A stretch of 64,000 bases of DNA, from the NCBI RefSeq assembly GCF_002090135.1, contig NZ_BBRL01000004.1, positions 1,054,001 to 1,118,000 on the forward strand, in the 5' to 3' direction. Below are positions 1 to 64,000 of the stretch, piece by piece. Origin of the DNA: Demequina sp. NBRC 110055. GTDB lineage: Bacteria; Actinomycetota; Actinomycetes; Actinomycetales; Demequinaceae. The first letter of the stretch is position 1; each line of letters begins with the position of its first letter. Under the pieces are notes generated by a model. It saw nothing but the letters and a program-made list of their open reading frames with translations. It was not told the origin of the DNA and did not search any database. The translations under genes were made by a program, and so were the position numbers.

Positions 1-927
1 CTGGCGGAGATCTTCGGCTCCGAGAAGCAGTTGCCCGCCACCGTGTCGTTCGTCGACATCGCCGGCATCGTGAAGGGTGCCTCCGAGGGTGAGGGCCTGG
101 GCAACGCGTTCCTCGCGAACATCCGCGAGGCCGACGCGATCTGCCAGGTCACCCGCGCGTTCGAGGACACCGACGTCACGCGCGTCGAGGGGTCCACGGA
201 CGAGGCCGGCGACCTCGAGACCATCTCGACGGAGCTGATCCTCGCCGATCTTCAGACCATCGACAAGGTCCTGCCGCGCCTGGAGAAGGAAGTGAAGATC
301 AAGAAGGGCTCGCCCGAGCAGCTTGCCGCCGTGCAGCAGGCCAAGGAGGTCCTCGAGGCCGGCCAGACGCTTTTCGCCGGCGCCGCCGCGGCAGGCATCG
401 ACACGGCGCTGCTGCGCGAGTTCAACCTGCTGACGACCAAGCCGTTCATCTACGTTTTCAACACCGACGACGCGGGCCTCATGGACGAGGAGCGCAAGGC
501 GTCGCTGGCGGCGCTCGTCGCTCCCGCGAAGGCGATCTTCCTGGACGCGAAGTTCGAGTCCGAGCTGATCGAGCTCGATGGCGACGAGGCGCGCGAGATG
601 CTCGAGTCCACCGGCCAGAGCGAGTCCGGACTGGACCAGCTCGCGCACGTGGGCTTCGACACCCTCGGCCTGCAGACCTACCTCACGGCCGGCCCCAAGG
701 AGTCGCGCGCGTGGACCATCCCCAAGGGCGCGACGGCTCCGCAGGCCGCCGGTGTGATCCACACGGACTTCGAGCGCGGCTTCATCAAGGCCGAGGTGGT
801 CTCGTTCGACGACCTCGTCGAGCACGGCTCCATGGCCGATGCGAAGGCCGCCGGCCGTGTGCGCATGGAGGGCAAGGACTACGTCATGGCCGATGGCGAC
901 GTGGTGGAGTTCAGGTTTAACGTGTAG
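1..927 (+). CDS. ychF: Ribosome-binding ATPase YchF (5' end missing)
   Basis: Obg-family P-loop ATPase that binds the ribosome and acts in the cytosol in translation and stress control. The frame is open from base 1, giving 308 residues. YchF proteins are usually about 360 residues, so roughly the first 50, including Walker A, lie upstream. Visible parts are the DIAG motif and the [11 protein letters not shown] switch segment, a coiled-coil region (about residues 70-130), and a C-terminal TGS domain ending VEFRFNV. Members of this family use NxxE/D instead of NKxD and prefer ATP; the stretch VFNTDD fits. The last 29 bases are duplicated at 4454-4482 with mostly silent changes, so the present 3' end may have arrived with an inserted segment. 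Identification is firm. Confidence 0.95.
899..927. repeat. Putative attachment-site repeat, copy A (3' end of ychF)
   Basis: The last 29 bases of ychF match 4454-4482 at 26 of 29 positions by hand alignment. Mismatches are at 902/4457, 913/4468 and 924/4479. Copy B still reads as the YchF C-terminus (VEFRFNV then TAG) in frame. Two of the three changes are synonymous and one is Val to Ala. The repeats bracket a 3.5-kb cassette of three genes unrelated to ychF. This is the pattern left when an element integrates into the 3' end of a conserved gene and restores it. The att role is inference; no integrase gene is present. Confidence 0.6.
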
Positions 928-1008
928 TTCCCGTTCAACCTCTGACGGTGGCGCGTAGCCCGTCTCCGACCGCTCCAGTCACGAGTCTTGCTCTGACCAT
1001 TGGTCGCG

Positions 1009-2034
1009 TCACATCGTGAGCATTGCCTTGATGGCGCGGCGTTCGTCCATGGCTTGGTAGGCGGCGGCGGTGTCATCGAGGGGGAGGGTGAGGTCGAAGA
1101 CCTTGCCCGGGTTGATCTCGCGGCGCATGATTCGGCCGATGAGGTCGGGCAGGTAGTGGCGTACCGGGGCGGGGCCGCCGTGGAGGTGGACCCCGGAGAA
1201 GAACAGGCCGAGCCCGTCGAGCGTGACGTCGTGTGAGACACCGACGTATCCGACGTGGCCGCCAGCGCGGGTGGCCTTGATTGCCTGATCCATGGACTCT
1301 TGGGTGCCGACGGCCTCGATGGTGGAGTGCGCGCCGAGGCCGTCGGTGAGCTCCTTGATGCGGGCGACCCCGTCGTCGCCGCGTTCGGCGACGATGTCGG
1401 TGGCTCCGTATTCGCGTGCGAGGGCTTGGCGGTCGGCATGGCGGCTCATCGCGATGATGCGGGTCGCCCCGAGCTCGCGCGCCGCGAGGACGGCGAGGAG
1501 CCCGACCGCGCCGTCGCCGACGACGGCGACGGTCTTGCCCGGCCCCGCCTGGGCGGCGACCGCGCCGAACCATCCGGTGCCGAGCACGTCGGATGCGGCG
1601 AGCAGGGAAGGGATGAGGTCCGGCTCGGGCTGGGTGGGGGTGGCGACGAGGGTGCCGTCGGCGAGTGGGACGCGAAGGAGTTCGGACTGCGCGCCGCCTC
1701 GTGCTGCGGCCTCGCGGTGCGGGCAGTGGGTCTGATATCCGGAGCGGCAGATCTCGCAGGTGTTGTCGGAGGCGAAGAAGGACCCGACCACGAAGTCGCC
1801 GACCTTGACGTTGGTCACCTCTTCGCCGACGGCGATGACGGTGCCTGCGTATTCGTGGCCCATCGGGGTGGGGACGGCGGGGAGGGGTTCGAGGCCGCGG
1901 TAGGCCCATAGATCCGAACCGCAGACGCACGACGCGGCGAGTCGGACGATGGCGTCGGTGGGCTTCTCGACGACGGGGTCGTCGCGGTCCTCGACGCGGA
2001 CGTCGCCGGGGCCGTACATGAGTGCGCCGCGCAT
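1009..2034 (-). CDS. Zinc-dependent alcohol dehydrogenase family protein
   Basis: Medium-chain (MDR) NAD(P)-dependent oxidoreductase of 341 residues, the usual family length. The N-terminal GroES-like domain has catalytic-zinc residues near CGSD and GHEYAGTV, and a structural-zinc cysteine cluster in CEICRSGYQTHC. The Rossmann domain follows, with a VVGDGAVGLLAV loop near residue 175. The ATG at 2034 is preceded by a good GAGGAG ribosome site. It lies 33 bp downstream of an MmyB regulator on the same strand, so the two probably form an operon with the regulator controlling it. The substrate cannot be read from sequence. Both genes sit inside the segment bounded by ychF-end repeats, so horizontal acquisition is likely. 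Confidence 0.88.
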   Translation of the reverse strand: MRGALMYGPGDVRVEDRDDPVVEKPTDAIVRLAASCVCGSDLWAYRGLEPLPAVPTPMGHEYAGTVIAVGEEVTNVKVGDFVVGSFFASDNTCEICRSGYQTHCPHREAAARGGAQSELLRVPLADGTLVATPTQPEPDLIPSLLAASDVLGTGWFGAVAAQAGPGKTVAVVGDGAVGLLAVLAARELGATRIIAMSRHADRQALAREYGATDIVAERGDDGVARIKELTDGLGAHSTIEAVGTQESMDQAIKATRAGGHVGYVGVSHDVTLDGLGLFFSGVHLHGGPAPVRHYLPDLIGRIMRREINPGKVFDLTLPLDDTAAAYQAMDERRAIKAMLTM

Positions 2035-2067
2035 GGTGGTCTCCTCAGAAGGGGTAAGGCGCTCGTG

Positions 2068-2937
2068 TCAGCGAGCGTGGTCCTGGGTGATGGCAAGGGT
2101 GCCGAGCAGGGTGAGCGCCTCGTGCGAGGCTGATCCGGGTGCGGCGGTGAACACGGTCATCTGGATGGCCTCCTGGCCGACCAGGTCGAGGCCGTTGAAT
2201 GCCAGCTCGAGGTCGCCCACCAGCTGGTGGTGGAAGCGTTTGACGCCCGCATCGTGCTGCCACACGTCGTGACGGCCCCACAGCTCCCGGAAGTGGTCGC
2301 TGCGCGTCGACAGCTCCCCGACCAGGTCATGCAAGGGCTTGCTGTGGGGATCCCGTCCGGCCTCGGTGCGCAGCTGTGCGACGTTGACCGATGCGGCCGA
2401 GTCCCAGTCGGCGAAGAAGTGGCGTGCACTGGGCTCAAGGAAGAGGTACCGCGCGAAGTTCGGCGGCTGGGTGGTGGCGGTGGCGATCATGTCGGACATC
2501 AAAGCCCCGCCGAGGGTGTTCCAGGCGAGCAGGTCGGTGCGGCCGTTGCCGATCAGTGCGACGGCGTCCGTCATGGACTCCAGCAGCCACCGCATGCTCG
2601 GCTCCGGTGTCCACGCTCGCTCGCCAGACCTGCGCGCGCGGGTGCGGCCGGCGGTCTGCGCGCCCTGGTGCGCGAGGCGGTAGAGGTGTTCGCGTTCGGC
2701 GGGCTCGAGCTGCAGCGCCTTTGCGAGTCCGTCGAGGACGGCCTCGGATGCGCCGGCGATCGCTCCGCGTTCGAGCCGGGAGTAGTACTCGACGCTCACT
2801 CCGGCGAGAGCGGCGACCTCGCCGCGGCGCAGCCCGGGCACGCGGCGGTCGCGGCCACGTGGCAGCCAGACGTCCTCGGGTTCGATGCGTGCGCGGCGCG
2901 ACATCAGGAACTCGCGCACCTCGCTGTGGTTGTCCAT
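2068..2937 (-). CDS. XRE-family (MmyB-like) transcriptional regulator
   Basis: A 289-residue DNA-binding regulator: an N-terminal helix-turn-helix (about residues 10-75, with RGEVAALAGVSVEYYSRLE) followed by an MmyB-like ligand-binding domain (PAS-like, residues 110-280, with the typical FRELWGRHDV stretch). In this family the C-terminal domain senses a small hydrophobic ligand, and the genes often sit beside oxidoreductases, as here with the alcohol dehydrogenase 33 bp downstream. The frame stays open far upstream, but ATG at 2937 is chosen because homologues begin close to the HTH and because a TATCCT -10 box ends 6 nt before it, implying a leaderless mRNA. A second MmyB regulator lies at 8487-9347. 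Confidence 0.88.
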   Translation of the reverse strand: MDNHSEVREFLMSRRARIEPEDVWLPRGRDRRVPGLRRGEVAALAGVSVEYYSRLERGAIAGASEAVLDGLAKALQLEPAEREHLYRLAHQGAQTAGRTRARRSGERAWTPEPSMRWLLESMTDAVALIGNGRTDLLAWNTLGGALMSDMIATATTQPPNFARYLFLEPSARHFFADWDSAASVNVAQLRTEAGRDPHSKPLHDLVGELSTRSDHFRELWGRHDVWQHDAGVKRFHHQLVGDLELAFNGLDLVGQEAIQMTVFTAAPGSASHEALTLLGTLAITQDHAR

Positions 2938-2943
2938 GTCGCT

Positions 2944-3023
2944 AGGATAGGGAGCCCCATTCGAGCGTGGGATGCCCTGTGAGGGCACGTCAGCAGCGGG
3001 ACTCCCGCAGCCGCCATGGCGGC
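2944..3023 (-). promoter_or_regulatory. MmyB promoter with three consecutive inverted repeats
   Basis: On the minus strand, TATCCT (2949-2944) ends 6 nt before the regulator's ATG. Upstream lie three small dyads: TGCCCT/AGGGCA with a 3-nt centre (2973-2987), GCGGGA/TCCCGC with a 1-nt centre (2996-3008), and the perfect 14-mer GCCGCCATGGCGGC (3010-3023). They sit in the gap between the regulator and the divergently transcribed efflux pump, so they are candidate operators for autoregulation or for control of both. Dyads are seen directly; the operator role is inference. Confidence 0.4.
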
Positions 3024-3159
3024 GCTTTCCTGAAGACATGAACAGGTATTCCGTTGCGGTGCTCGCTCTCATCGCCGTCTGGCCTTTCGGTGCGACGGCG
3101 TCACTTGAGCGCATGCCCCTTGCTGTGGACGATGCGACCGGCGAGCCGCTGTGGTGGAC

Positions 3160-4413
3160 ATGGTGAGCGCCACGGAGCGAACCGCACGCGAAGGTCGGGA
3201 GCGGTCTCGGCTGCGTGAGTCCGGAGTGTGGATGGCCGTCATCCTTGGCACGCTCACGGTGTTCGGTCCGTTGTCGATGGACCTCTACCTGCCGGTCCTG
3301 CCGTCCCTCGCGATCGACCTCGACGGCACCGCGTCGTCCGCGCAGCTGACGATGACCGCCTGCCTGATCGGCCTCGCCGCAGGGCAGGTGATCGCCGGGC
3401 CGATGTCCGACCGGTTCGGTCGGCGCACACCCCTGCTGGTCGGGCTGGTCATCTATACGATCGCCTCGGCGCTGTGCGCCATCAGCCCGACCATTGAGGT
3501 GCTCGTCGTCGCCAGGTTCGTCCAGGGGCTCGCCGGTGGGGTCGGGTTGGTCATCGCCCAGACGGTCGGACGCGACATCTACGACGGTGCACGCCTCACG
3601 CGCTACTACGCACGCATCATCGTGATCTCCGGCCTCGCCGCCATCGCCGCACCTGTCGTTGGCGGTTTCCTCGCCGAGCACCTGTCGTGGCGAGGATTCT
3701 TCGTCATCCTCACCGCCATCGGCATCATCGTCACCGCCGCTATCGCGGTCTCGTTCCCCGACAGCCTGCCGCCCGACCGTCGCACCAGCGGCGGCCTGCG
3801 CAGGGTTCGCGAACAGCTCGGTGTGCTCGCCCGCGACCGCCTCTACGTCGGCGCGACCATCTCGAGCTCCCTCACCTCAGCCGCCTACTTCGCTTACCTC
3901 GCCGGCGCACCCTTCATCCTCCAAGGCATCTACGGGCTCGCACCGTCCACCTTCGCGCTCGTGTTCGGACTCAACGCCGCGGCCTTCGCGACCGCCGGGT
4001 TCTCTGCGGGCCGTCTCGCGGAGCGGGTCGGTGACCGCGCTGTGTTCGTCGTGGGTCTCGCGATCATGATCGCCGGGGGAGGCGCGCTTCTCGTCACCGC
4101 ACTGGGGTCGCCATCCCTGGCGCTCACGATCTTCGCGTTCGTCCTCATCGCAGCCGGAGCCGCGATCGTGTCACCGCCGGCGACCACCCTGGCCCTGGTC
4201 GACTACCCGCACTTCGCGGGTACAGCATCGTCCATTCTCGGCATGACCCGCTTCGCCGCGGGCGCGGCCGCAGCGCCGCTCGCCGGCATCCTCGGACCCC
4301 ACACCGCGACACCGACCGCGACGGTCGCGCTCGTCACCGCGGCGGCGGGCGCAGCCGTATTCGCCGTGCTCATCGGACGTCGAGACTCTGCGACAGCGTC
4401 TCGATCCGCGTGA
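3160..4413 (+). CDS. Bcr/CflA-type multidrug efflux MFS transporter
   Basis: Drug:H+ antiporter of the major facilitator superfamily, inner membrane, about 417 residues with 12 predicted membrane segments. The first helix carries PLSMDLYLPVLP, the hallmark of the Bcr/CflA subfamily, and the loop between helices 2 and 3 has DRFGRRTPLL. GTG codons at 3151 and 3154 are also in frame; ATG 3160 is preferred but no strong ribosome site marks any of them. It is divergent from the MmyB regulator, with about 220 bp between, and is the last gene of the segment bounded by ychF-end repeats. The drug specificity is not predictable. A second Bcr/CflA pump lies at 33355-34626. Confidence 0.88.
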   Translation: MVSATERTAREGRERSRLRESGVWMAVILGTLTVFGPLSMDLYLPVLPSLAIDLDGTASSAQLTMTACLIGLAAGQVIAGPMSDRFGRRTPLLVGLVIYTIASALCAISPTIEVLVVARFVQGLAGGVGLVIAQTVGRDIYDGARLTRYYARIIVISGLAAIAAPVVGGFLAEHLSWRGFFVILTAIGIIVTAAIAVSFPDSLPPDRRTSGGLRRVREQLGVLARDRLYVGATISSSLTSAAYFAYLAGAPFILQGIYGLAPSTFALVFGLNAAAFATAGFSAGRLAERVGDRAVFVVGLAIMIAGGGALLVTALGSPSLALTIFAFVLIAAGAAIVSPPATTLALVDYPHFAGTASSILGMTRFAAGAAAAPLAGILGPHTATPTATVALVTAAAGAAVFAVLIGRRDSATASRSA

Positions 4414-4434
4414 CACCCCGCCCCACCCCCCCCA

Positions 4435-4504
4435 GACGTTATTCGGCAACGTCACGCGGTGGAGTTCCGGTTTAACGTCTAGCGTTATTGACGCATTCCG
4501 TTAT
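4435..4504 (+). promoter_or_regulatory. Upstream region of higBA with inverted and direct repeats
   Basis: An inverted repeat GACGTT-7 nt-AACGTC (4435-4453) lies just before copy B of the ychF-end repeat and 21 bp after the pump's stop codon. It could be a weak terminator or an operator. The hexamer CGTTAT occurs three times (4437, 4483, 4499). The last two straddle the likely promoter just upstream of the higB GTG start, where TATGTG (4502-4507) could be a -10 box. HigA antitoxins usually repress their own operon, so these repeats are candidate HigA sites. The assignment is tentative. Confidence 0.3.
4454..4482. repeat. Putative attachment-site repeat, copy B (displaced ychF 3' end)
   Basis: This intergenic stretch reads HAVEFRFNV followed by TAG, the same C-terminus as YchF, but it is not attached to any ychF gene. 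It matches 899-927 at 26 of 29 bases. The simplest reading is that it is the original chromosomal end of ychF, displaced when the cassette 928-4453 inserted with a replacement end. See copy A. Confidence 0.6.
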
Positions 4505-4515
4505 GTGATGCTCGT

Positions 4516-4797
4516 GTGATCAGACCCTTCAGCGACAAGAATGCTGAGTGGATCTGGGACGAGGAGTTCGTGAAGGCGATCGATCGTCGAGTTCAGCGCG
4601 CCGCGCTTCGCAAACGTGACGTGCTCCACGCTGCGCCTGAGGTGGAGGACCTGCGGATCCCGCCAGGAATCCATCTTGAGCTGCTCAAGGGTGACCGTGC
4701 AGGCCGGCACAGCATCCGTGTGAACGACCAAGGGAGAATCTGCTTTCGATGGAAGAACGGCGGTGCGGATGATGGTGAGCTCGTCGACGACCACTGA
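4516..4797 (+). CDS. higB: Type II toxin, HigB/RelE family
   Basis: A 93-residue protein of the RelE/ParE fold. HigB toxins are ribosome-dependent mRNA endonucleases. The match to HigB is strong along the full length: a start MIRPF-DK, the central AAPEVEDLRIPPG, LELLKGDRAGRHSIRVND, and the C-terminal ICFRWKNGG with a closing VDDH in place of the common VDYH. The start is GTG. The toxin gene comes first and overlaps the antitoxin gene, the usual higBA order. It sits immediately after the duplicated ychF end, so it may belong to the old chromosomal context or to another mobile segment. Confidence 0.92.
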   Translation: MIRPFSDKNAEWIWDEEFVKAIDRRVQRAALRKRDVLHAAPEVEDLRIPPGIHLELLKGDRAGRHSIRVNDQGRICFRWKNGGADDGELVDDH

Positions 4798-5092
4798 GGA
4801 CGGCCTGATCCCGCCGATCCATCCAGGCGAGATCCTGATGGAGGACGTCATCGAAAGCTTCGGGATCACCCAGAACAAACGCGCGGTCGCCATCGGTGTC
4901 GCGCCGCGGCGTATCAACGAGATCGTCCACGGTAAGCGTGGCATCACGGCCGACACCGCGGTGCGTCTCGGCGCCTATGTCGGAACGACAGCGGATTACT
5001 GGATGAACCTGCAGTCTCACTACGAGCTGCGGCTCGAGCGCCGCGCCCTGCGTGAACAGGTCGCGGCGATCACACCCGTGGAGGTCGCGTGA
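4769..5092 (+). CDS. higA: HigA-family antitoxin
   Basis: A 107-residue XRE helix-turn-helix protein of the HigA type. It carries the diagnostic IPPIHPGEILMEDVIE entry, the HTH NKRAVAIGVAPRRINEIVHG, and the TADTAVRLGAYVGTTADYWMNLQ segment typical of HigA. It should bind and neutralise HigB and repress the operon. The start is ambiguous among in-frame codons at 4763 (GTG), 4769 (ATG) and 4772 (ATG). All overlap the 3' end of higB by about 25-35 bp, implying coupled translation. Its stop codon overlaps the GTG start of the next gene. Confidence 0.9.
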   Translation: MMVSSSTTTEDGLIPPIHPGEILMEDVIESFGITQNKRAVAIGVAPRRINEIVHGKRGITADTAVRLGAYVGTTADYWMNLQSHYELRLERRALREQVAAITPVEVA

Positions 5093-5895
5093 CGGTAGCG
5101 CGGAGTTTTCTTGTCGAGCGAGGCGATGTCGCGCTACGGGTGACCGACTGCGGCGGCGACGGCCCACCGCTGCTACTTTTGCACGGCCTCGCTGGAAGCT
5201 CCAGAGAGTTCCTGCCTACCGCCGATGCGCTCCGTGACCGCTTTCGCGTGGTCTTGATGGACCAGCGCGGCCACGGCGAGAGCACGCGCCGCCCGGCCGA
5301 TCTGTCGCGTGACGCATTCGTTCACGACGTGGTCGCCCTGCTGGAACACCTCCAGCCGGGTGCGCGGTGGACCCTCGTCGGTCAATCCATGGGTGCTCAC
5401 ACCGCGTTCCTGACCGCCGCCGCTCGCCCGGACCTCTTCGCCGGGCTCGTCATGCTCGAGGGTCACGCAGGCGGGATCCCGGACCCCGACGAGGCAAACG
5501 CGCTGGGAGAGTTCTTCGCGACCTGGCCAACTCCCTTTGTTGACGAGGCTGCAGCTCGAGCGTTTCTGGGACGCGGTGCCATTGTCGACGCACTGATCCA
5601 GGACTTGGAGCCGACAGCCTCGGGACTGATGCCGCGGTTCGACGGCGACGTCATGCAGCGAACGCTGGAGGCGGTGCACGAGCCGCGGTGGCGCGAGTGG
5701 GAATCGTTGGCGGTGCCGACCCTGGTGGTCTTCGGTGCCAACGGGATGTTCACGGCCGAACAGCAGCAGGAACTGATCCGTCGGCGCCACGGCACGGACT
5801 ACGTGGTCCTGAACGGCGGCGGCCACGACGCTCACCTCGACGCCTTCGATGAATGGGTGGACGTGCTCCGTGCCTGGCTCAGCCGCGTCCGTTGA
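5089..5895 (+). CDS. Alpha/beta-fold hydrolase
   Basis: A 268-residue alpha/beta hydrolase with the oxyanion segment LLLLHGLAGSSRE (about residues 25-37), a nucleophile elbow VGQSMGAH (Ser near 101) and a terminal catalytic His in GGGHDAHLDAF. The substrate is unknown; the family includes esterases, lactonases and haloperoxidase-like enzymes. The GTG start overlaps the higA stop (GTGA) and has a GTGGAGGT ribosome site inside higA, so it is translated from the toxin-antitoxin message. That coupling is unusual and may reflect a cargo function or simple read-through. Confidence 0.85.
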   Translation: MTVARSFLVERGDVALRVTDCGGDGPPLLLLHGLAGSSREFLPTADALRDRFRVVLMDQRGHGESTRRPADLSRDAFVHDVVALLEHLQPGARWTLVGQSMGAHTAFLTAAARPDLFAGLVMLEGHAGGIPDPDEANALGEFFATWPTPFVDEAAARAFLGRGAIVDALIQDLEPTASGLMPRFDGDVMQRTLEAVHEPRWREWESLAVPTLVVFGANGMFTAEQQQELIRRRHGTDYVVLNGGGHDAHLDAFDEWVDVLRAWLSRVR

Positions 5896-5958
5896 CGGCG
5901 TGACCGCCCGTCAAGCGAACGGTGCGCACATCCCGCACCGCGCCTAGAGTTGCTAGGC

Positions 5959-6357
5959 ATGAGCGACTCTGCGATTCCTTTTCTCATGTTCCAGGGCGGA
6001 GTGGGCCGCGAGGCCATCGACCTTTATGTCTCGCTCTTTGACGATGGTGAGATCCTCGACCTGGATCTGTATCCGGCAGAGGGCCCCGCGCCCGAAGGCA
6101 CCATCATGCGAGGACGCTTCCGCATCGCCGGGCAAGAGTTCTATGTCTCAGACAGCTTCATCGACCACGAGTTTGGCTTCACGCCTTCGCTGTCAATCTG
6201 GATCGAGGCCGAGTCTGCTGAGCGGCAAGAGGAGCTTGTCGCCGCTCTCAGCGACGGCGGCCAGGTGCTGATGCCGCTCGACAACTACGGCTTCTCAGCG
6301 CGCTTCGGCTGGGTGAACGATCGCTACGGAGTGAGCTGGCAGATCAATCTGGGCTAA
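5959..6357 (+). CDS. VOC-superfamily protein, PhnB-like
   Basis: A 132-residue protein of the vicinal-oxygen-chelate superfamily, PhnB-like branch. Its pattern of IPFLMFQGG-REAIDLYVSLF, then GTIMRGRFRIAGQEFYVSDS, and a closing FGWVNDRYGVSWQINL is typical of this branch, which is often mislabelled as demethylubiquinone methyltransferase. PhnB-like members have no confirmed enzymatic role in most bacteria. ATG 5959 is preferred over TTG 5950 because TAGAGT (5945-5950) ends 8 nt upstream and could be the -10 box of a leaderless message. Confidence 0.85.
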   Translation: MSDSAIPFLMFQGGVGREAIDLYVSLFDDGEILDLDLYPAEGPAPEGTIMRGRFRIAGQEFYVSDSFIDHEFGFTPSLSIWIEAESAERQEELVAALSDGGQVLMPLDNYGFSARFGWVNDRYGVSWQINLG

Positions 6358-6376
6358 CCCGAAGCCCAAGGCCGCC

Positions 6377-7288
6377 TCACGCGCGCGGCCACTCCAGCTG
6401 GCGCTTGCTGACGTAGGACCGTTCGGTCCCGTCGAGAGGGTCGGTGAATGCCAGCGATCGCGCGACCAGCCGCAGCGGCTCGTCGTAGTCGTCCGGTGCG
6501 TCCGGGGCGACCACCGGATAGAGGGGGTCTCCGACGAGGCCCAAGCCGGCATCGGCCATCTGTAGGCGCAGCTGGTGCGTCTTTCCTGTCACGGGGGACA
6601 GCCGGTAACGCGCACAGTCGCCCCGCACCTCGATGACCTCCACGAGCGTCTCGGCATTCGGCTCGCCCGCGACCAGTTCGGCCTGCAGGCTGCCGCGCCG
6701 CTTCTCGATGCGCCCCACGAGCCTCAGGGGAAACGACAGCGTCGGATCCCACCGCCCCAGCGCCTCGTACGTCTTCGTCACCGTCCGCGACTGGAAGACG
6801 CCCGCGTACGCGCCCCGCACCTCGCGCCGCGTGGTGAACACCAGCACGCCGGCGGTGAGGCGGTCCAGCCGATGCGCGGGAGCAAGCTCGGGCAGGCCCA
6901 GCTCGACGCGCAGCCTCACCAGCGCCGTCTCGCGCACGTGCGCCCCGCGAGGGGTGGTCGCGAGGAAGTGCGGCTTGTCGACCACCACGAGGTTGTCGGT
7001 GCGATCCAGGACGGGGATCGGGAACGGCACGGGCGTCTCGGGTGTGAGGGGGCGGTGGAACCACACGATCCGGTGCGGGCGGAACGGGGCATCCACAGCA
7101 ATCGGTGCCCCAGTCTCGTCAACAAAATCCCCGGCGGCCAAACGCCGCGAGACGTCGGCCGCCGCGGGAAGCCGGCCCAGCAGAAACTCTTCCATCGTGG
7201 CCCAGGTGCCCGGCGCATCGGCCGGACCCGGCGTGCGCACCCAGGAGGCGTCCAAGCCCTCACGCTGAGGCAGGGGAGAGCGCGGCAT
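6377..7288 (-). CDS. RluA-family pseudouridine synthase
   Basis: A 303-residue pseudouridine synthase that isomerises specific uridines in rRNA or tRNA. The catalytic motif APAHRLDRLTAGVLVF (catalytic Asp in HRLD, near residue 132) and the later GKTHQLRLQMA and LVGDPLYP stretches are diagnostic of the RluA family. The N-terminal about 90 residues form an S4-like or spacer region. The reading frame continues upstream, but ATG 7288 is chosen because homologues start near PLPQREGLDASWV. The target uridine cannot be assigned. It converges on the VOC gene with a 19-bp gap. Confidence 0.88.
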   Translation of the reverse strand: MPRSPLPQREGLDASWVRTPGPADAPGTWATMEEFLLGRLPAAADVSRRLAAGDFVDETGAPIAVDAPFRPHRIVWFHRPLTPETPVPFPIPVLDRTDNLVVVDKPHFLATTPRGAHVRETALVRLRVELGLPELAPAHRLDRLTAGVLVFTTRREVRGAYAGVFQSRTVTKTYEALGRWDPTLSFPLRLVGRIEKRRGSLQAELVAGEPNAETLVEVIEVRGDCARYRLSPVTGKTHQLRLQMADAGLGLVGDPLYPVVAPDAPDDYDEPLRLVARSLAFTDPLDGTERSYVSKRQLEWPRA

Positions 7289-7396
7289 CAGGCGGGACGA
7301 CACGCGGGTAAGGACGGCACGAGGTCCATCGTACGGAGCGGCGACCGGCGGGCTAGCCTGAGGCCAGCACACCGCACGAGCAAAGGGGCAGGCACC

Positions 7397-7792
7397 ATGG
7401 CGAATGCCGAGGCAGGCTGGTACGACGACGGGTCGGGCAAGGAGCGGTGGTGGGACGGCCAGTCCTGGACCGACAACTTCCGCGAGCCACAGGCCACCGG
7501 GGAAGGTATGACCGGGATGATCAACCGCATCCAGGCCGATGCCAACGCGGGCGCCCAGGTTCGTCCCGGCGCGGCCGGTGCCAGCTACGTGGTGCTGCAG
7601 GTGGTGCTGAAGGAGAAGATGTGGGGCTCGGGCTCGAACAACCTCACGGAGCTCGAGCGCGTCATCAACGGGCAAGCCGCGCTGGGCTATCGCCTCCACA
7701 CCATCACGACGGCGTCGTCGGGCACAGGAGGTTTTGGTGGAGGAGACCGCATCCAGGCGACGATGGTGTTCGAACGGCTCACCCCGGCGTAG
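7397..7792 (+). CDS. DUF2510/DUF4177 domain protein
   Basis: A 131-residue protein. The first about 30 residues form a DUF2510-like motif (AGWYDDGSGKERWWDGQSW), a short Trp-rich module common in actinobacterial membrane and signalling proteins. Residues 60-130 match DUF4177 (YVVLQVVLKEK-W ... LNGxxALGYRLHTITTA-type pattern, here INGQAALGYRLH). No membrane helix is evident, so it is probably cytosolic. The function is unknown. AAAGGGG about 10 nt upstream is the ribosome site for ATG 7397. It is divergent from the pseudouridine synthase gene. Confidence 0.82.
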   Translation: MANAEAGWYDDGSGKERWWDGQSWTDNFREPQATGEGMTGMINRIQADANAGAQVRPGAAGASYVVLQVVLKEKMWGSGSNNLTELERVINGQAALGYRLHTITTASSGTGGFGGGDRIQATMVFERLTPA

Positions 7793-7887
7793 AGCCGTGG
7801 TCACATCAGGGGAGTCGACCACACCTCGACGATCCGGCCGTCGCAACGCGTTCGCCGTGGCGCGTTCACCCGACGCGGAAACGCCAA

Positions 7888-7919
7888 GGCCCGGCGCCCC
7901 TCGTGAAAGGCGCCGAGCC
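7888..7919 (-). terminator. Hairpin terminator of the SRPBCC gene
   Basis: Arms of 11 nt (7888-7898 and 7909-7919) enclose a 10-nt loop. The single mismatch becomes a G-T wobble on the minus strand, so the minus transcript folds better. It lies 26 bp after the stop of the minus-strand SRPBCC gene and is followed there by a T-containing tail. Confidence 0.6.
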
Positions 7920-7944
7920 CTGCGGTCGTCCACGGAGCGTGAGG

Positions 7945-8397
7945 TCAGGCGTGCACCTCGCCGCGCCAGCCGCCCTCGGCGGTGCCGCGCTCCTCGATGA
8001 ACTGCTTGAACTGTTCGAGGTCGGTGCGGACCAGGCCGTCATCGACACTGAGTGCGGAGCCGATCTTCTCGGTGGCGCCGAGGGGCTCCCAGTCGAGGGC
8101 AAGAGATACTCGAGTGACCTCGGGCCCGACGGCCTCGAAGGTGACACGGCCGCCCTGCTTGAGGCCAGCGGTGGCCTGCCAAGCGAGGTGGCTGTCGGGA
8201 ACCTGTTCGGTGATCGCGGCATCAAACTCGCGCTCGACGCCGCCGATCTTGGTCACCCAGTGGGTGAGCCGGTCGTCAACCTGAACAACCTGCTCGACGC
8301 CCTGCATGAAGTGCGGGAACGACTCGAGCTGCGTCCACTGGTCATATGCGGTGCTGATGGGGACGTTGACGTCCACGGTGCTGGTGGCGGTGGTCAT
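7945..8397 (-). CDS. SRPBCC (START-like) family protein
   Basis: A 150-residue protein of the polyketide cyclase/dehydrase type of SRPBCC fold, with VDVNVPISTAYDQWTQLESFPHFM at the start and a long C-terminal helix ending in DLEQFKQFIEERG. Such proteins bind hydrophobic ligands in a deep pocket; the ligand here is unknown. The frame is open upstream but ATG 8397 is supported by a GGAAGGAGT ribosome site 5-13 nt before it. The gene is downstream of, and co-directional with, the second MmyB regulator's minus-strand neighbours. Confidence 0.85.
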   Translation of the reverse strand: MTTATSTVDVNVPISTAYDQWTQLESFPHFMQGVEQVVQVDDRLTHWVTKIGGVEREFDAAITEQVPDSHLAWQATAGLKQGGRVTFEAVGPEVTRVSLALDWEPLGATEKIGSALSVDDGLVRTDLEQFKQFIEERGTAEGGWRGEVHA

Positions 8398-8486
8398 AGG
8401 GTGACTCCTTCCACTTCTGCGGGACGACGATCTGCCGCCCACGTCAGTCGTCAACGGGCTGGGTCTCTCAGAACATTCCACGACGG

Positions 8487-9347
8487 TCAGGGCCTGCGCT
8501 CACCGGCCGTCGTCACGTTCTGCGATCCCACGACGGCCAGCAGTGCCATCTTTTCCGCGGCGTCCGTCCCCTCCCTCGGACTGAACCACAGCAGCCGTTG
8601 GTATCCGTCATCGGTGTGCAGGCTGTGGCACAGCAGATCGATCTCGCCGATGCTCGGGTGGACGAAGACCTTGGCATCGGCACGGCGAAGTCGGACCTCG
8701 TGGGCGTCCCAGAGCTCTCGGAACTCGGCCGATGCGTCGGCGCAGTCCCGTACCAGCCGTGCCAGTCGCGGGTCATCGGGACCGCGGCGGCCCGCGGCGA
8801 CGCGAAGGTCGGCCACGAGCGATTCCGACAGCCGGGTGTGCTGGTGCTCGGGATGCATCCAGCGTCCGTCATCGGGCGTCACAAACCACCGGTAGATCTG
8901 CGAAGACTGGGGCCAGGCCATTCCGGTCTTCTCGCCCATGAGCGCGACCGCGAGGCGGTTGGAGATCAGGGTCTCTCCCAGGTCGTTGACGACCGCGGCG
9001 GCGGTGTCATCGAGGCGATCGAGCAGCGCCAGCATGGCGGGCGACACGTGGGCGTCGTCGCCGCGCGCGGGGACAGGGCGGCTCGCGAGGCGGAACAGGT
9101 GATCCCGCTCATCGACCGAGAGGCGCAGCGCACGGGCGAGCGCCCCGAGCATCTGCTCCGACGGCTGAGTCTTCGAGCCCTGCTCGAGTTCCGTGTAGTA
9201 CTCGACCGAGGAGCCCGCGAGCATTGCTACCTCGTCGCGGCGCAGTCCCGGCACGCGCCGCCGCGGGCCGGGCACGAGTCCGACGGCGGCGGGGGTGAGG
9301 CGGTCGCGTCGCGTGCGCAAGAAGGCGCCGAGTCCGTCGAGGTCCAT
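8487..9347 (-). CDS. XRE-family (MmyB-like) transcriptional regulator
   Basis: A 286-residue regulator with an N-terminal helix-turn-helix (RRDEVAMLAGSSVEYYTELEQG, about residues 37-58) and an MmyB-like ligand-binding domain. The C-terminal part has FRELWDAHEVRLR and a ending typical of the family. It is divergent from a short-chain dehydrogenase, a pairing reported for many family members, and the 123-bp gap holds a perfect 37-bp palindrome. ATG 9347 follows a CATACT -10 box by 6 nt on the minus strand, so the message is probably leaderless. The likely role is a ligand-responsive repressor of itself and the dehydrogenase. Confidence 0.9.
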   Translation of the reverse strand: MDLDGLGAFLRTRRDRLTPAAVGLVPGPRRRVPGLRRDEVAMLAGSSVEYYTELEQGSKTQPSEQMLGALARALRLSVDERDHLFRLASRPVPARGDDAHVSPAMLALLDRLDDTAAAVVNDLGETLISNRLAVALMGEKTGMAWPQSSQIYRWFVTPDDGRWMHPEHQHTRLSESLVADLRVAAGRRGPDDPRLARLVRDCADASAEFRELWDAHEVRLRRADAKVFVHPSIGEIDLLCHSLHTDDGYQRLLWFSPREGTDAAEKMALLAVVGSQNVTTAGERRP

Positions 9348-9371
9348 GCCCCCAGTATGCGGGCCGCGCTC

Positions 9372-9408
9372 GCGCTCACCCTGGGGCTGTCAGCCCCAGG
9401 GTGAGCGC
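9372..9408. promoter_or_regulatory. 37-bp perfect palindrome, candidate MmyB operator
   Basis: Arms 9372-9389 and 9391-9408 are exact reverse complements around T9390, with a core of CCCTGGGGCTG mirrored as CAGCCCCAGGG. It lies 25 bp upstream of the regulator start and 62 bp upstream of the dehydrogenase start. It abuts the regulator's -10 box (9354-9359), so a bound dimer would block both divergent promoters. It has no T tract and lies between gene starts, so a terminator is unlikely. Confidence 0.7.
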
Positions 9409-9470
9409 CGCCTGGTTCGCCCCGTACCTCGCCGGGAGGCTGACGTCACACCCACCACAGGAGGTCACCC

Positions 9471-10238
9471 ATGAAACCCGTCACCCTGATTACTGGAGCC
9501 AACCGTGGCATCGGCCGCGCGACAGCCGTCGAACTGGCCAGGCGCGGCCACGACGTCGTTCTCACCTACCGTTCGCATTCCGAGGAGGCCGATGCCGTGG
9601 TCGCCGAGGTCGAGGCGCTGGGCCGCCGCGCGGCGGCGCTGGCCCTCGACGTGGCCGATGCATCCGCTCTCGCGCCGTTTGCGGCCCGCCTTCGCGAGGT
9701 GCTCTCCACGCATTGGGGACGCGCTCAGCTGACGGCGATCGTCAACAATGCGGGCCAGGGCGCCGACACCACGCTCGCGACGACGGACGCGGCAACCTTG
9801 GATGCGCTGTACGCGACGCACGTGCGTGGGGTGTACCTGCTGACGCAGGCCCTCGTCACGCCGGCGGACGGCGAATCGCTGCTCGCCGATGGGGGAGCGG
9901 TGGTGCTCCTCGGCACGGGCCTCACCCGGTTCGTGCACGTGGGACGCGACGCCTACGCGGCGATGAAGGGCGCGGTCGACGTGCTGACCCGCTACTGGGC
10001 GCAGGAGCTCGGCGCTCGCGGCATCCGCGTGAATCAGGTGGCGCCGGGCCCGGTCGAGACGGCCTTCTCGGGGTGGGAGGGCAACGAACACGTGCGGAAG
10101 GTCTTCGCCGATGGAACCGCTCTGGGCCGCGCAGCGGTGGCCGACGACATCGCGGGCGTGATCGCGGGCGTGGTGGATCCTGGCGCGGGCTGGGTCACCG
10201 CCCAGCGGATCGAGGCCTCGGGCGGGTATCGCCTCTGA
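9471..10238 (+). CDS. Short-chain dehydrogenase/reductase (SDR)
   Basis: A 255-residue NAD(P)-dependent oxidoreductase of the classical SDR family. The cofactor loop TGANRGIGRA is at the N-terminus, NNAG lies near residue 90, and the active-site Tyr-x3-Lys is in YAAMK. Thirteen residues before that Tyr, where Ser is usual, the sequence has Thr (VLLGTGLTR), a possible catalytic substitution. An AGGAGGT ribosome site precedes ATG 9471. Its divergent neighbour is an MmyB regulator across a long palindrome, so expression probably responds to that regulator's ligand. The substrate is unknown. Confidence 0.9.
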   Translation: MKPVTLITGANRGIGRATAVELARRGHDVVLTYRSHSEEADAVVAEVEALGRRAAALALDVADASALAPFAARLREVLSTHWGRAQLTAIVNNAGQGADTTLATTDAATLDALYATHVRGVYLLTQALVTPADGESLLADGGAVVLLGTGLTRFVHVGRDAYAAMKGAVDVLTRYWAQELGARGIRVNQVAPGPVETAFSGWEGNEHVRKVFADGTALGRAAVADDIAGVIAGVVDPGAGWVTAQRIEASGGYRL

Positions 10239-10274
10239 GGCTCTCGCGTCGCGGTATGGCCGCCGTTGCGTGAT

Positions 10275-10293
10275 CCGGGGTGACGAGCCCCGG
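10275..10293 (+). terminator. Hairpin after the SDR gene
   Basis: CCGGGG (10275-10280) pairs with CCCCGG (10288-10293) across a 7-nt loop, 37 bp after the dehydrogenase stop. It has no clear T tract, so it is a possible rather than certain terminator. Confidence 0.4.
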
Positions 10294-10354
10294 CGGCCAC
10301 ACTCGCGTGCGTAGGACCTAAGTCCTGACAGGAGGGTACAACACCTCGATGCGC

Positions 10355-10390
10355 TTGCGTTGGTGTCACTCTGGTGTCATAGTGGCGTCA
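10355..10390 (+). promoter_or_regulatory. Promoter with three 11-bp-phased operator repeats
   Basis: A -35 box TTGCGT (10355-10360), a 17-nt spacer and a -10 box CATAGT (10378-10383) place the transcript start at or next to ATG 10390. The octamer TGG(T/C)GTCA repeats three times at 10361-10368, 10372-10379 and 10383-10390, each start 11 bp after the last. Two copies fill the spacer, and the third ends on the A of the start codon. The gene it drives encodes a ribbon-helix-helix protein. That family binds phased short repeats cooperatively, so autorepression is likely. Confidence 0.65.
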
Positions 10391-10872
10391 TGGAACTCAT
10401 GCACTACACCGAAGAGCTGCAACGTCAGCTCGTGGCTGCCGCTGCAGCCGGCACCGAGGAGACCCGCGAGACCGCCGACCGTCTCGCAGGCGCCCTCGAT
10501 GCCGCGACCCGGCTCGTCCTCGTCGAGGCGCTGTCCGAGGCCGCGGGTGAGATCACCCGCGACCTCGCCCCGGGCTCCGTCGACCTGCGGGTGCGCGGTC
10601 GCGACGTGGACTTCGTGGTGACCCGTCCGGAAGGCGAGGCGGAGGCGGCCCCGGCCGTCGCATCGGCCCCGCCCGAGGTCGACGACGAGGCGACCTCGCG
10701 CACCACGCTGCGCCTACCCGACGCGCTGAAGACGCGCGCCGAGGCTGCCGCCGCGGCCGAGGGCGTCTCGCTCAACACCTGGCTCGTGCGCGCCGTCGCG
10801 GGCGCAGTGAGCCCCGGGCCGCAGTCGCGCCGGGGCCGCGCCGCCGCCTCCTACCAGGGGTGGGTGCGATGA
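10390..10872 (+). CDS. Ribbon-helix-helix (HicB-type) DNA-binding protein
   Basis: A 160-residue protein. Residues 1-85 form an Ala/Glu-rich helical and small alpha/beta region. Residues about 108-140 carry a ribbon-helix-helix motif (TTLRLPDALKTRAEAAAAAE, then VSLNTWLVRAV) of the Arc/CopG/HicB C-terminal class. No HicA toxin is next to it; instead the ATG of a DUF4097 protein overlaps its stop codon. It is best seen as a transcription factor for that two-gene unit, probably autoregulating through the three repeats in its promoter. The label HicB antitoxin often given to such proteins is not supported by the neighbourhood. Confidence 0.85.
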   Translation: MELMHYTEELQRQLVAAAAAGTEETRETADRLAGALDAATRLVLVEALSEAAGEITRDLAPGSVDLRVRGRDVDFVVTRPEGEAEAAPAVASAPPEVDDEATSRTTLRLPDALKTRAEAAAAAEGVSLNTWLVRAVAGAVSPGPQSRRGRAAASYQGWVR

Positions 10873-11705
10873 GCGCCGCTGAGATCACGGCCGTGCGCGT
10901 GGACATCCCTGCGGGGCGCATCGAGGTGGTCGGCATCGCGGGCCGCGAGGAAGTCTCGGTCGTGGTGAATCCCAGCAACCGGCTGCGCGCGGGGGACCGC
11001 GAGGCGGCCGAGAACGCCTCCGTGGAGCGTGCGGGCGACACCGTCGTGGTGACGGTGCCAGCGCGCTCGACCATGTTCGGGCGACCCGACTCGGTCGACG
11101 TCATCGTCGAGGGGCCCGAAGGGCTGGGGGTCGATGCATCAACCAAGTACGGCGAGGTGCGCCTCACCGGCGTGCTGGGTACGGCGCGCGTGGCGGCCTC
11201 GTACGGCGCGGTGAGGGTGGAGCGCGCGCACTCGCTTGAGGTGAATGGCGGCCACGGCGCGGTCGAGGTGCGTGAGGTCGTCGGCGGTGCCAGCGTGACG
11301 CTGTCGAACGGTTCGGTCAGGGTGGGCCGCGTGGGCGGCTCGCTCGCGGCACGCAGCACCAACGGCTCGATCAAGGTCGAGGACGTGGCCGGCAGCGCGA
11401 GGCTCGACACCACGAACGGCTCGATTCAGGTGGAGCGCGCGTCTGGTGGGGTGGAGGCCCGCTCGACCAACGGGTCCATCAAGGTGGCCTCGCTGAGTGC
11501 CGGGGTGTCCCGGTTCGAGGCGACGCATGGGTCGGTGAAGGTGGGCGTGCCGCGAGGGACGGCGGTGTGGCTCGACGCGACGTCCACGCATGGGGAGGTG
11601 CGCACTGAGCTCGACGCCGACCACGGCCCGGCTGAGGGCGAGAGGTCCGTGGAGCTGCACGCACGCACCGGGTTCGGCTCCATCCGGGTGTACCGGGCGG
11701 CGTGA
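10869..11705 (+). CDS. DUF4097 beta-strand-repeat protein
   Basis: A 278-residue cytosolic protein made largely of short beta-helix-like repeats. From about residue 90 on, the units recur every 17-20 residues (for example TNGSIKVEDVAG, TNGSIQVERAS, TNGSIKVASLS, THGSVKVGVP). This is the DUF4097 pattern. No signal peptide or membrane helix is visible. ATG 10869 overlaps the previous stop (ATGA), so translation is coupled to the ribbon-helix-helix protein. The function is unknown; DUF4097 proteins often sit beside transcription factors and may scaffold or sense envelope stress. Confidence 0.87.
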   Translation: MSAAEITAVRVDIPAGRIEVVGIAGREEVSVVVNPSNRLRAGDREAAENASVERAGDTVVVTVPARSTMFGRPDSVDVIVEGPEGLGVDASTKYGEVRLTGVLGTARVAASYGAVRVERAHSLEVNGGHGAVEVREVVGGASVTLSNGSVRVGRVGGSLAARSTNGSIKVEDVAGSARLDTTNGSIQVERASGGVEARSTNGSIKVASLSAGVSRFEATHGSVKVGVPRGTAVWLDATSTHGEVRTELDADHGPAEGERSVELHARTGFGSIRVYRAA

Positions 11706-11724
11706 GGGCCGTAGCGCGCCGGGT

Positions 11725-12261
11725 CTAGTCCTCGTCCGCCTGGCGCGCGCGGTACGCCTGCACGGCGGCGCGGTTGGTGCACGTGGTGGTGCAGTACTTG
11801 CGCGAGCGGTTGCGCGACATGTCAAAGACCACGCCGTCGCAGTCGTCCATTTCGCAGCGCGAGAAGCGGCTCATCTCGTCGGCGCGGATCACGTCGATCA
11901 TGCCCATCGCGGTCTCGACAAGGATGCGCTCGTCGAAGGGGCGATCCTCGGTGGTGGCGTGAATGTGCCAGTCGACGCCGTCGTGGCGTACCAACTGCGG
12001 TAGCGCGTGACGTGAGGCCAGGATCTCGTTGACCAGCGGTACGGCGCCGTCGCGGCTCGCCTTGAATAGCGTCCGCAGCTGTTCCCGGATGGCGCGAACG
12101 GGCTCGAGGTCCTGAGTAACCGGTCGAGTACCGCTGTAGTGGAAGTCGTCAAAGAACGCGTCGAGCTGGTCCATCTCCGTCAGCGTGTCGGGTTCCAGTT
12201 CGGAGTTCGCGAGGAACGTAGCGGCCTCGAGGGCCTCGATCGTGTCACGTGCAAAGACCAT
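11725..12261 (-). CDS. CGNR zinc-finger domain protein
   Basis: A 178-residue predicted regulator. The N-terminal about 120 residues match the ABATE-type stress-sensing domain. The C-terminal CGNR zinc finger has its four cysteines in CEMDDC and YCTTTC, followed by TNRAAVQAYRARQ. It is divergent from an EamA transporter with only 38 bp between start codons. The two promoters overlap, so this protein probably regulates that exporter. TAATGT (12273-12268 on the minus strand) ends 6 nt before its ATG, implying a leaderless mRNA. Confidence 0.88.
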   Translation of the reverse strand: MVFARDTIEALEAATFLANSELEPDTLTEMDQLDAFFDDFHYSGTRPVTQDLEPVRAIREQLRTLFKASRDGAVPLVNEILASRHALPQLVRHDGVDWHIHATTEDRPFDERILVETAMGMIDVIRADEMSRFSRCEMDDCDGVVFDMSRNRSRKYCTTTCTNRAAVQAYRARQADED

Positions 12262-12262
12262 T

Positions 12263-12291
12263 TTGACACATTACCACTCGGCCGCTACTGT
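12263..12291 (+). promoter_or_regulatory. Promoter of the EamA transporter gene
   Basis: TTGACA (12263-12268) and TACTGT (12286-12291) are separated by exactly 17 nt, near the housekeeping-sigma consensus. The transcript would start close to ATG 12300, so the message is probably leaderless. The element overlaps the -10 box of the divergent CGNR gene, so the two promoters compete. Confidence 0.65.
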
Positions 12292-12299
12292 CATCAGTC

Positions 12300-13310
12300 A
12301 TGGCGACTTTGACTCATGACACGGTTGCGCCCACGGTGACGCCGCGACTCGGCTCCGGCCTTGCCTTCGCGCTCGTGGCATCGGCCTCCTTCGGGCTCTC
12401 GGGATCCCTGGGGCGCGGCCTCATGGACCTCGGCTGGACCGCGGGCGCCGCGACGCTGGTGCGTGTCGCCATTGCCGCCGCCGTGCTCCTCATCCCCGGC
12501 ATCGTCGCGCTGCGCGGCCGCTGGGAACTGGTCGCCCGCTCGTGGGCCACGATCGTCGCCTACGGTGCCTTCGCGGTCGCCGGAGCGCAGTTGTTCTACT
12601 TCATGGCGGTGCAGCACCTGCCCGTCTCTGTCGCGCTGCTCATCGAATACCTCGCGCCCGTCGTGGTCGTGCTGTTCATGTGGCTGCGTCACGGCCACCG
12701 CCCCACGCGCCTCACCTTGGGTGGCGCCGGCATCGCGTTCGCGGGCCTGGTGCTGCTGCTCGATGTGCTCGGCGGCGGCGAGATCGACCTCGTGGGTATC
12801 GCGTGGGCCCTGGGTGCGATGGTGGGCGCGTCCGTCTACTTCATCTTGTCCGGCGATGACTCGAACGGGCTGCCCCCGCTGACGCTGGCAGCCGGAGGCA
12901 TGCTGAGCGCGCTGACGATCTTGTCGATCGCCGCGGTTACCGGCATCGTCCCCATCGCCTTCGCTACCGGCACGGTCCAGTTCGTGCCCTTCGCCGCGCC
13001 GTGGTGGGCCGTCGTGGCCGTGCTGGGTGTGGTGACGGCAGGCGTGTCCTACGTCGCCGGCATCGCCGCGAACCGCCGCCTCGGCAGCCGGCTTGGTTCG
13101 TTCGTTGCACTGACCGAGGTGCTCGCCGCCGCGCTGTTCGCCTGGTTCCTCTTGGGCCAGGTTCCCGGTCCCATGCAGATCGGCGGCGCCTTGCTCGTGG
13201 TCGCCGGCGTGATCGTGGTGAAGCTGGGCGAGCGTCCCGCGGAAAGCCCCGTCGAGTCCGTGCTCGAACCCCCGGCCGTGACCGACCCTCCCGCTCCCGT
13301 CGCCGTCTGA
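12300..13310 (+). CDS. EamA-family transporter (RhtA-like)
   Basis: A 336-residue inner-membrane protein with about ten hydrophobic segments arranged as two EamA repeats (about residues 20-145 and 160-300). It is probably an exporter of amino acids or related metabolites, as RhtA is for threonine and homoserine; the substrate is not certain. The last 25 residues are a Pro/Val-rich cytosolic tail. It is divergent from the CGNR regulator with overlapping promoters. Confidence 0.85.
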   Translation: MATLTHDTVAPTVTPRLGSGLAFALVASASFGLSGSLGRGLMDLGWTAGAATLVRVAIAAAVLLIPGIVALRGRWELVARSWATIVAYGAFAVAGAQLFYFMAVQHLPVSVALLIEYLAPVVVVLFMWLRHGHRPTRLTLGGAGIAFAGLVLLLDVLGGGEIDLVGIAWALGAMVGASVYFILSGDDSNGLPPLTLAAGGMLSALTILSIAAVTGIVPIAFATGTVQFVPFAAPWWAVVAVLGVVTAGVSYVAGIAANRRLGSRLGSFVALTEVLAAALFAWFLLGQVPGPMQIGGALLVVAGVIVVKLGERPAESPVESVLEPPAVTDPPAPVAV

Positions 13311-13340
13311 CGGTTTCTTGACCGGACGGGTCTTAGACCT

Positions 13341-13389
13341 GGCGGTTCGGGCCGGCGCCACCCCCTCCTTGCGCGCCGCCCGGACCGCC
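13341..13389 (+). terminator. Terminator after the EamA gene
   Basis: A long GC-rich hairpin starts with GGCGGT (13341-13346) and closes with ACCGCC (13384-13389), with inner CGGGC/GCCCG pairing. It is followed on the plus strand by ATTTTCTCTTA, a good T-rich tail. It sits between convergent genes and may also help end the rsgA operon from the other side. Confidence 0.65.
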
Positions 13390-13397
13390 ATTTTCTC

Positions 13398-14420
13398 TTA
13401 GTACGTCTCCGCCTCCGCGCGGGCCTTCAGCAGGCGCCGGATCGAGTCGACGCGCGCCTCACGGTCGGGGTCGCCCTCTGCCCACGCGTCGAGCTCGCAG
13501 CCCGCCGCCGCGGACTCGTGCTGGCAGCCGCGCGGGCACAGGTCGGCGGCGGCCTGAGCAACGTCGGGGAACGCCTCGACAAAGTGCTGCGGGTCCACGT
13601 GGGCGAGGCCGAACGTGCGTACACCGGGGGTGTCGATGATGCGGCCGCCGTCGGGCAGATCCAGTGCCACCGCGGAGGTGGACGTGTGGCGTCCGCGGCC
13701 CGTGACGTCGTTGACGACGCCGGTGGCACGCCCGGCATCGGGCACCAGCGCATTGACGAGCGTCGACTTGCCGACGCCCGAGTACCCGACGAGCACCGTC
13801 GAGCGCTCGTGCAGTTCGGCGCGCAGGGCCTCAATCCCGGCGATCTCGCGCTCGCCGTCCTCGCCGCGCGTCACCGTCGTCACCAGCACCGTCACACCGA
13901 GCGGCTCGTAGGCGGCGCGCAGGGCTTCGCCCGAGGCGAGGTCGCCCTTCGTCAGCACCAGCAGCGCCTCCATGCCGGCGTCGAGCGCGGCCACCAGGCA
14001 GCGGTCGATCATGCGGGGGTTGGGTTCGGGGTCGGCCAGCGCCGTCACGATGCCCAGCTGCTGGGCGTTCGCGACGATCACGCGCTCAGTGGGGTCGGCG
14101 TCGTCCGCGGTGCGCCGCAGCTCGGTGGAGCGCGGCTCGCGCTTCACGATGCGGCCCAGGCTGCCCTCGGCGCCGGACGTGTCGCCCACCACGCCCACGC
14201 GGTCGCCGACCACCAGCCCGCGTCGGCCCAGCTCGCGGGCCTTCACGCACGTGAGTGCCGTGGCGTCGTCGAGCTCGACCGAGAACCTCCCACGGTCGAC
14301 GCCGACGACGGTGCCGGGCACGGCATCGGCGTGGGCGGGGCGCTTCTTGGAACGCGGCCGCGAGCCCTTGCCGGGGCGGACCCTGGCGTCGGACTCGTCG
14401 TAGCGGCTCCAGTCGCTCAC
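13398..14420 (-). CDS. rsgA: Ribosome small-subunit-dependent GTPase A
   Basis: A circularly permuted GTPase (340 residues) that checks and matures the 30S subunit. The order of motifs is permuted as expected: an OB-fold region (about residues 30-110), TKGD (G4), GYSGVGKSTLVNAL (G1), DTPGVRTFG (G3), then a zinc-binding segment with CPRGC-H and a later Cys. The start is taken as GTG 14420, which overlaps the aroA stop as GTGA; an upstream in-frame start at 14441 is less likely. It is the third gene of a DoxX-aroA-rsgA unit in which each stop overlaps the next start. Confidence 0.93.
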   Translation of the reverse strand: MSDWSRYDESDARVRPGKGSRPRSKKRPAHADAVPGTVVGVDRGRFSVELDDATALTCVKARELGRRGLVVGDRVGVVGDTSGAEGSLGRIVKREPRSTELRRTADDADPTERVIVANAQQLGIVTALADPEPNPRMIDRCLVAALDAGMEALLVLTKGDLASGEALRAAYEPLGVTVLVTTVTRGEDGEREIAGIEALRAELHERSTVLVGYSGVGKSTLVNALVPDAGRATGVVNDVTGRGRHTSTSAVALDLPDGGRIIDTPGVRTFGLAHVDPQHFVEAFPDVAQAAADLCPRGCQHESAAAGCELDAWAEGDPDREARVDSIRRLLKARAEAETY

Positions 14421-15736
14421 GCGCTGAGCATCCCCGTCCACATGGCAGGGAAATCGGGCATGGTCTTGGCGGTGGTGGCGACGTGAATCACCTCGGTGCC
14501 CTCCACCGCGAGCCCGAGGATCGCCCCGAAGGTCGCCATCCGGTGGTCGTGGTAGCTCTCCATCGCGGCTGGGCGCAGCCCGCCGGCCGGCAGCCCCTCG
14601 AACCGCAGCGAGTCGTCATCGGCCACGCACACGCCTCCGACGCGCGTCACTTCCGCTGCGATCGCCGCAAGCCTGTCCGTCTCGTGACCACGCAGGTGGC
14701 CGATGCCGGCGAGGGTGGACGGGCCGGCCGCCAGCGCGCACAGCGCGGCGATGGTGGGCGTGATCTCACCCGCGGGGGAGAGGTCTGCCTCAATGCCGCG
14801 GATGCCGCCGGCGCCAAGCCCTGGCGCGCTGACGCGCAACACGTCGCCGTCGAGCGAGCAGGTGGCGCCCATGCGTTCGAGAATGTCGGGGAAGAGTGCG
14901 CCGGGTTGGGTCGTGTGAGAGGGCCAGCCGGGGATGCGCACGGTGCCGCCTGCCACGAGCGGTGCGGCGATGAACGGGCCCGCGTTGGACAGGTCGGGCT
15001 CGACGCGTACGTCGCCGAGCGACAGCGTGCCGGGGTGGACGATCCAGGTGCGCTCGTCGGGCTGGTCCACCCGGACTCCGGCCCCGCGCAGCGTCTCGCA
15101 CGTCATGTCGATGTGCGGGAGGCTCGGCAGGGTCTCGCCGGTGTGGCGCACGGTGAGGCCGTGGGGGAGCCGGGCGGCGACGAGAAGCAGCCCGGTGACG
15201 AATTGTGACGAGGCCGAGGAGTCCACCGCGACCTCGGCCGGCACGGACTCGGGCGGCGTCACCGTGAACGGGAGTGTTCCGCGGCCCTCGTCGTCGATGG
15301 TCGCGCCGAGCGCACGCAGCGCGTCGAGCAACGGCCCCATGGGACGCACGCGTGCCTCCGGGTCGCCGTCAAAGGTGACGGGACCGTTGGCGAGTAGCAC
15401 CAGGGGAGGCACGAACCTCATGACGGTGCCTGCGAGCCCGCAGAACACCTCGGCGTTGCCGCGAACCGGCGCTGGCGTGACGGTCCACTCGTCGCCCGAG
15501 TCGTCCACGTCCTGACCGAGCGCGCGCAGCGCGGCGATCATCAACGCGGAGTCGCGTGAGCGGAGGCCGCCGCGGATGGTGACCGGCGCATCGGCCATCG
15601 CCGCGAGGACCAGGAAACGATTGGTGAGGGACTTGGAGCCGGGCACCTCGACGGTGGCGTCGAGTGGGCCGGGCGCGGCGGGGGCGGGCCAGACCTGGCC
15701 CGGGCCGGTGCCGCGGGGCAGGTCCGCGGGCGTCAC
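14417..15736 (-). CDS. aroA: 3-phosphoshikimate 1-carboxyvinyltransferase (EPSP synthase)
   Basis: This enzyme transfers enolpyruvate from PEP to shikimate-3-phosphate in aromatic amino-acid synthesis. The 439 residues include the substrate loops [41 protein letters not shown] and the C-terminal [17 protein letters not shown], all typical of EPSP synthase. The GTG start overlaps the stop of the DoxX gene (GTGA), and its own stop overlaps the rsgA start, so the three are translated in series. Confidence 0.95.
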
Positions 15737-16236
15737 TTCTTCTTGGCGGTCAGCTTGGGACCCTTGAGGCCCTTCTTCGCCTCGACCTTGACGTTCTTCG
15801 ACTCCAGCTTGGCCTTCTTGGCCTTGACCTTGGCCTTCTTGCTCGAGCGGTGGCCCGCGGTGGCGGCCAGCAGCGTGCCGCCGAAGAGCGACACGTTCTT
15901 GAGGAAGAGTTCCATCTGCTCCTCCTTCTTGGCCTCATCGGTCTCGAGCCAGAAGGGGCGACCCACGGCCACCGTCGCGGCCGTGAGGCCGGCGAGCACC
16001 AGGCCGGCGGTGCGCGGCGTGCGCGACAACGCCAGGATCGAGGCGGCGGCGATCGTGGCCGCGCCGTGCACCTTGACGAGGTCGGTGGTCTTGACGTCCT
16101 CGACGCCGGCCTGCTGGAGCAGCGGCTCGACAACGGGGGCGGCGCGCTCGGCGCGCTTCTCGGGTTCGAGGACGGACTGCACTCCTCCATACACGAACCA
16201 GGTGGCCAGCAGCGGTCGGGCGAGATGACGCAACAT
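15733..16236 (-). CDS. DoxX family membrane protein
   Basis: A 167-residue protein with hydrophobic segments at about residues 5-25, 55-75, 75-95 and 108-125, typical of the small DoxX family. From about residue 130 the tail is strongly basic, with repeated KK and KAK runs ([16 protein letters not shown]), and probably faces the cytosol. Its role is unknown; some relatives act in redox balance. It is the first gene of the DoxX-aroA-rsgA unit and is divergent from sigR, whose SigR-type promoter lies 70 bp away. Confidence 0.85.
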
Positions 16237-16302
16237 GCTCCTACGCTACCAACCTCATCGCGCGGGCGGGAGGGGGCGGAAGTGTCGGCCGATGCAATGG
16301 CG

Positions 16303-16329
16303 GGGAATGCAGATCAGTTGCCTTGCGTT
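16303..16329 (+). promoter_or_regulatory. SigR-dependent promoter of sigR-rsrA
   Basis: GGGAAT (16303-16308) and GTT (16327-16329) are separated by exactly 18 nt. This is the established SigR/SigH-type consensus in actinobacteria (GGGAAT-N18-GTT). It lies 82 bp before the sigR ATG, so the sigma factor should activate its own operon during thiol-oxidative stress. Confidence 0.8.
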
Positions 16330-16410
16330 GTTCGTGCCATGACAGCCACCGTGACGAGAGCCCGCGGTGCGTCGGCGACAGCCGTGCGCACCGGGGTAGG
16401 CTCGCCCATC

Positions 16411-17013
16411 ATGAGCGACACTGTGCAGGACTTCGATTTCGAGGTGGAGGCGCTGTCCTATATGGACCAGCTCTACGCCGCGGCCCTGCGTATGACACGC
16501 AACGGGGCCGATGCTGAGGACCTGGTCCAGGAGACCTACGCCAAGGCCTTCGCCGCCCAAGACAAGTTCACGCCAGGCACGAACCTCAAGGCGTGGCTGT
16601 ATCGCATCCAGACCAACGCGTTCATCAACACGTACCGCAAGAAGCAGCGCGAGCCCAAGCGCTCCGACGCCGAGCAGGTCGAGGACTGGCAACTCGCAGC
16701 AGCCTCGGAGCACACCAGCACCGGGCTCGTGTCGGCCGAGCAGGAAGCGCTCGAGCGCATTGGTGACGACGACATCAAGGATGCGCTGGATGCGCTCAGC
16801 GAAGACTTCCGCATGGCGGTGTACCTGTCTGACGTCGAGGGCTTTGCCTATAAAGAGATTGCCGAAATTATGGATACCCCCGTGGGAACCGTGATGTCTC
16901 GGCTTCATCGCGGCAGAAAACTGCTGAGGGAACAGTTAAAGGAATACGCGGCCGATCGGGGCTTTACCGACAAGCGACCGGCCGCCAAGAAGGAAAGTAA
17001 GGGAGGTGTGTGA
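16411..17013 (+). CDS. sigR: RNA polymerase sigma factor SigR (ECF family)
   Basis: A 200-residue ECF sigma factor of the SigR/SigH class that directs the disulfide-stress regulon. Region 2 is at about residues 15-80 ([20 protein letters not shown], then [19 protein letters not shown]); region 4 is at 130-185 with a helix-turn-helix ending [18 protein letters not shown]. The next gene encodes its redox-sensitive anti-sigma RsrA, overlapping by one base (TGATG). The frame stays open upstream, so a longer isoform like the one known in Streptomyces is possible but unproven here. The upstream promoter matches SigR's own consensus. Confidence 0.95.
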
Positions 17014-17249
17014 TGCCCGGTAGAGAGTGTGAAGAGGCCCTGGATCGGCTGTTCGAGTACATCGACGACGAGCTTCCTCAGGATGAACTGCAGCGCATCG
17101 GTGCGCACCTGAAGACCTGCCCGCCATGCGAGGCAGAGCATCAGATCAAGGAACGCATCAAGAACCTCACCGCGCGTGCCGGGGGCCAGACCGCACCCGA
17201 GGAGATGCGCCAGCGCATCCTCGCGTCGATTCGCTCCGCAAGCGTCTAG
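17013..17249 (+). CDS. rsrA: Redox-sensitive anti-sigma factor RsrA
   Basis: A 78-residue zinc-containing anti-sigma factor (ZAS family) that holds SigR inactive under reducing conditions and releases it when its cysteines form a disulfide. The ligands are visible: Cys6 (GREC), and the H-x3-C-x2-C motif in HLKTCPPC. The ATG overlaps the sigR stop and a GGGAGG ribosome site lies 7 nt upstream inside sigR, so the two proteins are made in step. Confidence 0.94.
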   Translation: MPGRECEEALDRLFEYIDDELPQDELQRIGAHLKTCPPCEAEHQIKERIKNLTARAGGQTAPEEMRQRILASIRSASV

Positions 17250-17263
17250 CCGCGCTCGCGTGG

Positions 17264-17278
17264 CCCGGCAACGCCGGG
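17264..17278 (+). terminator. Short hairpin after rsrA
   Basis: CCCGGC (17264-17269) and GCCGGG (17273-17278) flank a 3-nt loop 14 bp after the rsrA stop. It lacks a T tract and is a possible transcription stop for sigR-rsrA. Confidence 0.4.
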
Positions 17279-17369
17279 TCACCGCGTCGCCGAGCGTGCC
17301 CCGCCCTGAGGTGGGGTTCCCTCGCGACCCTTCTGGCGCATCGGCCCGCCGCCTCCCAGACAACGACGA

Positions 17370-17397
17370 AGCCCGCATCGGAAAACCGATGCGGGCT
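17370..17397 (-). terminator. Terminator of the bL37 gene
   Basis: Perfect 12-bp arms (17370-17381 and 17386-17397) around AAAA, 22 bp past the stop of the minus-strand bL37 gene. On that strand the loop is TTTT and the tail TTCGTCGTTG. It may also stop any read-through from rsrA. Confidence 0.7.
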
Positions 17398-17419
17398 CGT
17401 GCGTGCGTTGCTCTCGCAC

Positions 17420-17494
17420 TTAGGCGTTGGGACGCTTGCCGTGGTTGGCTCCGCCCTTGGCGCGCGCCTTGCGCTTGCGGCCTCGCTTGCTCAT
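17420..17494 (-). CDS. Ribosomal protein bL37 (24 residues)
   Basis: A 24-codon gene reading MSKRGRK, a basic middle, and NHGKRPNA at the end. Eleven of 24 residues are Lys or Arg. This matches the very small large-subunit protein bL37 described in mycobacteria and conserved in actinobacteria as a short peptide ending in NHGKRPN-x. A strong ribosome site (AAGGGGGAA) precedes the ATG at 17494, and a perfect hairpin follows. It is too short for usual gene-finding cut-offs. Protein identity is from pattern memory, but the gene-like signals are clear. Confidence 0.85.
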   Translation of the reverse strand: MSKRGRKRKARAKGGANHGKRPNA

Positions 17495-17616
17495 CGGGTT
17501 CCCCCTTTCTCACGCGCAGCTGACGACTCGACCCTCCATCATCCCACACTCGACTCGTGCACGACGCCTCGCGCCTCTTCCTCAAGAAACAGGCGACTCG
17601 TGCCGATGGGTCAGGC

Positions 17617-18708
17617 GTGAGTGAGCAGCAGCCTGCATCCGTGATCCCGTTCCTCCACGCCCTCGCGTCGACGGGAGGATCCGACCTGCACTGCAAGGTG
17701 GGCTCGGCCCCGCGCATCCGCGTCGACGGGCGCCTGCGCAAGTTGCAGGTGCCGCCGCTGACGGCCGAGGACACCCGGCACATGGTCGCGCAGGTGCTGC
17801 CGGAGGACCTGGTCGCCCAGTTCCGCGACACCCACGAGGCGGACTTCGCATTCTCGCTGTCGGGCGTGGGACGCTTCCGCGTCAACACGTATGTCGCGCG
17901 CGGCACCGACTGTCTGGTGTTCCGTCGCGTCGCCGTGGGTGCGACCCCGTGGGAGGAGCTCGGGCTGCCGCAGGTCATCGCGGACCTCGCGCTCGAGCCG
18001 CGCGGCCTGGTGCTCGTGACCGGCCCGACCGGCTCGGGCAAGACCACCACGCTCGCTTCCATGATCGACCTCATCAACACGCTGCGCGAGGTCAACATCA
18101 TCACCATCGAGGACCCCATCGAGGTCCTCCACAAGGACAAGAAGGCGATCATCTCGCAGCGCGAGGTGCGCTCCGACACGCTCGACTTCACCGCCGCGCT
18201 CCGTGGCGCGATGCGTCAGGACCCCGACGTCATCCTGATCGGTGAGATGCGCGACATCGAGACCGTGCGTGCGGCTTTGTCCGCAGCCGAGACCGGTCAC
18301 CTCGTGCTCGCCACCTTGCACACCGTGGACGCGCAGGACACCATCAACCGCATCATCGACTTCTTCACCCCGCACGAGCAGGGCCAGGTGCGCGCCACGC
18401 TCGCCGAGACGTTGCGTGGCATCGTGTCCCAGCGCCTGATCCGCAAGGCCGACGGCAACGGTCGCACCCTCGCCGCCGAGGTCATGGTCAACCACGGCCG
18501 TATCGCCGAGGCGATCGTCGACCCGTCGAGCCAGCCGCCCATCTTGGACCTCATCGCCGACGGCGAGTATTACAAGATGCAGACCTTCGACCAGCACCTG
18601 TTCCGCCTCGTCGCGGACGGCTCGGTCACGCTCGACGATGCGGTGTCGATCGCCTCGCGCCCGCACGACCTCACCGTGACGCTGAAGAACGCGGGTGTGA
18701 TCGCGTAA
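17617..18708 (+). CDS. pilT: PilT-type twitching/retraction ATPase
   Basis: A hexameric secretion-superfamily ATPase (about 363 residues) that powers type IV pilus retraction. It shows the GSDLHCKVGSAPRIRVDG entry, Walker A GPTGSGKTTTLAS (near residue 137), an Asp box in ITIEDPIEVLH, Walker B DPDVILIGEMRD, and the His box TGHLVLATLHT. GTG 17617 fits the family's N-terminal length; an in-frame GTG at 17557 would add 20 residues. No other pilus genes lie nearby, so it may serve a pilus encoded elsewhere. It converges on the SGNH gene across a long inverted repeat. Confidence 0.9.
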   Translation: MSEQQPASVIPFLHALASTGGSDLHCKVGSAPRIRVDGRLRKLQVPPLTAEDTRHMVAQVLPEDLVAQFRDTHEADFAFSLSGVGRFRVNTYVARGTDCLVFRRVAVGATPWEELGLPQVIADLALEPRGLVLVTGPTGSGKTTTLASMIDLINTLREVNIITIEDPIEVLHKDKKAIISQREVRSDTLDFTAALRGAMRQDPDVILIGEMRDIETVRAALSAAETGHLVLATLHTVDAQDTINRIIDFFTPHEQGQVRATLAETLRGIVSQRLIRKADGNGRTLAAEVMVNHGRIAEAIVDPSSQPPILDLIADGEYYKMQTFDQHLFRLVADGSVTLDDAVSIASRPHDLTVTLKNAGVIA

Positions 18709-18728
18709 GGCCGGGTGTCCCGTCCGGG

Positions 18729-18874
18729 GTCCTGCCCCCTATGGGACGCTCACCGTTGCTCTCAGCACTTTCGTGCGCGCTATGGGACCGTCACCGACTG
18801 CCTGCGCGGTGAATGTCCCACAGGACGCACAGAAGTCGTCAGAGCGACGGTGGTTGTCCCATGGGGCGCAGGGC
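18729..18874. repeat. 146-bp imperfect inverted repeat between convergent genes
   Basis: Arms 18729-18796 and 18807-18874 face each other around a 10-nt centre (18797-18806). By hand about 51 of 68 positions pair. Each arm carries two copies of a 15-bp unit, ATGGGAC-n2-(T)CACCG, at 18741 and 18782 and inverted at 18807 and 18848; units in each arm are 41 bp apart. No protein is apparent. It may be a folded non-coding repeat (REP or MITE-like), a structured RNA or a bidirectional terminator. The symmetry is seen directly; the role is unknown. Confidence 0.65.
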
Positions 18875-18907
18875 GCAAAGCGCGGGACGCAGGGGTGAGC
18901 GAGCCGC

Positions 18908-19516
18908 TCAGTTCTCGGCGCGCGCGGGCTCGACGCCCAGCCACGAGTGCCACGTCGAGTGCAGCACGAGCCAGGCCATGAGGCCGTAGCCGGCCTGCAG
19001 CGGCACCTCGCCGCCGGAGGCGTCCATGTCGGTGGCCCACTGCTCGTGGCGGGCCAGCGGCCCGTACATGTCGATGAAGGGCACGTCGCGACGCGCGGCG
19101 GCCTCCTCGGTCAGCGCGGCGTACTCGGCCAGCGTGCGCTTGTCGGCGGCCGCGATGGGCGGGGGCCCCGCGATCATGGCGCGAAAGCCCAGGCCAGACG
19201 CGCGGTCAAGCGTGTTCGCTAGGTGCAGGCGCGTCATCGTGGGGGAGACCCCGCGGGCCACGTCGTGGCGGCCCAGCGCGAAGATCACGAAGTTCTGCGT
19301 GGACGAGGCGTCGTCGTGGCCCACGCGGCGCAGCGCCTCCTCGTCCCAGCGGCCCGAGAGCTCGGCCGTGGTCTCGCCGGGCACGGCGAGCGTGTGGAAA
19401 CGCAGGTCCGCCGCGAGTGGGGCGGTGCGGGCCGCGACACGGCCGGTCCAGCCCAGGGCCTTGGGATCGCCCTGACCCGCGACCAGCTCGTCGCCCACGA
19501 AGAATACGTTCCTCAT
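18908..19516 (-). CDS. SGNH/GDSL-fold protein lacking the catalytic residues
   Basis: A 202-residue SGNH-fold protein. Block I, normally GDS, reads [10 protein letters not shown], with Glu where the nucleophilic Ser should be. The Gly-x-Asn-Asp block reads [10 protein letters not shown]. Block V, normally DGxHP before a Gly-Tyr, reads [12 protein letters not shown], so the Asp and His are also missing. It is therefore probably a binding or structural protein rather than an esterase. Its ATG overlaps the kgd stop (ATGA), so it is co-translated with kgd. No signal peptide is present. Confidence 0.8.
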
Positions 19517-22500
19517 CGCTGGAAGGCCCTCTCGACGACGTCGGCCTGCTCGGCCTGGTGCCGCGAGCTGAGGCCCGATGCCGGGGAGGCCGAGGCGTGA
19601 CGGGTGACGCCTCGCACCTCGCGGCCGATGACGTGCGGCAACGCGTGCGCGAGGTACGTCCACGCGCCCTGGTTGCGCGGCTCCTCCTGGACCCACACGA
19701 TCTCCGCGTCGCCGAACGGTGCGAGCGCCGCCTGGATGGCGTCGTGGTCGAGCGGGTAGAGCTGCTCGAGGCGCAGGATGGCCGTCGACGTGTCGCCGTC
19801 CTTCTCGCGCTTGGAGGCGAGGTCGTAGTACACCTTGCCCGCACACAGCAGCACGCGGGTCACGCCCGAGGGGTCGACGAGGTCGCCGATGATCGGCTGG
19901 AACGTGCCGGTCGTGAAGTCCTCGACGTCCGAGCTTGCCGCGCGCAGGCGCAGCATCGACTTGGGCGTGAACACCACGAGGGGGCGGCGCGGACGCTGGT
20001 AGGCCTGGCGGCGCAGCAGGTGGAAGTAGGACGCCGGGGTCGACGGCATGGCCGCGATCATGTTGTCCTCGGCACACAACTGGAGGAAGCGCTCGGGGCG
20101 TGCGGACGAGTGGTCCGGTCCCTGGCCCTCGTAGCCGTGAGGCAGCAGCAGCACCACGGAGGACGACTGTCCCCACTTCTGCTCGGCCGACGAGATGAAC
20201 TCGTCGATGATGGTCTGGGCGCCGTTGACGAAGTCGCCGAACTGCGCCTCCCACAGGGTGAGCGCGTCGGGGCGCTCGACGGAGTACCCGTACTCAAAGC
20301 CCAGGCACGCGTACTCGGACAGCGACGAGTCGTAGATGTGCAGTCGCGCCTGGTCCGAGGCGAGGTACTGCAGTGGCGTCCACTCGGCGCCGGTGGCGCG
20401 GTCGTGGAAGACCGCGTGTCGCTGCACGAAGGTGCCGCGGCGCGCGTCCTGGCCGGCCAGGCGCACGGGGACGCCCTCCTGCAGCAGCGAGCCGAAGGCG
20501 AGGATCTCTCCGTAGCCCCAGTCGATGCCTCCCTCGCGGCTCATCGCCTCGCGGCGCTCGAGCAGCTTGGCGAGCTTGGGGTGGACGGCGAAGCCCTCGG
20601 GAGGGCGCGTGTGAGCGCGGCCGATGCGCTCGACCTGGCCCTGGGAGACGGCCGTCTGCCAGCCGACCATCACGCCGGCATCGGACGACTGCGAGGACGG
20701 CAGTTCGAGGCCCGAGATGGACTCGGTGTCGGTGCCAGAGAAGCCCTCGCGGGTCTCGAGGAACACGCGCTCGAGCTGAGCGAGGTAGTCCTGCGAGACC
20801 GCCTCGGCCTCCTCCTCGGTGATGTCGCCGCGGCGGATGAGGGACTCGGTGTAGAGGTGGCGCACGGAGCGCTTGCCCTCGATGAGGTCGTACATGCGCG
20901 GCTGCGTCATCGAGGGGTCGTCGCCCTCGTTGTGACCGCGACGGCGGTAGCAGACCATGTCGATGATGACGTCGCGACCAAAGGCTTCGCGGTACTCGAA
21001 GGCCAGGCGCGCGGCACGCACCACGGCCTCGGGGTCGTCGCCATTCACGTGCAGGATGGGGATCTGGTAGCCCTTGGCGAGGTCCGTGCAGTAGCGCGTG
21101 GAGCGCGAGTCGCCCGGTCCCGTGGTGAAGCCCACCTGGTTGTTGATGATGACGTGGACGGTGCCGCCGGTCTTGTAGCCGCGCAGGCCCGCAAGGTTCA
21201 ACGTCTCCATGACCACGCCCTGGCCCGCGAAGGCCGCGTCGCCGTGCACCAGCACGGGCAGCACCGGGAAGCCCTCAGTGGCCGGGTCGGCGCCCAACTG
21301 GTCGAGCTTGGCGCGCACGATGCCCTCGAGGACCGGGTTCACGGCCTCGAGGTGTGAGGGGTTGGCCGCAAGGTAGACGTTGGTGGTCGCGCCGGTCTCG
21401 GCGGTGAAGGTGCCCTCGGTGCCGAGGTGGTACTTCACGTCACCGGAGCCCTGCACCGAGCCGGGGACGGCCGTGCCGTCGAACTCGGAGAAGATCTGCG
21501 AGTAAGACTTGCCGGCGAGGTTCGCGAGCACGTTGAGGCGGCCGCGGTGGGCCATGCCGATGCAGACCTCCTGGATGCCGGCCTCGGCGGCCGAGGACAT
21601 CACGGCGTCCAGCAGCGGGATCAGCGACTCGCCGCCCTCGAGCGAGAAGCGCTTCTGGCCCACGTACTTGGTCTGGAGGAACGCCTCGAAGGCCTCGGCG
21701 GCGTTGAGGCGGCGCAGGATGCGGAGGTGCTCCTCGGGGGCGGGCTTGGTGTAGCCCACCTCAAGCCGCTCCTGCAGCCACTGGCGCTGCGTGCGATCCG
21801 CGATGTGCATGTACTCGATGCCGATGGTGCGGCAGTACGCGTCGCGCAGCAGGCCGAGCACATCGCGCATCTTCCAGCGGTCCTTGCCGCCGAAGTCGCC
21901 CGTCGCGTAGACGCGGTCCAGGTCCCACAGCGTGAGGCCGTGGGTCTGGACGTCGAGGTCGGGGTGCTTGCGGATGCGGGTCGACAGCGGGTCGACGTCC
22001 GCCATAAGGTGGCCGCGTGAGCGGTAGGCGTGGATGAGCTCGGCGATGCGCGCGGGCTTGGCGGCCTCAGCCGTCTCGTTGGTGGCGGCGTCCTGGATCC
22101 AGCGAACCGGCTCGTAGGGCACGCGCAGCGCGGTGAAGACGCGGTCGAAGAACCCGTCGAGGCCCAGCAGCTTCTTGTGCACCAGCGCGAGGAACTCGCC
22201 CGACTGGGCACCCTGAATGACGCGGTGGTCGTAGGTCGAGGTGAGCGTCATCACCTTGGACACGCCCAGGCGGGTCACGGTGTCGAGGGACGCGCCCTGG
22301 AACTCCGCGGGGTAGTCCATGGCACCCACGCCGATGATGGTGCCCTGGCCGCCCATGAGGCGCGGCACCGAGTGCACGGTGCCGATGGTGCCCGGGTTTG
22401 TCAGCGTGATGGTGGTGCCCTGGAAGTCGCTTGCCTGCAACGAGCCGGCACGCGCGCGCTTGACGACGTCCTCGTACCCCGCGAAGAAGGTCGCGAAGTT

Positions 22501-23340
22501 CATCTTGTCCGCGTCCTTGACGTTCGGCACCAGGAGCTGGCGCGAGCCGTCGGGCTTGGCGAGGTCGATCGCGAGGCCGAAGTTGATGTGCTCGGGGGTG
22601 CTGACGGCGGGCTTGCCGTCGTCCTCGACATAGGCGGCGTTCATCGCGGGCAGCTCGGCGAGCGCCTCCACGATCGCGTAGCCGATCAGGTGCGTGAACG
22701 ACACCTTGCCGCCGCGCGTGCGCGTGAGGTGGTTGTTGATCACGATGCGGTTGTCGATCAGCAGCTTCGCGGGAATGGTGCGCACCGAGGTGGCGGTCGG
22801 CACCTCAAGTGACGCCTCCATGTTCGCCACCACGCGTGCCGCCGGCCCGCGCAGGCGCTCGACGCCGCTCTTGACGTCCTTGGCGCTCAGCAGCTGGTGG
22901 TCATCGCGCTGCAGGTACGAGGCGAAGGGAGCCTGGGCGGTCGCGATGGGCTGCGTAGGAGGCTGCTCCGTTGTGGCCGATGCCGTGGCCGGCTGGGCGG
23001 GAGAGACGGCCGATGCCGCACTCGCCTCGGGCGAGGGCGTCGCCGGTTCGGCGGCCGGGGTGGGGGCGGGCGTGCTGGACGCGGCGGCGCTGGCGGCCGG
23101 TGCGGCCGGGCTCGGCGCCGACTTTGCCGCCGAGGCGTCGGTGGCGGCGGGGGCGATGACGACCTTCTTCGCGCTCTCGCCTGCGTCCGCCGCGGGCACC
23201 TCGGAGGGCTTCGGCGGAGCGACGCTGGGGCTCGCCTGCGTACTGCCGGAGCCCACGATCAGTGAGGCCACGGACGGCGCATCGGCGGGCCGGGAGACGG
23301 TGGTGCGTTCGATATCAGGCGAGGAAGTGTCGGTAGACAC
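19513..23340 (-). CDS. kgd: Multifunctional 2-oxoglutarate decarboxylase/dehydrogenase E1-E2 fusion
   Basis: A 1,275-residue thiamine-diphosphate enzyme of the TCA cycle. From the N-terminus: a long Ala/Pro/Ser-rich linker (about 1-140), an E2-type succinyltransferase domain (about 145-385, with [19 protein letters not shown] and the catalytic-loop [11 protein letters not shown]), and the E1 domains (about 410-1275, with [16 protein letters not shown] and the ThDP region [17 protein letters not shown]). The GTG at 23340 is the only possible start after the upstream TGA. The roughly 40-residue N-terminal segment of most homologues (NEWLVDE-type) is absent. The downstream SGNH gene overlaps its stop codon. 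Confidence 0.95.
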
Positions 23341-23445
23341 AGCGGGACCGCTCGCTTTCTTGGCGCTGTAGCGTCAGATACGTCAGTGTGATCGTGCCCC
23401 AGCCTAGTCGCTGTGTCCCGATGCTCAACACCCGGCCCGCGCGCC

Positions 23446-24252
23446 TCAGGTGAGGTCGCGACGGAAGGTCGTGAGCCACCCGATCACGGCGGCCACCGCT
23501 CCGTAGGCCAGCAGCACAGCGAAGCCCGCCCACGGCGCCAGGAGGTCGCCCGCGCCGGTCGACGAATAGAACGAGGCGCCCACCATGGCGTCCCCCGCGG
23601 CGCCGGGCAGATAGGCGGCGACTCCGGCGAGGGGTTCGATGAGCCCGAGCACCAGTCGCAGGATCGGCTCGACCAGCTGGGTCCAGCCGATCAGGGCGAC
23701 GATGACCGCCACCTGGTGCGGCACCGCCGCACCGAGGCCGACGCCCACGAAACCCCAGACCGTGAGCGCGACGACGCCCATCCCGATCGACCCCCACATC
23801 GAGGCGTCGTCAAGGTAGGTCGGTGAGCCGGCCACAAGGAGGCCGGTCGCGCCGGTAGCCACGGCGCCCGCCATACCCGCCACGCCATACACCGCCGCCA
23901 TAGGCAGGACGGCGATCATCTTGGCGGTGATGATGCGGCCCCGGTGCGGATCGGCCAATACGGTCGTGTCGATGGTGCGGTGGCGCACCTCGCCCGTGAC
24001 CGCCAGCGCGCCCAGGATCGCGGGGAAGACGTAGCCGAAGGACACGGCGAGCCCATAGATGGTGGCCGCCATCGAGCGATCGTCCATCCCGGGAGGAGCG
24101 GCGCTGTCGCCCCCCAGCTGATCGGCAAACGCGAAGGAGAACGCGACGATGCCGGCCATGAACGCCGCCCCCGCGATCATGCAGGCCAGCAGCACCCACC
24201 ACAGGCGCGTGGTGAGGAGCTTGCGCCACTCGGACGCCAGCGCGGCGGTCAT
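23446..24252 (-). CDS. ABC transporter permease (ABC-2 type)
   Basis: A 268-residue membrane protein with six hydrophobic segments and the entry ALASEWRKLLTTRLWWVLLA, typical of two-component ABC-2 exporters. It pairs with the ATPase whose stop codon it overlaps (ATGA). Such pairs export peptides, lipids or drugs; the cargo is unknown. The gene ends 105 bp before the kgd start on the same strand. Confidence 0.87.
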   Translation of the reverse strand: MTAALASEWRKLLTTRLWWVLLACMIAGAAFMAGIVAFSFAFADQLGGDSAAPPGMDDRSMAATIYGLAVSFGYVFPAILGALAVTGEVRHRTIDTTVLADPHRGRIITAKMIAVLPMAAVYGVAGMAGAVATGATGLLVAGSPTYLDDASMWGSIGMGVVALTVWGFVGVGLGAAVPHQVAVIVALIGWTQLVEPILRLVLGLIEPLAGVAAYLPGAAGDAMVGASFYSSTGAGDLLAPWAGFAVLLAYGAVAAVIGWLTTFRRDLT

Positions 24253-25154
24253 CGGATCCCCTCCGTCGTGGCCGTGAGTCTGAGGAAGAGGTCCTCGAGG
24301 CTTTCGCCCTCGTCGGACAGCCCGTGTACCTCGAGCCCGTCGGCAAAGGCGGCCGCCCCGACCTCGGCCGCCGTGACCCCGACGATGCGCGCCCGGTTGG
24401 CCGTCTCGACGGTCCCGGCCTCACCGAAACGGGACCTGACAAACGCGGCCAACGCCACGGCATCGGGCGACCTCAGTGTGGCGCCGGGGCGAGTCATCGC
24501 ACGCAGGTCGTCGAGAGACGAGTGATGGCGCAGCCGCCCGCCGGAGATGATCACCACATCGTCGACGGTCTGCTCGACCTCGCTGAGCATGTGCGAGGAC
24601 AGCAGCACGGTGCCGCCCTCGTCGGCGAAGGCGCGTAAGAAGGAACGCAGCCAACGGATCCCCGCAGGGTCGAGCCCGTTGGCGGACTCGTCCAGCACCA
24701 GCACGCTGGGATCGCCCAGCAACGCGGTGGCGAGCCCCAGGCGTTGGCGCATTCCCAGCGAGTAGCCGCCCACGCGGCGGCGTGCGGCGTCGGTCATGCC
24801 CACCATCGCGAGGACCTCGTCGCACCGGGCGTCATCAACCCCGACCACGGGCGCGTACACGCGGAGGTGGTCGCGGGCGGAGCGGCCCGGGTGGAACGCT
24901 CCCTCGAACTGTGCGCCGATCACGGACGCGGGCCGAGCGATGTCCACATAGGAACGCCCGCCGAAGGTGGCGGTGCCGGCCGTCGCGGTCGCAAGCCCCA
25001 CGAGAATCCTGAGGGTGGTCGACTTGCCGGCACCGTTGGGGCCGAGGAACCCGGTGACGCGCCCGGGCTGGGCGGTGAACGAGAGGTCCTCGACGGCGGT
25101 GACGGCGCCGTAGCGCTTCGTCACGCCGTCGACCTCGATGGCCTGCTGGTGCAC
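24249..25154 (-). CDS. ABC transporter ATP-binding protein
   Basis: A 301-residue ATPase with Walker A GPNGAGKSTTLRI (near residue 37), signature YSLGMRQRLGLATALLGD and Walker B VLVLDES. The canonical Pro after DE is Ser here. A C-terminal extension of about 80 residues is typical of ABC-2 exporters. The GTG start at 25154 lies 94 bp from the divergent CNNM gene. Translation is coupled to the permease gene by a 4-base overlap. Confidence 0.9.
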   Translation of the reverse strand: MHQQAIEVDGVTKRYGAVTAVEDLSFTAQPGRVTGFLGPNGAGKSTTLRILVGLATATAGTATFGGRSYVDIARPASVIGAQFEGAFHPGRSARDHLRVYAPVVGVDDARCDEVLAMVGMTDAARRRVGGYSLGMRQRLGLATALLGDPSVLVLDESANGLDPAGIRWLRSFLRAFADEGGTVLLSSHMLSEVEQTVDDVVIISGGRLRHHSSLDDLRAMTRPGATLRSPDAVALAAFVRSRFGEAGTVETANRARIVGVTAAEVGAAAFADGLEVHGLSDEGESLEDLFLRLTATTEGIR

Positions 25155-25248
25155 GCGTTCCCCTTCCGTGGCGACGTGGAACTCTGTCGATGCTAACGAC
25201 CGATGGCTATGCTGGCGGGACTATGGACTATCCGAGTTCGCGCCTCAG

Positions 25249-26538
25249 ATGACCGAGTGGCTGCTGGTAGGTGTCGGTGTCCTGCTGACCGTGGGGACCG
25301 CCGTGTTCGTGTCGGCCGAGTTCTCGCTGGTCGCGCTCGACCCCGCGCATGTGGAGGACGGTGGCAAGGACAAGCGTGTGCGCCGCGCCCTCGCCCGCCT
25401 GTCGACGCAGTTGTCAGGGGCCCAGGTGGGCATCACGCTCACCACCATCCTGCTGGGATACACCGCGCAGCCGGCCCTCGTGCAACTGCTGAGCGTGCCG
25501 CTCGAGTCCACGGCCCTGGGCCGCGCCGCGGTCGCGGGCATCGCCGGCGCACTGTCGCTGGTGCTCGTCAACGCCTTCTCGATGGTGTTCGGCGAGCTGG
25601 TGCCCAAGAATGCGGCGCTCGCCGACCCGACCCGCACCGCCCGGCTGGTGGCGCCGTGGCTGATGGCGTTCACGACCGCGCTCGGGCCGCTCATCGCGCT
25701 CCTCAACCGCTCCGCCAACGGCATCTTGCGCGTGATGGGCATCGAGCCGCGTGAGGAACTCTCGGGCGGGCGTTCCCCGCAGGAACTCGCCGCGCTGGTA
25801 CGCCGCTCGGCGGAGGCGGGCACCCTTGCCCCGTCGACGGCGCTGCTGCTGAAGAACACGATCGACCTCGACCAACTCACGGCCATCGACGTGATGACCG
25901 ATCGCACACGCCTCGCGACATTGGAGCGCGACGCCACTGCGGCCGATGTGATGGCGCTGTCGCGTGCGAGCGGCCACTCGCGCTTCCCGGTGGTCGGGGA
26001 GGGCGTCGATGACGTCATCGGCCTGGTGCACCTGCGCGCCGCCATCGCCGTCCCCGCACATGACCGCCACGAGGTGCCCGTGCGCGACCTCATGGTGGAC
26101 GCCCCGCGCGTGCCCGAGACGCTGCAGATGCGCCCGCTGCTGCTCGAACTGCGAGACCTCGGCCTGCAGGTCGCCATCGTCGAGGACGAATACGGCGGCA
26201 CGGCGGGACTGGTCACGCTGGAAGACGTGGTCGAGGAACTGGTCGGCGAGGTCGCCGACGAGCACGACCGTCGCCGCAGCGCCGCGCATCGCATGCCCTC
26301 GGGCGATTGGGTGGTGCCGGGGGTGCTCCGGCCCGACGAGGTGGCCGAGGCCGTGGGAGTCACCATCCCCGAGTCGCCCGCCTACGAGACGCTGGGCGGC
26401 TTCGTCATGGCCCGACTGGGCCGCGTCGCACAGGTCGGCGACGAGGTCACGACGGACGATGCCGTGGTGAGGGTCGAACGGATGGTGGGCCGCCGCATCG
26501 ACCGGGTGCGGGTGCGCCCGGCCCCGGAGGCGCCATGA
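25249..26538 (+). CDS. CNNM/CorC-family membrane protein (DUF21-CBS-CorC_HlyC)
   Basis: A 429-residue inner-membrane protein. It has a DUF21 transmembrane domain (about residues 1-190, with GELVPKNAALADP), a CBS pair (about 205-335, ending EDEYGGTAGLVTLEDVVEELVGEV) and a CorC_HlyC domain (about 345-425). This is the layout of CNNM/CorC proteins linked to magnesium and cobalt transport. The old name hemolysin is misleading. ATG 25249 follows the divergent ABC operon. Its stop overlaps the start of a paralogue (ATGA), a tandem common in actinobacteria. Confidence 0.9.
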   Translation: MTEWLLVGVGVLLTVGTAVFVSAEFSLVALDPAHVEDGGKDKRVRRALARLSTQLSGAQVGITLTTILLGYTAQPALVQLLSVPLESTALGRAAVAGIAGALSLVLVNAFSMVFGELVPKNAALADPTRTARLVAPWLMAFTTALGPLIALLNRSANGILRVMGIEPREELSGGRSPQELAALVRRSAEAGTLAPSTALLLKNTIDLDQLTAIDVMTDRTRLATLERDATAADVMALSRASGHSRFPVVGEGVDDVIGLVHLRAAIAVPAHDRHEVPVRDLMVDAPRVPETLQMRPLLLELRDLGLQVAIVEDEYGGTAGLVTLEDVVEELVGEVADEHDRRRSAAHRMPSGDWVVPGVLRPDEVAEAVGVTIPESPAYETLGGFVMARLGRVAQVGDEVTTDDAVVRVERMVGRRIDRVRVRPAPEAP

Positions 26539-27569
26539 GTATCCAGATGGTGCTGCTCGTGGCGGGCCTGCTTCTCGCCAACGCTTTCTTCGTGGGCGCC
26601 GAGTTCGCCGTGATCACCGCGCGTCGCAGTTCGATCGAGCCGCTGGCCGAGGAGGGCTCGCGTGCCGCCCGTACGGTCCTGTGGGCGCTCGAGAACGTGT
26701 CGCTGATGCTCGCCACGGCGCAGCTGGGAGTGACGGTGTGTTCGGTGTCGCTTGGTGTGGTCGCGGAGCCCGCCGTCGCCCACGCGCTCGAGGGTCCGCT
26801 GCATGGGCTGGGGATCCCCAGCGAGGCCTCGCACGTCGTCGCGGTGATCATCGCGCTCGTGATTGTCGTGGGGCTGCACGTCGTCGTGGGGGAGATGGTG
26901 CCCAAGAACTCGGCGGTGTCGAACCCCGGGCGAGCGGCCCTACTCTTTGGTCCGCCGCTGGTGTGGATCGCGCGGGTCCTCGGCCCCATCATTGCGGCCC
27001 TGAACTGGCTCGCCAACGGTGTGCTGCGGCTCGTGGGCATCGAGCCACGCGACGAGGTGACGAGCGCGTTCACCGCCGACGAGGTGCACTCGATCGTGGA
27101 GCGCTCGAGCGAGGAAGGCACACTCCAGGACGCGGAGGGGCTGCTGTCGGGCGCCATCGAATTCTCCGACCGCACGGCCGGAGAGGTGATGGTCGCGCTC
27201 GGCGACGTGCGCGGCGTGCCCGCGGGCGTCAGCGTCGACGAGTTTGAGGCGGTCGTCAGCGAGACCGGCTACTCGCGACTGCCCGTGCACGACGAGGACG
27301 GCCACTATGTGGGCTACCTGCACATCAAGGACACGCTCTATGCGCGGCCGGGAGAGCGCGAGGAACCCATCCAGGAGTGGCGCGTGCGCGCGCTGCCCAC
27401 CGTGGCGTTCGATGCTGGCGTCGAGTCGGTGCTGGCCCTCATGAGGCAGTCCGCGGCACACCTCGCACAGGTCGTCCAGGAGGATCGCGCCGTGGGCCTC
27501 GTGTACCTCGAGGACATCATCGAAGAGCTCGTGGGCGAGGTGCGCGACGCGATGTCGCGCGAGGCGTGA
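26535..27569 (+). CDS. CNNM/CorC-family membrane protein, short paralogue (DUF21-CBS)
   Basis: A 344-residue paralogue of the preceding gene. It has the DUF21 domain (with GEMVPKNSAVSNP) and the CBS pair (ending VGLVYLEDIIEELVGEV), but stops there and lacks the CorC_HlyC domain. The pair may form a heteromer. ATG 26535 overlaps the previous stop. A hairpin and the promoter of the M15 peptidase follow. Confidence 0.9.
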   Translation: MSIQMVLLVAGLLLANAFFVGAEFAVITARRSSIEPLAEEGSRAARTVLWALENVSLMLATAQLGVTVCSVSLGVVAEPAVAHALEGPLHGLGIPSEASHVVAVIIALVIVVGLHVVVGEMVPKNSAVSNPGRAALLFGPPLVWIARVLGPIIAALNWLANGVLRLVGIEPRDEVTSAFTADEVHSIVERSSEEGTLQDAEGLLSGAIEFSDRTAGEVMVALGDVRGVPAGVSVDEFEAVVSETGYSRLPVHDEDGHYVGYLHIKDTLYARPGEREEPIQEWRVRALPTVAFDAGVESVLALMRQSAAHLAQVVQEDRAVGLVYLEDIIEELVGEVRDAMSREA

Positions 27570-27648
27570 GACAAACCTCACAAGGCCTGTCGCGCGGCGG
27601 GAACCGGACCATATTCTCAAGCGTTGGGCCCGCGGTGACGATGAGGAC

Positions 27649-27690
27649 AACGACCGAGGGTGGCGCTCGTCGTTACCATTTGGTTACAAT
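27649..27690 (+). promoter_or_regulatory. Hairpin and promoter-like element before the M15 peptidase gene
   Basis: A stem from AACGACCGAG (27649-27658) and CTCGTCGTT (27666-27674), with one bulged base, could end the CNNM operon. Just after it, TACAAT (27685-27690) is a good -10 box for the peptidase gene 65 bp downstream. No clear -35 box was found. Confidence 0.35.
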
Positions 27691-27754
27691 CGACGGCATC
27701 CTGGCCAGGGGGATGGCGGGATGACGATGGCAATCGATCTGTGTGGAGGCTTGT

Positions 27755-28597
27755 GTGAGCAAGCGTGAGGACGGCGCGCAGCCGCATCACCGCTCGCGTC
27801 GCCTGCGACGCCTCCAGGAGACTCAAGAACTCCAGGTCAAGACCACCCACCGACGCCGCAAGCTGCTCACCCGCTCGGGAGTGCTGGCGGGCTTCGCACT
27901 CGCGATGGTGGTCTACCCCATGGTCGGCACCCTCACCCCCTACGCCGAGGCGAACGAGAGCGCCGAACAGCTCGCGACGGGCGACGTCCCCGCGAGCTCG
28001 GCGGCATCGGCCCTGCTGGGTGGCGGTGTCGCGCTCGCCTCCTCCGACCTCCCGCTGCCCGGGATCGACGAGTCCGCGACGGCGCTTGCCGCATCGGCCA
28101 CCTACATCGTCTCCACGAGCCTTCCCAACTGCGACCCGTCCGAGGGGTGGGAGGGCTACAACGGCAAGCTCACCGACTCGTCGCTGTGCACCCTGTGGAA
28201 CGGCGAGGTCGTCCGCAACGACGCCGCCGTCGCGCTCGCGGAACTCAACGTCCAGTTCAAGGCGGTCTTCGGACGCGACCTGTGCGTGGGCAACGGCTAC
28301 CGCACGCTTGCCAGCCAGTACGCGACCAAGCGCAGCCAGGGCTACCTCGCCGCCACGCCCGGCACCTCGGTGCACGGCTGGGGCCTCGCGATCGACCTGT
28401 GCGGCTCGGACGACACGGGCGCGACGAAGCGCTGGCTCGAGGCCAACGGGCCCGTGTGGGGCTGGGAGAACCCGTCCTGGGCGAAGTCGCGCAAGTGGGA
28501 GCCGTGGCACTGGGAGTACGTCCCCGGCACCGACGACCTGGGCGTGTACGACTCCTCGTACTGGAGCTCGACGGGCGCGTACCGCTCGTCCGACTGA
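27755..28597 (+). CDS. M15-family (VanY-like) D,D-carboxypeptidase, membrane-anchored
   Basis: A 280-residue exported peptidase that should trim peptidoglycan stem peptides. Residues about 45-62 form a signal anchor (GVLAGFALAMVVYPMVG) after a basic N-terminus. The C-terminal M15 domain has the zinc motif SVHGWGLAIDL (S-x-H-x6-D type) and the closing WHWEYV. GTG 27755 is chosen because GGAGG (27745-27749) lies 5 nt upstream; an in-frame ATG 12 nt before is less likely. It stands alone between the CNNM pair and a convergent aldolase gene, with a terminator after it. Confidence 0.88.
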   Translation: MSKREDGAQPHHRSRRLRRLQETQELQVKTTHRRRKLLTRSGVLAGFALAMVVYPMVGTLTPYAEANESAEQLATGDVPASSAASALLGGGVALASSDLPLPGIDESATALAASATYIVSTSLPNCDPSEGWEGYNGKLTDSSLCTLWNGEVVRNDAAVALAELNVQFKAVFGRDLCVGNGYRTLASQYATKRSQGYLAATPGTSVHGWGLAIDLCGSDDTGATKRWLEANGPVWGWENPSWAKSRKWEPWHWEYVPGTDDLGVYDSSYWSSTGAYRSSD

Positions 28598-28614
28598 TCC
28601 TCGCCCCACATCAC

Positions 28615-28644
28615 AGACCCGGATCGCCGCGGCGACCCGGGTCT
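28615..28644. terminator. Bidirectional terminator
   Basis: AGACCCGG (28615-28622) pairs with CCGGGTCT (28637-28644). The interior TCGCC/GGCGA adds five more pairs. It lies between the convergent peptidase and aldolase genes, 17 bp from each stop, and is followed by TCGTGTGT. Confidence 0.7.
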
Positions 28645-28661
28645 TCGTGTGTCGGGGCCGA

Positions 28662-29486
28662 CTACAGCCAGCGGGAGCGAATCGAGAAGGTGGTCGCGAC
28701 GGACGAGATCTCGTCGCGCGTCAGCCCCTCGGCGCGGCCGCCGGCAACGATGTCCATGTACTCGTACTTGGCCGCGGTCTCCGCATACTCGACGCGGTCC
28801 ACGGCGCGGTAGACCGAGACATCGGAGCGCGACATGGTGCCGTGCTTGGACCACAGCACTATCTCGTGCTCGCGCAGCCCGGCCACGTTGGCTTCACCCA
28901 TCTGCTCCGAGCCCGGGATGTAAAACGGCAGCACGCCGATCCCGTCTGACAGCGACACGATCGTCTCGGGCTCCCAGCGCAGGATGGCGCGATTCATCGC
29001 CTCGGTGTCGCGATATGCCGGGATGTGGGAGAGGTACGTGAGGTGCGGCGGCTGCGCGTGCACGACGGCCTGGAAATCGATGCCGCGACGCTCCACCTGG
29101 TCCTGATGCACCGCGAGGTGCGAGTTGAATTCGCTCGTCAGGCGCGCGAACCGGCGCGTGCTCGCCGTGTACAGCGTGCCGGTCACGCCACCCTCGTGGA
29201 TGACGACGGCGCCCATCGCCGACAGGGGGTCGGCGGCCAACTGGCGCAGGCGGCGGCCGGAGCCGGTGGCCAGGACCGTGCCGCCCGCGAGTGCGGGCGC
29301 CGGGTCGGGCAGCGTGATCTCCTCGGCGTGGGGGAAGTGGCGGCGCACCTCGACGTCCCAGCCCATGTAGACCGAGATGTTGCCGGCTCCGGCCTCCGAG
29401 GCGTCGATGTCGCAGATGCGTGCGCCGCCGTCGCCGATCTGCTCGATGAGCTCGTCGAGGGTGGGGCGGGGCAGGTCGGTCAGCAT
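28662..29486 (-). CDS. Class II aldolase, rhamnulose-1-phosphate-aldolase-like
   Basis: A 274-residue zinc-dependent aldolase of the AraD/FucA/RhaD family, with GAGNISVYMG near residue 33, a His-x-x-x-x-His motif in VHAQPPH, and a later His in WSKHGTM. Overall length and the N-terminal LIEQIGDGGARICD fit the RhaD branch, which splits L-rhamnulose-1-phosphate into DHAP and lactaldehyde. No other rhamnose genes are adjacent, so the true substrate is inferred. A LacI-type half-symmetric operator sits 37 bp upstream. The gene converges on the M15 peptidase. Confidence 0.82.
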   Translation of the reverse strand: MLTDLPRPTLDELIEQIGDGGARICDIDASEAGAGNISVYMGWDVEVRRHFPHAEEITLPDPAPALAGGTVLATGSGRRLRQLAADPLSAMGAVVIHEGGVTGTLYTASTRRFARLTSEFNSHLAVHQDQVERRGIDFQAVVHAQPPHLTYLSHIPAYRDTEAMNRAILRWEPETIVSLSDGIGVLPFYIPGSEQMGEANVAGLREHEIVLWSKHGTMSRSDVSVYRAVDRVEYAETAAKYEYMDIVAGGRAEGLTRDEISSVATTFSIRSRWL

Positions 29487-29522
29487 GATCTCTCCTGGGT
29501 GTCGCAGGCTGGCATTCGTTTG

Positions 29523-29534
29523 TGAAACGATTCA
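29523..29534 (-). promoter_or_regulatory. LacI-type operator before the aldolase gene
   Basis: TGAAACGATTCA is a palindrome with arms TGAA/TTCA around a central CG, the classical LacI-family layout. It lies 37 bp upstream of the aldolase ATG on the minus strand, where a promoter is expected. It differs from the GATACGTATC sites of the glycan locus, so another regulator, possibly not in this window, is implied. Confidence 0.5.
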
Positions 29535-29714
29535 ACTCTACGTCGCGTGGCGAGGGCGCTCACGGGACAAAGGTCCGAGGCCTTTGGCCGCGTCGAGATG
29601 CGCGGCAGACCCCGATGCACCAGGCTGGATGGTGAGGCGCCCCGCCATCCCTGGGACGCCCGCCCGACGCGTCCGTCCGGTCACCCGCGGGGTGGACGCA
29701 GAACAGGAGTTGCC

Positions 29715-30821
29715 ATGCTCATCGGAGTCCCCGCCGAGGTCAAGAACCGCGAGACCAGGGTGGCCCTCACCCCCGAGGGAGCCGCCCGGCTCACGAAGGC
29801 CGGGCACGACGTGGTGATCCAGGCGGGTGCCGGCGCGGCATCTTTCCTCACCGATGAGGCGTATGTCGCGGCGGGGGCACGGCTCGGCACCGTCGATGAG
29901 GCATGGGCCGCGGACCTGGTGCTCAAGGTCAAGGAGCCCGTGCCGGAGGAGTACGACCGTCTTAGCGCGAACATCCTGTTCACGTTCCTGCACCTTGCGG
30001 CCAACGAGCCGCTCGCCCGCGCCCTCATCGCGGCGGGCACGACGGCGATCTCCTACGACACGGTTCAGCTCGACGACGGCACTCTCCCCCTGCTGACTCC
30101 GATGAGCGAGATCGCGGGCCGCCTCGCGACCCTCGAGGGGGCCCACCACCTGCTCTCGCCGAGCGGAGGCCGCGGCGTCCTCCTGGGCGGCGTGGGTGAC
30201 CTTCCGGGAGCGCGAGTCGTGGTGATCGGTGCGGGCGTCGCCGGTCGCGCCGCCTTGGCGGAGGCTGTGGCGTTGGGGGCCGATGCCGTGGTCCTCGATC
30301 TCGATGAGTCTCGCCTGGCAGCGGCTCGCCACGCCCACGGCGAGCGCGTCCGCACCGAACTGTCGACTCCCGCCTCGGTCGCGCGGGAGGTCGCGGCCGC
30401 GGACTTGGTGATTGGCGCGGTCCTGGTGCCGGGCCGCCCGGCGCCCACGGTCGTCTCGCACGCCATGGTCGAAGGGATGCGTCCTGGCTCAGTCCTGGTG
30501 GATATCGCGATCGATCAGGGAGGATGCTTCGAGGATTCGCGTCCCACCACCCATGACGACCCGGTGTTCCGCGTGGCCGGCTCGACCCTGTACTGCGTGG
30601 CCAACATGCCCGGCGCGGTGGGCGCGACCGCGACGGAGGCCCTCGCACATGCGACGGCTCCCTACGTCGACGCGCTCGCCGCGCACGGCCGCGACGCCCT
30701 AGCGACGGACAGCGCGCTCGCGCGTGGCCTCAACGTCGATGCAGGAACCCTGCGATGCCGTGCTGTCGCGCAGGCGCTTGCTCACCTTCCGAGTGCGCCT
30801 GAGCTGGCGGCGGCGTCGTGA
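29715..30821 (+). CDS. ald: Alanine dehydrogenase
   Basis: An NAD-dependent enzyme (368 residues) interconverting L-alanine and pyruvate plus ammonia. It has the entry VPAEVKNRETRVALTP, the substrate Lys in VLKVKEP, the catalytic His in FTFLHLAAN, and a Rossmann loop VIGAGVAGRAALAEA. The closing GCFEDSRPTTHDDPVF is typical of the alanine dehydrogenase/transhydrogenase family. AGGAG 5 nt before ATG 29715 marks the start. Its last 92 bp overlap the 3' end of the convergent patatin gene. Confidence 0.92.
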   Translation: MLIGVPAEVKNRETRVALTPEGAARLTKAGHDVVIQAGAGAASFLTDEAYVAAGARLGTVDEAWAADLVLKVKEPVPEEYDRLSANILFTFLHLAANEPLARALIAAGTTAISYDTVQLDDGTLPLLTPMSEIAGRLATLEGAHHLLSPSGGRGVLLGGVGDLPGARVVVIGAGVAGRAALAEAVALGADAVVLDLDESRLAAARHAHGERVRTELSTPASVAREVAAADLVIGAVLVPGRPAPTVVSHAMVEGMRPGSVLVDIAIDQGGCFEDSRPTTHDDPVFRVAGSTLYCVANMPGAVGATATEALAHATAPYVDALAAHGRDALATDSALARGLNVDAGTLRCRAVAQALAHLPSAPELAAAS

Positions 30822-31620
30822 TGCGGCCGATGTGGTGCTCGAGCGCCGTGGGATGATCCGGCCGGCCCGCGACGACGGGGTAGTCCTCGAGCTCGCGCTC
30901 GGCGGCCTCGCGTCCCAACAGCACGAGGGTGCCAAGGTCGTCGACGCCCCACGCGGTGTGGCCTCCGAGGCGCGGTTCGATCATGGTGACGTCCGCGCTG
31001 ATCTCCCACTCGTGGACGCTGACAGACGATTCGAAGCCGTGAAAGTCCCATTCGGGTTGGAGGCGCACGCCAATGACGTGGGTGGCGCCCAGCCCGAAGC
31101 ACGCCTCGAGCGGCACGTTCTGCACCAGCCCTCCGTCGAGGAGGTGATGCCCCTGGTGTGGCACGGGGCGGAACACGCCCGGCACGGCGATCGATGCCGC
31201 CACCGCGAGGGACAGTGAACCGTGGTCGAGCACGACGGCCTTGCGGGTGTTGATGTCGGTGGCGACCGCGGCAAAGCGTGTCGGCAGGTCCTCGATCTGG
31301 GGGTCACCGCCGGCGACCTTTCGGAGGCCCTCCAGCAGGGCGTCGGCCGTGAGGAGACCCAGGCCGGGCCGAGGTGTCCACCGGCCGAACGTGCCCCACG
31401 ACCACGTCAGGACGCGGTCTTCGAGGTCATACGGGTCCACACCGAGCGCGAGGGCCCCGCCGGCGATGGCCCCCGCGGACGTCCCGGTAATGATCGAGGG
31501 AACGATGCCGCGCTCGTGGAGCACCTGCAGCACCCCCACATGGGCGGCGCCGAGCGCGCCGCCGCCACCGAGGGCGAGGCCGAGCCGGGGGACGTAGCGC
31601 AGGTCGTCGAGCGCGGGCAT
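30730..31620 (-). CDS. Patatin-like phospholipase family protein
   Basis: A 296-residue serine acyl hydrolase of the bacterial patatin (RssA-like) family. It has the oxyanion loop GGGGALGAAHVGVL (about residue 18), the nucleophile elbow GTSAG (Ser near 46) and the dyad Asp in DGG (near 164). No signal peptide is visible. ATG 31620 is preferred to an in-frame ATG at 31683 because family proteins begin close to the glycine loop. The 3' end overlaps ald by 92 bp in opposite orientation. Confidence 0.88.
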   Translation of the reverse strand: MPALDDLRYVPRLGLALGGGGALGAAHVGVLQVLHERGIVPSIITGTSAGAIAGGALALGVDPYDLEDRVLTWSWGTFGRWTPRPGLGLLTADALLEGLRKVAGGDPQIEDLPTRFAAVATDINTRKAVVLDHGSLSLAVAASIAVPGVFRPVPHQGHHLLDGGLVQNVPLEACFGLGATHVIGVRLQPEWDFHGFESSVSVHEWEISADVTMIEPRLGGHTAWGVDDLGTLVLLGREAAERELEDYPVVAGRPDHPTALEHHIGRITTPPPAQAHSEGEQAPARQHGIAGFLHRR

Positions 31621-31681
31621 GCGCCCATCGTAGGAAAGGGTGGGGCCGTCGCGCGCGGCGGCGCACCTATCCTTGATGCCC

Positions 31682-32035
31682 ATGAGTGCATCCCCGGATC
31701 AGACTCCGCGCAGCTGGGCGCCCATGGTGGGGGCCGGCGCCGTCGCCGCGGTGATCATCGTGGCAGCCGTCATCTGGTGGATGGTGGGTGCCGGCGTTTC
31801 CGAGGACCAGCAGGTGGGGATCACGGCGTGCGAGGAGCTCGCGGTTGCCGAGGGGTTGCCTCCGATCGCGCGCGGTGACGTGAAGGGTCCCGAGGATGGC
31901 CTGGTCGACGTGTCCTGGGAGTTCTCCGACGGCACCTTCGGCGGCTGCCAGGTCGAGGTGATCGACGGCGTCGCGGGCGCGCCGGTCCTGGTGGGCGACG
32001 TGGCGGCGAGCCCGAGCCCCTCGCCGTCCGCCTGA
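31682..32035 (+). CDS. Small single-pass membrane protein, unknown function
   Basis: A 117-residue protein: a short N-terminus, one hydrophobic helix (about residues 17-36, GAVAAVIIVAAVIWWMVGAG), then an extracytoplasmic domain with two cysteines (ITACEEL and GGCQVEV) that could form a disulfide, and a Ser/Pro tail. No family was recognised. ATG 31682 follows a TATCCT -10 box (31668-31673) by 8 nt, so the message is likely leaderless; ATG 31676 is an alternative. It is divergent from the patatin gene. Confidence 0.7.
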   Translation: MSASPDQTPRSWAPMVGAGAVAAVIIVAAVIWWMVGAGVSEDQQVGITACEELAVAEGLPPIARGDVKGPEDGLVDVSWEFSDGTFGGCQVEVIDGVAGAPVLVGDVAASPSPSPSA

Positions 32036-32105
32036 GCACGCGCATTTGAGGCTCTCCGGGCCTACCAGGTACGTTCGAGGGACACCCCTGACGTGAAGGA
32101 GAGGC

Positions 32106-32975
32106 ATGAAGCGACGTGAACTCGGCCAGACGGTGGTGAGCGCCATCGGATTGGGTGCCATGCCGATGTCCATCGAGGGCCGGCCGGACGAGGCCCGCTC
32201 GTTCGCGACCATCCATGCCGCTCTCGACGCGGGCGTCACCCTCATCGACACGGCGGACGCGTACCACCTCAACCCGGGCGAGGCAGGGCACAACGAGCAG
32301 CTCATCGCGCGCGCGGTGGCCGCCTATCCCGGCGACACCGACGCGGTGCTGATCGCAACCAAGGCGGGAAGCCTACGCCCCGGCGACGGCACCTGGTATC
32401 AGAACGGTGACCCGGCGTACCTCAAGGAGGCAGCCAAGGCGTCGGCACAGCGGATGGGGGTGGACAGCATCGGCCTCCTGCAATATCACCGGCCCGACCC
32501 GCGCGTGCCCTACGCCGACTCGGTGGGCGCCTTCGCCGAGCTGCTCGACGAAGGGGTCATCCGTCAGGCGGGCATCTCCAATGCGAACCCGGACCAGATT
32601 CGTGAGGCCCACGACGTCCTGGGCGGCCGACTCGCCAGCGTGCAGAACCAGTTCTCGCCGGCGTTCGTGACGTCGTATCCCGAGCTAGAACTGTGCGCCG
32701 CCATGGGCATCGCCTTCCTGCCGTGGAGCCCGCTGGGCGGCATCGGCAAGGCGGGCGATGTCGGCACCCGGTTTGCTCCCTTCCAGCAGGTGGCCGATGC
32801 TCGGGGCGTCTCCGCGCAGCAGGTGGTCCTCGCATGGGAGCTGGCGCTCGCCGACGTCGTCATCCCCATCCCGGGGGCGTCGCGACCCAGCTCGATCCTG
32901 GACTCCGCTGCGGCCGCCGAGCTTGAGCTGTCCGAGGATGACATGGCGTTGCTGGGATCCGTGTTGCAGGATTGA
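32106..32975 (+). CDS. Aldo/keto reductase
   Basis: A 289-residue NADPH-dependent reductase with the (beta/alpha)8 AKR fold. The tetrad is visible: Asp and Tyr in DTADAYHL, Lys in IATKAG, and His in LLQYHRPDP. The cofactor-binding C-terminus has IPIPGASRPSSILDSA. A GGAGAGG ribosome site precedes ATG 32106. The substrate is unknown. The next small gene starts 4 bp after the stop and is probably co-transcribed. Confidence 0.9.
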   Translation: MKRRELGQTVVSAIGLGAMPMSIEGRPDEARSFATIHAALDAGVTLIDTADAYHLNPGEAGHNEQLIARAVAAYPGDTDAVLIATKAGSLRPGDGTWYQNGDPAYLKEAAKASAQRMGVDSIGLLQYHRPDPRVPYADSVGAFAELLDEGVIRQAGISNANPDQIREAHDVLGGRLASVQNQFSPAFVTSYPELELCAAMGIAFLPWSPLGGIGKAGDVGTRFAPFQQVADARGVSAQQVVLAWELALADVVIPIPGASRPSSILDSAAAAELELSEDDMALLGSVLQD

Positions 32976-32979
32976 CGTC

Positions 32980-33228
32980 ATGGCGAAGAACCGACTGATC
33001 ACCAGCGCCTCGCGGACGGCCGGGCTCGCGCTCGTCACCGACGGCGTAGTGGGCCTCGCGGTGCCCGGTCAACGCGAGAAGGAGTGGGCAGTGCCGCGCA
33101 AGGTGTGGCGCCGCTCGGTGCGGCGCGTCGTGGGCGAAGCCGTCGAGTCGCCGGCCTTCGCGGTGGTGGAGATCGTGGTGGGGCTCGCGCTCGTGGCGGT
33201 GGTGCCACGCGTGCTCGCGCGCAGCTGA
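32980..33228 (+). CDS. Small membrane protein, unknown function
   Basis: An 82-residue protein beginning 4 bp after the aldo/keto reductase. It has weakly hydrophobic stretches at about residues 12-28 and 60-78 (FAVVEIVVGLALVAVVPRVL) around a basic middle (RKVWRRSVRRVVG). No family was recognised. It is too hydrophobic and well placed to be chance, but no strong ribosome site is visible. Confidence 0.6.
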   Translation: MAKNRLITSASRTAGLALVTDGVVGLAVPGQREKEWAVPRKVWRRSVRRVVGEAVESPAFAVVEIVVGLALVAVVPRVLARS

Positions 33229-33281
33229 ACGCCGGGTCCCGGGGTGTGGTGCGGCGTGCCGCGCACCGACGCGACGTAGCG

Positions 33282-33295
33282 GGAAAGGCCTTTCC
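33282..33295. promoter_or_regulatory. 14-bp palindrome before the second Bcr/CflA gene
   Basis: GGAAAGGCCTTTCC is a perfect palindrome 60 bp before the pump's start codon. It could be an operator for an unseen drug-responsive regulator. Evidence is limited to position and symmetry. Confidence 0.35.
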
Positions 33296-33354
33296 GTTCT
33301 AGCGTAGAAGCTGGCCGCTCGTTCCCGTCCCGCGGCCGGATGGAGGGGCACCTC

Positions 33355-34626
33355 GTGCCCGTTGATAGACCCGCCGCCGTCGCGGCCCCCGTGCGCCTCA
33401 CGGCGCTGACCTTCCTCGTGCTCGGCCTGGTGCAGGCCATCTGGCCGCTGACGATGGACCTGTACCTGCCGGCCTTCCCCACGATCGTCGCGGACCTCGG
33501 CACGTCGGCATCGGCCATCCAGGCGACCTTGACCGCGGCCTTCGTCGGCATGGCTCTCGGCCAATTGCTCACGGGGCCATGGTCGGACCGCGTGGGCCGA
33601 CGCCGCCCCATGCTCGTGGCTCTCGTCGTCTACATCGCCGCCTCCGTGGGGTGTGCGCTCGCGCCGAGCGCGGGTGTTCTCATCGGTGCTCGATTCGCGC
33701 AGGGGCTCGGCGCCGCCTCGGCCGCCGTGCTGACCATCGCGATGGTGCGCGACGCGTCCGAGGGACCCCAGATGGTGCGTGCTCTCGCGCGACTGCAGTT
33801 GGTCAACGGCACGTTCGTGGTGCTCGCGCCGTCCATCGGCGCCTGGCTGCTGGGGGTGACCCCGTGGAGGGGGATGTTCTGGCTGCTCGCCGGGGTCGGG
33901 GTGGCGCTGCTCGCGATCACGAGCTGGGCACTCAGTCCGCGCCGGTGGGGCCCTGGCGCGGCACCCGTGGCCGATGCCGCGGTCGCCAGGCCGCGGCTCT
34001 ACGCGCCGCTCGTCGCGGACCGCCGCTACCTCTTGGCAGTCGCCGGGGGAGCGTTGGTGTTCGCCGCGATGATGTCGTACATGGCGAGTTCCGCCTTCCT
34101 GTTTCTCGAACACTTTGGGCTCAGCGAGACCACGTACGCCGTCGTCTTCGGCGGCCACGGACTCATGATGATCGCCGGGGCGCAAGTCAGCGCCCGCGTC
34201 GCGGGCCGCGTCGCCCCGGTGCGCGTGGTGGTGATCGGTGCGACCGTGCTGCTCGGTGCCGCCGCGGCGGCGACGGCCCTCGGCCCCTTCGCGGGCGACT
34301 CGCGCGTCTGGCTGTTCCTGGTGCCGTTGTTCGTGTTCACCACGGCCTTTGGGTTCGTGAACCCGGCGCTCCAGGAGGTGGCGCTCCACGACCACCGCGA
34401 GCGTGCCGGATCCGCCGCGTCACTCATGGGCGCGACACGGATGATCGCGGGCTCGGCGGCTGCGCCGCTCGTGGGGGCGGTGGGTGTCGCCACACCCACC
34501 CTCGTCGGCGGGGCGATGGCGGTGTGCTGCGCGCTCGCCGCCGCCGTCCTGCTGGTGCTGGGCCGGGCGACACAAGCGAAGGGCCAGGAAACTACGGGTG
34601 CCGCCGAGGCGCCGGCCGCATCCTAG
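33355..34626 (+). CDS. Bcr/CflA-type multidrug efflux MFS transporter
   Basis: A 423-residue, 12-helix antiporter of the Bcr/CflA subfamily, with PLTMDLYLPAFPTIVADL in helix 1 and DRVGRRRPML in the 2-3 loop. GTG 33355 is preferred because GGAGGGG (33342-33348) lies 6 nt upstream; an ATG at 33340 is also in frame. It is distantly related in sequence to the pump at 3160-4413. The gene is followed 9 bp later by an alcohol dehydrogenase that has its own leaderless-type promoter. Confidence 0.88.
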   Translation: MPVDRPAAVAAPVRLTALTFLVLGLVQAIWPLTMDLYLPAFPTIVADLGTSASAIQATLTAAFVGMALGQLLTGPWSDRVGRRRPMLVALVVYIAASVGCALAPSAGVLIGARFAQGLGAASAAVLTIAMVRDASEGPQMVRALARLQLVNGTFVVLAPSIGAWLLGVTPWRGMFWLLAGVGVALLAITSWALSPRRWGPGAAPVADAAVARPRLYAPLVADRRYLLAVAGGALVFAAMMSYMASSAFLFLEHFGLSETTYAVVFGGHGLMMIAGAQVSARVAGRVAPVRVVVIGATVLLGAAAAATALGPFAGDSRVWLFLVPLFVFTTAFGFVNPALQEVALHDHRERAGSAASLMGATRMIAGSAAAPLVGAVGVATPTLVGGAMAVCCALAAAVLLVLGRATQAKGQETTGAAEAPAAS

Positions 34627-34635
34627 GATGGCGCC

Positions 34636-35676
34636 ATGAGCACCGTTGCCGCCATTGTTGCCCCGTCCGCCGACGCCCCGCTCGAGCGCGGCAGCGTCAC
34701 TCGCCGGGAGGTGGGGCCGCGCGACGTCCTCATCGACATCGCGTGGGCAGGCATCTGCCACTCCGACATTCACACCGTGCGCGGCGACTGGGGCGCGCAG
34801 ACGTACCCGCTGGCCGTGGGTCACGAGATCGCGGGCACGGTCGCCGCGGTCGGTGCGGAGGTGACCAGCGTGGCCGTGGGCGACCGCGTGGGCGTGGGAT
34901 GCATGGTGGGTTCGTGCCGCCAATGCGCCAACTGCCAGGCAGGGCGCGAGCAGTACTGCGAGAAGGGGTTCACAGATACGTATGGCGCCCGTGACGCCGA
35001 CGGCACCGTCACCCAGGGCGGCTACAGCGCCGCCGTGGTGGTAGACGAGCACTTCGTGCTGTCGCTGCCCGCCGCGCTTCCGTTCGAGAAGGTCGCGCCG
35101 TTGCTGTGCGCGGGCATCACCACCTACTCGCCGCTGCGCCGGTGGGGCGCGGGCCCCGGCAAGCGCGTCGCCGTGGTCGGCATGGGCGGATTGGGTCACA
35201 TGGCAGTGAAGCTCGCGGTCGCGATGGGTGCCGAGGTCGCGGTGCTGTCGCAGACCTCCTCCAAGCGCGCCGACGCCCTCCGGTTCGGCGCCGTCGCCCA
35301 CCACGCAACGAGCGATCCTTCCGTGTTCACGGAACTCGCCAATTCCTTCGACCTCATCATCAACACCGTCTCGGCGCCGCTGGACGTGGACGCGTACCTC
35401 GGCATGCTCGACTTTGCGGGGGTGATGGCGAACGTGGGTGCGCCGCCCGAGCCCGCCGCGATGTCCGTCTTCACCCTGTTTACGAACCAGCGCTCGTTTA
35501 CCGGTTCCACCATCGGCGGCATCGCGGAGACGCAGGAGATGCTCGAGTTCTGCGCCGAGCATGGGATTGTTCCCGAGGTCGAGATCATTGCCGCGGACCA
35601 GGTCAACGATGCGTGGGAGCGGGTGCTGAAGTCGGACGTGCGCTACCGGTTCGTCATCGACGCCGCGACGCTGTAG
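34636..35676 (+). CDS. NAD(P)-dependent alcohol dehydrogenase (CAD-like)
   Basis: A 346-residue zinc enzyme of the cinnamyl-alcohol-dehydrogenase/YahK-type MDR branch. Catalytic-zinc ligands lie in GICHSDIH and GHEIAG; four structural-zinc cysteines lie in CMVGSCRQCANC and a following Cys. The cofactor loop is VVGMGGLGHMAVKLA. It would reduce a broad range of aldehydes. ATG 34636 follows TAGGAT (34624-34629) by 6 nt, so a leaderless message is likely. A hairpin follows the stop. Confidence 0.92.
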   Translation: MSTVAAIVAPSADAPLERGSVTRREVGPRDVLIDIAWAGICHSDIHTVRGDWGAQTYPLAVGHEIAGTVAAVGAEVTSVAVGDRVGVGCMVGSCRQCANCQAGREQYCEKGFTDTYGARDADGTVTQGGYSAAVVVDEHFVLSLPAALPFEKVAPLLCAGITTYSPLRRWGAGPGKRVAVVGMGGLGHMAVKLAVAMGAEVAVLSQTSSKRADALRFGAVAHHATSDPSVFTELANSFDLIINTVSAPLDVDAYLGMLDFAGVMANVGAPPEPAAMSVFTLFTNQRSFTGSTIGGIAETQEMLEFCAEHGIVPEVEIIAADQVNDAWERVLKSDVRYRFVIDAATL

Positions 35677-35700
35677 GCCGTGCGCGCTGGGAGCCACCCA

Positions 35701-35728
35701 GTGCCCGTTTCTCACCGAAAGCGGGCAC
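35701..35728 (+). terminator. Terminator after the CAD-like dehydrogenase
   Basis: GTGCCCG (35701-35707) pairs with CGGGCAC (35722-35728), extended by a wobble and two T-A pairs, 24 bp after the stop codon. No T tract follows. Confidence 0.5.
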
Positions 35729-35757
35729 CCAGCGCCTCCTGGGGCGCAAGGGGGTGC

Positions 35758-35779
35758 GGGGGGGGGGGGGGGGGGGGGG
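35758..35779. repeat. Run of 22 G
   Basis: An uninterrupted 22-G homopolymer lies between the dehydrogenase terminator and the tRNA terminator. Such runs are rare and hard to sequence, so the exact length is doubtful. It may be a sequencing or assembly artefact or a true G-quadruplex-forming tract. Confidence 0.6.
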
Positions 35780-35815
35780 CGGGCGGCTCGGTGGTGCGCG
35801 GCCGGGAACGACAAA

Positions 35816-35852
35816 GCCGCAGGAGTCCGCGCCTTTCAGCGCGCCCTGCGGC
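35816..35852 (-). terminator. Terminator of tRNA-Arg
   Basis: GCCGCAGG (35816-35823) pairs with CCTGCGGC (35845-35852); inner GCGC/GCGC adds to the stem. On the minus strand it follows the tRNA by 23 nt and is followed by TTTGTCGTT. Confidence 0.65.
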
Positions 35853-35875
35853 CCTTGTGTCGCGAGCATACGACG

Positions 35876-35948
35876 TGCCCCCGACAGGAATCGAACCTGC
35901 GACCTTCGGTACCGGAAACCGGCGCTCTATCCGCTGAGCTACGGGGGC
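35876..35948 (-). tRNA. tRNA-Arg (anticodon CCG)
   Basis: The minus strand folds as a 73-nt tRNA: acceptor GCCCCCG/CGGGGGC with discriminator A, D-arm GCTC/GAGC, anticodon loop TTCCGGT giving CCG (reads CGG), and T-arm with TTCGATT. The 3' CCA is not encoded. The first anticodon-stem pair is a C-A mismatch, and the outer T-stem pair is G-T. A terminator follows, and a LacI gene lies 27 bp upstream on the same strand. Confidence 0.93.
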
Positions 35949-35975
35949 ATGCGGGGTGACCCGCGAGGGTCAAGA

Positions 35976-36971
35976 CTAGCAGGGGGCGGCGGTGGTGCCC
36001 CGCACGGTCAGGCTCGGCTCGAGCGTGACCTCGACCGTGTCGCGGTCGCCGTCGATGCGTGACAGCAGCAGCCTGGCCGCCTCGCGGCCAATGGCCTCGC
36101 GCGGCTGCGCGACCGTGGTGAGTCCTGGGCGCACCTGGCGGGCGATCTGGGCGTCGTCGTAGCCCACGATGCTGAGCCGCGCGGGCACATCGAGGCCCGC
36201 GTCGAGCGCGTCGTGGAGCAAGGCGGCAGCCGTGCGGTCGTTGCCGGCGAAGCACGCGGTGGGTCCCTCGGGCGTGCCGGAGGCCGCGAGCAGTGCCGCC
36301 GTGCCGCCCTCGTCGACCCACAGGGTCGTCGCGGGAAGGTCGGCACGCGTCATCGCCTCGCCATAGGCGTGACGACGGGCCGATGCCGCGGCGCGCCTCG
36401 ACGATGCCAGGTGCACGATGCGACGGTGGCCCAGGCTCAGGAGGTGGTCGAGCGCGAGGGCGGCGCCGCGCTCGTCGTGGTTGCGCACCACGCTCACGCG
36501 CCGCGGCTGCGTAAACGGCCGGCCGACCATGACGAGCGGCCGGCGGGTGGCGGCGGCGTCGAGCGCCTCGGCGGCGAGCATCGCCGAGACCACGATGACC
36601 CCGTCCACGCCTAGGTCGAGTATCTGGTCCAGGCGCGCGGCGAGCACCTCGGGCCGTGAGCGGCCGTGGCCGATGACCGTTCCGAGCCCCGCGTCCAGGG
36701 CCCGCGACTCGATGCCCGCGACGACGTCCGCGTGGTACGGGTTGGACAGGTCCGAGACCAGGACACCGATCACCTGCGTGCGGCCGCGCGCGAGCCCGCG
36801 CGCCAACACGTTGGAGCGATACCCCAAGTCGTCGGCGACGGCGAGGATGCGCGTGCGGGTGGCGTCGGACACACCCACGTCGCCCCTGATGGCAAGGGAG
36901 ACGAGCGACTTCGACACGCCTGCCGCGCGCGCGACGTCCACGATGGTGGGGGCGGCGCGGTCGGCGGACAT
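35976..36971 (-). CDS. LacI-family transcriptional regulator
   Basis: A 331-residue regulator with an N-terminal LacI HTH (TIVDVARAAGVSKSLVSLAI, about residues 9-28), hinge helix SNVLARGLA and a periplasmic-binding-protein-like sensor domain (IGVLVSDLSNPYHADVV to VGYDDAQIAR). ATG 36971 is preferred to TTG 36983. It is divergent from the HAD-ECF operon, and a near-palindrome with a central CG (37037-37050) overlaps that promoter. It therefore probably represses the transporter operon in response to its substrate or a derivative. Confidence 0.9.
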   Translation of the reverse strand: MSADRAAPTIVDVARAAGVSKSLVSLAIRGDVGVSDATRTRILAVADDLGYRSNVLARGLARGRTQVIGVLVSDLSNPYHADVVAGIESRALDAGLGTVIGHGRSRPEVLAARLDQILDLGVDGVIVVSAMLAAEALDAAATRRPLVMVGRPFTQPRRVSVVRNHDERGAALALDHLLSLGHRRIVHLASSRRAAASARRHAYGEAMTRADLPATTLWVDEGGTAALLAASGTPEGPTACFAGNDRTAAALLHDALDAGLDVPARLSIVGYDDAQIARQVRPGLTTVAQPREAIGREAARLLLSRIDGDRDTVEVTLEPSLTVRGTTAAPC

Positions 36972-37036
36972 GAGCCGATTCAATCAGAACCCTCAGTGAA
37001 CATTCGGCGAACGCGGGCGAACAACAGGCAACGCCA

Positions 37037-37067
37037 CTGGAACGCTCCAGGAGCCCCTGGCTAGCGT
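37037..37067 (+). promoter_or_regulatory. LacI-type operator and leaderless promoter of the HAD-ECF operon
   Basis: CTGGAACGCTCCAG (37037-37050) has perfect 5-bp arms around a CG-containing centre, a LacI-family shape. TAGCGT (37062-37067) lies 7 nt before GTG 37075 and can act as the -10 box of a leaderless mRNA, which puts the operator over the -35 position. The divergent LacI gene starts 66 bp away. Confidence 0.5.
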
Positions 37068-37074
37068 CGCCGAT

Positions 37075-38700
37075 GTGAACGACACTCAGCCCGCGACGCC
37101 CTTGCCCGTCCCCGCCGCACTCCTGCTCGACTTCGGCGGCGTGATCATCACGACGGCCAAGCGGCCGACGGGCCTGGACGATGCCGCGGCCTACGTGGCG
37201 GCGACTCTCGAGCGCGGCCTCATCGACGTGCCCGTCGCCCAGGTGCGCGCCTCTCTCGAGGCGGGCCTCACGGCGCTCACGCACTGGAAGCATGCCTCGA
37301 GCCGCCTGCCCGAGCCGCGCGAGCTCACCCAGCGGGAGATCGTGGGCGACTTCCTCGCCGCCGACCTTTCCGGGGACGCCCGCGCACTGCTGACCGCGGA
37401 GTCGGGCGAACTGCTCGACGCACTCCAGACCCTCATCACGGACCATCACCTTCGCCCCGGCATCCGGCGCCTGCTCGACACGGCAGCGAGCCACGGCATC
37501 CCCGTGGGCATCGTCTCCAACGCGCACTCCGGGCGCTCGCACCGGCGCATCCTCGCGTCGCTCGGGCTCTACGACGCATTCGCCGTGCAGGTGTATTCGG
37601 ACGAGGTCGGCATGCGCAAGCCGCACCCCGGCATCCTCGCGCTCGCGGCCGCAGGCGTCGGCGCCGATCCCGCGGACTGCTGGTACGTGGGCGACACGCT
37701 CGATCGCGACGTGGTCGCCGGCCGCCGCGCGGGCATCGGCCGTGTGCTGATTACCCGCGACAAGCACACCGACTACCCGCCGTTCGCTGTCGCACATACG
37801 GCCGATGCGACGTTCGAGACCCCCGAGGGGCTCGCCGATGCGTTGGTCGCCTCGCTGGAGGCCGGCGCCACGGCGAGTGCCCCGACGGGGAGAATCGCAC
37901 GCGAGCCAGCCGCGGCATCGGCCGCCCAGAATGCACGCCGTGGCGCGCTGCTGATCGACCACGGCGGCGTGATCTCCCTGTCCGAGAAGAACCCGGCGGA
38001 GATGATGCGGCTGGGCGAGCGGCTCGCGTTCCTGCTGTCGACGCCCGACAGCCCGCTTGAGCCCGGCGACGCGATCCAGATGATCGCCACGGCCCGCGAG
38101 CATCGCGCCGCGGCCAAGGGTGACTCGCTTTGCGAGACCAGCCCGCACGAGTTCTGGGTCGAACACTTCGGGCGGGACCTCGACTCGCGCGCCCGCGCCG
38201 TGCTCGCCGCCGAGTGCCACGACCTCATGCACCGCTACGGGCGCGCGAAGAGCCGCCGTGTGCTGCGAGACGGGGTGCGCGAGTCGCTCGAGGAGTGCCG
38301 GGCGCAGGGCATGCCTGTCGTCGTGGTGTCGAACACTCTGTCCGGCCGCGCCGTGCGCGACGCGTGCCGCGACCACGGCCTGACGGGCCTGATCGGCGCC
38401 TACGTGTGCTCCGACGAGCACGGCGAACGCAAGCCCGGCGCCTCCATCGTGCGCGAGGCGCTCGCGATCGCCGGTGCCGACCCCTCGGCCACCTGGTTCT
38501 ACGGCGACAAGCCGCATGCCGACGCGGCGGGAGCGCTCGCGGCCGGCATTCGCCGCCGTGTCATCGTCCGCGGCGGCGCCGTCGCGGACGCCCCGATCGA
38601 CGAGGCGCTTGCGAGCGGCCTCGCCACCGACGTCGTCGACTCCGCTGCGGGGCTCGCCTCGCTGCTGCGTGACGCCGCGTCGCTTTCTCTGTCCCAGTAA
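37075..38700 (+). CDS. Tandem HAD-family hydrolase (two domains fused)
   Basis: A 541-residue protein with two complete HAD phosphatase-like domains. Domain 1 (about 10-265) has LLDFGGVI, IVSNAHSG, KPHP and YVGDTLDRD. Domain 2 (about 285-535) has LIDHGGVI, VVSNTLSG, KPGAS and FYGDKPHAD. Both use D-x-G in motif I, without the second Asp of the classic DxD; relatives such as YihX have the same variation. It probably removes phosphate from a sugar or nucleotide-like metabolite. It heads the operon with the ECF transporter (38-bp gap), so its substrate is likely what the transporter imports after phosphorylation. Confidence 0.85.
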   Translation: MNDTQPATPLPVPAALLLDFGGVIITTAKRPTGLDDAAAYVAATLERGLIDVPVAQVRASLEAGLTALTHWKHASSRLPEPRELTQREIVGDFLAADLSGDARALLTAESGELLDALQTLITDHHLRPGIRRLLDTAASHGIPVGIVSNAHSGRSHRRILASLGLYDAFAVQVYSDEVGMRKPHPGILALAAAGVGADPADCWYVGDTLDRDVVAGRRAGIGRVLITRDKHTDYPPFAVAHTADATFETPEGLADALVASLEAGATASAPTGRIAREPAAASAAQNARRGALLIDHGGVISLSEKNPAEMMRLGERLAFLLSTPDSPLEPGDAIQMIATAREHRAAAKGDSLCETSPHEFWVEHFGRDLDSRARAVLAAECHDLMHRYGRAKSRRVLRDGVRESLEECRAQGMPVVVVSNTLSGRAVRDACRDHGLTGLIGAYVCSDEHGERKPGASIVREALAIAGADPSATWFYGDKPHADAAGALAAGIRRRVIVRGGAVADAPIDEALASGLATDVVDSAAGLASLLRDAASLSLSQ

Positions 38701-38738
38701 CCCACCCCACCAGCAGCAGCTACTCCCAAGGAGCAGAC

Positions 38739-39644
38739 ATGTCCCAGACCACCGTTCCCGATGAGCGGGCCGGCCGTCTTCGAGGCACCGCCGCAGGACT
38801 GCGCCGCGACCTCAGCGGTTCGCAGAAGCTCATGATTTTTGTCCTCTCGATGGCGCTGTCCGGCGTCGCGAACATCGTCATCGAGGTCATCCCCGAGGTG
38901 TCGATCGGCCCCGTGGACGTGTCCGTCAGCTACTTCGTCTTCGTGCCGCTGGCACTCGTCGCCCTCCTCAACCCCTTCTGGGCGGCGCTCGGCGCACCCG
39001 TGGGGGAGGTCATCTTCGTCGACCTTCTCATGGGCGACTTTTCGGGACTGGCCGAGATCGAGGGCATCATCCAGATGTTCCTCGCCCTGTTCATCGCGGG
39101 TTCGATGATCCGCAACCCTAAGAACAAGATCCAGATCGCCATCGCCGCCGTGACCGTCGTGGTCATCGACAAGGCGCTGTCCGCGATCGTGGACCTGTCG
39201 AAGGTGTGGATCGGCGTCGAGGACGCGGAGTACGTCGAGGGCCTGCCCGAGTCGATCCTGGTCCTCGAGGGCATCGGCTTTGCGGTCGACATCGTCATCA
39301 CTGGCGTCCTCTTCGGCGTGATCCCCGCCATCTGGCTGATCCCTGCGCTGCACGGGCGCATCGAGCCGCTGCTCGGGATGCGCCCGCGCGTGCCGGGCGA
39401 GCCCATTCAGGGTGGGGCGCCCCGGACCGGACTGTTCGTGGGTGTGGCCCTCGCGCTCGCCGTGGCCGCCTTCTTCTTCGCCTTCCTTGAAGCGTGGGAC
39501 GTCGCGATCGGCGTGTTCGAGCCGGACTTCCTCGACACGTACGGCGCGGGCTTCCTGTGGGTGGGAGTCGGCGCCGCCGCGATCGCCTTCCTCGTGGGTG
39601 TCGCGCTCGTGAAGTTCAGCCGCAGCCGCAAGACCGACAACTGA
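38739..39644 (+). CDS. ECF transporter S component (substrate unknown)
   Basis: A 301-residue membrane protein with about six to seven hydrophobic segments (for example LMIFVLSMALSGVANIVIEV and FVPLALVALLNPFWAALGAP). Its place directly before fused ECF ATPases and EcfT makes it the substrate-binding S component. Its sequence does not match the vitamin-specific types I can recall (biotin, thiamine, riboflavin, folate, queuosine). AAGGAGC precedes the ATG. It is the key to the operon's function. Confidence 0.8.
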   Translation: MSQTTVPDERAGRLRGTAAGLRRDLSGSQKLMIFVLSMALSGVANIVIEVIPEVSIGPVDVSVSYFVFVPLALVALLNPFWAALGAPVGEVIFVDLLMGDFSGLAEIEGIIQMFLALFIAGSMIRNPKNKIQIAIAAVTVVVIDKALSAIVDLSKVWIGVEDAEYVEGLPESILVLEGIGFAVDIVITGVLFGVIPAIWLIPALHGRIEPLLGMRPRVPGEPIQGGAPRTGLFVGVALALAVAAFFFAFLEAWDVAIGVFEPDFLDTYGAGFLWVGVGAAAIAFLVGVALVKFSRSRKTDN

Positions 39645-39725
39645 CCGCGTGCCGCGGGCGTCCCACGGGACGCCCGCGGCGCCGTCCCCCGCACCGCGAC
39701 AGCATCACCACAGGAGCACCGCCGT

Positions 39726-41489
39726 ATGAGCGCCATCATCGAGATCGACCGCCTGAGCTTCCGCTACCCGGGAGCCGAGCGCGACAGCCTGCGCAACGTC
39801 TGCCTCACCATTGAGGAGGGCGACTTCGTGGCCGTGATCGGCGGCAACGGCTCGGGCAAGACCACCCTGTGCAAGACGCTCAACGGGCTGGTGCCGCACT
39901 ACTGGGAGGGCGACTTCGCGGGAGAGGTGCGGGTGGACGGCGTCGACACCTATGAGTCCTCCGTCGCCTCCCTGTCGTCGACCGTGGGCTACGTCTACCA
40001 GGATTTTCAGAACCAGTTGGTGCGCCCGCGCGTGCGCGACGAGGTCGAGTTTGGCCCCACCAACTTCGGCATGGCCGACTACGCCGAGCGTGCCCAGCAG
40101 GCGATGGAGATGCTCGGCATCGCACACCTCGCCGATCGGTTCGTGTGGCAGCTGTCCGGCGGCCAGGCTCACCTCACGGCGCTCGCGTCGGTCCTCGCCA
40201 TGCGCCCGCGCATCATTGTGGTCGACGAGCCCGTCGCCGAGGTCGACCCCGCCGGCGCCCACGCTCTGTATGAGCGCCTCACCGAACTCAACCAGGTTCA
40301 CGGCATTACCGTCATCGTGATCGAGCACCACGCCGAGTTCATCGCGCAGTACGCGAAGTCGGTGGTGCTCATGGATGACGGCGCACCCGTGTGGCACCTG
40401 CCCGCGCCACAGGCCGCCGCCCGTGCGGCCGAGCTTGCGTCGCACGGGATCCCCGCACCCCAGATCGTCGCGGCGTGCGAGGGGCTCGACCTCGCGGCGG
40501 CGCCGCGCACGGTCGACGAGGCGGCGGCGGTGTTGCGCACCGCAGGCGCGCGCCAGCGCGATTCTTGGGCGGCCGATGCTGCGGCCGGCTCGGCCTCGCA
40601 GCCCACCGTGGCGGGGACGAACCCGGCCAGTACGGAGGGCGACACGCATCGCCCGGTCGCGGTGGCATCGGCCGTCTCGCATGGCTATCGCTCCGTCGCG
40701 GGCGACCTACTCCCGGTGTTGAGTGGCGTGGACCTCACCATTCGCGCGGGCGACCGGGTGGCGCTCGTGGGCGGCAACGGCGCCGGCAAATCGACGCTCA
40801 TGCGGCTGTTGTGCGGGCTGCAGGTGCCGCGCGGCGGGTCGGTGACGCTCGACGGGATCGACACCAAGAAGTCGTCGGCGACCAAGCTCGCCGAGCACGC
40901 CGCGTACCTGTTCCAACGGCCCGAGCAGATGTTCCTCAAGGACTCAATCAGGGCCGATGTGCGCCTGTTCCCAGCGGGGCGCGGGCGCGACGAGGCCGAT
41001 GCCTTGGTGGACCGGGTGCTCGATCGGGTGAGGTTGAGCGACTTTGCCGACCGTGACGGCCGCACCCTGTCTGGGGGTCAGCAGCGCCGCGCGACCCTCG
41101 CCATCGGCCTCGCGATGACGCCGTCGCTATTGTTGGCCGACGAGCCGACGGCATCGCTCGACGTGGCCAGCCGCGACTCGGTCATCGCGATGCTCGACGA
41201 GCTGTCCGGGGCGATTGCCGCCGCCGTGGTCGCGACACACGACATGCACCTGGTCGCGGAATGGGCCACGCGCGTGATCGTCTTGGGAGGCGGGGGAGTG
41301 CTCGCGGACGTGACTCCCCTCGAGCTGTTCTCGTCCGATTCCTTACTGGAGGGCGCGCACGTGGTGCCGCCTCAGATCACGGCGCTGGGTCGCGCGCTGG
41401 GCATCGAGCCCGCGCCGCTCTCGGTGTCCCAATGGCGCGAGGCCGTGGCACTCGCCGATGCTTCGGAGCCGGTGGAGGTGCGCGCATGA
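39726..41489 (+). CDS. ECF transporter ATPase, fused A-A' protein
   Basis: A 587-residue protein with two ABC ATPase domains. Domain 1 (about 5-235) has GGNGSGKTT, QLSGGQ and VVDEPVAEVDP; domain 2 (about 315-545) has GGNGAGKST, LSGGQQRR and LLADEPTASLD. Fusion of EcfA1 and EcfA2 in one chain is common in actinobacteria. The linker (about 240-310) is Ala-rich. It energises the S/T membrane pair, and its stop codon overlaps the EcfT start. Confidence 0.92.
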   Translation: MSAIIEIDRLSFRYPGAERDSLRNVCLTIEEGDFVAVIGGNGSGKTTLCKTLNGLVPHYWEGDFAGEVRVDGVDTYESSVASLSSTVGYVYQDFQNQLVRPRVRDEVEFGPTNFGMADYAERAQQAMEMLGIAHLADRFVWQLSGGQAHLTALASVLAMRPRIIVVDEPVAEVDPAGAHALYERLTELNQVHGITVIVIEHHAEFIAQYAKSVVLMDDGAPVWHLPAPQAAARAAELASHGIPAPQIVAACEGLDLAAAPRTVDEAAAVLRTAGARQRDSWAADAAAGSASQPTVAGTNPASTEGDTHRPVAVASAVSHGYRSVAGDLLPVLSGVDLTIRAGDRVALVGGNGAGKSTLMRLLCGLQVPRGGSVTLDGIDTKKSSATKLAEHAAYLFQRPEQMFLKDSIRADVRLFPAGRGRDEADALVDRVLDRVRLSDFADRDGRTLSGGQQRRATLAIGLAMTPSLLLADEPTASLDVASRDSVIAMLDELSGAIAAAVVATHDMHLVAEWATRVIVLGGGGVLADVTPLELFSSDSLLEGAHVVPPQITALGRALGIEPAPLSVSQWREAVALADASEPVEVRA

Positions 41490-42292
41490 GCCGCAAGACC
41501 AGGGACGTCCTGTCGGTCGAATGGGTGAAACTCGAGCTGATCCGTACCGCGTACGCGACCCGCGGCGGGCTGTTCGCCAAGATGGATCCGCGCATGGTGA
41601 TCAGCTGGTACCTGATCTTGGCGGTGGTGCCGTGGCTGACGCACGACCTGGTGACGATCATCGCGCTGTTCGGTCTGACCGCCGTCTCCGCGGCGCTCGC
41701 GCGCGTGGGACCGCTGGTGCTCGGGCTGTTCTTGATCGGGTTCGTGACGGACTTCGCGTACGCGTTCGGCGCGGCCTGGGTCTTTGGCGGCGATCACGAG
41801 ACGGCCCTCGCGCTCGTCGAGATCACGCTGAAGCTCGCGACCGTGTCGCTGGCGTCGATCGCGGCCTTCGTGTCGCTCGACCCCGAGGAACTCAGCACGG
41901 GGCTCCTCGCGTGGAAGGCGCCCGAGCTGCTCGCGTTCGGCGTCTCCTACGGGTATCGGATGATGCCCATCCTGTTCGAGGAGTTCGGAACGGTCTTCAC
42001 GGGCCTGCGTCTGCGTAGCCCGCAGGGGCCGCGCGGCTTCCTGGGACTGAGGGCGCTGTGGCGCTGGGGCACCTGGGCTGTGCAGGCGTTTTACCCAATC
42101 TTCCTCAACACAGCGAAGTCGGTGCGCACCACCGTCGAGTCGCTCGAGACCCGCGGCTTCACCGCGGCCCAGGGGCGAAACCTTCGCATCGCGCAACTAC
42201 GGATTGGAGCGCTCGACGTGGCCGTCGTGGCCGCGACGCTGGTGGCCGTGGTCGGGGCGTTCGAGTTGGGGGCGCTCGTCACCATCGCGTGA
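41486..42292 (+). CDS. ecfT: ECF transporter transmembrane component EcfT
   Basis: A 268-residue membrane protein of the CbiQ/EcfT family. It couples ATPases to the S component through its coupling helices; the Ala/Ser-Arg-Gly signature is visible in VESLETRGF near residue 225. It has about five hydrophobic segments. ATG 41486 overlaps the ATPase stop (ATGA). The transporter is thus complete in one operon (S, A-A', T), the group I layout dedicated to one substrate. Confidence 0.9.
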   Translation: MSRKTRDVLSVEWVKLELIRTAYATRGGLFAKMDPRMVISWYLILAVVPWLTHDLVTIIALFGLTAVSAALARVGPLVLGLFLIGFVTDFAYAFGAAWVFGGDHETALALVEITLKLATVSLASIAAFVSLDPEELSTGLLAWKAPELLAFGVSYGYRMMPILFEEFGTVFTGLRLRSPQGPRGFLGLRALWRWGTWAVQAFYPIFLNTAKSVRTTVESLETRGFTAAQGRNLRIAQLRIGALDVAVVAATLVAVVGAFELGALVTIA

Positions 42293-42348
42293 CGCGGAGG
42301 CCCAACCGCCTATCCTGAGCCCTCAAGAGTGGGCACGGGAGGACGCAC

Positions 42349-42915
42349 ATGAGCCACGCCACGGACATCACCGTCATCGCCACGGGCGGCACCATCGACA
42401 AGGAGTACCTGCTCTCGGGTGACCTCGCGGTGGGGGAGCCTGCCGCGACGCGCATCCTGCACACGATGGTGCCGTCAGTCACCGTGCGGGTGGTCGGCGT
42501 CCTCGCGATCGACAGCCGCGACATGACCGATGCCGACCGCGACGTGCTCGCCCGCGAGGTGGCGGCGACCGATGCGAGAGCCATCGTGATCACCCACGGC
42601 ACCGACACGATGGCTGACACCGCCGAATACCTGGCCGCGCGCGTGTCGGACGGCGTCACGGTCGTCCTCACCGGGGCGCTGCGGCCCGAGACCGTGGCCG
42701 GGACCGACGCACACGTGAACCTGGGGTTTGCGCTCGCCGCTTCTCAGCTTGCGGGTCAGGGCGTATACGTGGCGATGGGCGCGCGGCTGTTTCCCGCGGG
42801 CGCGGTCCGCAAGGACCTCGCGACGGGGGCGTTTGTCGCGACGGTGGGCTCACGCCCGACGGCCCACCAGCGCGACGTCACTGACGGGCGAAGCGGGGAA
42901 TGGAATCGAGAGTGA
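42349..42915 (+). CDS. Single-domain asparaginase-like protein
   Basis: A 188-residue protein matching only the N-terminal domain of L-asparaginases. It has VIATGGTIDKEY (first active-site Thr near residue 12) and the second-site motif THGTDTMADTAEYL (near 85). Full asparaginases are about 320 residues, and the C-terminal domain is missing. Short proteins of this type exist in other bacteria, so this is likely a real variant rather than a fragment. GGGAGGA precedes the ATG, 56 bp after EcfT, so it may belong to the ECF operon. Its last 38 bp overlap the convergent GH31 gene. Confidence 0.75.
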   Translation: MSHATDITVIATGGTIDKEYLLSGDLAVGEPAATRILHTMVPSVTVRVVGVLAIDSRDMTDADRDVLAREVAATDARAIVITHGTDTMADTAEYLAARVSDGVTVVLTGALRPETVAGTDAHVNLGFALAASQLAGQGVYVAMGARLFPAGAVRKDLATGAFVATVGSRPTAHQRDVTDGRSGEWNRE

Positions 42916-44503
42916 CGTCAGCGGTGACTGTGCACGGTCCCTCGTAGGCGGTGCCGTCAAGGCCTCGCCACTGCCCGTCGGGCAAATGCACCACCCGCGT
43001 GCGTGCGCCGGGTTCGATCACCGGAGCGACGATGAGATCGGGGCCGAGGAAATACTGGTCCGTCACATCCGCCATTCCCGTCGCGTGGTACTCCATCGGT
43101 CGAAGCATCGGCTCGCCGGTAAGTGCGGCGTTGTCGAGGAGCTGTGAGATGAGCGGCATCAATGACTCACGCAAGGCCAAGGCCGCCTCCACTGCCGCGA
43201 GGTGCCGCGCGTCGAGCACGCGGAAGGGGAGCACAGAGAACTGCGCCATCGGGGCCATCGCCGCCACCTGCGCGTAACGTACGAAGAACTCTTGGTCGAT
43301 CTCCGTCTGAGTCGACATTGAGGTGATCTCACCGCCGCCGATCATGTCGGGACAGACGTAGGGGTGGCCGATCATGCCTTGCGCGAGCATTTCGGGAATG
43401 AGCGCGCCGATGCCCTCCGGACCCCACAGTGGAGGCTTGTCCTGCAGTCGCTGCGCGAGCGGCTGTCCGCCCGACTTCCACGAGGCGCGGTACTCGTTGA
43501 ACGGGTAGCGACTACCGAGCGAGGCCCACGCTTCGCACTGATCGACGGGCTGCGCTCCTGCCGCGGTCAGGTCGTCGGCGCGAAAGTCGCGGATGTCACC
43601 GCCGTCGAATTTGAACCCGTCGATGCCAACGTCGTGGACGAGGCGATCGAGTTGGTCAGTCATCCATGTGCGCGCTCGCGGATGTGAGAGGTCGAGTACA
43701 GCGCTAAGGCCGTTCCACCAACGACGTACGGCGGTGCGGCCCGATGCCTCACGGACGAGCAGGCCCTCGCTCTCGAGCGAACGAAAGGCCGCCGAATCCG
43801 GGCTGACGAATGGCACAACCCAGAGCATCACGTGGAAGCCTTGGCGATGGAGGATCCGCGTCATCTCGGCTGGATCGGGGAAGCGCGCGGGGTCGAAGTG
43901 CCATGTGCCATAGTCCGGAGACCAGCAGTCATCGATGAACAACGTTCCCGGCCTCATACCCGCATCCAGAATCCGCTGCGCGTAGGCGAGCACCGACGCC
44001 TGGGTGGGGTGGTAGGGCTGTTCAATCCACGTGTTGTATTGCGGCGCGGTGAAAAGTTCACGGGCGGGAGTCGAGCCAGATGCAGGGAAGTAGCGCGCCG
44101 AGGCGGCACGGAAAGCCTCACCCAGCGTCGAACCTGCGCGTTCGCTGACGAGCTCGTGGCCGCGCGCGTTGAGCGTGCCGTCCGCGAAGGTGAAGCTGAA
44201 GGGCCGTGGCGACCAGACGATGCGTCCGGTGGTCGATACCAGTAATGGGGCTGCCTGGTTGGAAGGCTTTCCCTCCTCCAGGAGTGCGGAAGAGGCATGT
44301 GGGGCCGCGAGGTCACGAGTAAAGCGGCGCCCGCCATAGGGCAAGGCATGCGCGTCCTCGACGGCGCCACCCCACCACCGTTCGCCCGGCTCGAGCGCGA
44401 GAGTCACCTCGGTGGCGGGTTGCGTCGCTGGGGCGGACGTGAGGGTGGCAGGCGGCTGGAGCGTCAAGGTATGTCCTTGCGGTCGAGGCCGGAGCGAGGT
44501 CAA
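42878..44503 (-). CDS. GH31-family glycoside hydrolase
   Basis: A 541-residue cytosolic enzyme of glycoside hydrolase family 31. The barrel has TAPQYNTWIEQ, LFIDDCWSPDYGTWHFD, the nucleophile Asp in GIDGFKFDGGDI, and HPYVCPDMIGGG as the later substrate-loop motif. GH31 includes alpha-glucosidases, alpha-xylosidases and alpha-galactosidases; the short length and motif set resemble the alpha-galactosidase type, but this is uncertain. The start is TTG 44503 with a weak ribosome site. Two palindromic sites lie upstream, shared with the divergent LacI gene. No signal peptide is seen. Confidence 0.85.
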   Translation of the reverse strand: MTSLRPRPQGHTLTLQPPATLTSAPATQPATEVTLALEPGERWWGGAVEDAHALPYGGRRFTRDLAAPHASSALLEEGKPSNQAAPLLVSTTGRIVWSPRPFSFTFADGTLNARGHELVSERAGSTLGEAFRAASARYFPASGSTPARELFTAPQYNTWIEQPYHPTQASVLAYAQRILDAGMRPGTLFIDDCWSPDYGTWHFDPARFPDPAEMTRILHRQGFHVMLWVVPFVSPDSAAFRSLESEGLLVREASGRTAVRRWWNGLSAVLDLSHPRARTWMTDQLDRLVHDVGIDGFKFDGGDIRDFRADDLTAAGAQPVDQCEAWASLGSRYPFNEYRASWKSGGQPLAQRLQDKPPLWGPEGIGALIPEMLAQGMIGHPYVCPDMIGGGEITSMSTQTEIDQEFFVRYAQVAAMAPMAQFSVLPFRVLDARHLAAVEAALALRESLMPLISQLLDNAALTGEPMLRPMEYHATGMADVTDQYFLGPDLIVAPVIEPGARTRVVHLPDGQWRGLDGTAYEGPCTVTADVTLDSIPRFARQ

Positions 44504-44523
44504 GTCGCCCGGCGAGTCGTCGT

Positions 44524-44551
44524 CGATACGAATCAGCGTTGATACGTATCG
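44524..44551. promoter_or_regulatory. Paired LacI operators between GH31 and lacI
   Basis: The cores GATACGAATC (44525-44534) and GATACGTATC (44541-44550, a perfect palindrome) have centres 16 bp apart. They lie 21 bp upstream of the GH31 start and about 105 bp upstream of the LacI gene. TAATAG (44557-44552 on the minus strand) could be a GH31 -10 box. The same motif occurs before the YesL operon and the secreted glycosidase, so these are most likely sites of the LacI protein encoded next door. Confidence 0.7.
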
Positions 44552-44655
44552 CTATTACCGGCAACCGTAGGGCGTGCGCGACGGGGGCGCAAGTCTCGGA
44601 GGCTTGTGCGCGCCTTGTGGCCAGGCCGCTGCAGTGATCGCCTAGGTTGTGTGCC

Positions 44656-45705
44656 ATGGCAGACACGCAGGGCAAGGGTGCTCGTTCTCGGCCCACCAGC
44701 AAGGACGTGGCGGCGCTGGCTGGCGTCGCTCAGAGCACCGTGTCGTACGTTCTCACCGGGAAGCGTGCGATCTCACCCGAGACCCGTCGGCGTGTCGAGG
44801 ACGCGATTCGCGAACTCACGTACCACCCCAATGCGGGAGCACGTGCATTGCGAGGGGCGCGCACAAATGTCGTTGCGCTCGTTGTCCGGTTGGGCGTTGA
44901 GGCGGACCTCAATGAGACCGTGCCCTACCTCGAGACGGTCATGGGGGAGGCGCGTGCCCGCGACTATGAGGTCGTCATGAATACGGCTGACGAGGGGCCC
45001 GAGGGTCTCGAGCGACTTGCCGGAAGGCGCATTGCAGACGCATTCGTGCTCATGGATGTGCGGACCGATGATCCCCGCCTCGACGCTGCAGCAGGGCTCG
45101 AGCTTCCCGTGGTGCTTTTCGGTCGGCCCGCGGATCGCCATGGATTGGACGCGGTGGACTTTGACACCAGGCGCGCGGCCGAACTGCTCGTCGATGAGCT
45201 CGCCGACACCAACCACCGGCGGGTGGTGCTCGTCGGCGAGGGACCCGGCTTCAGTGCGACCGACCTGCGGTTTATTCGAGAGTTTCACGAGGGTGCGATC
45301 GCGCGCGCACGTGAGCGTGCGATGAGTATCGACATCGTCTCCCGGGAGCGGGAAGGCTGGGCTGGGATGGAGACGGCCGCGGCCCGCATCTTTGCGCACG
45401 CGGACGACCGCCTCGGCATTATCGCCCGCACGCCCCAGGTCACTGAGTGGGTGGCTCAGCTCGCGAGGATTCGTGAGTTGAAGGTGGGGCGCGACGTGTC
45501 GCTCGTAAGCATGTGCACCGACGCGAATGCGCAACTCTTTGAGCCGGCGGTGACCAATGTGTCACCTCAGCCTGATCGGCTCTCCCGGCTAGGCATGGAT
45601 GTGCTCTTTGCCCGCATCGAGGGCGACGAGAGCCCGGCGCGGCTCCAGCTGGTTTCCCCAGAGCCGCCTGTCCGCCGCGGCAGCACGGTCCTCTTCCCTG
45701 CGTAA
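44656..45705 (+). CDS. LacI-family regulator of the glycan locus
   Basis: A 349-residue LacI protein: HTH TSKDVAALAGVAQSTVSYVL (about residues 14-33), hinge helix NAGARALRG and a sensor domain from NVVALVVRL to the C-terminus. ATG 44656 follows TAGGTT (44643-44648) by 7 nt, so a leaderless message is likely. It sits between the GH31 gene and the long ABC/glycosidase operon. Palindromes with the LacI-typical central CG occur at all three promoters, so it is the probable local repressor, relieved by a sugar imported through the locus. Confidence 0.9.
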   Translation: MADTQGKGARSRPTSKDVAALAGVAQSTVSYVLTGKRAISPETRRRVEDAIRELTYHPNAGARALRGARTNVVALVVRLGVEADLNETVPYLETVMGEARARDYEVVMNTADEGPEGLERLAGRRIADAFVLMDVRTDDPRLDAAAGLELPVVLFGRPADRHGLDAVDFDTRRAAELLVDELADTNHRRVVLVGEGPGFSATDLRFIREFHEGAIARARERAMSIDIVSREREGWAGMETAAARIFAHADDRLGIIARTPQVTEWVAQLARIRELKVGRDVSLVSMCTDANAQLFEPAVTNVSPQPDRLSRLGMDVLFARIEGDESPARLQLVSPEPPVRRGSTVLFPA

Positions 45706-45746
45706 CATGCGCGGCTGACCCCGTCGCGCGACCACACGCGTCGCGC

Positions 45747-45798
45747 TTGTCAAAACCATCATCCGCGCGTATGGTGACGCATGTCGATTCGAATCGAC
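45747..45798 (+). promoter_or_regulatory. Promoter and operator of the yesL-ABC operon
   Basis: TTGTCA (45747-45752), a 17-nt spacer and TATGGT (45770-45775) form a clear promoter with start near 45782. A perfect 16-bp palindrome GTCGATTCGAATCGAC (45783-45798) begins at that start point. Its core GATTCGAATC is one change per half from GATACGTATC. A LacI repressor bound here would block initiation. Confidence 0.72.
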
Positions 45799-45846
45799 AG
45801 TGAATTGGAGCGTCGAAAGCTCCCCTCAACGGAGAGGTTTTGGGTC

Positions 45847-46515
45847 ATGCAAGCATCGCGTACGGGATCACTCCTTTACGAAGCCGCCGATTGGGTGATC
45901 TGGACCCTGTCGCTCGCGATGTTCTGGATCCTCGGCACCATGGCTGGTCTCGTGGTGCTGGGGCTGGGACCCGCAACAGAGGCGGCGGCGACCCTGGTTC
46001 GCGAGCGGTCGCTTGGTCGTGCCGACCGGGTCTGGCGTGACGGTCCGCGGTTCTGGCTCGCATCCTTCGCCGGTGCCCAAGCCGCAGTTCTCCCCCTTGC
46101 CGTCGTCGTGAGCGTGCTCGCGGTCAACCTTCTCGCGACTCGCAGCGCGGGCGCCGACCTCACGTGGCTGCGCGTGATGTTGCTCGTGGCGATGGCCATC
46201 GTGTTGGTGGCGCTCGGGTGGGTGGGGCCGATGCGTGCGCACTACGAGATCGCTCCGTGGCGCGCGCCGTCACTGGCGGTGCGCATGGTGCTCGCGCGGC
46301 CCTTTTCCGCCGCACTCGCCATTCTTGTCGGCGCAGCCATCGCGGCCGCCGTTAACTTCTTCCCCCTCGCGGTCCTCGCCGCGCCGGGGGCGTGGGTAGT
46401 AGCAAACACGCTGCTAGCCCTTCATTTCTTCGCCGATAACGAGGCCCGGCGAAGCGGTGTCAGAGACGACTCCGAGACCTTTGGCCTTCCTGCGCGTCCG
46501 CTGCGGACGCACTGA
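45847..46515 (+). CDS. DUF624 (YesL-like) membrane protein
   Basis: A 222-residue protein of the YesL family with five or so membrane helices and the entry MQASRTGSLLYEAADWV. YesL proteins occur at the head of carbohydrate ABC-transporter operons of the LplABC type, as here. Their role is unclear, perhaps an accessory to the transporter. ATG 45847, with GGAGAGG upstream, is chosen because the upstream in-frame ATG (45781) falls in the operator and before the predicted transcript start. Confidence 0.85.
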   Translation: MQASRTGSLLYEAADWVIWTLSLAMFWILGTMAGLVVLGLGPATEAAATLVRERSLGRADRVWRDGPRFWLASFAGAQAAVLPLAVVVSVLAVNLLATRSAGADLTWLRVMLLVAMAIVLVALGWVGPMRAHYEIAPWRAPSLAVRMVLARPFSAALAILVGAAIAAAVNFFPLAVLAAPGAWVVANTLLALHFFADNEARRSGVRDDSETFGLPARPLRTH

Positions 46516-46535
46516 TCACGAGAGGCAATACCGAC

Positions 46536-48098
46536 ATGACAAAGATGTCTCGCCGTCGCGGCTTCATCGCCGCCGGCATCGGCTCGGGCCTGCTGGCCAC
46601 CACCGCCCTCGCGGGGTGCTCAGGCGACGCCGCGGAGGAGTCGAAGTACTTCGACGCGGACGGCAACCTGACAATGCTCGACATCATGGTCGAGTTCTAC
46701 ACCGATGCGGCGCCGGACCCCGAGGGTGACCTTCATCAGGCCCTCGAGGAGCTTGCTGGGGTCGACCTCGACATCACATGGGTGCCCAACTCGAACTACG
46801 CCGACAAGGTCGCGACGACCCTCGCTTCGGGGGACATCCCTGCGGTGATGGCGGTACCTCAGAAGACGTCGGCGTTCGTGCAGAATGCCGAAGCCGGGGG
46901 ATTTTGGGACATCACCGACCAGATCGCCGACTACCCCAACCTCCAGCCGTACGACGACGACGTGTTCGCGAACACTCTTGTGAACGGAGTTTCGTACGGC
47001 ATCATGCGCTGGCGTGATCCGATGCGCACCACCGTCACCTACCGCGCTGACTGGCTCGAGAACCTCGGCCTCGAGGTGCCGGAAACCGTCGAAGATCTCT
47101 GGGCGGTCTCCGAGGCGTTCACCCACGACGACCCCGACGGCAATGGCGAAGACGACACCTACGGACTCATCTTCAGTAACTGGAGTGACCTCAACACGGG
47201 CACGCCCTTCGACGCCCTTCAGACCTGGTACGGAGCACCGAACGGGTGGGGTGTGATCGACGGCACGGTCACGCCTGACGTCGTCACCGACCAGTTCCTC
47301 GAGGCCAACACTGCGCTGCGGGAGGCCTACGCCGACGGCCAGGTCAATCAGGACTTCCCCACGCTCGACTCCGCCAACTGGAACGACCCCTTCTTCAATG
47401 GTCAGGGCGGCATCATCATCGGTTCCGGATCGACCGCCAAGGGCCTGCTTGGACTGTTTAAGGAGTCTGACCCCGACAATTACGGGGACTACGTGACGAT
47501 CAGCGGCAGCCTCGCTGCAGCCGACGGCGAACTTCACGCGCTCCCCACCACCGGATCGGATGGCGTCATGGCGATCTCGAAGTCGGCCATCACGACGGAA
47601 GAGCAGCTGGACAAGGTGCTCGAGGTCCTCGACAAGCTCAACTCCGAAGAGGCGCAGCGCCTCATGGTGAACGGGATTGAGGGCGTGAGCTACGAGGTGG
47701 TCGATGGATTCTCGCAGCCCATCACCGATACCCCCGAGGGCGAGACGATGAACGCCGACACGAGCGCCTTCGGCCTCGTGAACATGGCCCAGAACGGCCG
47801 CAAGTTCTACGTCAAGGCACCCGACGGCGAGGCCGACAAGGCTCTCGTGTCGGAGCAGATCGACATCATGGCGCACGACCTTGACTACGCGGTGCCGAAC
47901 GTTGGCCTCGCGTACGTGACGCCCACCCAGGCGGACAAGCAGACGCAGCTGGCCAACATCATCATCGATGCCAGGACCAAGTACGTGGTCGGACAGATCG
48001 ATGAGGCCGGATTCCGCGCCGAGATCCAGCGCTGGCTCGACGAGGGCGGTCAGCAAATTGTGGATGAGCTCAACGAGGCGTACAGCGCCGATCACTAG
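46536..48098 (+). CDS. Carbohydrate ABC transporter substrate-binding lipoprotein (LplA-like)
   Basis: A 520-residue extracellular solute-binding protein. It has a basic SRRRGF start that could be Tat-type, a hydrophobic stretch and the lipobox LAGC, so it should be a membrane-anchored lipoprotein. The size and acidic surface resemble the LplA/YtcQ group that binds oligosaccharides, including pectin- or alginate-like fragments. It is followed by a stem-loop and two permease genes. No dedicated ATPase is encoded here; such systems usually share MsmK/UgpC-type ATPases encoded elsewhere. Confidence 0.9.
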   Translation: MTKMSRRRGFIAAGIGSGLLATTALAGCSGDAAEESKYFDADGNLTMLDIMVEFYTDAAPDPEGDLHQALEELAGVDLDITWVPNSNYADKVATTLASGDIPAVMAVPQKTSAFVQNAEAGGFWDITDQIADYPNLQPYDDDVFANTLVNGVSYGIMRWRDPMRTTVTYRADWLENLGLEVPETVEDLWAVSEAFTHDDPDGNGEDDTYGLIFSNWSDLNTGTPFDALQTWYGAPNGWGVIDGTVTPDVVTDQFLEANTALREAYADGQVNQDFPTLDSANWNDPFFNGQGGIIIGSGSTAKGLLGLFKESDPDNYGDYVTISGSLAAADGELHALPTTGSDGVMAISKSAITTEEQLDKVLEVLDKLNSEEAQRLMVNGIEGVSYEVVDGFSQPITDTPEGETMNADTSAFGLVNMAQNGRKFYVKAPDGEADKALVSEQIDIMAHDLDYAVPNVGLAYVTPTQADKQTQLANIIIDARTKYVVGQIDEAGFRAEIQRWLDEGGQQIVDELNEAYSADH

Positions 48099-48110
48099 AA
48101 CGCGGCGGTC

Positions 48111-48131
48111 CGGGGAGGCTTGTCCTCCCCG
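48111..48131 (+). other. Intercistronic stem-loop after the binding-protein gene
   Basis: CGGGGAGG (48111-48118) pairs with CCTCCCCG (48124-48131) around a 5-nt loop. Hairpins here commonly stabilise the abundant binding-protein message and reduce downstream transcription. Confidence 0.6.
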
Positions 48132-48179
48132 TACCGGCGTCGCGTCGTTCCATAAGGCTCACGAGAGAGGAGTCCAGCG

Positions 48180-49157
48180 ATGGCGGTGGACACGTACGAG
48201 GTAAAGGCGCCAGCGCCCGACGGCGAGGTCCGGGAAACCGCGCGCCCGCGGAAGGTGCCGCTGCAGGTGCGGCTCCTGCAGTACCGATGGCTCATGCTGC
48301 TTCTGCTCCCGGGAGTCATCTACTTCGTGGTCTTCAAGTACATGCCCATGTACGGGGTGACGCTCGCGTTCAAGGACTACGTCCCGGTGCTGGGATGGTC
48401 GGACAGCCCGTGGGTAGGCCTCAAGCACTTTGACCGGATGTTCACGTCGCCGGACTTCCCGCGCGTGTTCTGGAACACCGTCGTGCTCGCGTTCCTCAAC
48501 GTCGTCATCGTGTTCCCGATGCCGATCATCGTCGCACTGATGCTCAACGAGCTGAGGGTGACAGTGTTGAAGCGCATGATCCAGACCGCGATTTACATCC
48601 CCCATTTCCTGTCGTGGGCGATTGTGGCGTCGATCACCTTCTTGTTGTTCGCCTACGGTGACGGTCCTCTCACCCTGCTCGTGGAACGCCTCACGGGCGA
48701 CACCGAGAGCATCCTCACGGATCCGGCGTGGTTCCGGCCGCTCATCATTTTGCAGACGCTGTGGAAGTCCGTGGGTTGGGGCACGATCATCTATCTCGCC
48801 GCCCTCGCTGGAGTCGACGCGTCACTGTACGAGGCCGCCCGCATCGACGGGGCAACGCGCATGCGGCAACTGTGGCATGTCACCCTTCCTGCGATCCGCA
48901 GCACCATCATTGTGATGCTGATCCTGCAAAGCGGGACCTTGCTGGATACGGGCTTCGAGCAGATCTACTTGATGACCAACTCGCTCAACCGTGGGGTCGC
49001 CGAGGTCCTTGACACCTACACCTATTACATGGGAATCGAGCAGGGTGCCTTCTCGTATTCCACTGCGGTGGGGCTGTTCAAGGGCGTCATCGGCGCGGTC
49101 CTCATCTTCGGCACGAACTTCCTCGCCAAGAAGTTCAACCAGAGCACTCTGTTCTAG
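48180..49157 (+). CDS. Carbohydrate ABC transporter permease, LplB-type
   Basis: A 325-residue inner-membrane permease with six predicted helices and the coupling-helix EAA motif YEAARIDGATRMRQLWHVTLP (near residue 222). The entry LLLPGVIYFVVFKYMPMYG is typical of LplB. A GAGAGGAG ribosome site precedes it. It works with the next gene and the upstream binding protein to import a glycan oligomer. Confidence 0.92.
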   Translation: MAVDTYEVKAPAPDGEVRETARPRKVPLQVRLLQYRWLMLLLLPGVIYFVVFKYMPMYGVTLAFKDYVPVLGWSDSPWVGLKHFDRMFTSPDFPRVFWNTVVLAFLNVVIVFPMPIIVALMLNELRVTVLKRMIQTAIYIPHFLSWAIVASITFLLFAYGDGPLTLLVERLTGDTESILTDPAWFRPLIILQTLWKSVGWGTIIYLAALAGVDASLYEAARIDGATRMRQLWHVTLPAIRSTIIVMLILQSGTLLDTGFEQIYLMTNSLNRGVAEVLDTYTYYMGIEQGAFSYSTAVGLFKGVIGAVLIFGTNFLAKKFNQSTLF

Positions 49158-49166
49158 GGATAGCGC

Positions 49167-50042
49167 ATGTCAGTTCACACCTCACGGTCCGAAAAGGCGC
49201 TCGATGTCACCAACGCCCTCGTTCTCATTGCTTTGGGGCTCGTCACCGTGGTGCCATTCATCTTCGTGATCGCGGGCTCATTCGCGACCGAGTCCGAGCT
49301 CACCGCCCGGCCCTTCTTCCTTTGGCCCGAGCAGTTCACGACGGCGTCCTATGACTTCATTTTGTCGACGGATACCTTCCTACGCAGCCTGCTCGTCACT
49401 GTCGGTGTCACGGTCTTTGGCACGCTCGTCCAACTCCTCTTGACGTTCACGATGGCGTATCCGCTGTCAAAGCGGTACCTGCCGGGTCGCACGCTGATTC
49501 TGAACCTCGTCGTGTTCACGATGGTGTTCACGGGTGGAATGATTCCCACGTTCTTGGTGGTCAAGAGCATGGGGCTGCTGGACTCTTACTGGGCGCTGAT
49601 CTTGCCGCTCGCGATCAGCCCCTTCTATCTGATCATCGTTAAGAATTTCTTCCAGGAGTTGCCTGAGGAGTTGCAGCAGGCGGCCAAAGTCGATGGTTGT
49701 AGCGAGATCGGCGTGTTCTTCCGCATCGTGCTGCCGCTGTCGAAGCCGGTACTCGCGACCTTTGCACTCTTTTACGCGGTGGGAATTTGGAACGACTTTA
49801 TGTCTCCGCTGCTGTATATCAACGACTCTTCGATGTGGACCCTTCAGATGTTTGTGCGCCAAGTCACGTCTTCGGCGAGCCTGAGCAACACGCTCGGCCA
49901 GACCAATCTCGACATCGTGCCGCCAGAGCAGGGTGTCCAGTTCGCCGTCATCGTGGCGGCGACCTTGCCCATTTTGATTCTGTACCCCTTCTTGCAAAAA
50001 CACTTTGCCAAGGGAATTCTCATTGGAGCGGTGAAGGGATGA
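49167..50042 (+). CDS. Carbohydrate ABC transporter permease, LplC/YtcP-type
   Basis: A 291-residue inner-membrane permease with six predicted helices. The EAA-like motif is QAAKVDGCSEIGVFFRIVLPL (near residue 170), and the entry VVPFIFVIAGSFAT is typical of the family. It starts 9 bp after the first permease. Its stop overlaps the ATG of the GH28-like gene (ATGA). Confidence 0.92.
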   Translation: MSVHTSRSEKALDVTNALVLIALGLVTVVPFIFVIAGSFATESELTARPFFLWPEQFTTASYDFILSTDTFLRSLLVTVGVTVFGTLVQLLLTFTMAYPLSKRYLPGRTLILNLVVFTMVFTGGMIPTFLVVKSMGLLDSYWALILPLAISPFYLIIVKNFFQELPEELQQAAKVDGCSEIGVFFRIVLPLSKPVLATFALFYAVGIWNDFMSPLLYINDSSMWTLQMFVRQVTSSASLSNTLGQTNLDIVPPEQGVQFAVIVAATLPILILYPFLQKHFAKGILIGAVKG

Positions 50043-52033
50043 CTCTCGACATGGTTGACCAGGCGGGCATTGCCGGCACATGGGACGATGCGCGTTACAG
50101 CGAGATCGTCGATGACGTGTACCGGCACGTCCCTCGGTTCGATGGGCCAGTGATCGACATTGCCGCCGAGCCGTACTCGTCTCTGGTGCGGCTCGAGACC
50201 GAGGTGTATGCCGACGGCAATCTCGCCGGAGACCCGGCGTCCACCGATTCGCCTCTCATCATGCGGGAGCGGCCAGTCTGGTACTACGGAGACGCCATCG
50301 CGGCGGCCATCGCCGAATGTCACCGTCGTGGCGGTGGCACGGTCTTGATCCCTCCGGACTCGTCACGCAATCCCGATGGCGCGCATTACACAGGAGCGAT
50401 CCGGCTCCTCAGTGGGGTTCAAGTGCGTGTCGAGGCCGGCGTCACGGTCAAGTTCATGCGCAACATCGACAGTCGCTTCTATCCGGCGGTGCGCACGAGC
50501 TACCAAGGTTCGGACCTTTACTCGATGTCGCCCTTGGTCTATGCCTATGGCGCGCGCAACGTCGGCATCAGCGGGGGAGGGACGCTCGACGGCCAGGAGG
50601 ATCTGTGGAACTGGCGGCCCTTCAAGAAGGGCTATTGGGGATGCCCCGACGTGGAAGGCGGCACCCCGGCGCCCGGATTGGGAGATCTCAACACCCTGCT
50701 GGGCATGAACGTCGCGGGCGTGGCGGTGGAGGAGCGCATCTTTACCGCGAGCGGCGCGCGGCCGGCCACCATTGAGCGTCGCGGTCCCGACGGAACCCTG
50801 ACGAGCGCGCCACTGGACGAATCGACACCGGTCTATCGGTCAACATTCAGGCCGTCCTTTATCCAGACCTTTGAGTGCGAAAACGTCCTCATCGAGGGCA
50901 TCAAGATTCGCAATGCGCCCTTCTGGATCGTCCATCCGGTGAGCAGCCGTCGAGTGATGATCAGAGACCTCGACGTGTTCAATGACCGCGACGTGCTGGG
51001 ATTCGAGCCGCACACCTGGAACAACGACGACGGGATCGACCCGGAGTCGTGCGAGAACGTTGTCATTGAGCGATGCCGCATCAATGTCAACGATGATGGG
51101 GTGGCGGTGAAGTCAGGCCGCGATCGGGACGGCCGTGAGCGGCGCGAACCCTGCAACGGGCTCGTCATCCGTGACTGCCACGTGCGCAACGACACCGGCA
51201 ACTCTGCGGGCATCTCCATGGGCTCGGAGGTCTCGGGAGGCGTGCGCGACGTGTTTGTGCACGACGTGGTCTTCGACGGTCGTGGACTGATGCACGCGCT
51301 CAAGATCAAGACCAACGCCACGCGCGGCGGCGCGATTGAGGACATCCATCTTCGCGACTGCACCGTTCACCAGGTGGGTCTGTCCCTCATCCAGCTGGAC
51401 ACGAACTACGGGATCGCGCCGCCGATTCCCGGCACCGATATCCACGATCCGGTGATCCGCCGGATCAGCGTGGTGAATGTCAGCACGGTGGCGCCGGTGC
51501 CCGCGGGAGTGCCGCTGTTTACCGTCCCGAGTTCCGTATCGCGCTCCCCGGTTTCGTCCGTGCGCTACGCGCATGCGACGTTCCATGCCGCCCGTGCTGG
51601 CTCAACGGGACTGAAGTTCGGTCGCTTTGTGCGTGACGTTATTCTCGAGGACGTCACATTCGCCGATCCCGTCACAAGAGAGACTGAGACCTACTCGTCG
51701 AAGCCTCTGGAGTTCGTCGATCTCGTGGTGCGCGACGACCGCGGAGTTGGTCTTCCGGTCCCCGGAGGAGGAGACCCCGTTGCCGTGACGGGCCGTTTCA
51801 CGGTCGAGGGCCGTGTCACGTGGGGAGGCGAGCCAGTGGAGGGCGAGGTGCGTTTGCACGTCGACCGGGACGCAGAAGGCGTGGTGCTGACCGCCGACGC
51901 GGAGGGACGGTTCACGTCGGACCCCATTGATCCCGACCGCACCGGCTTTTGGTACGCCGGCATCACCTACGCGGCGCTCCACGTCGCCATTGACGGCATG
52001 GCACACACCGAGGTTGTGAGGGTGACGGCATGA
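50039..52033 (+). CDS. GH28-like right-handed beta-helix glycoside hydrolase
   Basis: A 664-residue cytosolic enzyme (no signal peptide). It has a parallel beta-helix typical of glycoside hydrolase family 28: NNDDGID (near 328), NVNDDGVAVKSG (near 351, the paired Asp), GNSAGISMGSEVSGG (near 385) and HALKIKT (near 419, the Lys of the R/x-I-K motif). The GH28 His-Gly pair is replaced by Ser-Ala, a difference seen in some bacterial members. The C-terminal about 80 residues resemble a carboxypeptidase-regulatory beta-sandwich. It likely acts on galacturonan- or rhamnogalacturonan-type oligomers delivered by the ABC system. Confidence 0.85.
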   Translation: MTLDMVDQAGIAGTWDDARYSEIVDDVYRHVPRFDGPVIDIAAEPYSSLVRLETEVYADGNLAGDPASTDSPLIMRERPVWYYGDAIAAAIAECHRRGGGTVLIPPDSSRNPDGAHYTGAIRLLSGVQVRVEAGVTVKFMRNIDSRFYPAVRTSYQGSDLYSMSPLVYAYGARNVGISGGGTLDGQEDLWNWRPFKKGYWGCPDVEGGTPAPGLGDLNTLLGMNVAGVAVEERIFTASGARPATIERRGPDGTLTSAPLDESTPVYRSTFRPSFIQTFECENVLIEGIKIRNAPFWIVHPVSSRRVMIRDLDVFNDRDVLGFEPHTWNNDDGIDPESCENVVIERCRINVNDDGVAVKSGRDRDGRERREPCNGLVIRDCHVRNDTGNSAGISMGSEVSGGVRDVFVHDVVFDGRGLMHALKIKTNATRGGAIEDIHLRDCTVHQVGLSLIQLDTNYGIAPPIPGTDIHDPVIRRISVVNVSTVAPVPAGVPLFTVPSSVSRSPVSSVRYAHATFHAARAGSTGLKFGRFVRDVILEDVTFADPVTRETETYSSKPLEFVDLVVRDDRGVGLPVPGGGDPVAVTGRFTVEGRVTWGGEPVEGEVRLHVDRDAEGVVLTADAEGRFTSDPIDPDRTGFWYAGITYAALHVAIDGMAHTEVVRVTA

Positions 52034-53661
52034 GTTGGGGCGAGGGCCGCCCGGAGCTTGGTATTCAGGGGCCCGTCGTGGCGTGGCAGGACCCGTGGGC
52101 GGGCGACGCATCCGACGCCATCATGCGCACGGGAACGGGCCGGCTCGTGGCGTCCCAGGATCCGGCTCCCTCGCCGCAGGATTTCGTCGGGCTGCTCGGT
52201 GAACTCGGTGCGGACTTCTATGTTCACCATGTCATGCCGGGTCTGGACGGGCACGACCAAATGGTGGAGGATCTCGCCGGCGCCTCCATCGATGTCGTGC
52301 TCGGCAATGAGTACGGCAACATCAACGGTCCTTGGGTCGAGGGGACCAACCGTTTCGACATTCCCACGTCCGCGATCGCATCGGCGTCTGCGAGGGGAAT
52401 CCTCGCCGGGGTGTTGTATGACGAGCCCGAGCACCTTCAGATCAACGCGGGCCAGTACCGCCATGACGGCTGGTATCCACATTTCGCCGACACGGCGGGC
52501 GCCGACCTTGCAGCCGCGGGTAGCGCCGTGGCGGCGAGCGTGCGGGACGTGGTGGCCGATGCCCAAGCTGCGGCCGCCGCGCCGCTGACGGTGGCGGCGG
52601 AACACGTCTTCCCCACGATGTTCCACACGCTTGCACGCGGCGGGATGGCGCCCACGCCGAAGATGATGAAGGAGTCCTTCCACCCGGTGCAGATGGCGAT
52701 GGCCATGGGTGCGGCGCTCCAGTACGACCGCCCATTGTGGGTGTGTGCTGATCTGTGGGGACCGGACATCGGCCCCTGGTTCACGCGCGCGCCGGGGTTC
52801 CCGGGTCATTCGCCCGAGGAGTTCGCCACTGCGCTACGGATGGCATACCTGCTGGCGCCCGACAAGCTCTTTGTCGAGAACATTGATGTGCTCGCTCGCT
52901 TCGGCGGAGATTCCTTTGTCCTCACCGAATTCGGCGACGTGTGGAGCGAGTTTGTCCGCAGCTTCGTGCCGACGGCCGGCGTGGATTGGTCGTTCCGTGA
53001 CGCGACCCCGAACGTTGCGCTGATCCATGCCGACGACAGCGACTTTGGGCGTGGGGTGCAGGCGTTCGGCGACCGCGACGCGCGTGCACCCGAGCAGGCG
53101 AGCAGCGTCTTCGACGCATGGCGGGTCCTGACTCACGCCACGACGCCGCCGCACGGAATCAGCCTGCACATCGACGGGTATCGGTTTCCTCGCGTGGAGC
53201 TCGACGGTGTGGCGCGTGACCAGTTCCCGCTGACGCACGGCGCCCCGGCGCCCACCCACGTCCACGAGCCTTTTCAGCCGGCGCACAATGTTCTCGTCTA
53301 CGACGAGATGGTGTCCGATGCCCGCCTGCCCGACGCGCCCGTCATTGTCGTCGTCGGTTCACGATTGCCCGACGCCACCCGCGACATGCTGGTGCGGCGC
53401 GCCGAACGCGGCGCGACCGTCGTCATCGGCGATTGGCTCGCGGCCGGAATCGCTTCGGGTCGCAAGGGCGAGGGTGTATGGATCGCGACTGAACGCGTCG
53501 GCGCGGACGACGCGATGGAGGTCCTCGCACCACACCTGGGCTCGGCCGACGAGTGGACCCAGCGCTTCGGTGACGTTGAGGTGGTCTTCGTGCGGAGCGA
53601 GAGCGCGCCAGCAGGAGTAGAGATTTCGGTCAGGCGCCCCGTGGCGCCCGTGCGACGATGA
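52030..53661 (+). CDS. Uncharacterised barrel protein, possible new glycoside hydrolase
   Basis: A 543-residue protein I cannot assign to a known family. Residues about 40-330 alternate as a TIM barrel. Two Glu-rich motifs stand where clan GH-A enzymes have their acid/base and nucleophile: LYDEPEH (near 130-136) and VLTEFGDVWSEF (near 297-308). Residues about 390-520 look Rossmann-like (VIVVVGSRLPDATRDMLVRR), like the trimerisation domain of GH42. Its ATG overlaps the GH28 stop, and its own stop overlaps the esterase start (both ATGA). No signal peptide is present. Glycosidase function is inference from motif and context. Confidence 0.7.
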   Translation: MSWGEGRPELGIQGPVVAWQDPWAGDASDAIMRTGTGRLVASQDPAPSPQDFVGLLGELGADFYVHHVMPGLDGHDQMVEDLAGASIDVVLGNEYGNINGPWVEGTNRFDIPTSAIASASARGILAGVLYDEPEHLQINAGQYRHDGWYPHFADTAGADLAAAGSAVAASVRDVVADAQAAAAAPLTVAAEHVFPTMFHTLARGGMAPTPKMMKESFHPVQMAMAMGAALQYDRPLWVCADLWGPDIGPWFTRAPGFPGHSPEEFATALRMAYLLAPDKLFVENIDVLARFGGDSFVLTEFGDVWSEFVRSFVPTAGVDWSFRDATPNVALIHADDSDFGRGVQAFGDRDARAPEQASSVFDAWRVLTHATTPPHGISLHIDGYRFPRVELDGVARDQFPLTHGAPAPTHVHEPFQPAHNVLVYDEMVSDARLPDAPVIVVVGSRLPDATRDMLVRRAERGATVVIGDWLAAGIASGRKGEGVWIATERVGADDAMEVLAPHLGSADEWTQRFGDVEVVFVRSESAPAGVEISVRRPVAPVRR

Positions 53662-54746
53662 GCTCGGAGGCGTCAGCGGCGATGGCGACAGTAGGGGTGC
53701 CCGACCACCACGAGTCTGTGAGTGGGACAACTACGGTACGGATGGGGGAGCCGCCTCTGTCCCTTCACGGGCTCTCCCACGTCGACGCACGCGCGCAGGA
53801 GTTTTGGCGTCTTCCGCCGGATCTCATCGCGAGCCTGCCCGAGCCCTATGAGCGGTTGGGGCGGCGCCCCGCAGGTGGTCGCGTGAGGTTCGCGACCAAC
53901 GCGACCTCGTTCACTGTCCGCCTCGTGCTGAAGACGGAAAGCGTCGACCCGACCATGGCGCTGCCGGCGGCGGCCGGAGCGGACGTCTACATCGGCGCGG
54001 GCATGGGTGCCCGGTTTGTGGGCCAGGTCGCACCACGGGCGTACGGGTACGCGGGCGTGCCATTCGAGGTGTCCATCGTGAAGGGCCCTGGCTGGGAGAC
54101 CGTCACGATCAATCTTCCTCGAAACGAGCAAATCGAGTCCCTAGAGGTCGATCTTCCCCCGAGTGCGCGCCTCACCGTGGCCCCGTCGTACCGTCATGCG
54201 GCGCCCATCGTCTTTTACGGTTCGTCGATCACCGAGGGCGCGGCAGCGCCGCGACCCGGGGCGGCTTATACGAGCACGGTCGCGAGGTGGCTCGACTCCG
54301 ATCACCTCAACTACGGGTTTTCCGGCAATGCCCAAGGTGAGCAGGCCGTCGCCGCACACATCGCTGCGCACGACGCCCTCACGGCCTTCGTCCTCGACTA
54401 CGACCACAACGCGCCGACGGTCGAACACCTTGACCTGACACACCGCCCCTTCTTCGAGACGGTCCGTGCCGCCCATCCCGACATTCCCGTGCTCATCATG
54501 ACTCGTCCCGAGGTCGATGCGGATCCAGAGGACTCCGCACGCCGGCGGGACGTCGCGATGGAGACGTTTCTTACCGCCCGGGCCGACGGCGATCGTCAGG
54601 TGTGGTTCCTCGATGGGCACGAGCTCTTTGGCACGGTGGGTCGAGAGGAGTGCACCATCGATCGGCTCCACCCCACCTCGCTGGGTTTCCACAGGATGGC
54701 GGTGCGGGTACATGCGGTGCTCAAGCGCGCCCTCAACCTCAACTGA
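53658..54746 (+). CDS. SGNH/GDSL esterase with N-terminal beta domain
   Basis: A 362-residue cytosolic hydrolase. Residues about 30-170 form a beta-sandwich; the SGNH domain follows with the nucleophile block VFYGSSITEG (near 188), LDYDHNAP and the catalytic DRLHP-x-S-x-GF (near 333). Unlike the SGNH protein at 18908-19516, all catalytic residues are present. Two-domain proteins of this type remove acyl groups from carbohydrates. Being translationally coupled to two glycosidase-like genes, it probably deacetylates the imported oligomer. Confidence 0.87.
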   Translation: MSSEASAAMATVGVPDHHESVSGTTTVRMGEPPLSLHGLSHVDARAQEFWRLPPDLIASLPEPYERLGRRPAGGRVRFATNATSFTVRLVLKTESVDPTMALPAAAGADVYIGAGMGARFVGQVAPRAYGYAGVPFEVSIVKGPGWETVTINLPRNEQIESLEVDLPPSARLTVAPSYRHAAPIVFYGSSITEGAAAPRPGAAYTSTVARWLDSDHLNYGFSGNAQGEQAVAAHIAAHDALTAFVLDYDHNAPTVEHLDLTHRPFFETVRAAHPDIPVLIMTRPEVDADPEDSARRRDVAMETFLTARADGDRQVWFLDGHELFGTVGREECTIDRLHPTSLGFHRMAVRVHAVLKRALNLN

Positions 54747-54842
54747 GTCCGCCGGCGCCCGCGACGGCGCGGCACTGCTGTGCCCGCATACCGGCCGGTG
54801 GGCGAACACGTCCGGCACACCTTACGAGAGAAAGGATCCCCC

Positions 54843-56081
54843 GTGATCATCGACAAGGCCGAGGTCATCGTCACCAGCCCGGACCGCAACTTCGTCACGC
54901 TCAAACTGACGACCGCGGACGGCGTCACCGGCATTGGCGACGCCACACTCAACGGGCGCGAGCTTGCCGTGGTGGCCTACCTCGAGGAACACGTCGCGCC
55001 TCTTCTCATCGGGGCCGACGCGACCCGCATCGAAGACACCTGGCAGTTCCTTTACCGGTCGGCGTACTGGCGGAGGGGCCCCGTGACGATGGCCGCGAGC
55101 GCAGCTGTCGACATGGCGCTGTGGGACATCAAGGGCAAGGCGGCGGGCATGCCCGTGTACCAGTTGCTTGGCGGGGCCAGTCGCACGGGCTTGCTCGCCT
55201 ATGGCCATGCATCGGGCAGGGACCTACCCGAATTGTTCGAGTCGGTCCGTGCTCACCTTGACCAGGGCTACCAGGCCATTCGAGTTCAGACCGGTGTGCC
55301 GGGTCTCAAGGCCATCTATGGCATCGCAGCCCAGGCGGCGCAAGCGGGCGGGGGAGAGGCGAGGTACGACCACGAGCCCGCTCGCCGGGGCGCGCGTCCC
55401 GTACAGGAGGATTGGGACACGCGCGCCTATCTGCGCCACCTTCCGGGGGTCTTTGAGGCGGTGCGCCACGAATTCGGCCCGGAGTTGCCGCTCCTGCATG
55501 ACGGTCACCACCGTATGACACCGATTCAGGCGGCGCAGCTGGGCAAGTCGCTCGAACCATACGACCTGTTCTGGCTCGAGGATTGCACTCCGGCCGAGAA
55601 CCAGGAGGCGTTGCGACTGGTGCGCCAGCACACGACGACGCCGCTGGCCATCGGCGAGATCTTCAACACCGCGTGGGACTTCAAGGACATCATCAGGGAC
55701 CAACTCATCGACTATGTCCGTGGCGCGGTGACGCACATGGGAGGAATAACGCCCCTGAAGAAGACCCTGGAGTACGCGGCGATGTACCAGATCAAGTCGG
55801 GGATGCATGGGCCCACCGACATCTCCCCGGTGGGGATGGCCGCCGCCATGCATCTGGGCCTCGCCATCCACAACTTCGGCATCCAGGAGTACATGCAGCA
55901 CGGAGCCAGGACCAATCAGGTCTTCGAGCAGTCCTTTACCTGGGAAGGCGGGCACCTCCACCCGGGGGATGCTCCCGGTCTCGGCGTCGAGCTCAACGTC
56001 GACGAGGCGGGTAAGTACCCATACGAGCAGGCCTATCTCCCGTTTAACCGGCTCGCGGACGGGACCGTACACGACTGGTAG
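54843..56081 (+). CDS. Enolase-superfamily sugar-acid dehydratase (mannonate dehydratase family)
   Basis: A 412-residue protein of the ManD/RspA branch of the enolase superfamily. It has an N-terminal capping domain (1-120) and a barrel with [20 protein letters not shown] and [10 protein letters not shown] as metal-ligand segments. Family members dehydrate D-mannonate or D-gluconate-type acids to 2-keto-3-deoxy sugars, though some have low or no activity. GTG 54843 is supported by AAAGGA 8-10 nt upstream. It ends the operon and points to a uronic- or aldonic-acid product. The exact acid is not determined. Confidence 0.87.
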
Positions 56082-56115
56082 GGCGCCGTGTCAGGCAGCA
56101 CAGTCTCCTGACATG

Positions 56116-56160
56116 AGGAGGGGTGGGGAGGACGGCATCACCGTCCTCCCCACCCCTCCT
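56116..56160. terminator. Bidirectional terminator
   Basis: Perfect 20-bp arms (56116-56135 and 56141-56160) around a 5-nt loop, 34 bp after the dehydratase stop and 11 bp from the stop of the convergent secreted glycosidase. Confidence 0.78.
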
Positions 56161-56171
56161 TGGTGCGTGGC

Positions 56172-59100
56172 CTAACTCAGTTCGAACGTGCGGGTCGTGA
56201 CATTGCCTGCCACGTCGTACACCCGCAGGGTGTTGGACCCCGCGACGGCGCCGAGGCTTCCGGCACGCACCGTGTTGACGTCGGACCACGCGTTGTTCAC
56301 GAGGTCTTTGACGACCCCGTTGATCTCAACGCGATCGACCTTGCCCGAGTCGTACAGCTTGAAACTCACGACGTCGTAGGCGTCACCGTTGTCGACGGTG
56401 AATGATGCCCCGGTCTTGACTGTGACAGTGGGCGCCGTCGTATCGACGACGAACGCCGCCTGGCCAGTCGCCGAGACATTGCCCGCGACGTCATGCGCGT
56501 TGTATTTGACGGTGTAGCTCCCGTCGGGCAGGTTGACCGTGGCCTCGTGAGTTGCCGACGTAGCGCCGTTGGCCTTGGTCTGGGTGCTCTTGACGAGCGT
56601 GCCATCCCGGTAGATGTTGGCGACGAGCGTCGCCAACCCCTGGTTGTCCGACGCGTCAACCTGGACGTGCACCGCGCTGAACGGTCCCGCCGTTGCCGGC
56701 GACACGAGGATGGCCTCCGGGCGGGTGAGGTCCACCGTGGGCGCGGCGATCGGAGTCGCGGCGACCGTGACTTTGTCGATGTACGCGATGCTCTTGTCTC
56801 CGGTGGAGAATCTCACCTTCGCGACGTCGTCGGTGGCCTGGACCAGCGGCACGTCGTCGGCCATGACCTTGCCGTCGATCGCGAGTGACAACACATCGCG
56901 AGCGGTGTCGATTTCCAGCGTAACCTCGTAGAACTTCCTGGTGATGTACCCCTGGAGCTCGACGCTGCCACCCTCGGACGTGACGTAGGCGATCTTTCCG
57001 GCGTCGGTGAAGTCAACTCCGGCGATGAGGCTGCCGCTGCTGTCATAGACGTATGGGGCACGCAGGCCTTGGCTCGTGGCGTCCTTGAGGATGCGAGCCG
57101 AGACTCGTACTGTCCCGTCGACCGGATCGATCTCCTTGTCGGCGTAGGTCTCGCCTTCGACGCTCGACGTGCGGCGGAGCCTAAGGCTCTTGTCCGCGTC
57201 GCCCGGCTTCGGGTAGACCTCCGCGATGGTGTCGTTGGGGGAGACGGTCCAGCCCTCTGGCGACGCCCAGGTCGCCTGGCTGTCGAATCCTTCGTCGAGG
57301 ACCGTCGTGGTGGCCGATGCGGCAATCGGGTGCGTCGTGACGACCTGGACCGTCTCGTACGCCTCGAGTTCGAGGACGATGTCGCCGTCCACCGTGGTGA
57401 ATCCCTTGGCGGCCTCGACGCTCCACTCGTCGTTTGCGTCGTAGTGGCCGCTCGTGACCTCCACAGGTCCGTACTGCGCGAGCCCATCCAGCGTGAACAG
57501 CGCGTCAGTCTTGCTCGCCAGGGCAATCGTGTCGTCGGCCTTCTCGATCGCCACCCCGACGCCCTTGTTCGTGGTCGTGTACGTCACGGGCACGCTACGG
57601 ATGTTCTTCGTCGAGGTCGACGATTCGTTCGCACGGGCATTGAAGAATTTCAGTTGGTCGCCGCCATTGCTGTCGGGTGACTTGGTGGCGAGGTCGTACG
57701 CGAACGTCTTGAGCCAGTTGTTGGTGGCGGCAATACCCTCGACGTTGGTGTTCTGCGCGGCAAAGTCGTAGAAGTACATGCCGAACGGGCCGCCGCCAAT
57801 GTACTGGTACTGGTTGTAGACGGCACCGCCTGCAATGGTGGCGAGTGCGAGGTAATCGCCGTTGTCGAGACGCCCCGAGTTTTCCATCACCATGGGCAGG
57901 TTGCCGCCGTGGTCGTATCGCTCGTAGTAGCGGTCGTCCCACAGGCCCTGACCATAGAGATATGCCTCGTTGGTGTCGTCGAAGTAGGGGTCGTATCCCA
58001 CGAAGTCGACGTACGAGGTCTCACCGCGAGCCTTCATCTGCTCGTTGTTGTAGACGTAGTTCATCTCCGCCGAATGGAAGTTGATACGGGTGTAGACCGG
58101 GTAATCGGACTGCTTGACCGCGGCCCCGAGGTTCTGGGAGTAGTCCATGAAGGACTGGTTCATGAACTTGGAGGCCGACGTGTAGCCGCCCGCTTCGTAC
58201 GCAGCCTGGCTATAGGGGGCGTACGACCTGCCGCCGAAGATCGCGGCGCCGGGTTCATTCACGAGCTGTGCGCCGATGACCGTGTGCTTGTTTCCGTGAG
58301 CGTCGTCGTACTGCGCGATGTGGTCGAAGACGCTCTGGAGTGCGGTGTACTCGAGCTCACGCAACTGCGGGTCGTCGAGCGACATCATGTACATGTACGT
58401 GGTGTTCTTTCGGACGTCGGGTCCGCCGCCCTTCTTCACGAGGGTGGAGCCGTCCTTGGCTTGGGCCTTCTCGTAGTTGCGGATGACGTAGTACGGGGTG
58501 GAGTTGTCCGCGGTAACTTTCACGATCTGCGATCCCAGCCACAGGATCTCCATCTTCATTTCGGCGGACTCGGCCCAGCCCACCATCTTGTCGACCCAGG
58601 AGTAGTCCCACACGTCAGCGCGTGAGATCACGAGCTTGGGTGACACCGACGCGCCCGCTCCGTCGATGCTGACGCCCACGGAGTTGCTGCCGTCGGCGAC
58701 GAGCATGAAACTCGCCAGCTTGCCCTGGGGATAGGCGATGTCGTTGAGGAAGTCGGTCACGTCGAAGTCGTACACGTGCACCTGGTCAATGGGATCCCAC
58801 GAGGGAGTCCCGCCGAGGTCGACGTAGTCGATCCCCTCCTCGCCGGTGATGGCGTAGTCGTCATGGTTCGGCGAACCCGAATTCCAGGTCATGGTCGAGG
58901 CGTCCCATGAGTTGTCGGCGATGCCGTAGAGGCGCAGGTGGGCCGTGCCGGCATCCTTCTCGTTGACTCGGATGCGGATCTTGGAGGCATCGGCCGACGA
59001 CCCGGAGATGTCCGAGAAGTCGAACTGGAAGTAGGAGATCGCTTGAGCGTCGGGGTTCTCCGGATCGAAGCGAACCTTCAACGACTCCTCCGATGAGAAG

Positions 59101-59501
59101 TTCGTGTCGGCGTGCGTTCCGGCCGCAACGTACCCGGACGTGGTCGCGGAATAGACCTGGTCCGGTTGGATGTCGAGCCAGTTGAGGTGAGAGTTCGCCA
59201 CGGTGAACCCGTCCTCTGCCGCTTCGTTGTAGACACGCTGATACTCGGCGTCCGTCCACGTGGTGTTGTTCTGAATCCAGTCAGTGCGGATCTGTGTCCC
59301 GTTGAAGAAGAACGGCTCGCCGTCGACGAGCATGACTTGCTCTTTGGCGTTCGGGTCCGTGTTCTGCTGGATCTCGGAGATCGGATTGGCCCCGGAGGTT
59401 GCAGGCTCCGAGGCCTCCGCGGGAGTAAGAGCGGTGAGGCTGGCACACACCGCGAGAGCGGCGAGTGTGGCGCCCGTCCGCCGGCGTATAGGTGTAGACA
59501 T
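56172..59501 (-). CDS. Large secreted glycoside hydrolase with inserted DNRLRE-like domain
   Basis: A 1,109-residue exported protein with an N-terminal signal peptide (RRRTGATLAALAVCASLTAL, cleavage near 30). A clan-GH-A-like barrel starts at about 45, is interrupted by a DNRLRE-type beta domain (about 118-292, GTHADTNFSSEESLKVRF to SVGVSIDGAG) and resumes to about 700, with the acid/base candidate in LVNEPGA (near 417) and a second Glu in VMENSG (near 540). A LamG-like region (about 725-915) and two Ig-like domains (about 920-1109) follow. The fold resembles DUF4978/GH35-type beta-galactosidases; the family is uncertain. Two LacI-type sites control it. Confidence 0.8.
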   Translation of the reverse strand: MSTPIRRRTGATLAALAVCASLTALTPAEASEPATSGANPISEIQQNTDPNAKEQVMLVDGEPFFFNGTQIRTDWIQNNTTWTDAEYQRVYNEAAEDGFTVANSHLNWLDIQPDQVYSATTSGYVAAGTHADTNFSSEESLKVRFDPENPDAQAISYFQFDFSDISGSSADASKIRIRVNEKDAGTAHLRLYGIADNSWDASTMTWNSGSPNHDDYAITGEEGIDYVDLGGTPSWDPIDQVHVYDFDVTDFLNDIAYPQGKLASFMLVADGSNSVGVSIDGAGASVSPKLVISRADVWDYSWVDKMVGWAESAEMKMEILWLGSQIVKVTADNSTPYYVIRNYEKAQAKDGSTLVKKGGGPDVRKNTTYMYMMSLDDPQLRELEYTALQSVFDHIAQYDDAHGNKHTVIGAQLVNEPGAAIFGGRSYAPYSQAAYEAGGYTSASKFMNQSFMDYSQNLGAAVKQSDYPVYTRINFHSAEMNYVYNNEQMKARGETSYVDFVGYDPYFDDTNEAYLYGQGLWDDRYYERYDHGGNLPMVMENSGRLDNGDYLALATIAGGAVYNQYQYIGGGPFGMYFYDFAAQNTNVEGIAATNNWLKTFAYDLATKSPDSNGGDQLKFFNARANESSTSTKNIRSVPVTYTTTNKGVGVAIEKADDTIALASKTDALFTLDGLAQYGPVEVTSGHYDANDEWSVEAAKGFTTVDGDIVLELEAYETVQVVTTHPIAASATTTVLDEGFDSQATWASPEGWTVSPNDTIAEVYPKPGDADKSLRLRRTSSVEGETYADKEIDPVDGTVRVSARILKDATSQGLRAPYVYDSSGSLIAGVDFTDAGKIAYVTSEGGSVELQGYITRKFYEVTLEIDTARDVLSLAIDGKVMADDVPLVQATDDVAKVRFSTGDKSIAYIDKVTVAATPIAAPTVDLTRPEAILVSPATAGPFSAVHVQVDASDNQGLATLVANIYRDGTLVKSTQTKANGATSATHEATVNLPDGSYTVKYNAHDVAGNVSATGQAAFVVDTTAPTVTVKTGASFTVDNGDAYDVVSFKLYDSGKVDRVEINGVVKDLVNNAWSDVNTVRAGSLGAVAGSNTLRVYDVAGNVTTRTFELS

Positions 59502-59559
59502 CGTTGTCTCCTGACGTCACGTCGTTGTTCGTAGGGGTGACGCCCCGACCCGTCGCTGT

Positions 59560-59702
59560 CGATACGAATCGAAACGCCAGGTCGATTGTGCCGGTATTGG
59601 GGAAGGTGCGCAACTGCTCCCGTCTTGCCCGGTTTTGTTCTGTTGTCGGGGGCCCAGTCCGGATCGTGAATGCACGCCTGGTGTCGAACGGAGATACGTA
59701 TC
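59560..59702 (-). promoter_or_regulatory. Promoter and two operators of the secreted glycosidase
   Basis: On the minus strand TTGCGC (59613-59608), a 17-nt spacer and CACAAT (59590-59585) form a promoter with start near 59578. Operator cores GATACGAATC (59561-59570) and GATACGTATC (59693-59702) flank it, 132 bp apart: one just after the start point and one about 115 bp upstream. The spacing would allow looping by a LacI tetramer. They match the sites beside lacI. Confidence 0.68.
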
Positions 59703-59709
59703 GCTGGGG

Positions 59710-59906
59710 CGAGTGAATGCGGTCCCAAATCGGGTCGTGTGAGCTCCGCCACGGTGCGCGCATTCCTCGGTTTCAGGGTCTACGCAGGGGATCCATGGCG
59801 CGCTGAGCTCACATCGTGACTCTCGGGGCGCTCGACGGGCCCGTGCAACTGCCGCCTTCGACGTCGCCAGGCGTTCCAGAGGCGACGCTGAAACGCTGCG
59901 TGTTCG
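59710..59906. other. Intergenic stretch with no recognised feature
   Basis: Together with the promoter and operators above, this makes up the 405-bp gap between the secreted glycosidase and the TetR gene. No gene, clear hairpin or repeat was seen in this part. Confidence 0.5.
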
Positions 59907-60563
59907 CTAGTCCAGCGGCTGTGGAGGTGGAGTCGCGAGCTCCGCGAGCGGCATCAGCAGTTGCGAGTCGATAAATGCTCGCGCTGCCGCGACCATGTCG
60001 ACTTCGGGGCGGAGGAGCCACTGGACCTGAAGCCCATCGAGCACTCCGGTGAGGGTGCGTGCGAAGGTTCGCGGATCGATCCCGGGGCGCAGAGCACCTT
60101 CATGCAGGAGGCGCTCGCCTGCAGTGGTGAGGAGGTCTTCGACCCAGGCGTATCGGTTGACGAAGTATTCATGCGCCGGGTGGTCTTCTGCAGTGGCCTC
60201 TGCCGACAAGGCGACGTAGAGCTCGACAACGTGGCGCTGGTGGCTGTTGCGCTCCGTGATCTCCAGGATGCGGCGCAGCGTGTCTGCGCCAGAAAGGGCC
60301 TCGCGAGTTTCGCCGAGGTCGTCGGCCTCGCGTCGGGCCAAAACCTCCTGAAGCAGCGCGACCTTCGTGCCGAAGTGGTGGCGCAGTCCGGCTTCGCTGA
60401 TTCCCGCGGCTGCCGCGACATCTCGCACGGAGGAGGCGGTGTAGCCGCGTTCGGCAAAGAGACGCGTTGCCGCATCGAGGATCACTTGCCTGCGTTGCTC
60501 GCTCTTGGCATACGGGCCCCGTGCATTGGATTGGCGGGACTCGCTGTTCGTCACGGGTGTCAC
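59907..60563 (-). CDS. TetR/AcrR-family transcriptional regulator
   Basis: A 218-residue regulator. The N-terminal HTH is at about 22-68 (VILDAATRLFAERGYTASSV to GISEAGLRHHFGTK); the rest is a helical ligand-binding domain. GTG at 60563 or 60554 could be the start. It lies 57 bp downstream of an MFS sugar transporter on the same strand, with a hairpin in between, so it may control that transporter. It is separate from the LacI circuit as far as sequence shows. Confidence 0.87.
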   Translation of the reverse strand: MTPVTNSESRQSNARGPYAKSEQRRQVILDAATRLFAERGYTASSVRDVAAAAGISEAGLRHHFGTKVALLQEVLARREADDLGETREALSGADTLRRILEITERNSHQRHVVELYVALSAEATAEDHPAHEYFVNRYAWVEDLLTTAGERLLHEGALRPGIDPRTFARTLTGVLDGLQVQWLLRPEVDMVAAARAFIDSQLLMPLAELATPPPQPLD

Positions 60564-60576
60564 TCTAGGCGCAGGC

Positions 60577-60613
60577 GGGCTGGGCAGACGAGTTGGGTGC
60601 GCCTGCCCAGCCC
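60577..60613 (-). terminator. Hairpin between the MFS and TetR genes
   Basis: GGGCTGGGCAG (60577-60587) pairs perfectly with CTGCCCAGCCC (60603-60613). It begins 7 bp after the MFS stop on the minus strand. Transcription may be partly stopped before the TetR gene. Confidence 0.6.
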
Positions 60614-60620
60614 ACGGGAG

Positions 60621-61901
60621 TCACCGCACCTTGCGGATAGGCAGGATGAGGAATGCCGCCGCGACGGCGACGAGGGCGCAGAAGATGTAAAGCGCCTGGT
60701 AGCCGCCGGCGAGCGAGATGATGACCGCCGCGATGAAGGGGCCCGCGATCTGGGGTCCGGTGTTGCCGATGTTCAGTAGCCCGAGGTCGCGACCGCTGTT
60801 TTCCGAACTGGGCAAGACGAGGGTCATGATGGCGGCGTCGATCGCGTAGTAGGTGCCGAACGAGATGCCCATCACCACAGAGAAGGCGATCATGCCGGTC
60901 CAGGTCGGCATGACCACGGGGATGAGCGCTCCGATGCCCACGCCGATCGATGCCACGACGACGAAGACCTTGCGGCGCTTCACGAGGTCCGACAGCGGCC
61001 CCGCGAGGAACGACATGGCGCCGGTGCAGCCCAAGTTGATGGTGCCCAGCAGGGCGGTCGCCGCGGTGACGTTGCCGCCAGGGAGGTTCTCGGCACCGAT
61101 GTAGTCCGTCAGCGTGTAGAGCTGGTAGGTCGAGACGGTCCAGTAGCCCACCATGATCGCCACGCGCGACCAGAAGGCCCAGGCGAAGTCGTGGTCCTTC
61201 AGGCCGGCGAAGAAGCTCGAGGAGGACTGGCGCTCGCGCTTGACCTGTGCCTCGGGTGCCGACGTGCTCGCCGTCGGGTCCGGGGCAATCACCACCAGCA
61301 CGATGGTGGCGATGACGAGGATCGACGCGATGACGGCGTTCGCGAGAAAGGGCTGGTCAACGAGCTTGGCTGCAATGTTGATGGCGACGATGCTGCCGAG
61401 GGTTGAACCCGTCGCTGCCAGCGAGGAAATGGTGCCGCGGAAGCGCTCGGGAACACGATCGGGAACCGTCGTGGCGATCACCGCCTGGTACCCGCCCGTC
61501 GACACCATGACGAGGACGTACGCCGCACCGATGAGGAAGAGCGTCGACGCTCCTGCAAGGAGCAGCATCACCAGGAAGGACACGACGGCTGTGAGCAGCA
61601 GCCAGGGCGCGCGCCGGCCAAAGCGTGAACGCGTGCGGTCGGAGATTGCCCCGAAAAGCGGGTTGCTTAGCGCCGCCGCGAGTGCACCGATGGACGCGAT
61701 GAGGCCGTAGGAGCCCACCTTGCTCTCGTCGCCCAAAGACGCGATCTGCGCGGGAAGGATGATCTGCTGCAGGCCCTGGAAGATCGCCAGCATGCCCGCA
61801 TTGGCGATGAAGAACGGGGCGATATAGCGCATGCCGCCGATCGTCTTCGAAGGGCGGGGCGCTTCTTCGGTGGCCTCGGCCGGGACCGGGGAACTTGTCA
61901 T
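60621..61901 (-). CDS. MFS transporter, probably a sugar symporter
   Basis: A 426-residue protein with 12 predicted membrane helices. The loop after helix 2 has AISDRTRSRFGRRAPWLL, a pattern of GPH-type and related sugar symporters. The entry has GGMRYIAPFFIANAGML. A GAGAGG ribosome site precedes the ATG. It lies between the secreted glycosidase and GH3 genes, so uptake of released mono- or disaccharides is likely, in parallel with the ABC importer. Confidence 0.86.
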   Translation of the reverse strand: MTSSPVPAEATEEAPRPSKTIGGMRYIAPFFIANAGMLAIFQGLQQIILPAQIASLGDESKVGSYGLIASIGALAAALSNPLFGAISDRTRSRFGRRAPWLLLTAVVSFLVMLLLAGASTLFLIGAAYVLVMVSTGGYQAVIATTVPDRVPERFRGTISSLAATGSTLGSIVAINIAAKLVDQPFLANAVIASILVIATIVLVVIAPDPTASTSAPEAQVKRERQSSSSFFAGLKDHDFAWAFWSRVAIMVGYWTVSTYQLYTLTDYIGAENLPGGNVTAATALLGTINLGCTGAMSFLAGPLSDLVKRRKVFVVVASIGVGIGALIPVVMPTWTGMIAFSVVMGISFGTYYAIDAAIMTLVLPSSENSGRDLGLLNIGNTGPQIAGPFIAAVIISLAGGYQALYIFCALVAVAAAFLILPIRKVR

Positions 61902-62126
61902 CGTGTGACCTCTCTGTCATGCACCCGAGGGGGCTCGAACCTTCGTCGGCCCGCGGTGTTAGAGGCGATCATGGACCCCTCGCGAAAAAAGCGCAAGTGC
62001 GCGGTTTATGTGCGACGGGGCGTAGGCGGAGCCTGTCCAGGGCTGTTACGCTCGCAAAAGCCACGCAGTTGCGCGGGATTATGGACGCCGGTGTCCCCGT
62101 ACCCGGTGAGAGCGAGGAGTGACGCA

Positions 62127-63050
62127 ATGAAGATCATGCACAGGCGTTTGCAGGAGGTTCGAGATGAGCGGCAGCTTGGTCGCGTCTTCGCGCTCGAGGC
62201 GCGCTCGGAGGAGTTGATGCGTCCGCTCGGTCATCCCGAGCCGGAACGCTTCCGCGTGTTCGCGGCTGGAGAGCTCCACTCGCAGACGCGAATTCAAGAA
62301 CGCACCTATGCGAGCTTCGCGGAGTGGGCCGCGGCGATCGAGGCGAGTGCGGCGTCTCTCGATCTTGCCGCGCTCGAGCCCGAACGGCGCGACCTGTTCG
62401 AGTGGGAGCGCGAAGAACTGTTCTACGTTGACGCCTTCGGTGACACGGTGCCGGCATGGGTCGAGCTGGTGGACCAAGCGGTTCAGACGCAACGTGAGGC
62501 AGCCGCGGCGAAGCTCGACGAGCTGTTGGCAGCGGCCGGTCGCCAGCCCGCGGTGCCCGAATCGGCGTATCGCGCCCCCGACATTGCGGAGGATGGCGAG
62601 CCCAGCGAGGCTCCCGCCGCCATCCGCACGCGCAAGCCGATGCCCATCATGTACCGCCAGATCCAGGAGATCCGTCCGGGCATGTGGCAGCAGCAGTTCG
62701 AACTCGAACACAGGACGGATGTCGTGGAATCCGCCGCGGGCCACCCCCTCCCGAACCGCCACCGCGCTTTTGCTGCGGGCTCTCTCGATTCTCAGTTGCG
62801 CATCCACCAGCGCGTCTACCCGAGCATTGCCGACTGGGGAAGGTTCTTCGAGGAGTGGACGACCCACGAGGAGATGCAGGCGCTTGAGATCGAGCGTCGC
62901 CAGTTCTACACGTGGGAACGCGAGGAACTCCTGTACGTCGATCTGCCTGGTGAGCGTCCCATCCGTTGGATGGAGTTGATGGTCGAGGCGCACGGCGCTG
63001 CGTCCGCAGGCGACAGCGCCGAGTTGCGTTCGATCCTGCGTCACCTGTGA
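62127..63050 (+). CDS. Duplicated-domain protein of unknown function
   Basis: A 307-residue cytosolic protein made of two related halves. Residues about 1-102 (MHRRLQEVR to EREELFYVD) and about 178-280 (MYRQIQEIR to EREELLYVD) align along their length, sharing FAAGxLxSQxRIxxRxY and WEREEL(F/L)YVD. The linker is Ala/Pro-rich. The pattern recalls NIPSNAP/dimeric alpha-beta-barrel domains but no family was recognised. GAGGAG precedes the ATG, and its stop overlaps the GH3 start (TGATG), so it is co-translated with a glycosidase and probably helps in the same pathway. Confidence 0.75.
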   Translation: MKIMHRRLQEVRDERQLGRVFALEARSEELMRPLGHPEPERFRVFAAGELHSQTRIQERTYASFAEWAAAIEASAASLDLAALEPERRDLFEWEREELFYVDAFGDTVPAWVELVDQAVQTQREAAAAKLDELLAAAGRQPAVPESAYRAPDIAEDGEPSEAPAAIRTRKPMPIMYRQIQEIRPGMWQQQFELEHRTDVVESAAGHPLPNRHRAFAAGSLDSQLRIHQRVYPSIADWGRFFEEWTTHEEMQALEIERRQFYTWEREELLYVDLPGERPIRWMELMVEAHGAASAGDSAELRSILRHL

Positions 63051-64000
63051 TGGGGGATCGGGCCGGTACTGCTGTCGAGACCGCGGTGATCGCTGAGGAC
63101 CTGACGGTCCGGGAGAAAATCGCTCTTCTGGTGGGCGCGGACTTCTGGAGCACCTCGGGAGTGACGCGTGAAGGTGTCGAGATCGTGGAGCCGCTCCAGC
63201 TCGCCGACGGACCCCACGGCGTGCGCAAGCAACCGACCGAGGGCGACCACCTTGGCATCGGCAACGCGATACCGGCGACGTGTTTTCCTCCGGCGGTGAC
63301 GCTGGGCTCGACGTGGGATCGCGGCATGGCGCGCCGCGTGGGTGCGGCGCTGGGTGCCGAGGCGGCGGCGCGCGATGTCGATGTCCTCCTTGGTCCCGGC
63401 GTCAACATCAAGCGATCCCCGCTCGGGGGCAGGAACTTCGAGTATTTCAGCGAAGATCCCGTCCTCGCGGGCGACTTGGCCGCGGAGGTGATCGCAGGCA
63501 TTCAGGAGCAAGGAGTTGCGGCTTCCCTGAAGCACTTTGCCGTCAACAACCAGGAGACGGACCGCATGCGGATCTCGGCGGACGTCGACGAGCGTGCCCT
63601 TCGTGAGGTGTACCTCGAGGCGTTCCGCCGCGCGATCGAGGGCGGGCGCCCGTGGACCGTCATGTCGTCGTACAACAAGGTGAATGGCGAATTCGTGGCC
63701 GAGAGCCGCGCGCTACTCACCGACGTCCTACGCGGCGAATGGGGATTTGACGGAGCAGTCGTGTCTGACTGGGGAGGTGTCTCCGACCGGACCGCGTCAC
63801 TCAAGGCGGGCCTTGACCTTCAGATGCCCGGACCCGCAATCGCGGGTCGGGAAGACCTGGAGCGTGCGCTCGAGTCCGGCGAGATCGATGAGCTAGACCT
63901 CGATGCCTCTGTGCGTCGCATACTCGCGTTGACGGAACGCACACGGCGTTCGGACGTGGCGACGGTGCCGGACGACGACGCGCACCATCGACTCGCGCGC
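63050..64000 (+). CDS. GH3-family glycoside hydrolase (3' end beyond window)
   Basis: The first 317 residues of a family-3 beta-glycosidase. Visible are the entry LTVREKIALLVGADFWST, GVRKQ, GPGVNIKRSPLGGRNFEYFSEDP, SLKHFAVNNQE and the catalytic nucleophile in VVSDWGG (Asp near 238). No signal peptide is present, so it is cytosolic. GH3 enzymes remove terminal beta-linked glucose, xylose or N-acetylglucosamine; the substrate here is not set. ATG 63050 overlaps the previous stop codon. The C-terminal domains lie beyond the window. Confidence 0.9.
   Translation, partial: MGDRAGTAVETAVIAEDLTVREKIALLVGADFWSTSGVTREGVEIVEPLQLADGPHGVRKQPTEGDHLGIGNAIPATCFPPAVTLGSTWDRGMARRVGAALGAEAAARDVDVLLGPGVNIKRSPLGGRNFEYFSEDPVLAGDLAAEVIAGIQEQGVAASLKHFAVNNQETDRMRISADVDERALREVYLEAFRRAIEGGRPWTVMSSYNKVNGEFVAESRALLTDVLRGEWGFDGAVVSDWGGVSDRTASLKAGLDLQMPGPAIAGREDLERALESGEIDELDLDASVRRILALTERTRRSDVATVPDDDAHHRLAR

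Follow-up and report, generated by a model that had tools for sequence, protein, structure and literature searches.

The degradation of rhamnogalacturonan-II (RG-II), the most complex plant pectin, has been worked out enzyme by enzyme in Bacteroides, and its breakdown by Gram-positive soil bacteria, which act largely on imported oligosaccharides, is to our knowledge much less described. The candidate glycosidase considered here, designated X, is best compared with enzymes in which a barrel is followed by a Rossmann-like trimerisation domain. GH42 beta-galactosidases/alpha-L-arabinopyranosidases (1kwg, 5xb7), the best fold match, share both predicted domains of X but neither sequence nor profile similarity; their catalytic Glu follows an Asn on strand 4 and is paired with a Glu on strand 7, whereas X presents D131-E132-P-E134, with an Asp in place of the Asn, on predicted strand 4 and only Asp as carboxylate on strand 7. 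GH42 chains are also about 100-140 residues longer than X, so that their C-terminal beta-sandwich appears to be largely missing in X. The GH164 beta-mannosidase Bs164 has the three-part GH42-type layout, with Glu160 and Glu297 on strands 4 and 7 (PMC7105311), and resembles the predicted layout of X except for the strand-7 Glu, which X lacks. In GH151, ALfuk2 combines barrel and Rossmann domains with D154 on strand 4 and E235 on strand 6, the active site being completed by a His from the neighbouring chain (PMC10154630). X, with D131 and E215 invariant on predicted strands 4 and 6, would allow the same Asp/Glu placement as in this structure (6tvk), although no profile-level similarity links X to GH151/GHL6. 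The GH5 enzyme Op5Man5 (7bob) likewise carries its barrel in a GH42-type trimerising layout (PMC8233224) similar to that predicted for X, but belongs to a sequence family that X does not match. GH140 apiosidases (PF13204) share with X the same genomes, the vicinity of some of its loci and the RG-II/apiose theme, but X has no match to the Pfam family.

The operon and the family of X

X is encoded in the window, the 64,000-nucleotide stretch of Demequina sp. NBRC 110055 DNA that was analysed, within the following group of genes:

42878..44503, minus strand: GH31 enzyme flanking the operon (profile match)
44647..45705, plus strand: LacI-family regulator (profile match)
46536..48098, plus strand: solute-binding lipoprotein of an ABC importer (profile match)
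48180-49157 and 49167-50042, plus strand: two ABC importer permeases (neighbour clusters c8 and c1)
50024..52033, plus strand: GH28 exo-galacturonidase-like enzyme (PF00295, 5e-20), its stop overlapping the start of X; the true start is uncertain, the ORF opening at 49787
52030..53661, plus strand: X, candidate glycosidase of 543 aa (ORF, relatives, predicted fold)
53658..54746, plus strand: SGNH/GDSL esterase with a GxDLY N-domain (PF14606, 7e-28)
54780..56081, plus strand: ManD-type D-mannonate/galactonate dehydratase (NF043051, above cut-off; family match from residue 24)
56172..59501, minus strand: secreted CBM96 and DUF4978 enzyme, its barrel not assigned to a family

The reading frame of X begins with ATG and has no internal stop. 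The coupling to a GH28-like enzyme and an esterase by overlapping start and stop codons, noted in a preliminary description of this DNA, is directly observed as an ATGA at both ends of the gene (..GGC ATGA GT.. at the GH28 stop, ..CG ATGA GC.. at the esterase start). Homologues of the solute-binding lipoprotein lie near X in three other loci (L001, L046 and L049). A homologue of the secreted CBM96 and DUF4978 enzyme also adjoins X in a Paenibacillus locus (L001).

X is a real gene and more than a chance reading frame, because its relatives are full-length (44-53% identity) and 134 of its 543 positions are invariant across 26 sequences. Nearly all members come from Paenibacillaceae (24/394 genomes), and the window copy forms the longest branch of its tree. 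No relatives were found in viral contigs or plasmids, in 98 close relatives, elsewhere among the sampled Actinomycetota, or in Bacillota other than Paenibacillaceae. One weak actinobacterial match (L007, G385) was dropped, as an alignment-based search did not reproduce it.

The preliminary description had been unable to assign the protein, and this holds against Pfam, NCBIfam and the sequences in the PDB, none of which gave a family match; judged by its sequence, X represents a small family outside Pfam and NCBIfam. The GH42 profile (PF02449) matched none of the 26 members at E<=1, the GHL6 profile (PF14871, GH151-like) matched no member, and PF13204 did not match X. In profile-profile comparison (hhalign), the X family reached probabilities of only 0.4 with GH42, 0.7 with GHL6 and 1.1 with GH140/PF13204, whereas GH42 against GHL6, the positive control, gave 99.4 (E 1e-21); GH106, GH2, GH29, GH95 and others gave no signal. 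Membership in GH42, GHL6/GH151 or GH140 was thus rejected. Two hints, to DUF4350 (three members, E 0.09) and to the 'membrane protein' model NF010978 (one member, E 0.001), were dropped as chance.

Predicted fold and candidate catalytic residues

Two AlphaFold models of X were obtained, with mean pLDDT values of 59 and 62, which are modest because only six sequences served as input; the first ~45 residues and residues ~336-417 are the low-confidence parts. With conservation, they place the following features:

52057..52989, plus strand: predicted (beta/alpha)8 barrel, ~residues 10-320 (AlphaFold models)
52420..52431, plus strand: D131-E132-P-E134 at the end of barrel strand 4, candidate acid/base (or nucleophile), conserved in 26/26
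52672..52674, plus strand: invariant E215 at the end of strand 6, in a position comparable to the GH151 acid/base
52750..52752, plus strand: invariant D241 at the end of strand 7 (conservation and predicted models)
52876..52878, plus strand: invariant E283 at the end of strand 8 (conservation and predicted models)
52927..52929, plus strand: E300 of TEFG, conserved in 18/26
53002..53649, plus strand: predicted Rossmann-like (GH42 trimerisation-type) domain, ~residues 325-540 (AlphaFold models)

Both models, at their modest confidence, suggest that X has the (beta/alpha)8 barrel and Rossmann-like trimerisation domain of GH42/GH164-type enzymes, and structure prediction and fold search thus bear out the barrel-like body and GH42-like Rossmann domain proposed beforehand. 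The second model aligns with GH42 1kwg over 412 residues (Z 13.0, rmsd 4.8) and the comparison with GH164 covers 420 residues (Z 12.6). The top 20 structures for the second model are mostly enzymes with a barrel and a trimerisation domain (GH42, GH164 and others), a list from which the absence of a GH family does not exclude its kinship with X. GH151 (6tvk) is listed for the first model with Z 7.9, and Foldseek matched an X model to the GH5 exo-beta-mannosidase Op5Man5 (7bob) with probability 1.0. Past the Rossmann-like domain, the modelled chain forms a few strands and ends.

The catalytic centre is another matter. The preliminary description had proposed the Glu residues of LYDEPEH and TEFG as the acid/base and nucleophile of clan GH-A. 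The first part stands as a candidate assignment: the motif (residues 129-135) varies slightly at its first residues only, D131, E132, P133, E134 and H135 are invariant in the 26 members, and E132 and E134 on predicted strand 4 are acceptable acid/base candidates. The second part was rejected, since E300 is replaced by V, I or A in 8/26 members and falls, in both models, in a helix region past the eighth barrel strand. The predicted strand 7 (LWVCADLWGPD) holds no Glu, its only carboxylates being the invariant D241 and D246. With E300 variable and misplaced, strand 4 carrying D-E where N-E is usual, and strand 7 devoid of Glu, a textbook catalytic pair of clan GH-A cannot be claimed for X; as this canonical signature is missing, the hydrolase chemistry of X stays predicted. 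Invariant His, Lys and Glu residues are frequent at the strand ends, and invariant His residues lie in the second half of the protein.

RG-II and apiose genes around the relatives

Although the neighbours of X vary widely from locus to locus, some associations are directly visible. In three loci (L002, L003 and L038), X is adjoined by a GH138-like galacturonidase (BPa0997, 3e-173), a BT1020-like propeller (5mqr, 9e-156), GH28, GH95, GH29 and GH2; GH29 and GH95 genes occur in many X loci. The GH138-like galacturonidase is found in 12/24 genomes with X against 2/370 others (p 9e-15), and an apiose-type isomerase in 23/23 X-bearing Paenibacillus genomes against 11/56 controls (p 6e-12), counts and p values that ignore the shared ancestry of the genomes. 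Eight genomes have their closest GH138-like copy on the contig of X at a distance of 1.6-21 kb, and a ninth has it at 26 kb.

Genes for the catabolism of apiose, a rare sugar of RG-II, are near X in only about five genomes. The isomerase lies 2-25 kb from X in G598, G410, G430, G440 and G435, accompanied in all but the last by two half-transketolases and a kinase; these genes match AptA, AptB and the apulose kinase of E. coli SE15 (47/39/38%), a cluster whose function has been described (PMC13001218). Full-length OiaX/OiaK-like genes, below NCBIfam cut-offs, are found near X in some Paenibacillus loci, and in one (L042) X stands between the AptA/AptB-type and the OiaX/OiaK sets. Homologues of the apiose pathways of Carter thus accompany X in some Paenibacillus loci only. 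Of the 24 genomes searched, 23 carry PF13204 apiosidase-like genes; the sole exception is the window genome, in which the search also found neither OiaX nor an apiose-type isomerase.

Proposed function and alternatives

We consider it somewhat probable (about 0.55) that X belongs to a new family with the GH42 fold and works in the cytoplasm as an exo-glycosidase on pectic oligosaccharides of the RG-II or apiose type. The adjacent ABC importer would bring in a pectic oligosaccharide, from which the GH28 enzyme would remove galacturonate and the esterase acyl groups, while X, which has no signal peptide, would trim it in the cytoplasm. X is probably a homotrimer, judging from its domain type. 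Its general acid/base would most likely be E132, with D131 replacing the usual Asn, and the nucleophile could be D241 in a clan GH-A-like scheme, or D131 and E215 could act in a GH151-like scheme. The substrate is better read from the relatives, whose gene context points to RG-II and apiose-type pectic fragments: in Paenibacillus it would most likely be an RG-II side chain or another apiose-bearing pectin, and the sugar released, or one adjacent to it, may be apiose. This apiose reading may fail in the window genome, because OiaX, the PF13204 gene and the isomerase are absent there.

A narrower version, in which X is a beta-D-apiosidase, or splits a disaccharide that bears apiose, and forms a second apiosidase family beside GH140, is rather doubtful. 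The isomerase in every X-bearing Paenibacillus genome and the position of X in L042 speak for it, and RG-II and apiogalacturonan bear apiose on galacturonate (PMC7939467; PMC6302742), which fits the coupling to GH28; yet the apiose genes searched are missing from the window genome, all the other genomes searched already have PF13204 apiosidase-like genes, and it is GH29/GH95 rather than apiose genes that adjoin X in most loci. Those same GH29/GH95 neighbours cut both ways for an exo-alpha-L-glycosidase like GH151 (for instance of the alpha-L-fucosidase/L-galactosidase type), one using a strand-4 Asp as nucleophile and a strand-6 Glu as acid/base. Such an enzyme would suit them, as well as the D131, E215 and second-half His residues that recall ALfuk2 and the listing of 6tvk, but fucosidase-type activities are already supplied by these genes and neither PF14871 nor profile-profile comparison connects X to GH151, which makes this explanation unlikely.

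Among the lactonases of apionate catabolism, some are also built on a barrel. X might be a non-hydrolase sugar enzyme (a lactonase, epimerase or lyase) on a GH-like barrel, working with neighbouring MocA oxidoreductases and xylose-isomerase-type proteins: about half of the loci contain a MocA-type gene, in many cases immediately beside X, epimerase/isomerase folds are among the weaker Foldseek matches, and the His/Lys/Glu-rich strand ends go with a missing GH-A pair. However, the best structural matches are two-domain glycosidases, and the window operon and L001-L003 carry GHs with no MocA partner beside X, so that we regard this as quite improbable. Least credible is the view that X is a diverged GH42 enzyme, or belongs to some other known GH-A family, and simply escaped the profile searches: architecture and predicted fold agree with GH42, but PF02449, the hhalign comparison with its working control and the predicted lack of a strand-7 Glu nucleophile all argue against it.

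Conserved, without a profile and linked to RG-II and apiose genes, the proposed GH42-fold family of exo-glycosidases marks a missing step, and X may fill an unassigned one in RG-II dismantling or apiose use. It would extend the GH42-fold families by one whose catalytic centre is unusual, and could be useful for the release of rare sugars. A bolder and doubtful proposal is that X founds a glycosidase family in which a GH42-like body with a remodelled active site, devoid of the strand-7 Glu, serves an apiose-bearing linkage of RG-II or apiogalacturonan inside Gram-positive cells after import.

Gene neighbourhood and distribution

The gene for the candidate glycosidase (X) is an intact ORF in the window, coupled on either side by ATGA overlaps, the GH28 stop with its own ATG and its own stop with the ATG of an SGNH esterase gene, and this bears out the coupling to both neighbours proposed in the preliminary description. 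The region is organized as follows:

Upstream of X: LacI regulator, solute-binding lipoprotein, two importer permeases and GH28
52030-53661 (+): X, 543 codons
Downstream of X: GxDLY/SGNH esterase and ManD-type dehydratase
One operon end, opposite strand: GH31 gene
Other operon end, 56172-59501 (-): secreted enzyme with CBM96, DUF4978 and a barrel with NEP and MENS motifs
61905-63050 (+): 381-aa ORF with two similar halves (MHRRLQEVRDERQ... and MYRQIQEIRPGMW...), an internal duplication

No signal peptide was recognized in X by eye, and its target should therefore be imported material. The barrel of the secreted CBM96/DUF4978 enzyme, which has no Pfam assignment, possibly represents another unnamed GH family; a homologue of this enzyme adjoins X in Paenibacillus (locus L001, 9885-16571, +).

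One scan of one-genome-per-species contigs returned five relatives of X, all from Paenibacillus and with 50-54% identity, and of 394 Paenibacillaceae genomes searched in full, 24 carry X (two of them, G421 and G712, as a fragment). The 98 genomes related to that of the window gave no match, nor did 397 other Bacillota genomes. The other sampled actinobacteria yielded only one match, which was spurious and was dropped. In the tree, the window protein forms the longest branch and groups with L001 and the clade of loci L002, L003 and L038 (support 95/93), and L001 and the window have the importer and the secreted CBM96 enzyme in common. The window gene is therefore a strongly diverged copy standing in isolation, which horizontal transfer would most simply explain. 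Two genomes carry two copies each, G406 (L046 8737-10554 and L001 7953-9632) and G430 (L048 and L055); at L046, a GH138-like gene is found 11 kb from the copy of X, and an oligogalacturonate lyase is also nearby.

Family, fold and candidate catalytic residues

Neither the single sequence nor a 26-member profile (44-97% pairwise identity) matched Pfam at E<=1 or the PDB sequences, and the sole NCBIfam match was at chance level. Profile-profile comparison of the 26-member alignment gave probabilities of 0.4 for GH42, 0.7 for the GH151-like family GHL6 (PF14871) and 1.1 for GH140, versus 99.4 (E 1e-21) for the GH42-GHL6 control. X thus shows no profile kinship with these three families, and by sequence it forms a family of its own. 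The claim that it belongs to no known family is thus sound as far as Pfam, NCBIfam, PDB sequences and these profiles reach.

The AlphaFold models of window X (pLDDT 59) and of a Paenibacillus protein from L004 (pLDDT 62) share the same order of elements, an eight-strand barrel, whose strand 1 falls within a low-confidence stretch, and then a Rossmann-like domain. For both models the top Foldseek matches were GH42 enzymes (E 3.6e-5 and 2.8e-7, probability 1.00), and VIA-align likened the L004 model to the GH42 structure 1kwg (Z 13.0, 412 residues) and to GH164 (Z 12.6), whose published barrel, trimerisation and beta-sandwich layout is that of GH42 (PMC7105311). Because of these matches and this shared layout, the proposed barrel with a GH42-like Rossmann domain is supported as a modest prediction.

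The canonical clan GH-A pair consists of N-E on strand 4 and E on strand 7. Invariant carboxylates among the 26 members are D21, E94, D110, D131, E132, E134, E191, E215, D241, D246, E264, E283 and D286, plus D335, D336, D425 and E497 in the second domain; those at predicted strand ends are E94 (strand 3), D131/E132/E134 (4), E191 (5), E215 (6), D241/D246 (7) and E283/D286 (8). The Glu of TEFG, assigned earlier to a catalytic pair with that of LYDEPEH, occupies position 300, where 18 members have E, four V, two I and two A, and which the models place after strand 8. The canonical pair is therefore not present as such, and the proposed pair was wrong, whereas the other observations of the preliminary description mostly stood, as did novelty within the range tested. 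Two schemes are candidates. In one, E132 would be the acid/base and D241 the nucleophile; the other would resemble GH151, whose alpha-L-fucosidase ALfuk2 uses D154 (strand 4) and E235 (strand 6) (PMC10154630), with D131 and E215 as candidate counterparts in X.

Neighbourhoods of the relatives and possible substrates

BT1020 and GH138 are rhamnogalacturonan-II (RG-II) enzymes of Bacteroides. At L002, L003 and L038, the genes lined up with X encode GH2, GH29, GH95, a BT1020-like propeller (match to 5mqr, 9e-156), GH28 and a GH138-like galacturonidase (match to BPa0997, 3e-173). GH138-like genes occur in 12 of the 24 X genomes versus 2 of 370 others (p 9e-15, in a test that ignores phylogenetic relatedness and genome size); in nine genomes both genes share a contig, where the distance from X to the nearest copy ranges from 1.6 to 26 kb and is no more than about 11 kb in seven cases. 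The structure of RG-II and its Api-GalA linkage have been described (PMC7939467). X/GH29 sugar clusters also contain a fatty-acid-desaturase-type protein (L039 14478-15581, L041 14006-15103), which, speculatively, might remove O-methyl groups from the methyl-ether sugars that RG-II contains.

Genes resembling those of apiose catabolism also lie close to X. Four genomes (G598, G410, G430 and G440) carry a fucose-isomerase-type isomerase, two half-transketolases and an FGGY kinase 2-15 kb away, and in G435 about 21 kb separate X from the isomerase; the transketolases and kinase match those of the E. coli SE15 cluster at 47% (AptA), 39% (AptB) and 38% (kinase), and strains carrying this cluster grew on apiose (PMC13001218). 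The isomerase is present in 23 of the 23 X-bearing Paenibacillus genomes searched versus 11 of 56 controls (p 6e-12, again ignoring phylogenetic relatedness and genome size). G598, G430, G435 and G440 also have OiaX-/OiaK-like genes, of the oxidative route of apiose catabolism, in the vicinity of X; the matches span the full length but, where scored, fall short of the curated cut-offs. At three loci, OiaX/OiaK-like genes follow a protein of about 574 aa (L042 14155-15879, L142 205-1929, L144 5119-6846) and its partner of about 230 aa, and these two are candidates for steps still lacking in apionate catabolism; the larger one in L042 (MATRQIPDTLMLEERAAHALN...) has no Pfam or NCBIfam match. At L042 4103-8880 and L144 12107-16830, the isomerase might convert apiose, the split transketolase might act on apulose to give dihydroxyacetone, and the glycerol-kinase-like FGGY kinase might then follow, possibly a variant order of the known pathway. 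A nucleoside-hydrolase-like gene beside X or the apiose genes (L048 11120-12052, IU_nuc_hydro; L144 16853-17776, with a similar start) might encode a furanosidase.

The most likely reading makes X an exo-glycosidase working inside the cell, from a new family built on a GH42-type scaffold, whose substrates would be pectic oligosaccharides of the RG-II or apiose type. Among single sugars, apiose is the first candidate and an L-fucose or L-galactose linkage the next. Two results speak against apiose in the window organism: searches of its genome returned no OiaX-like, PF13204 or isomerase genes, and the other X genomes already possess the apiosidase-like family PF13204. X may otherwise have a non-hydrolytic role together with the adjoining MocA proteins, its neighbours in about half of the loci. 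On the exo-glycosidase reading, a known scaffold would here carry a new family whose substrate class is defined and testable.
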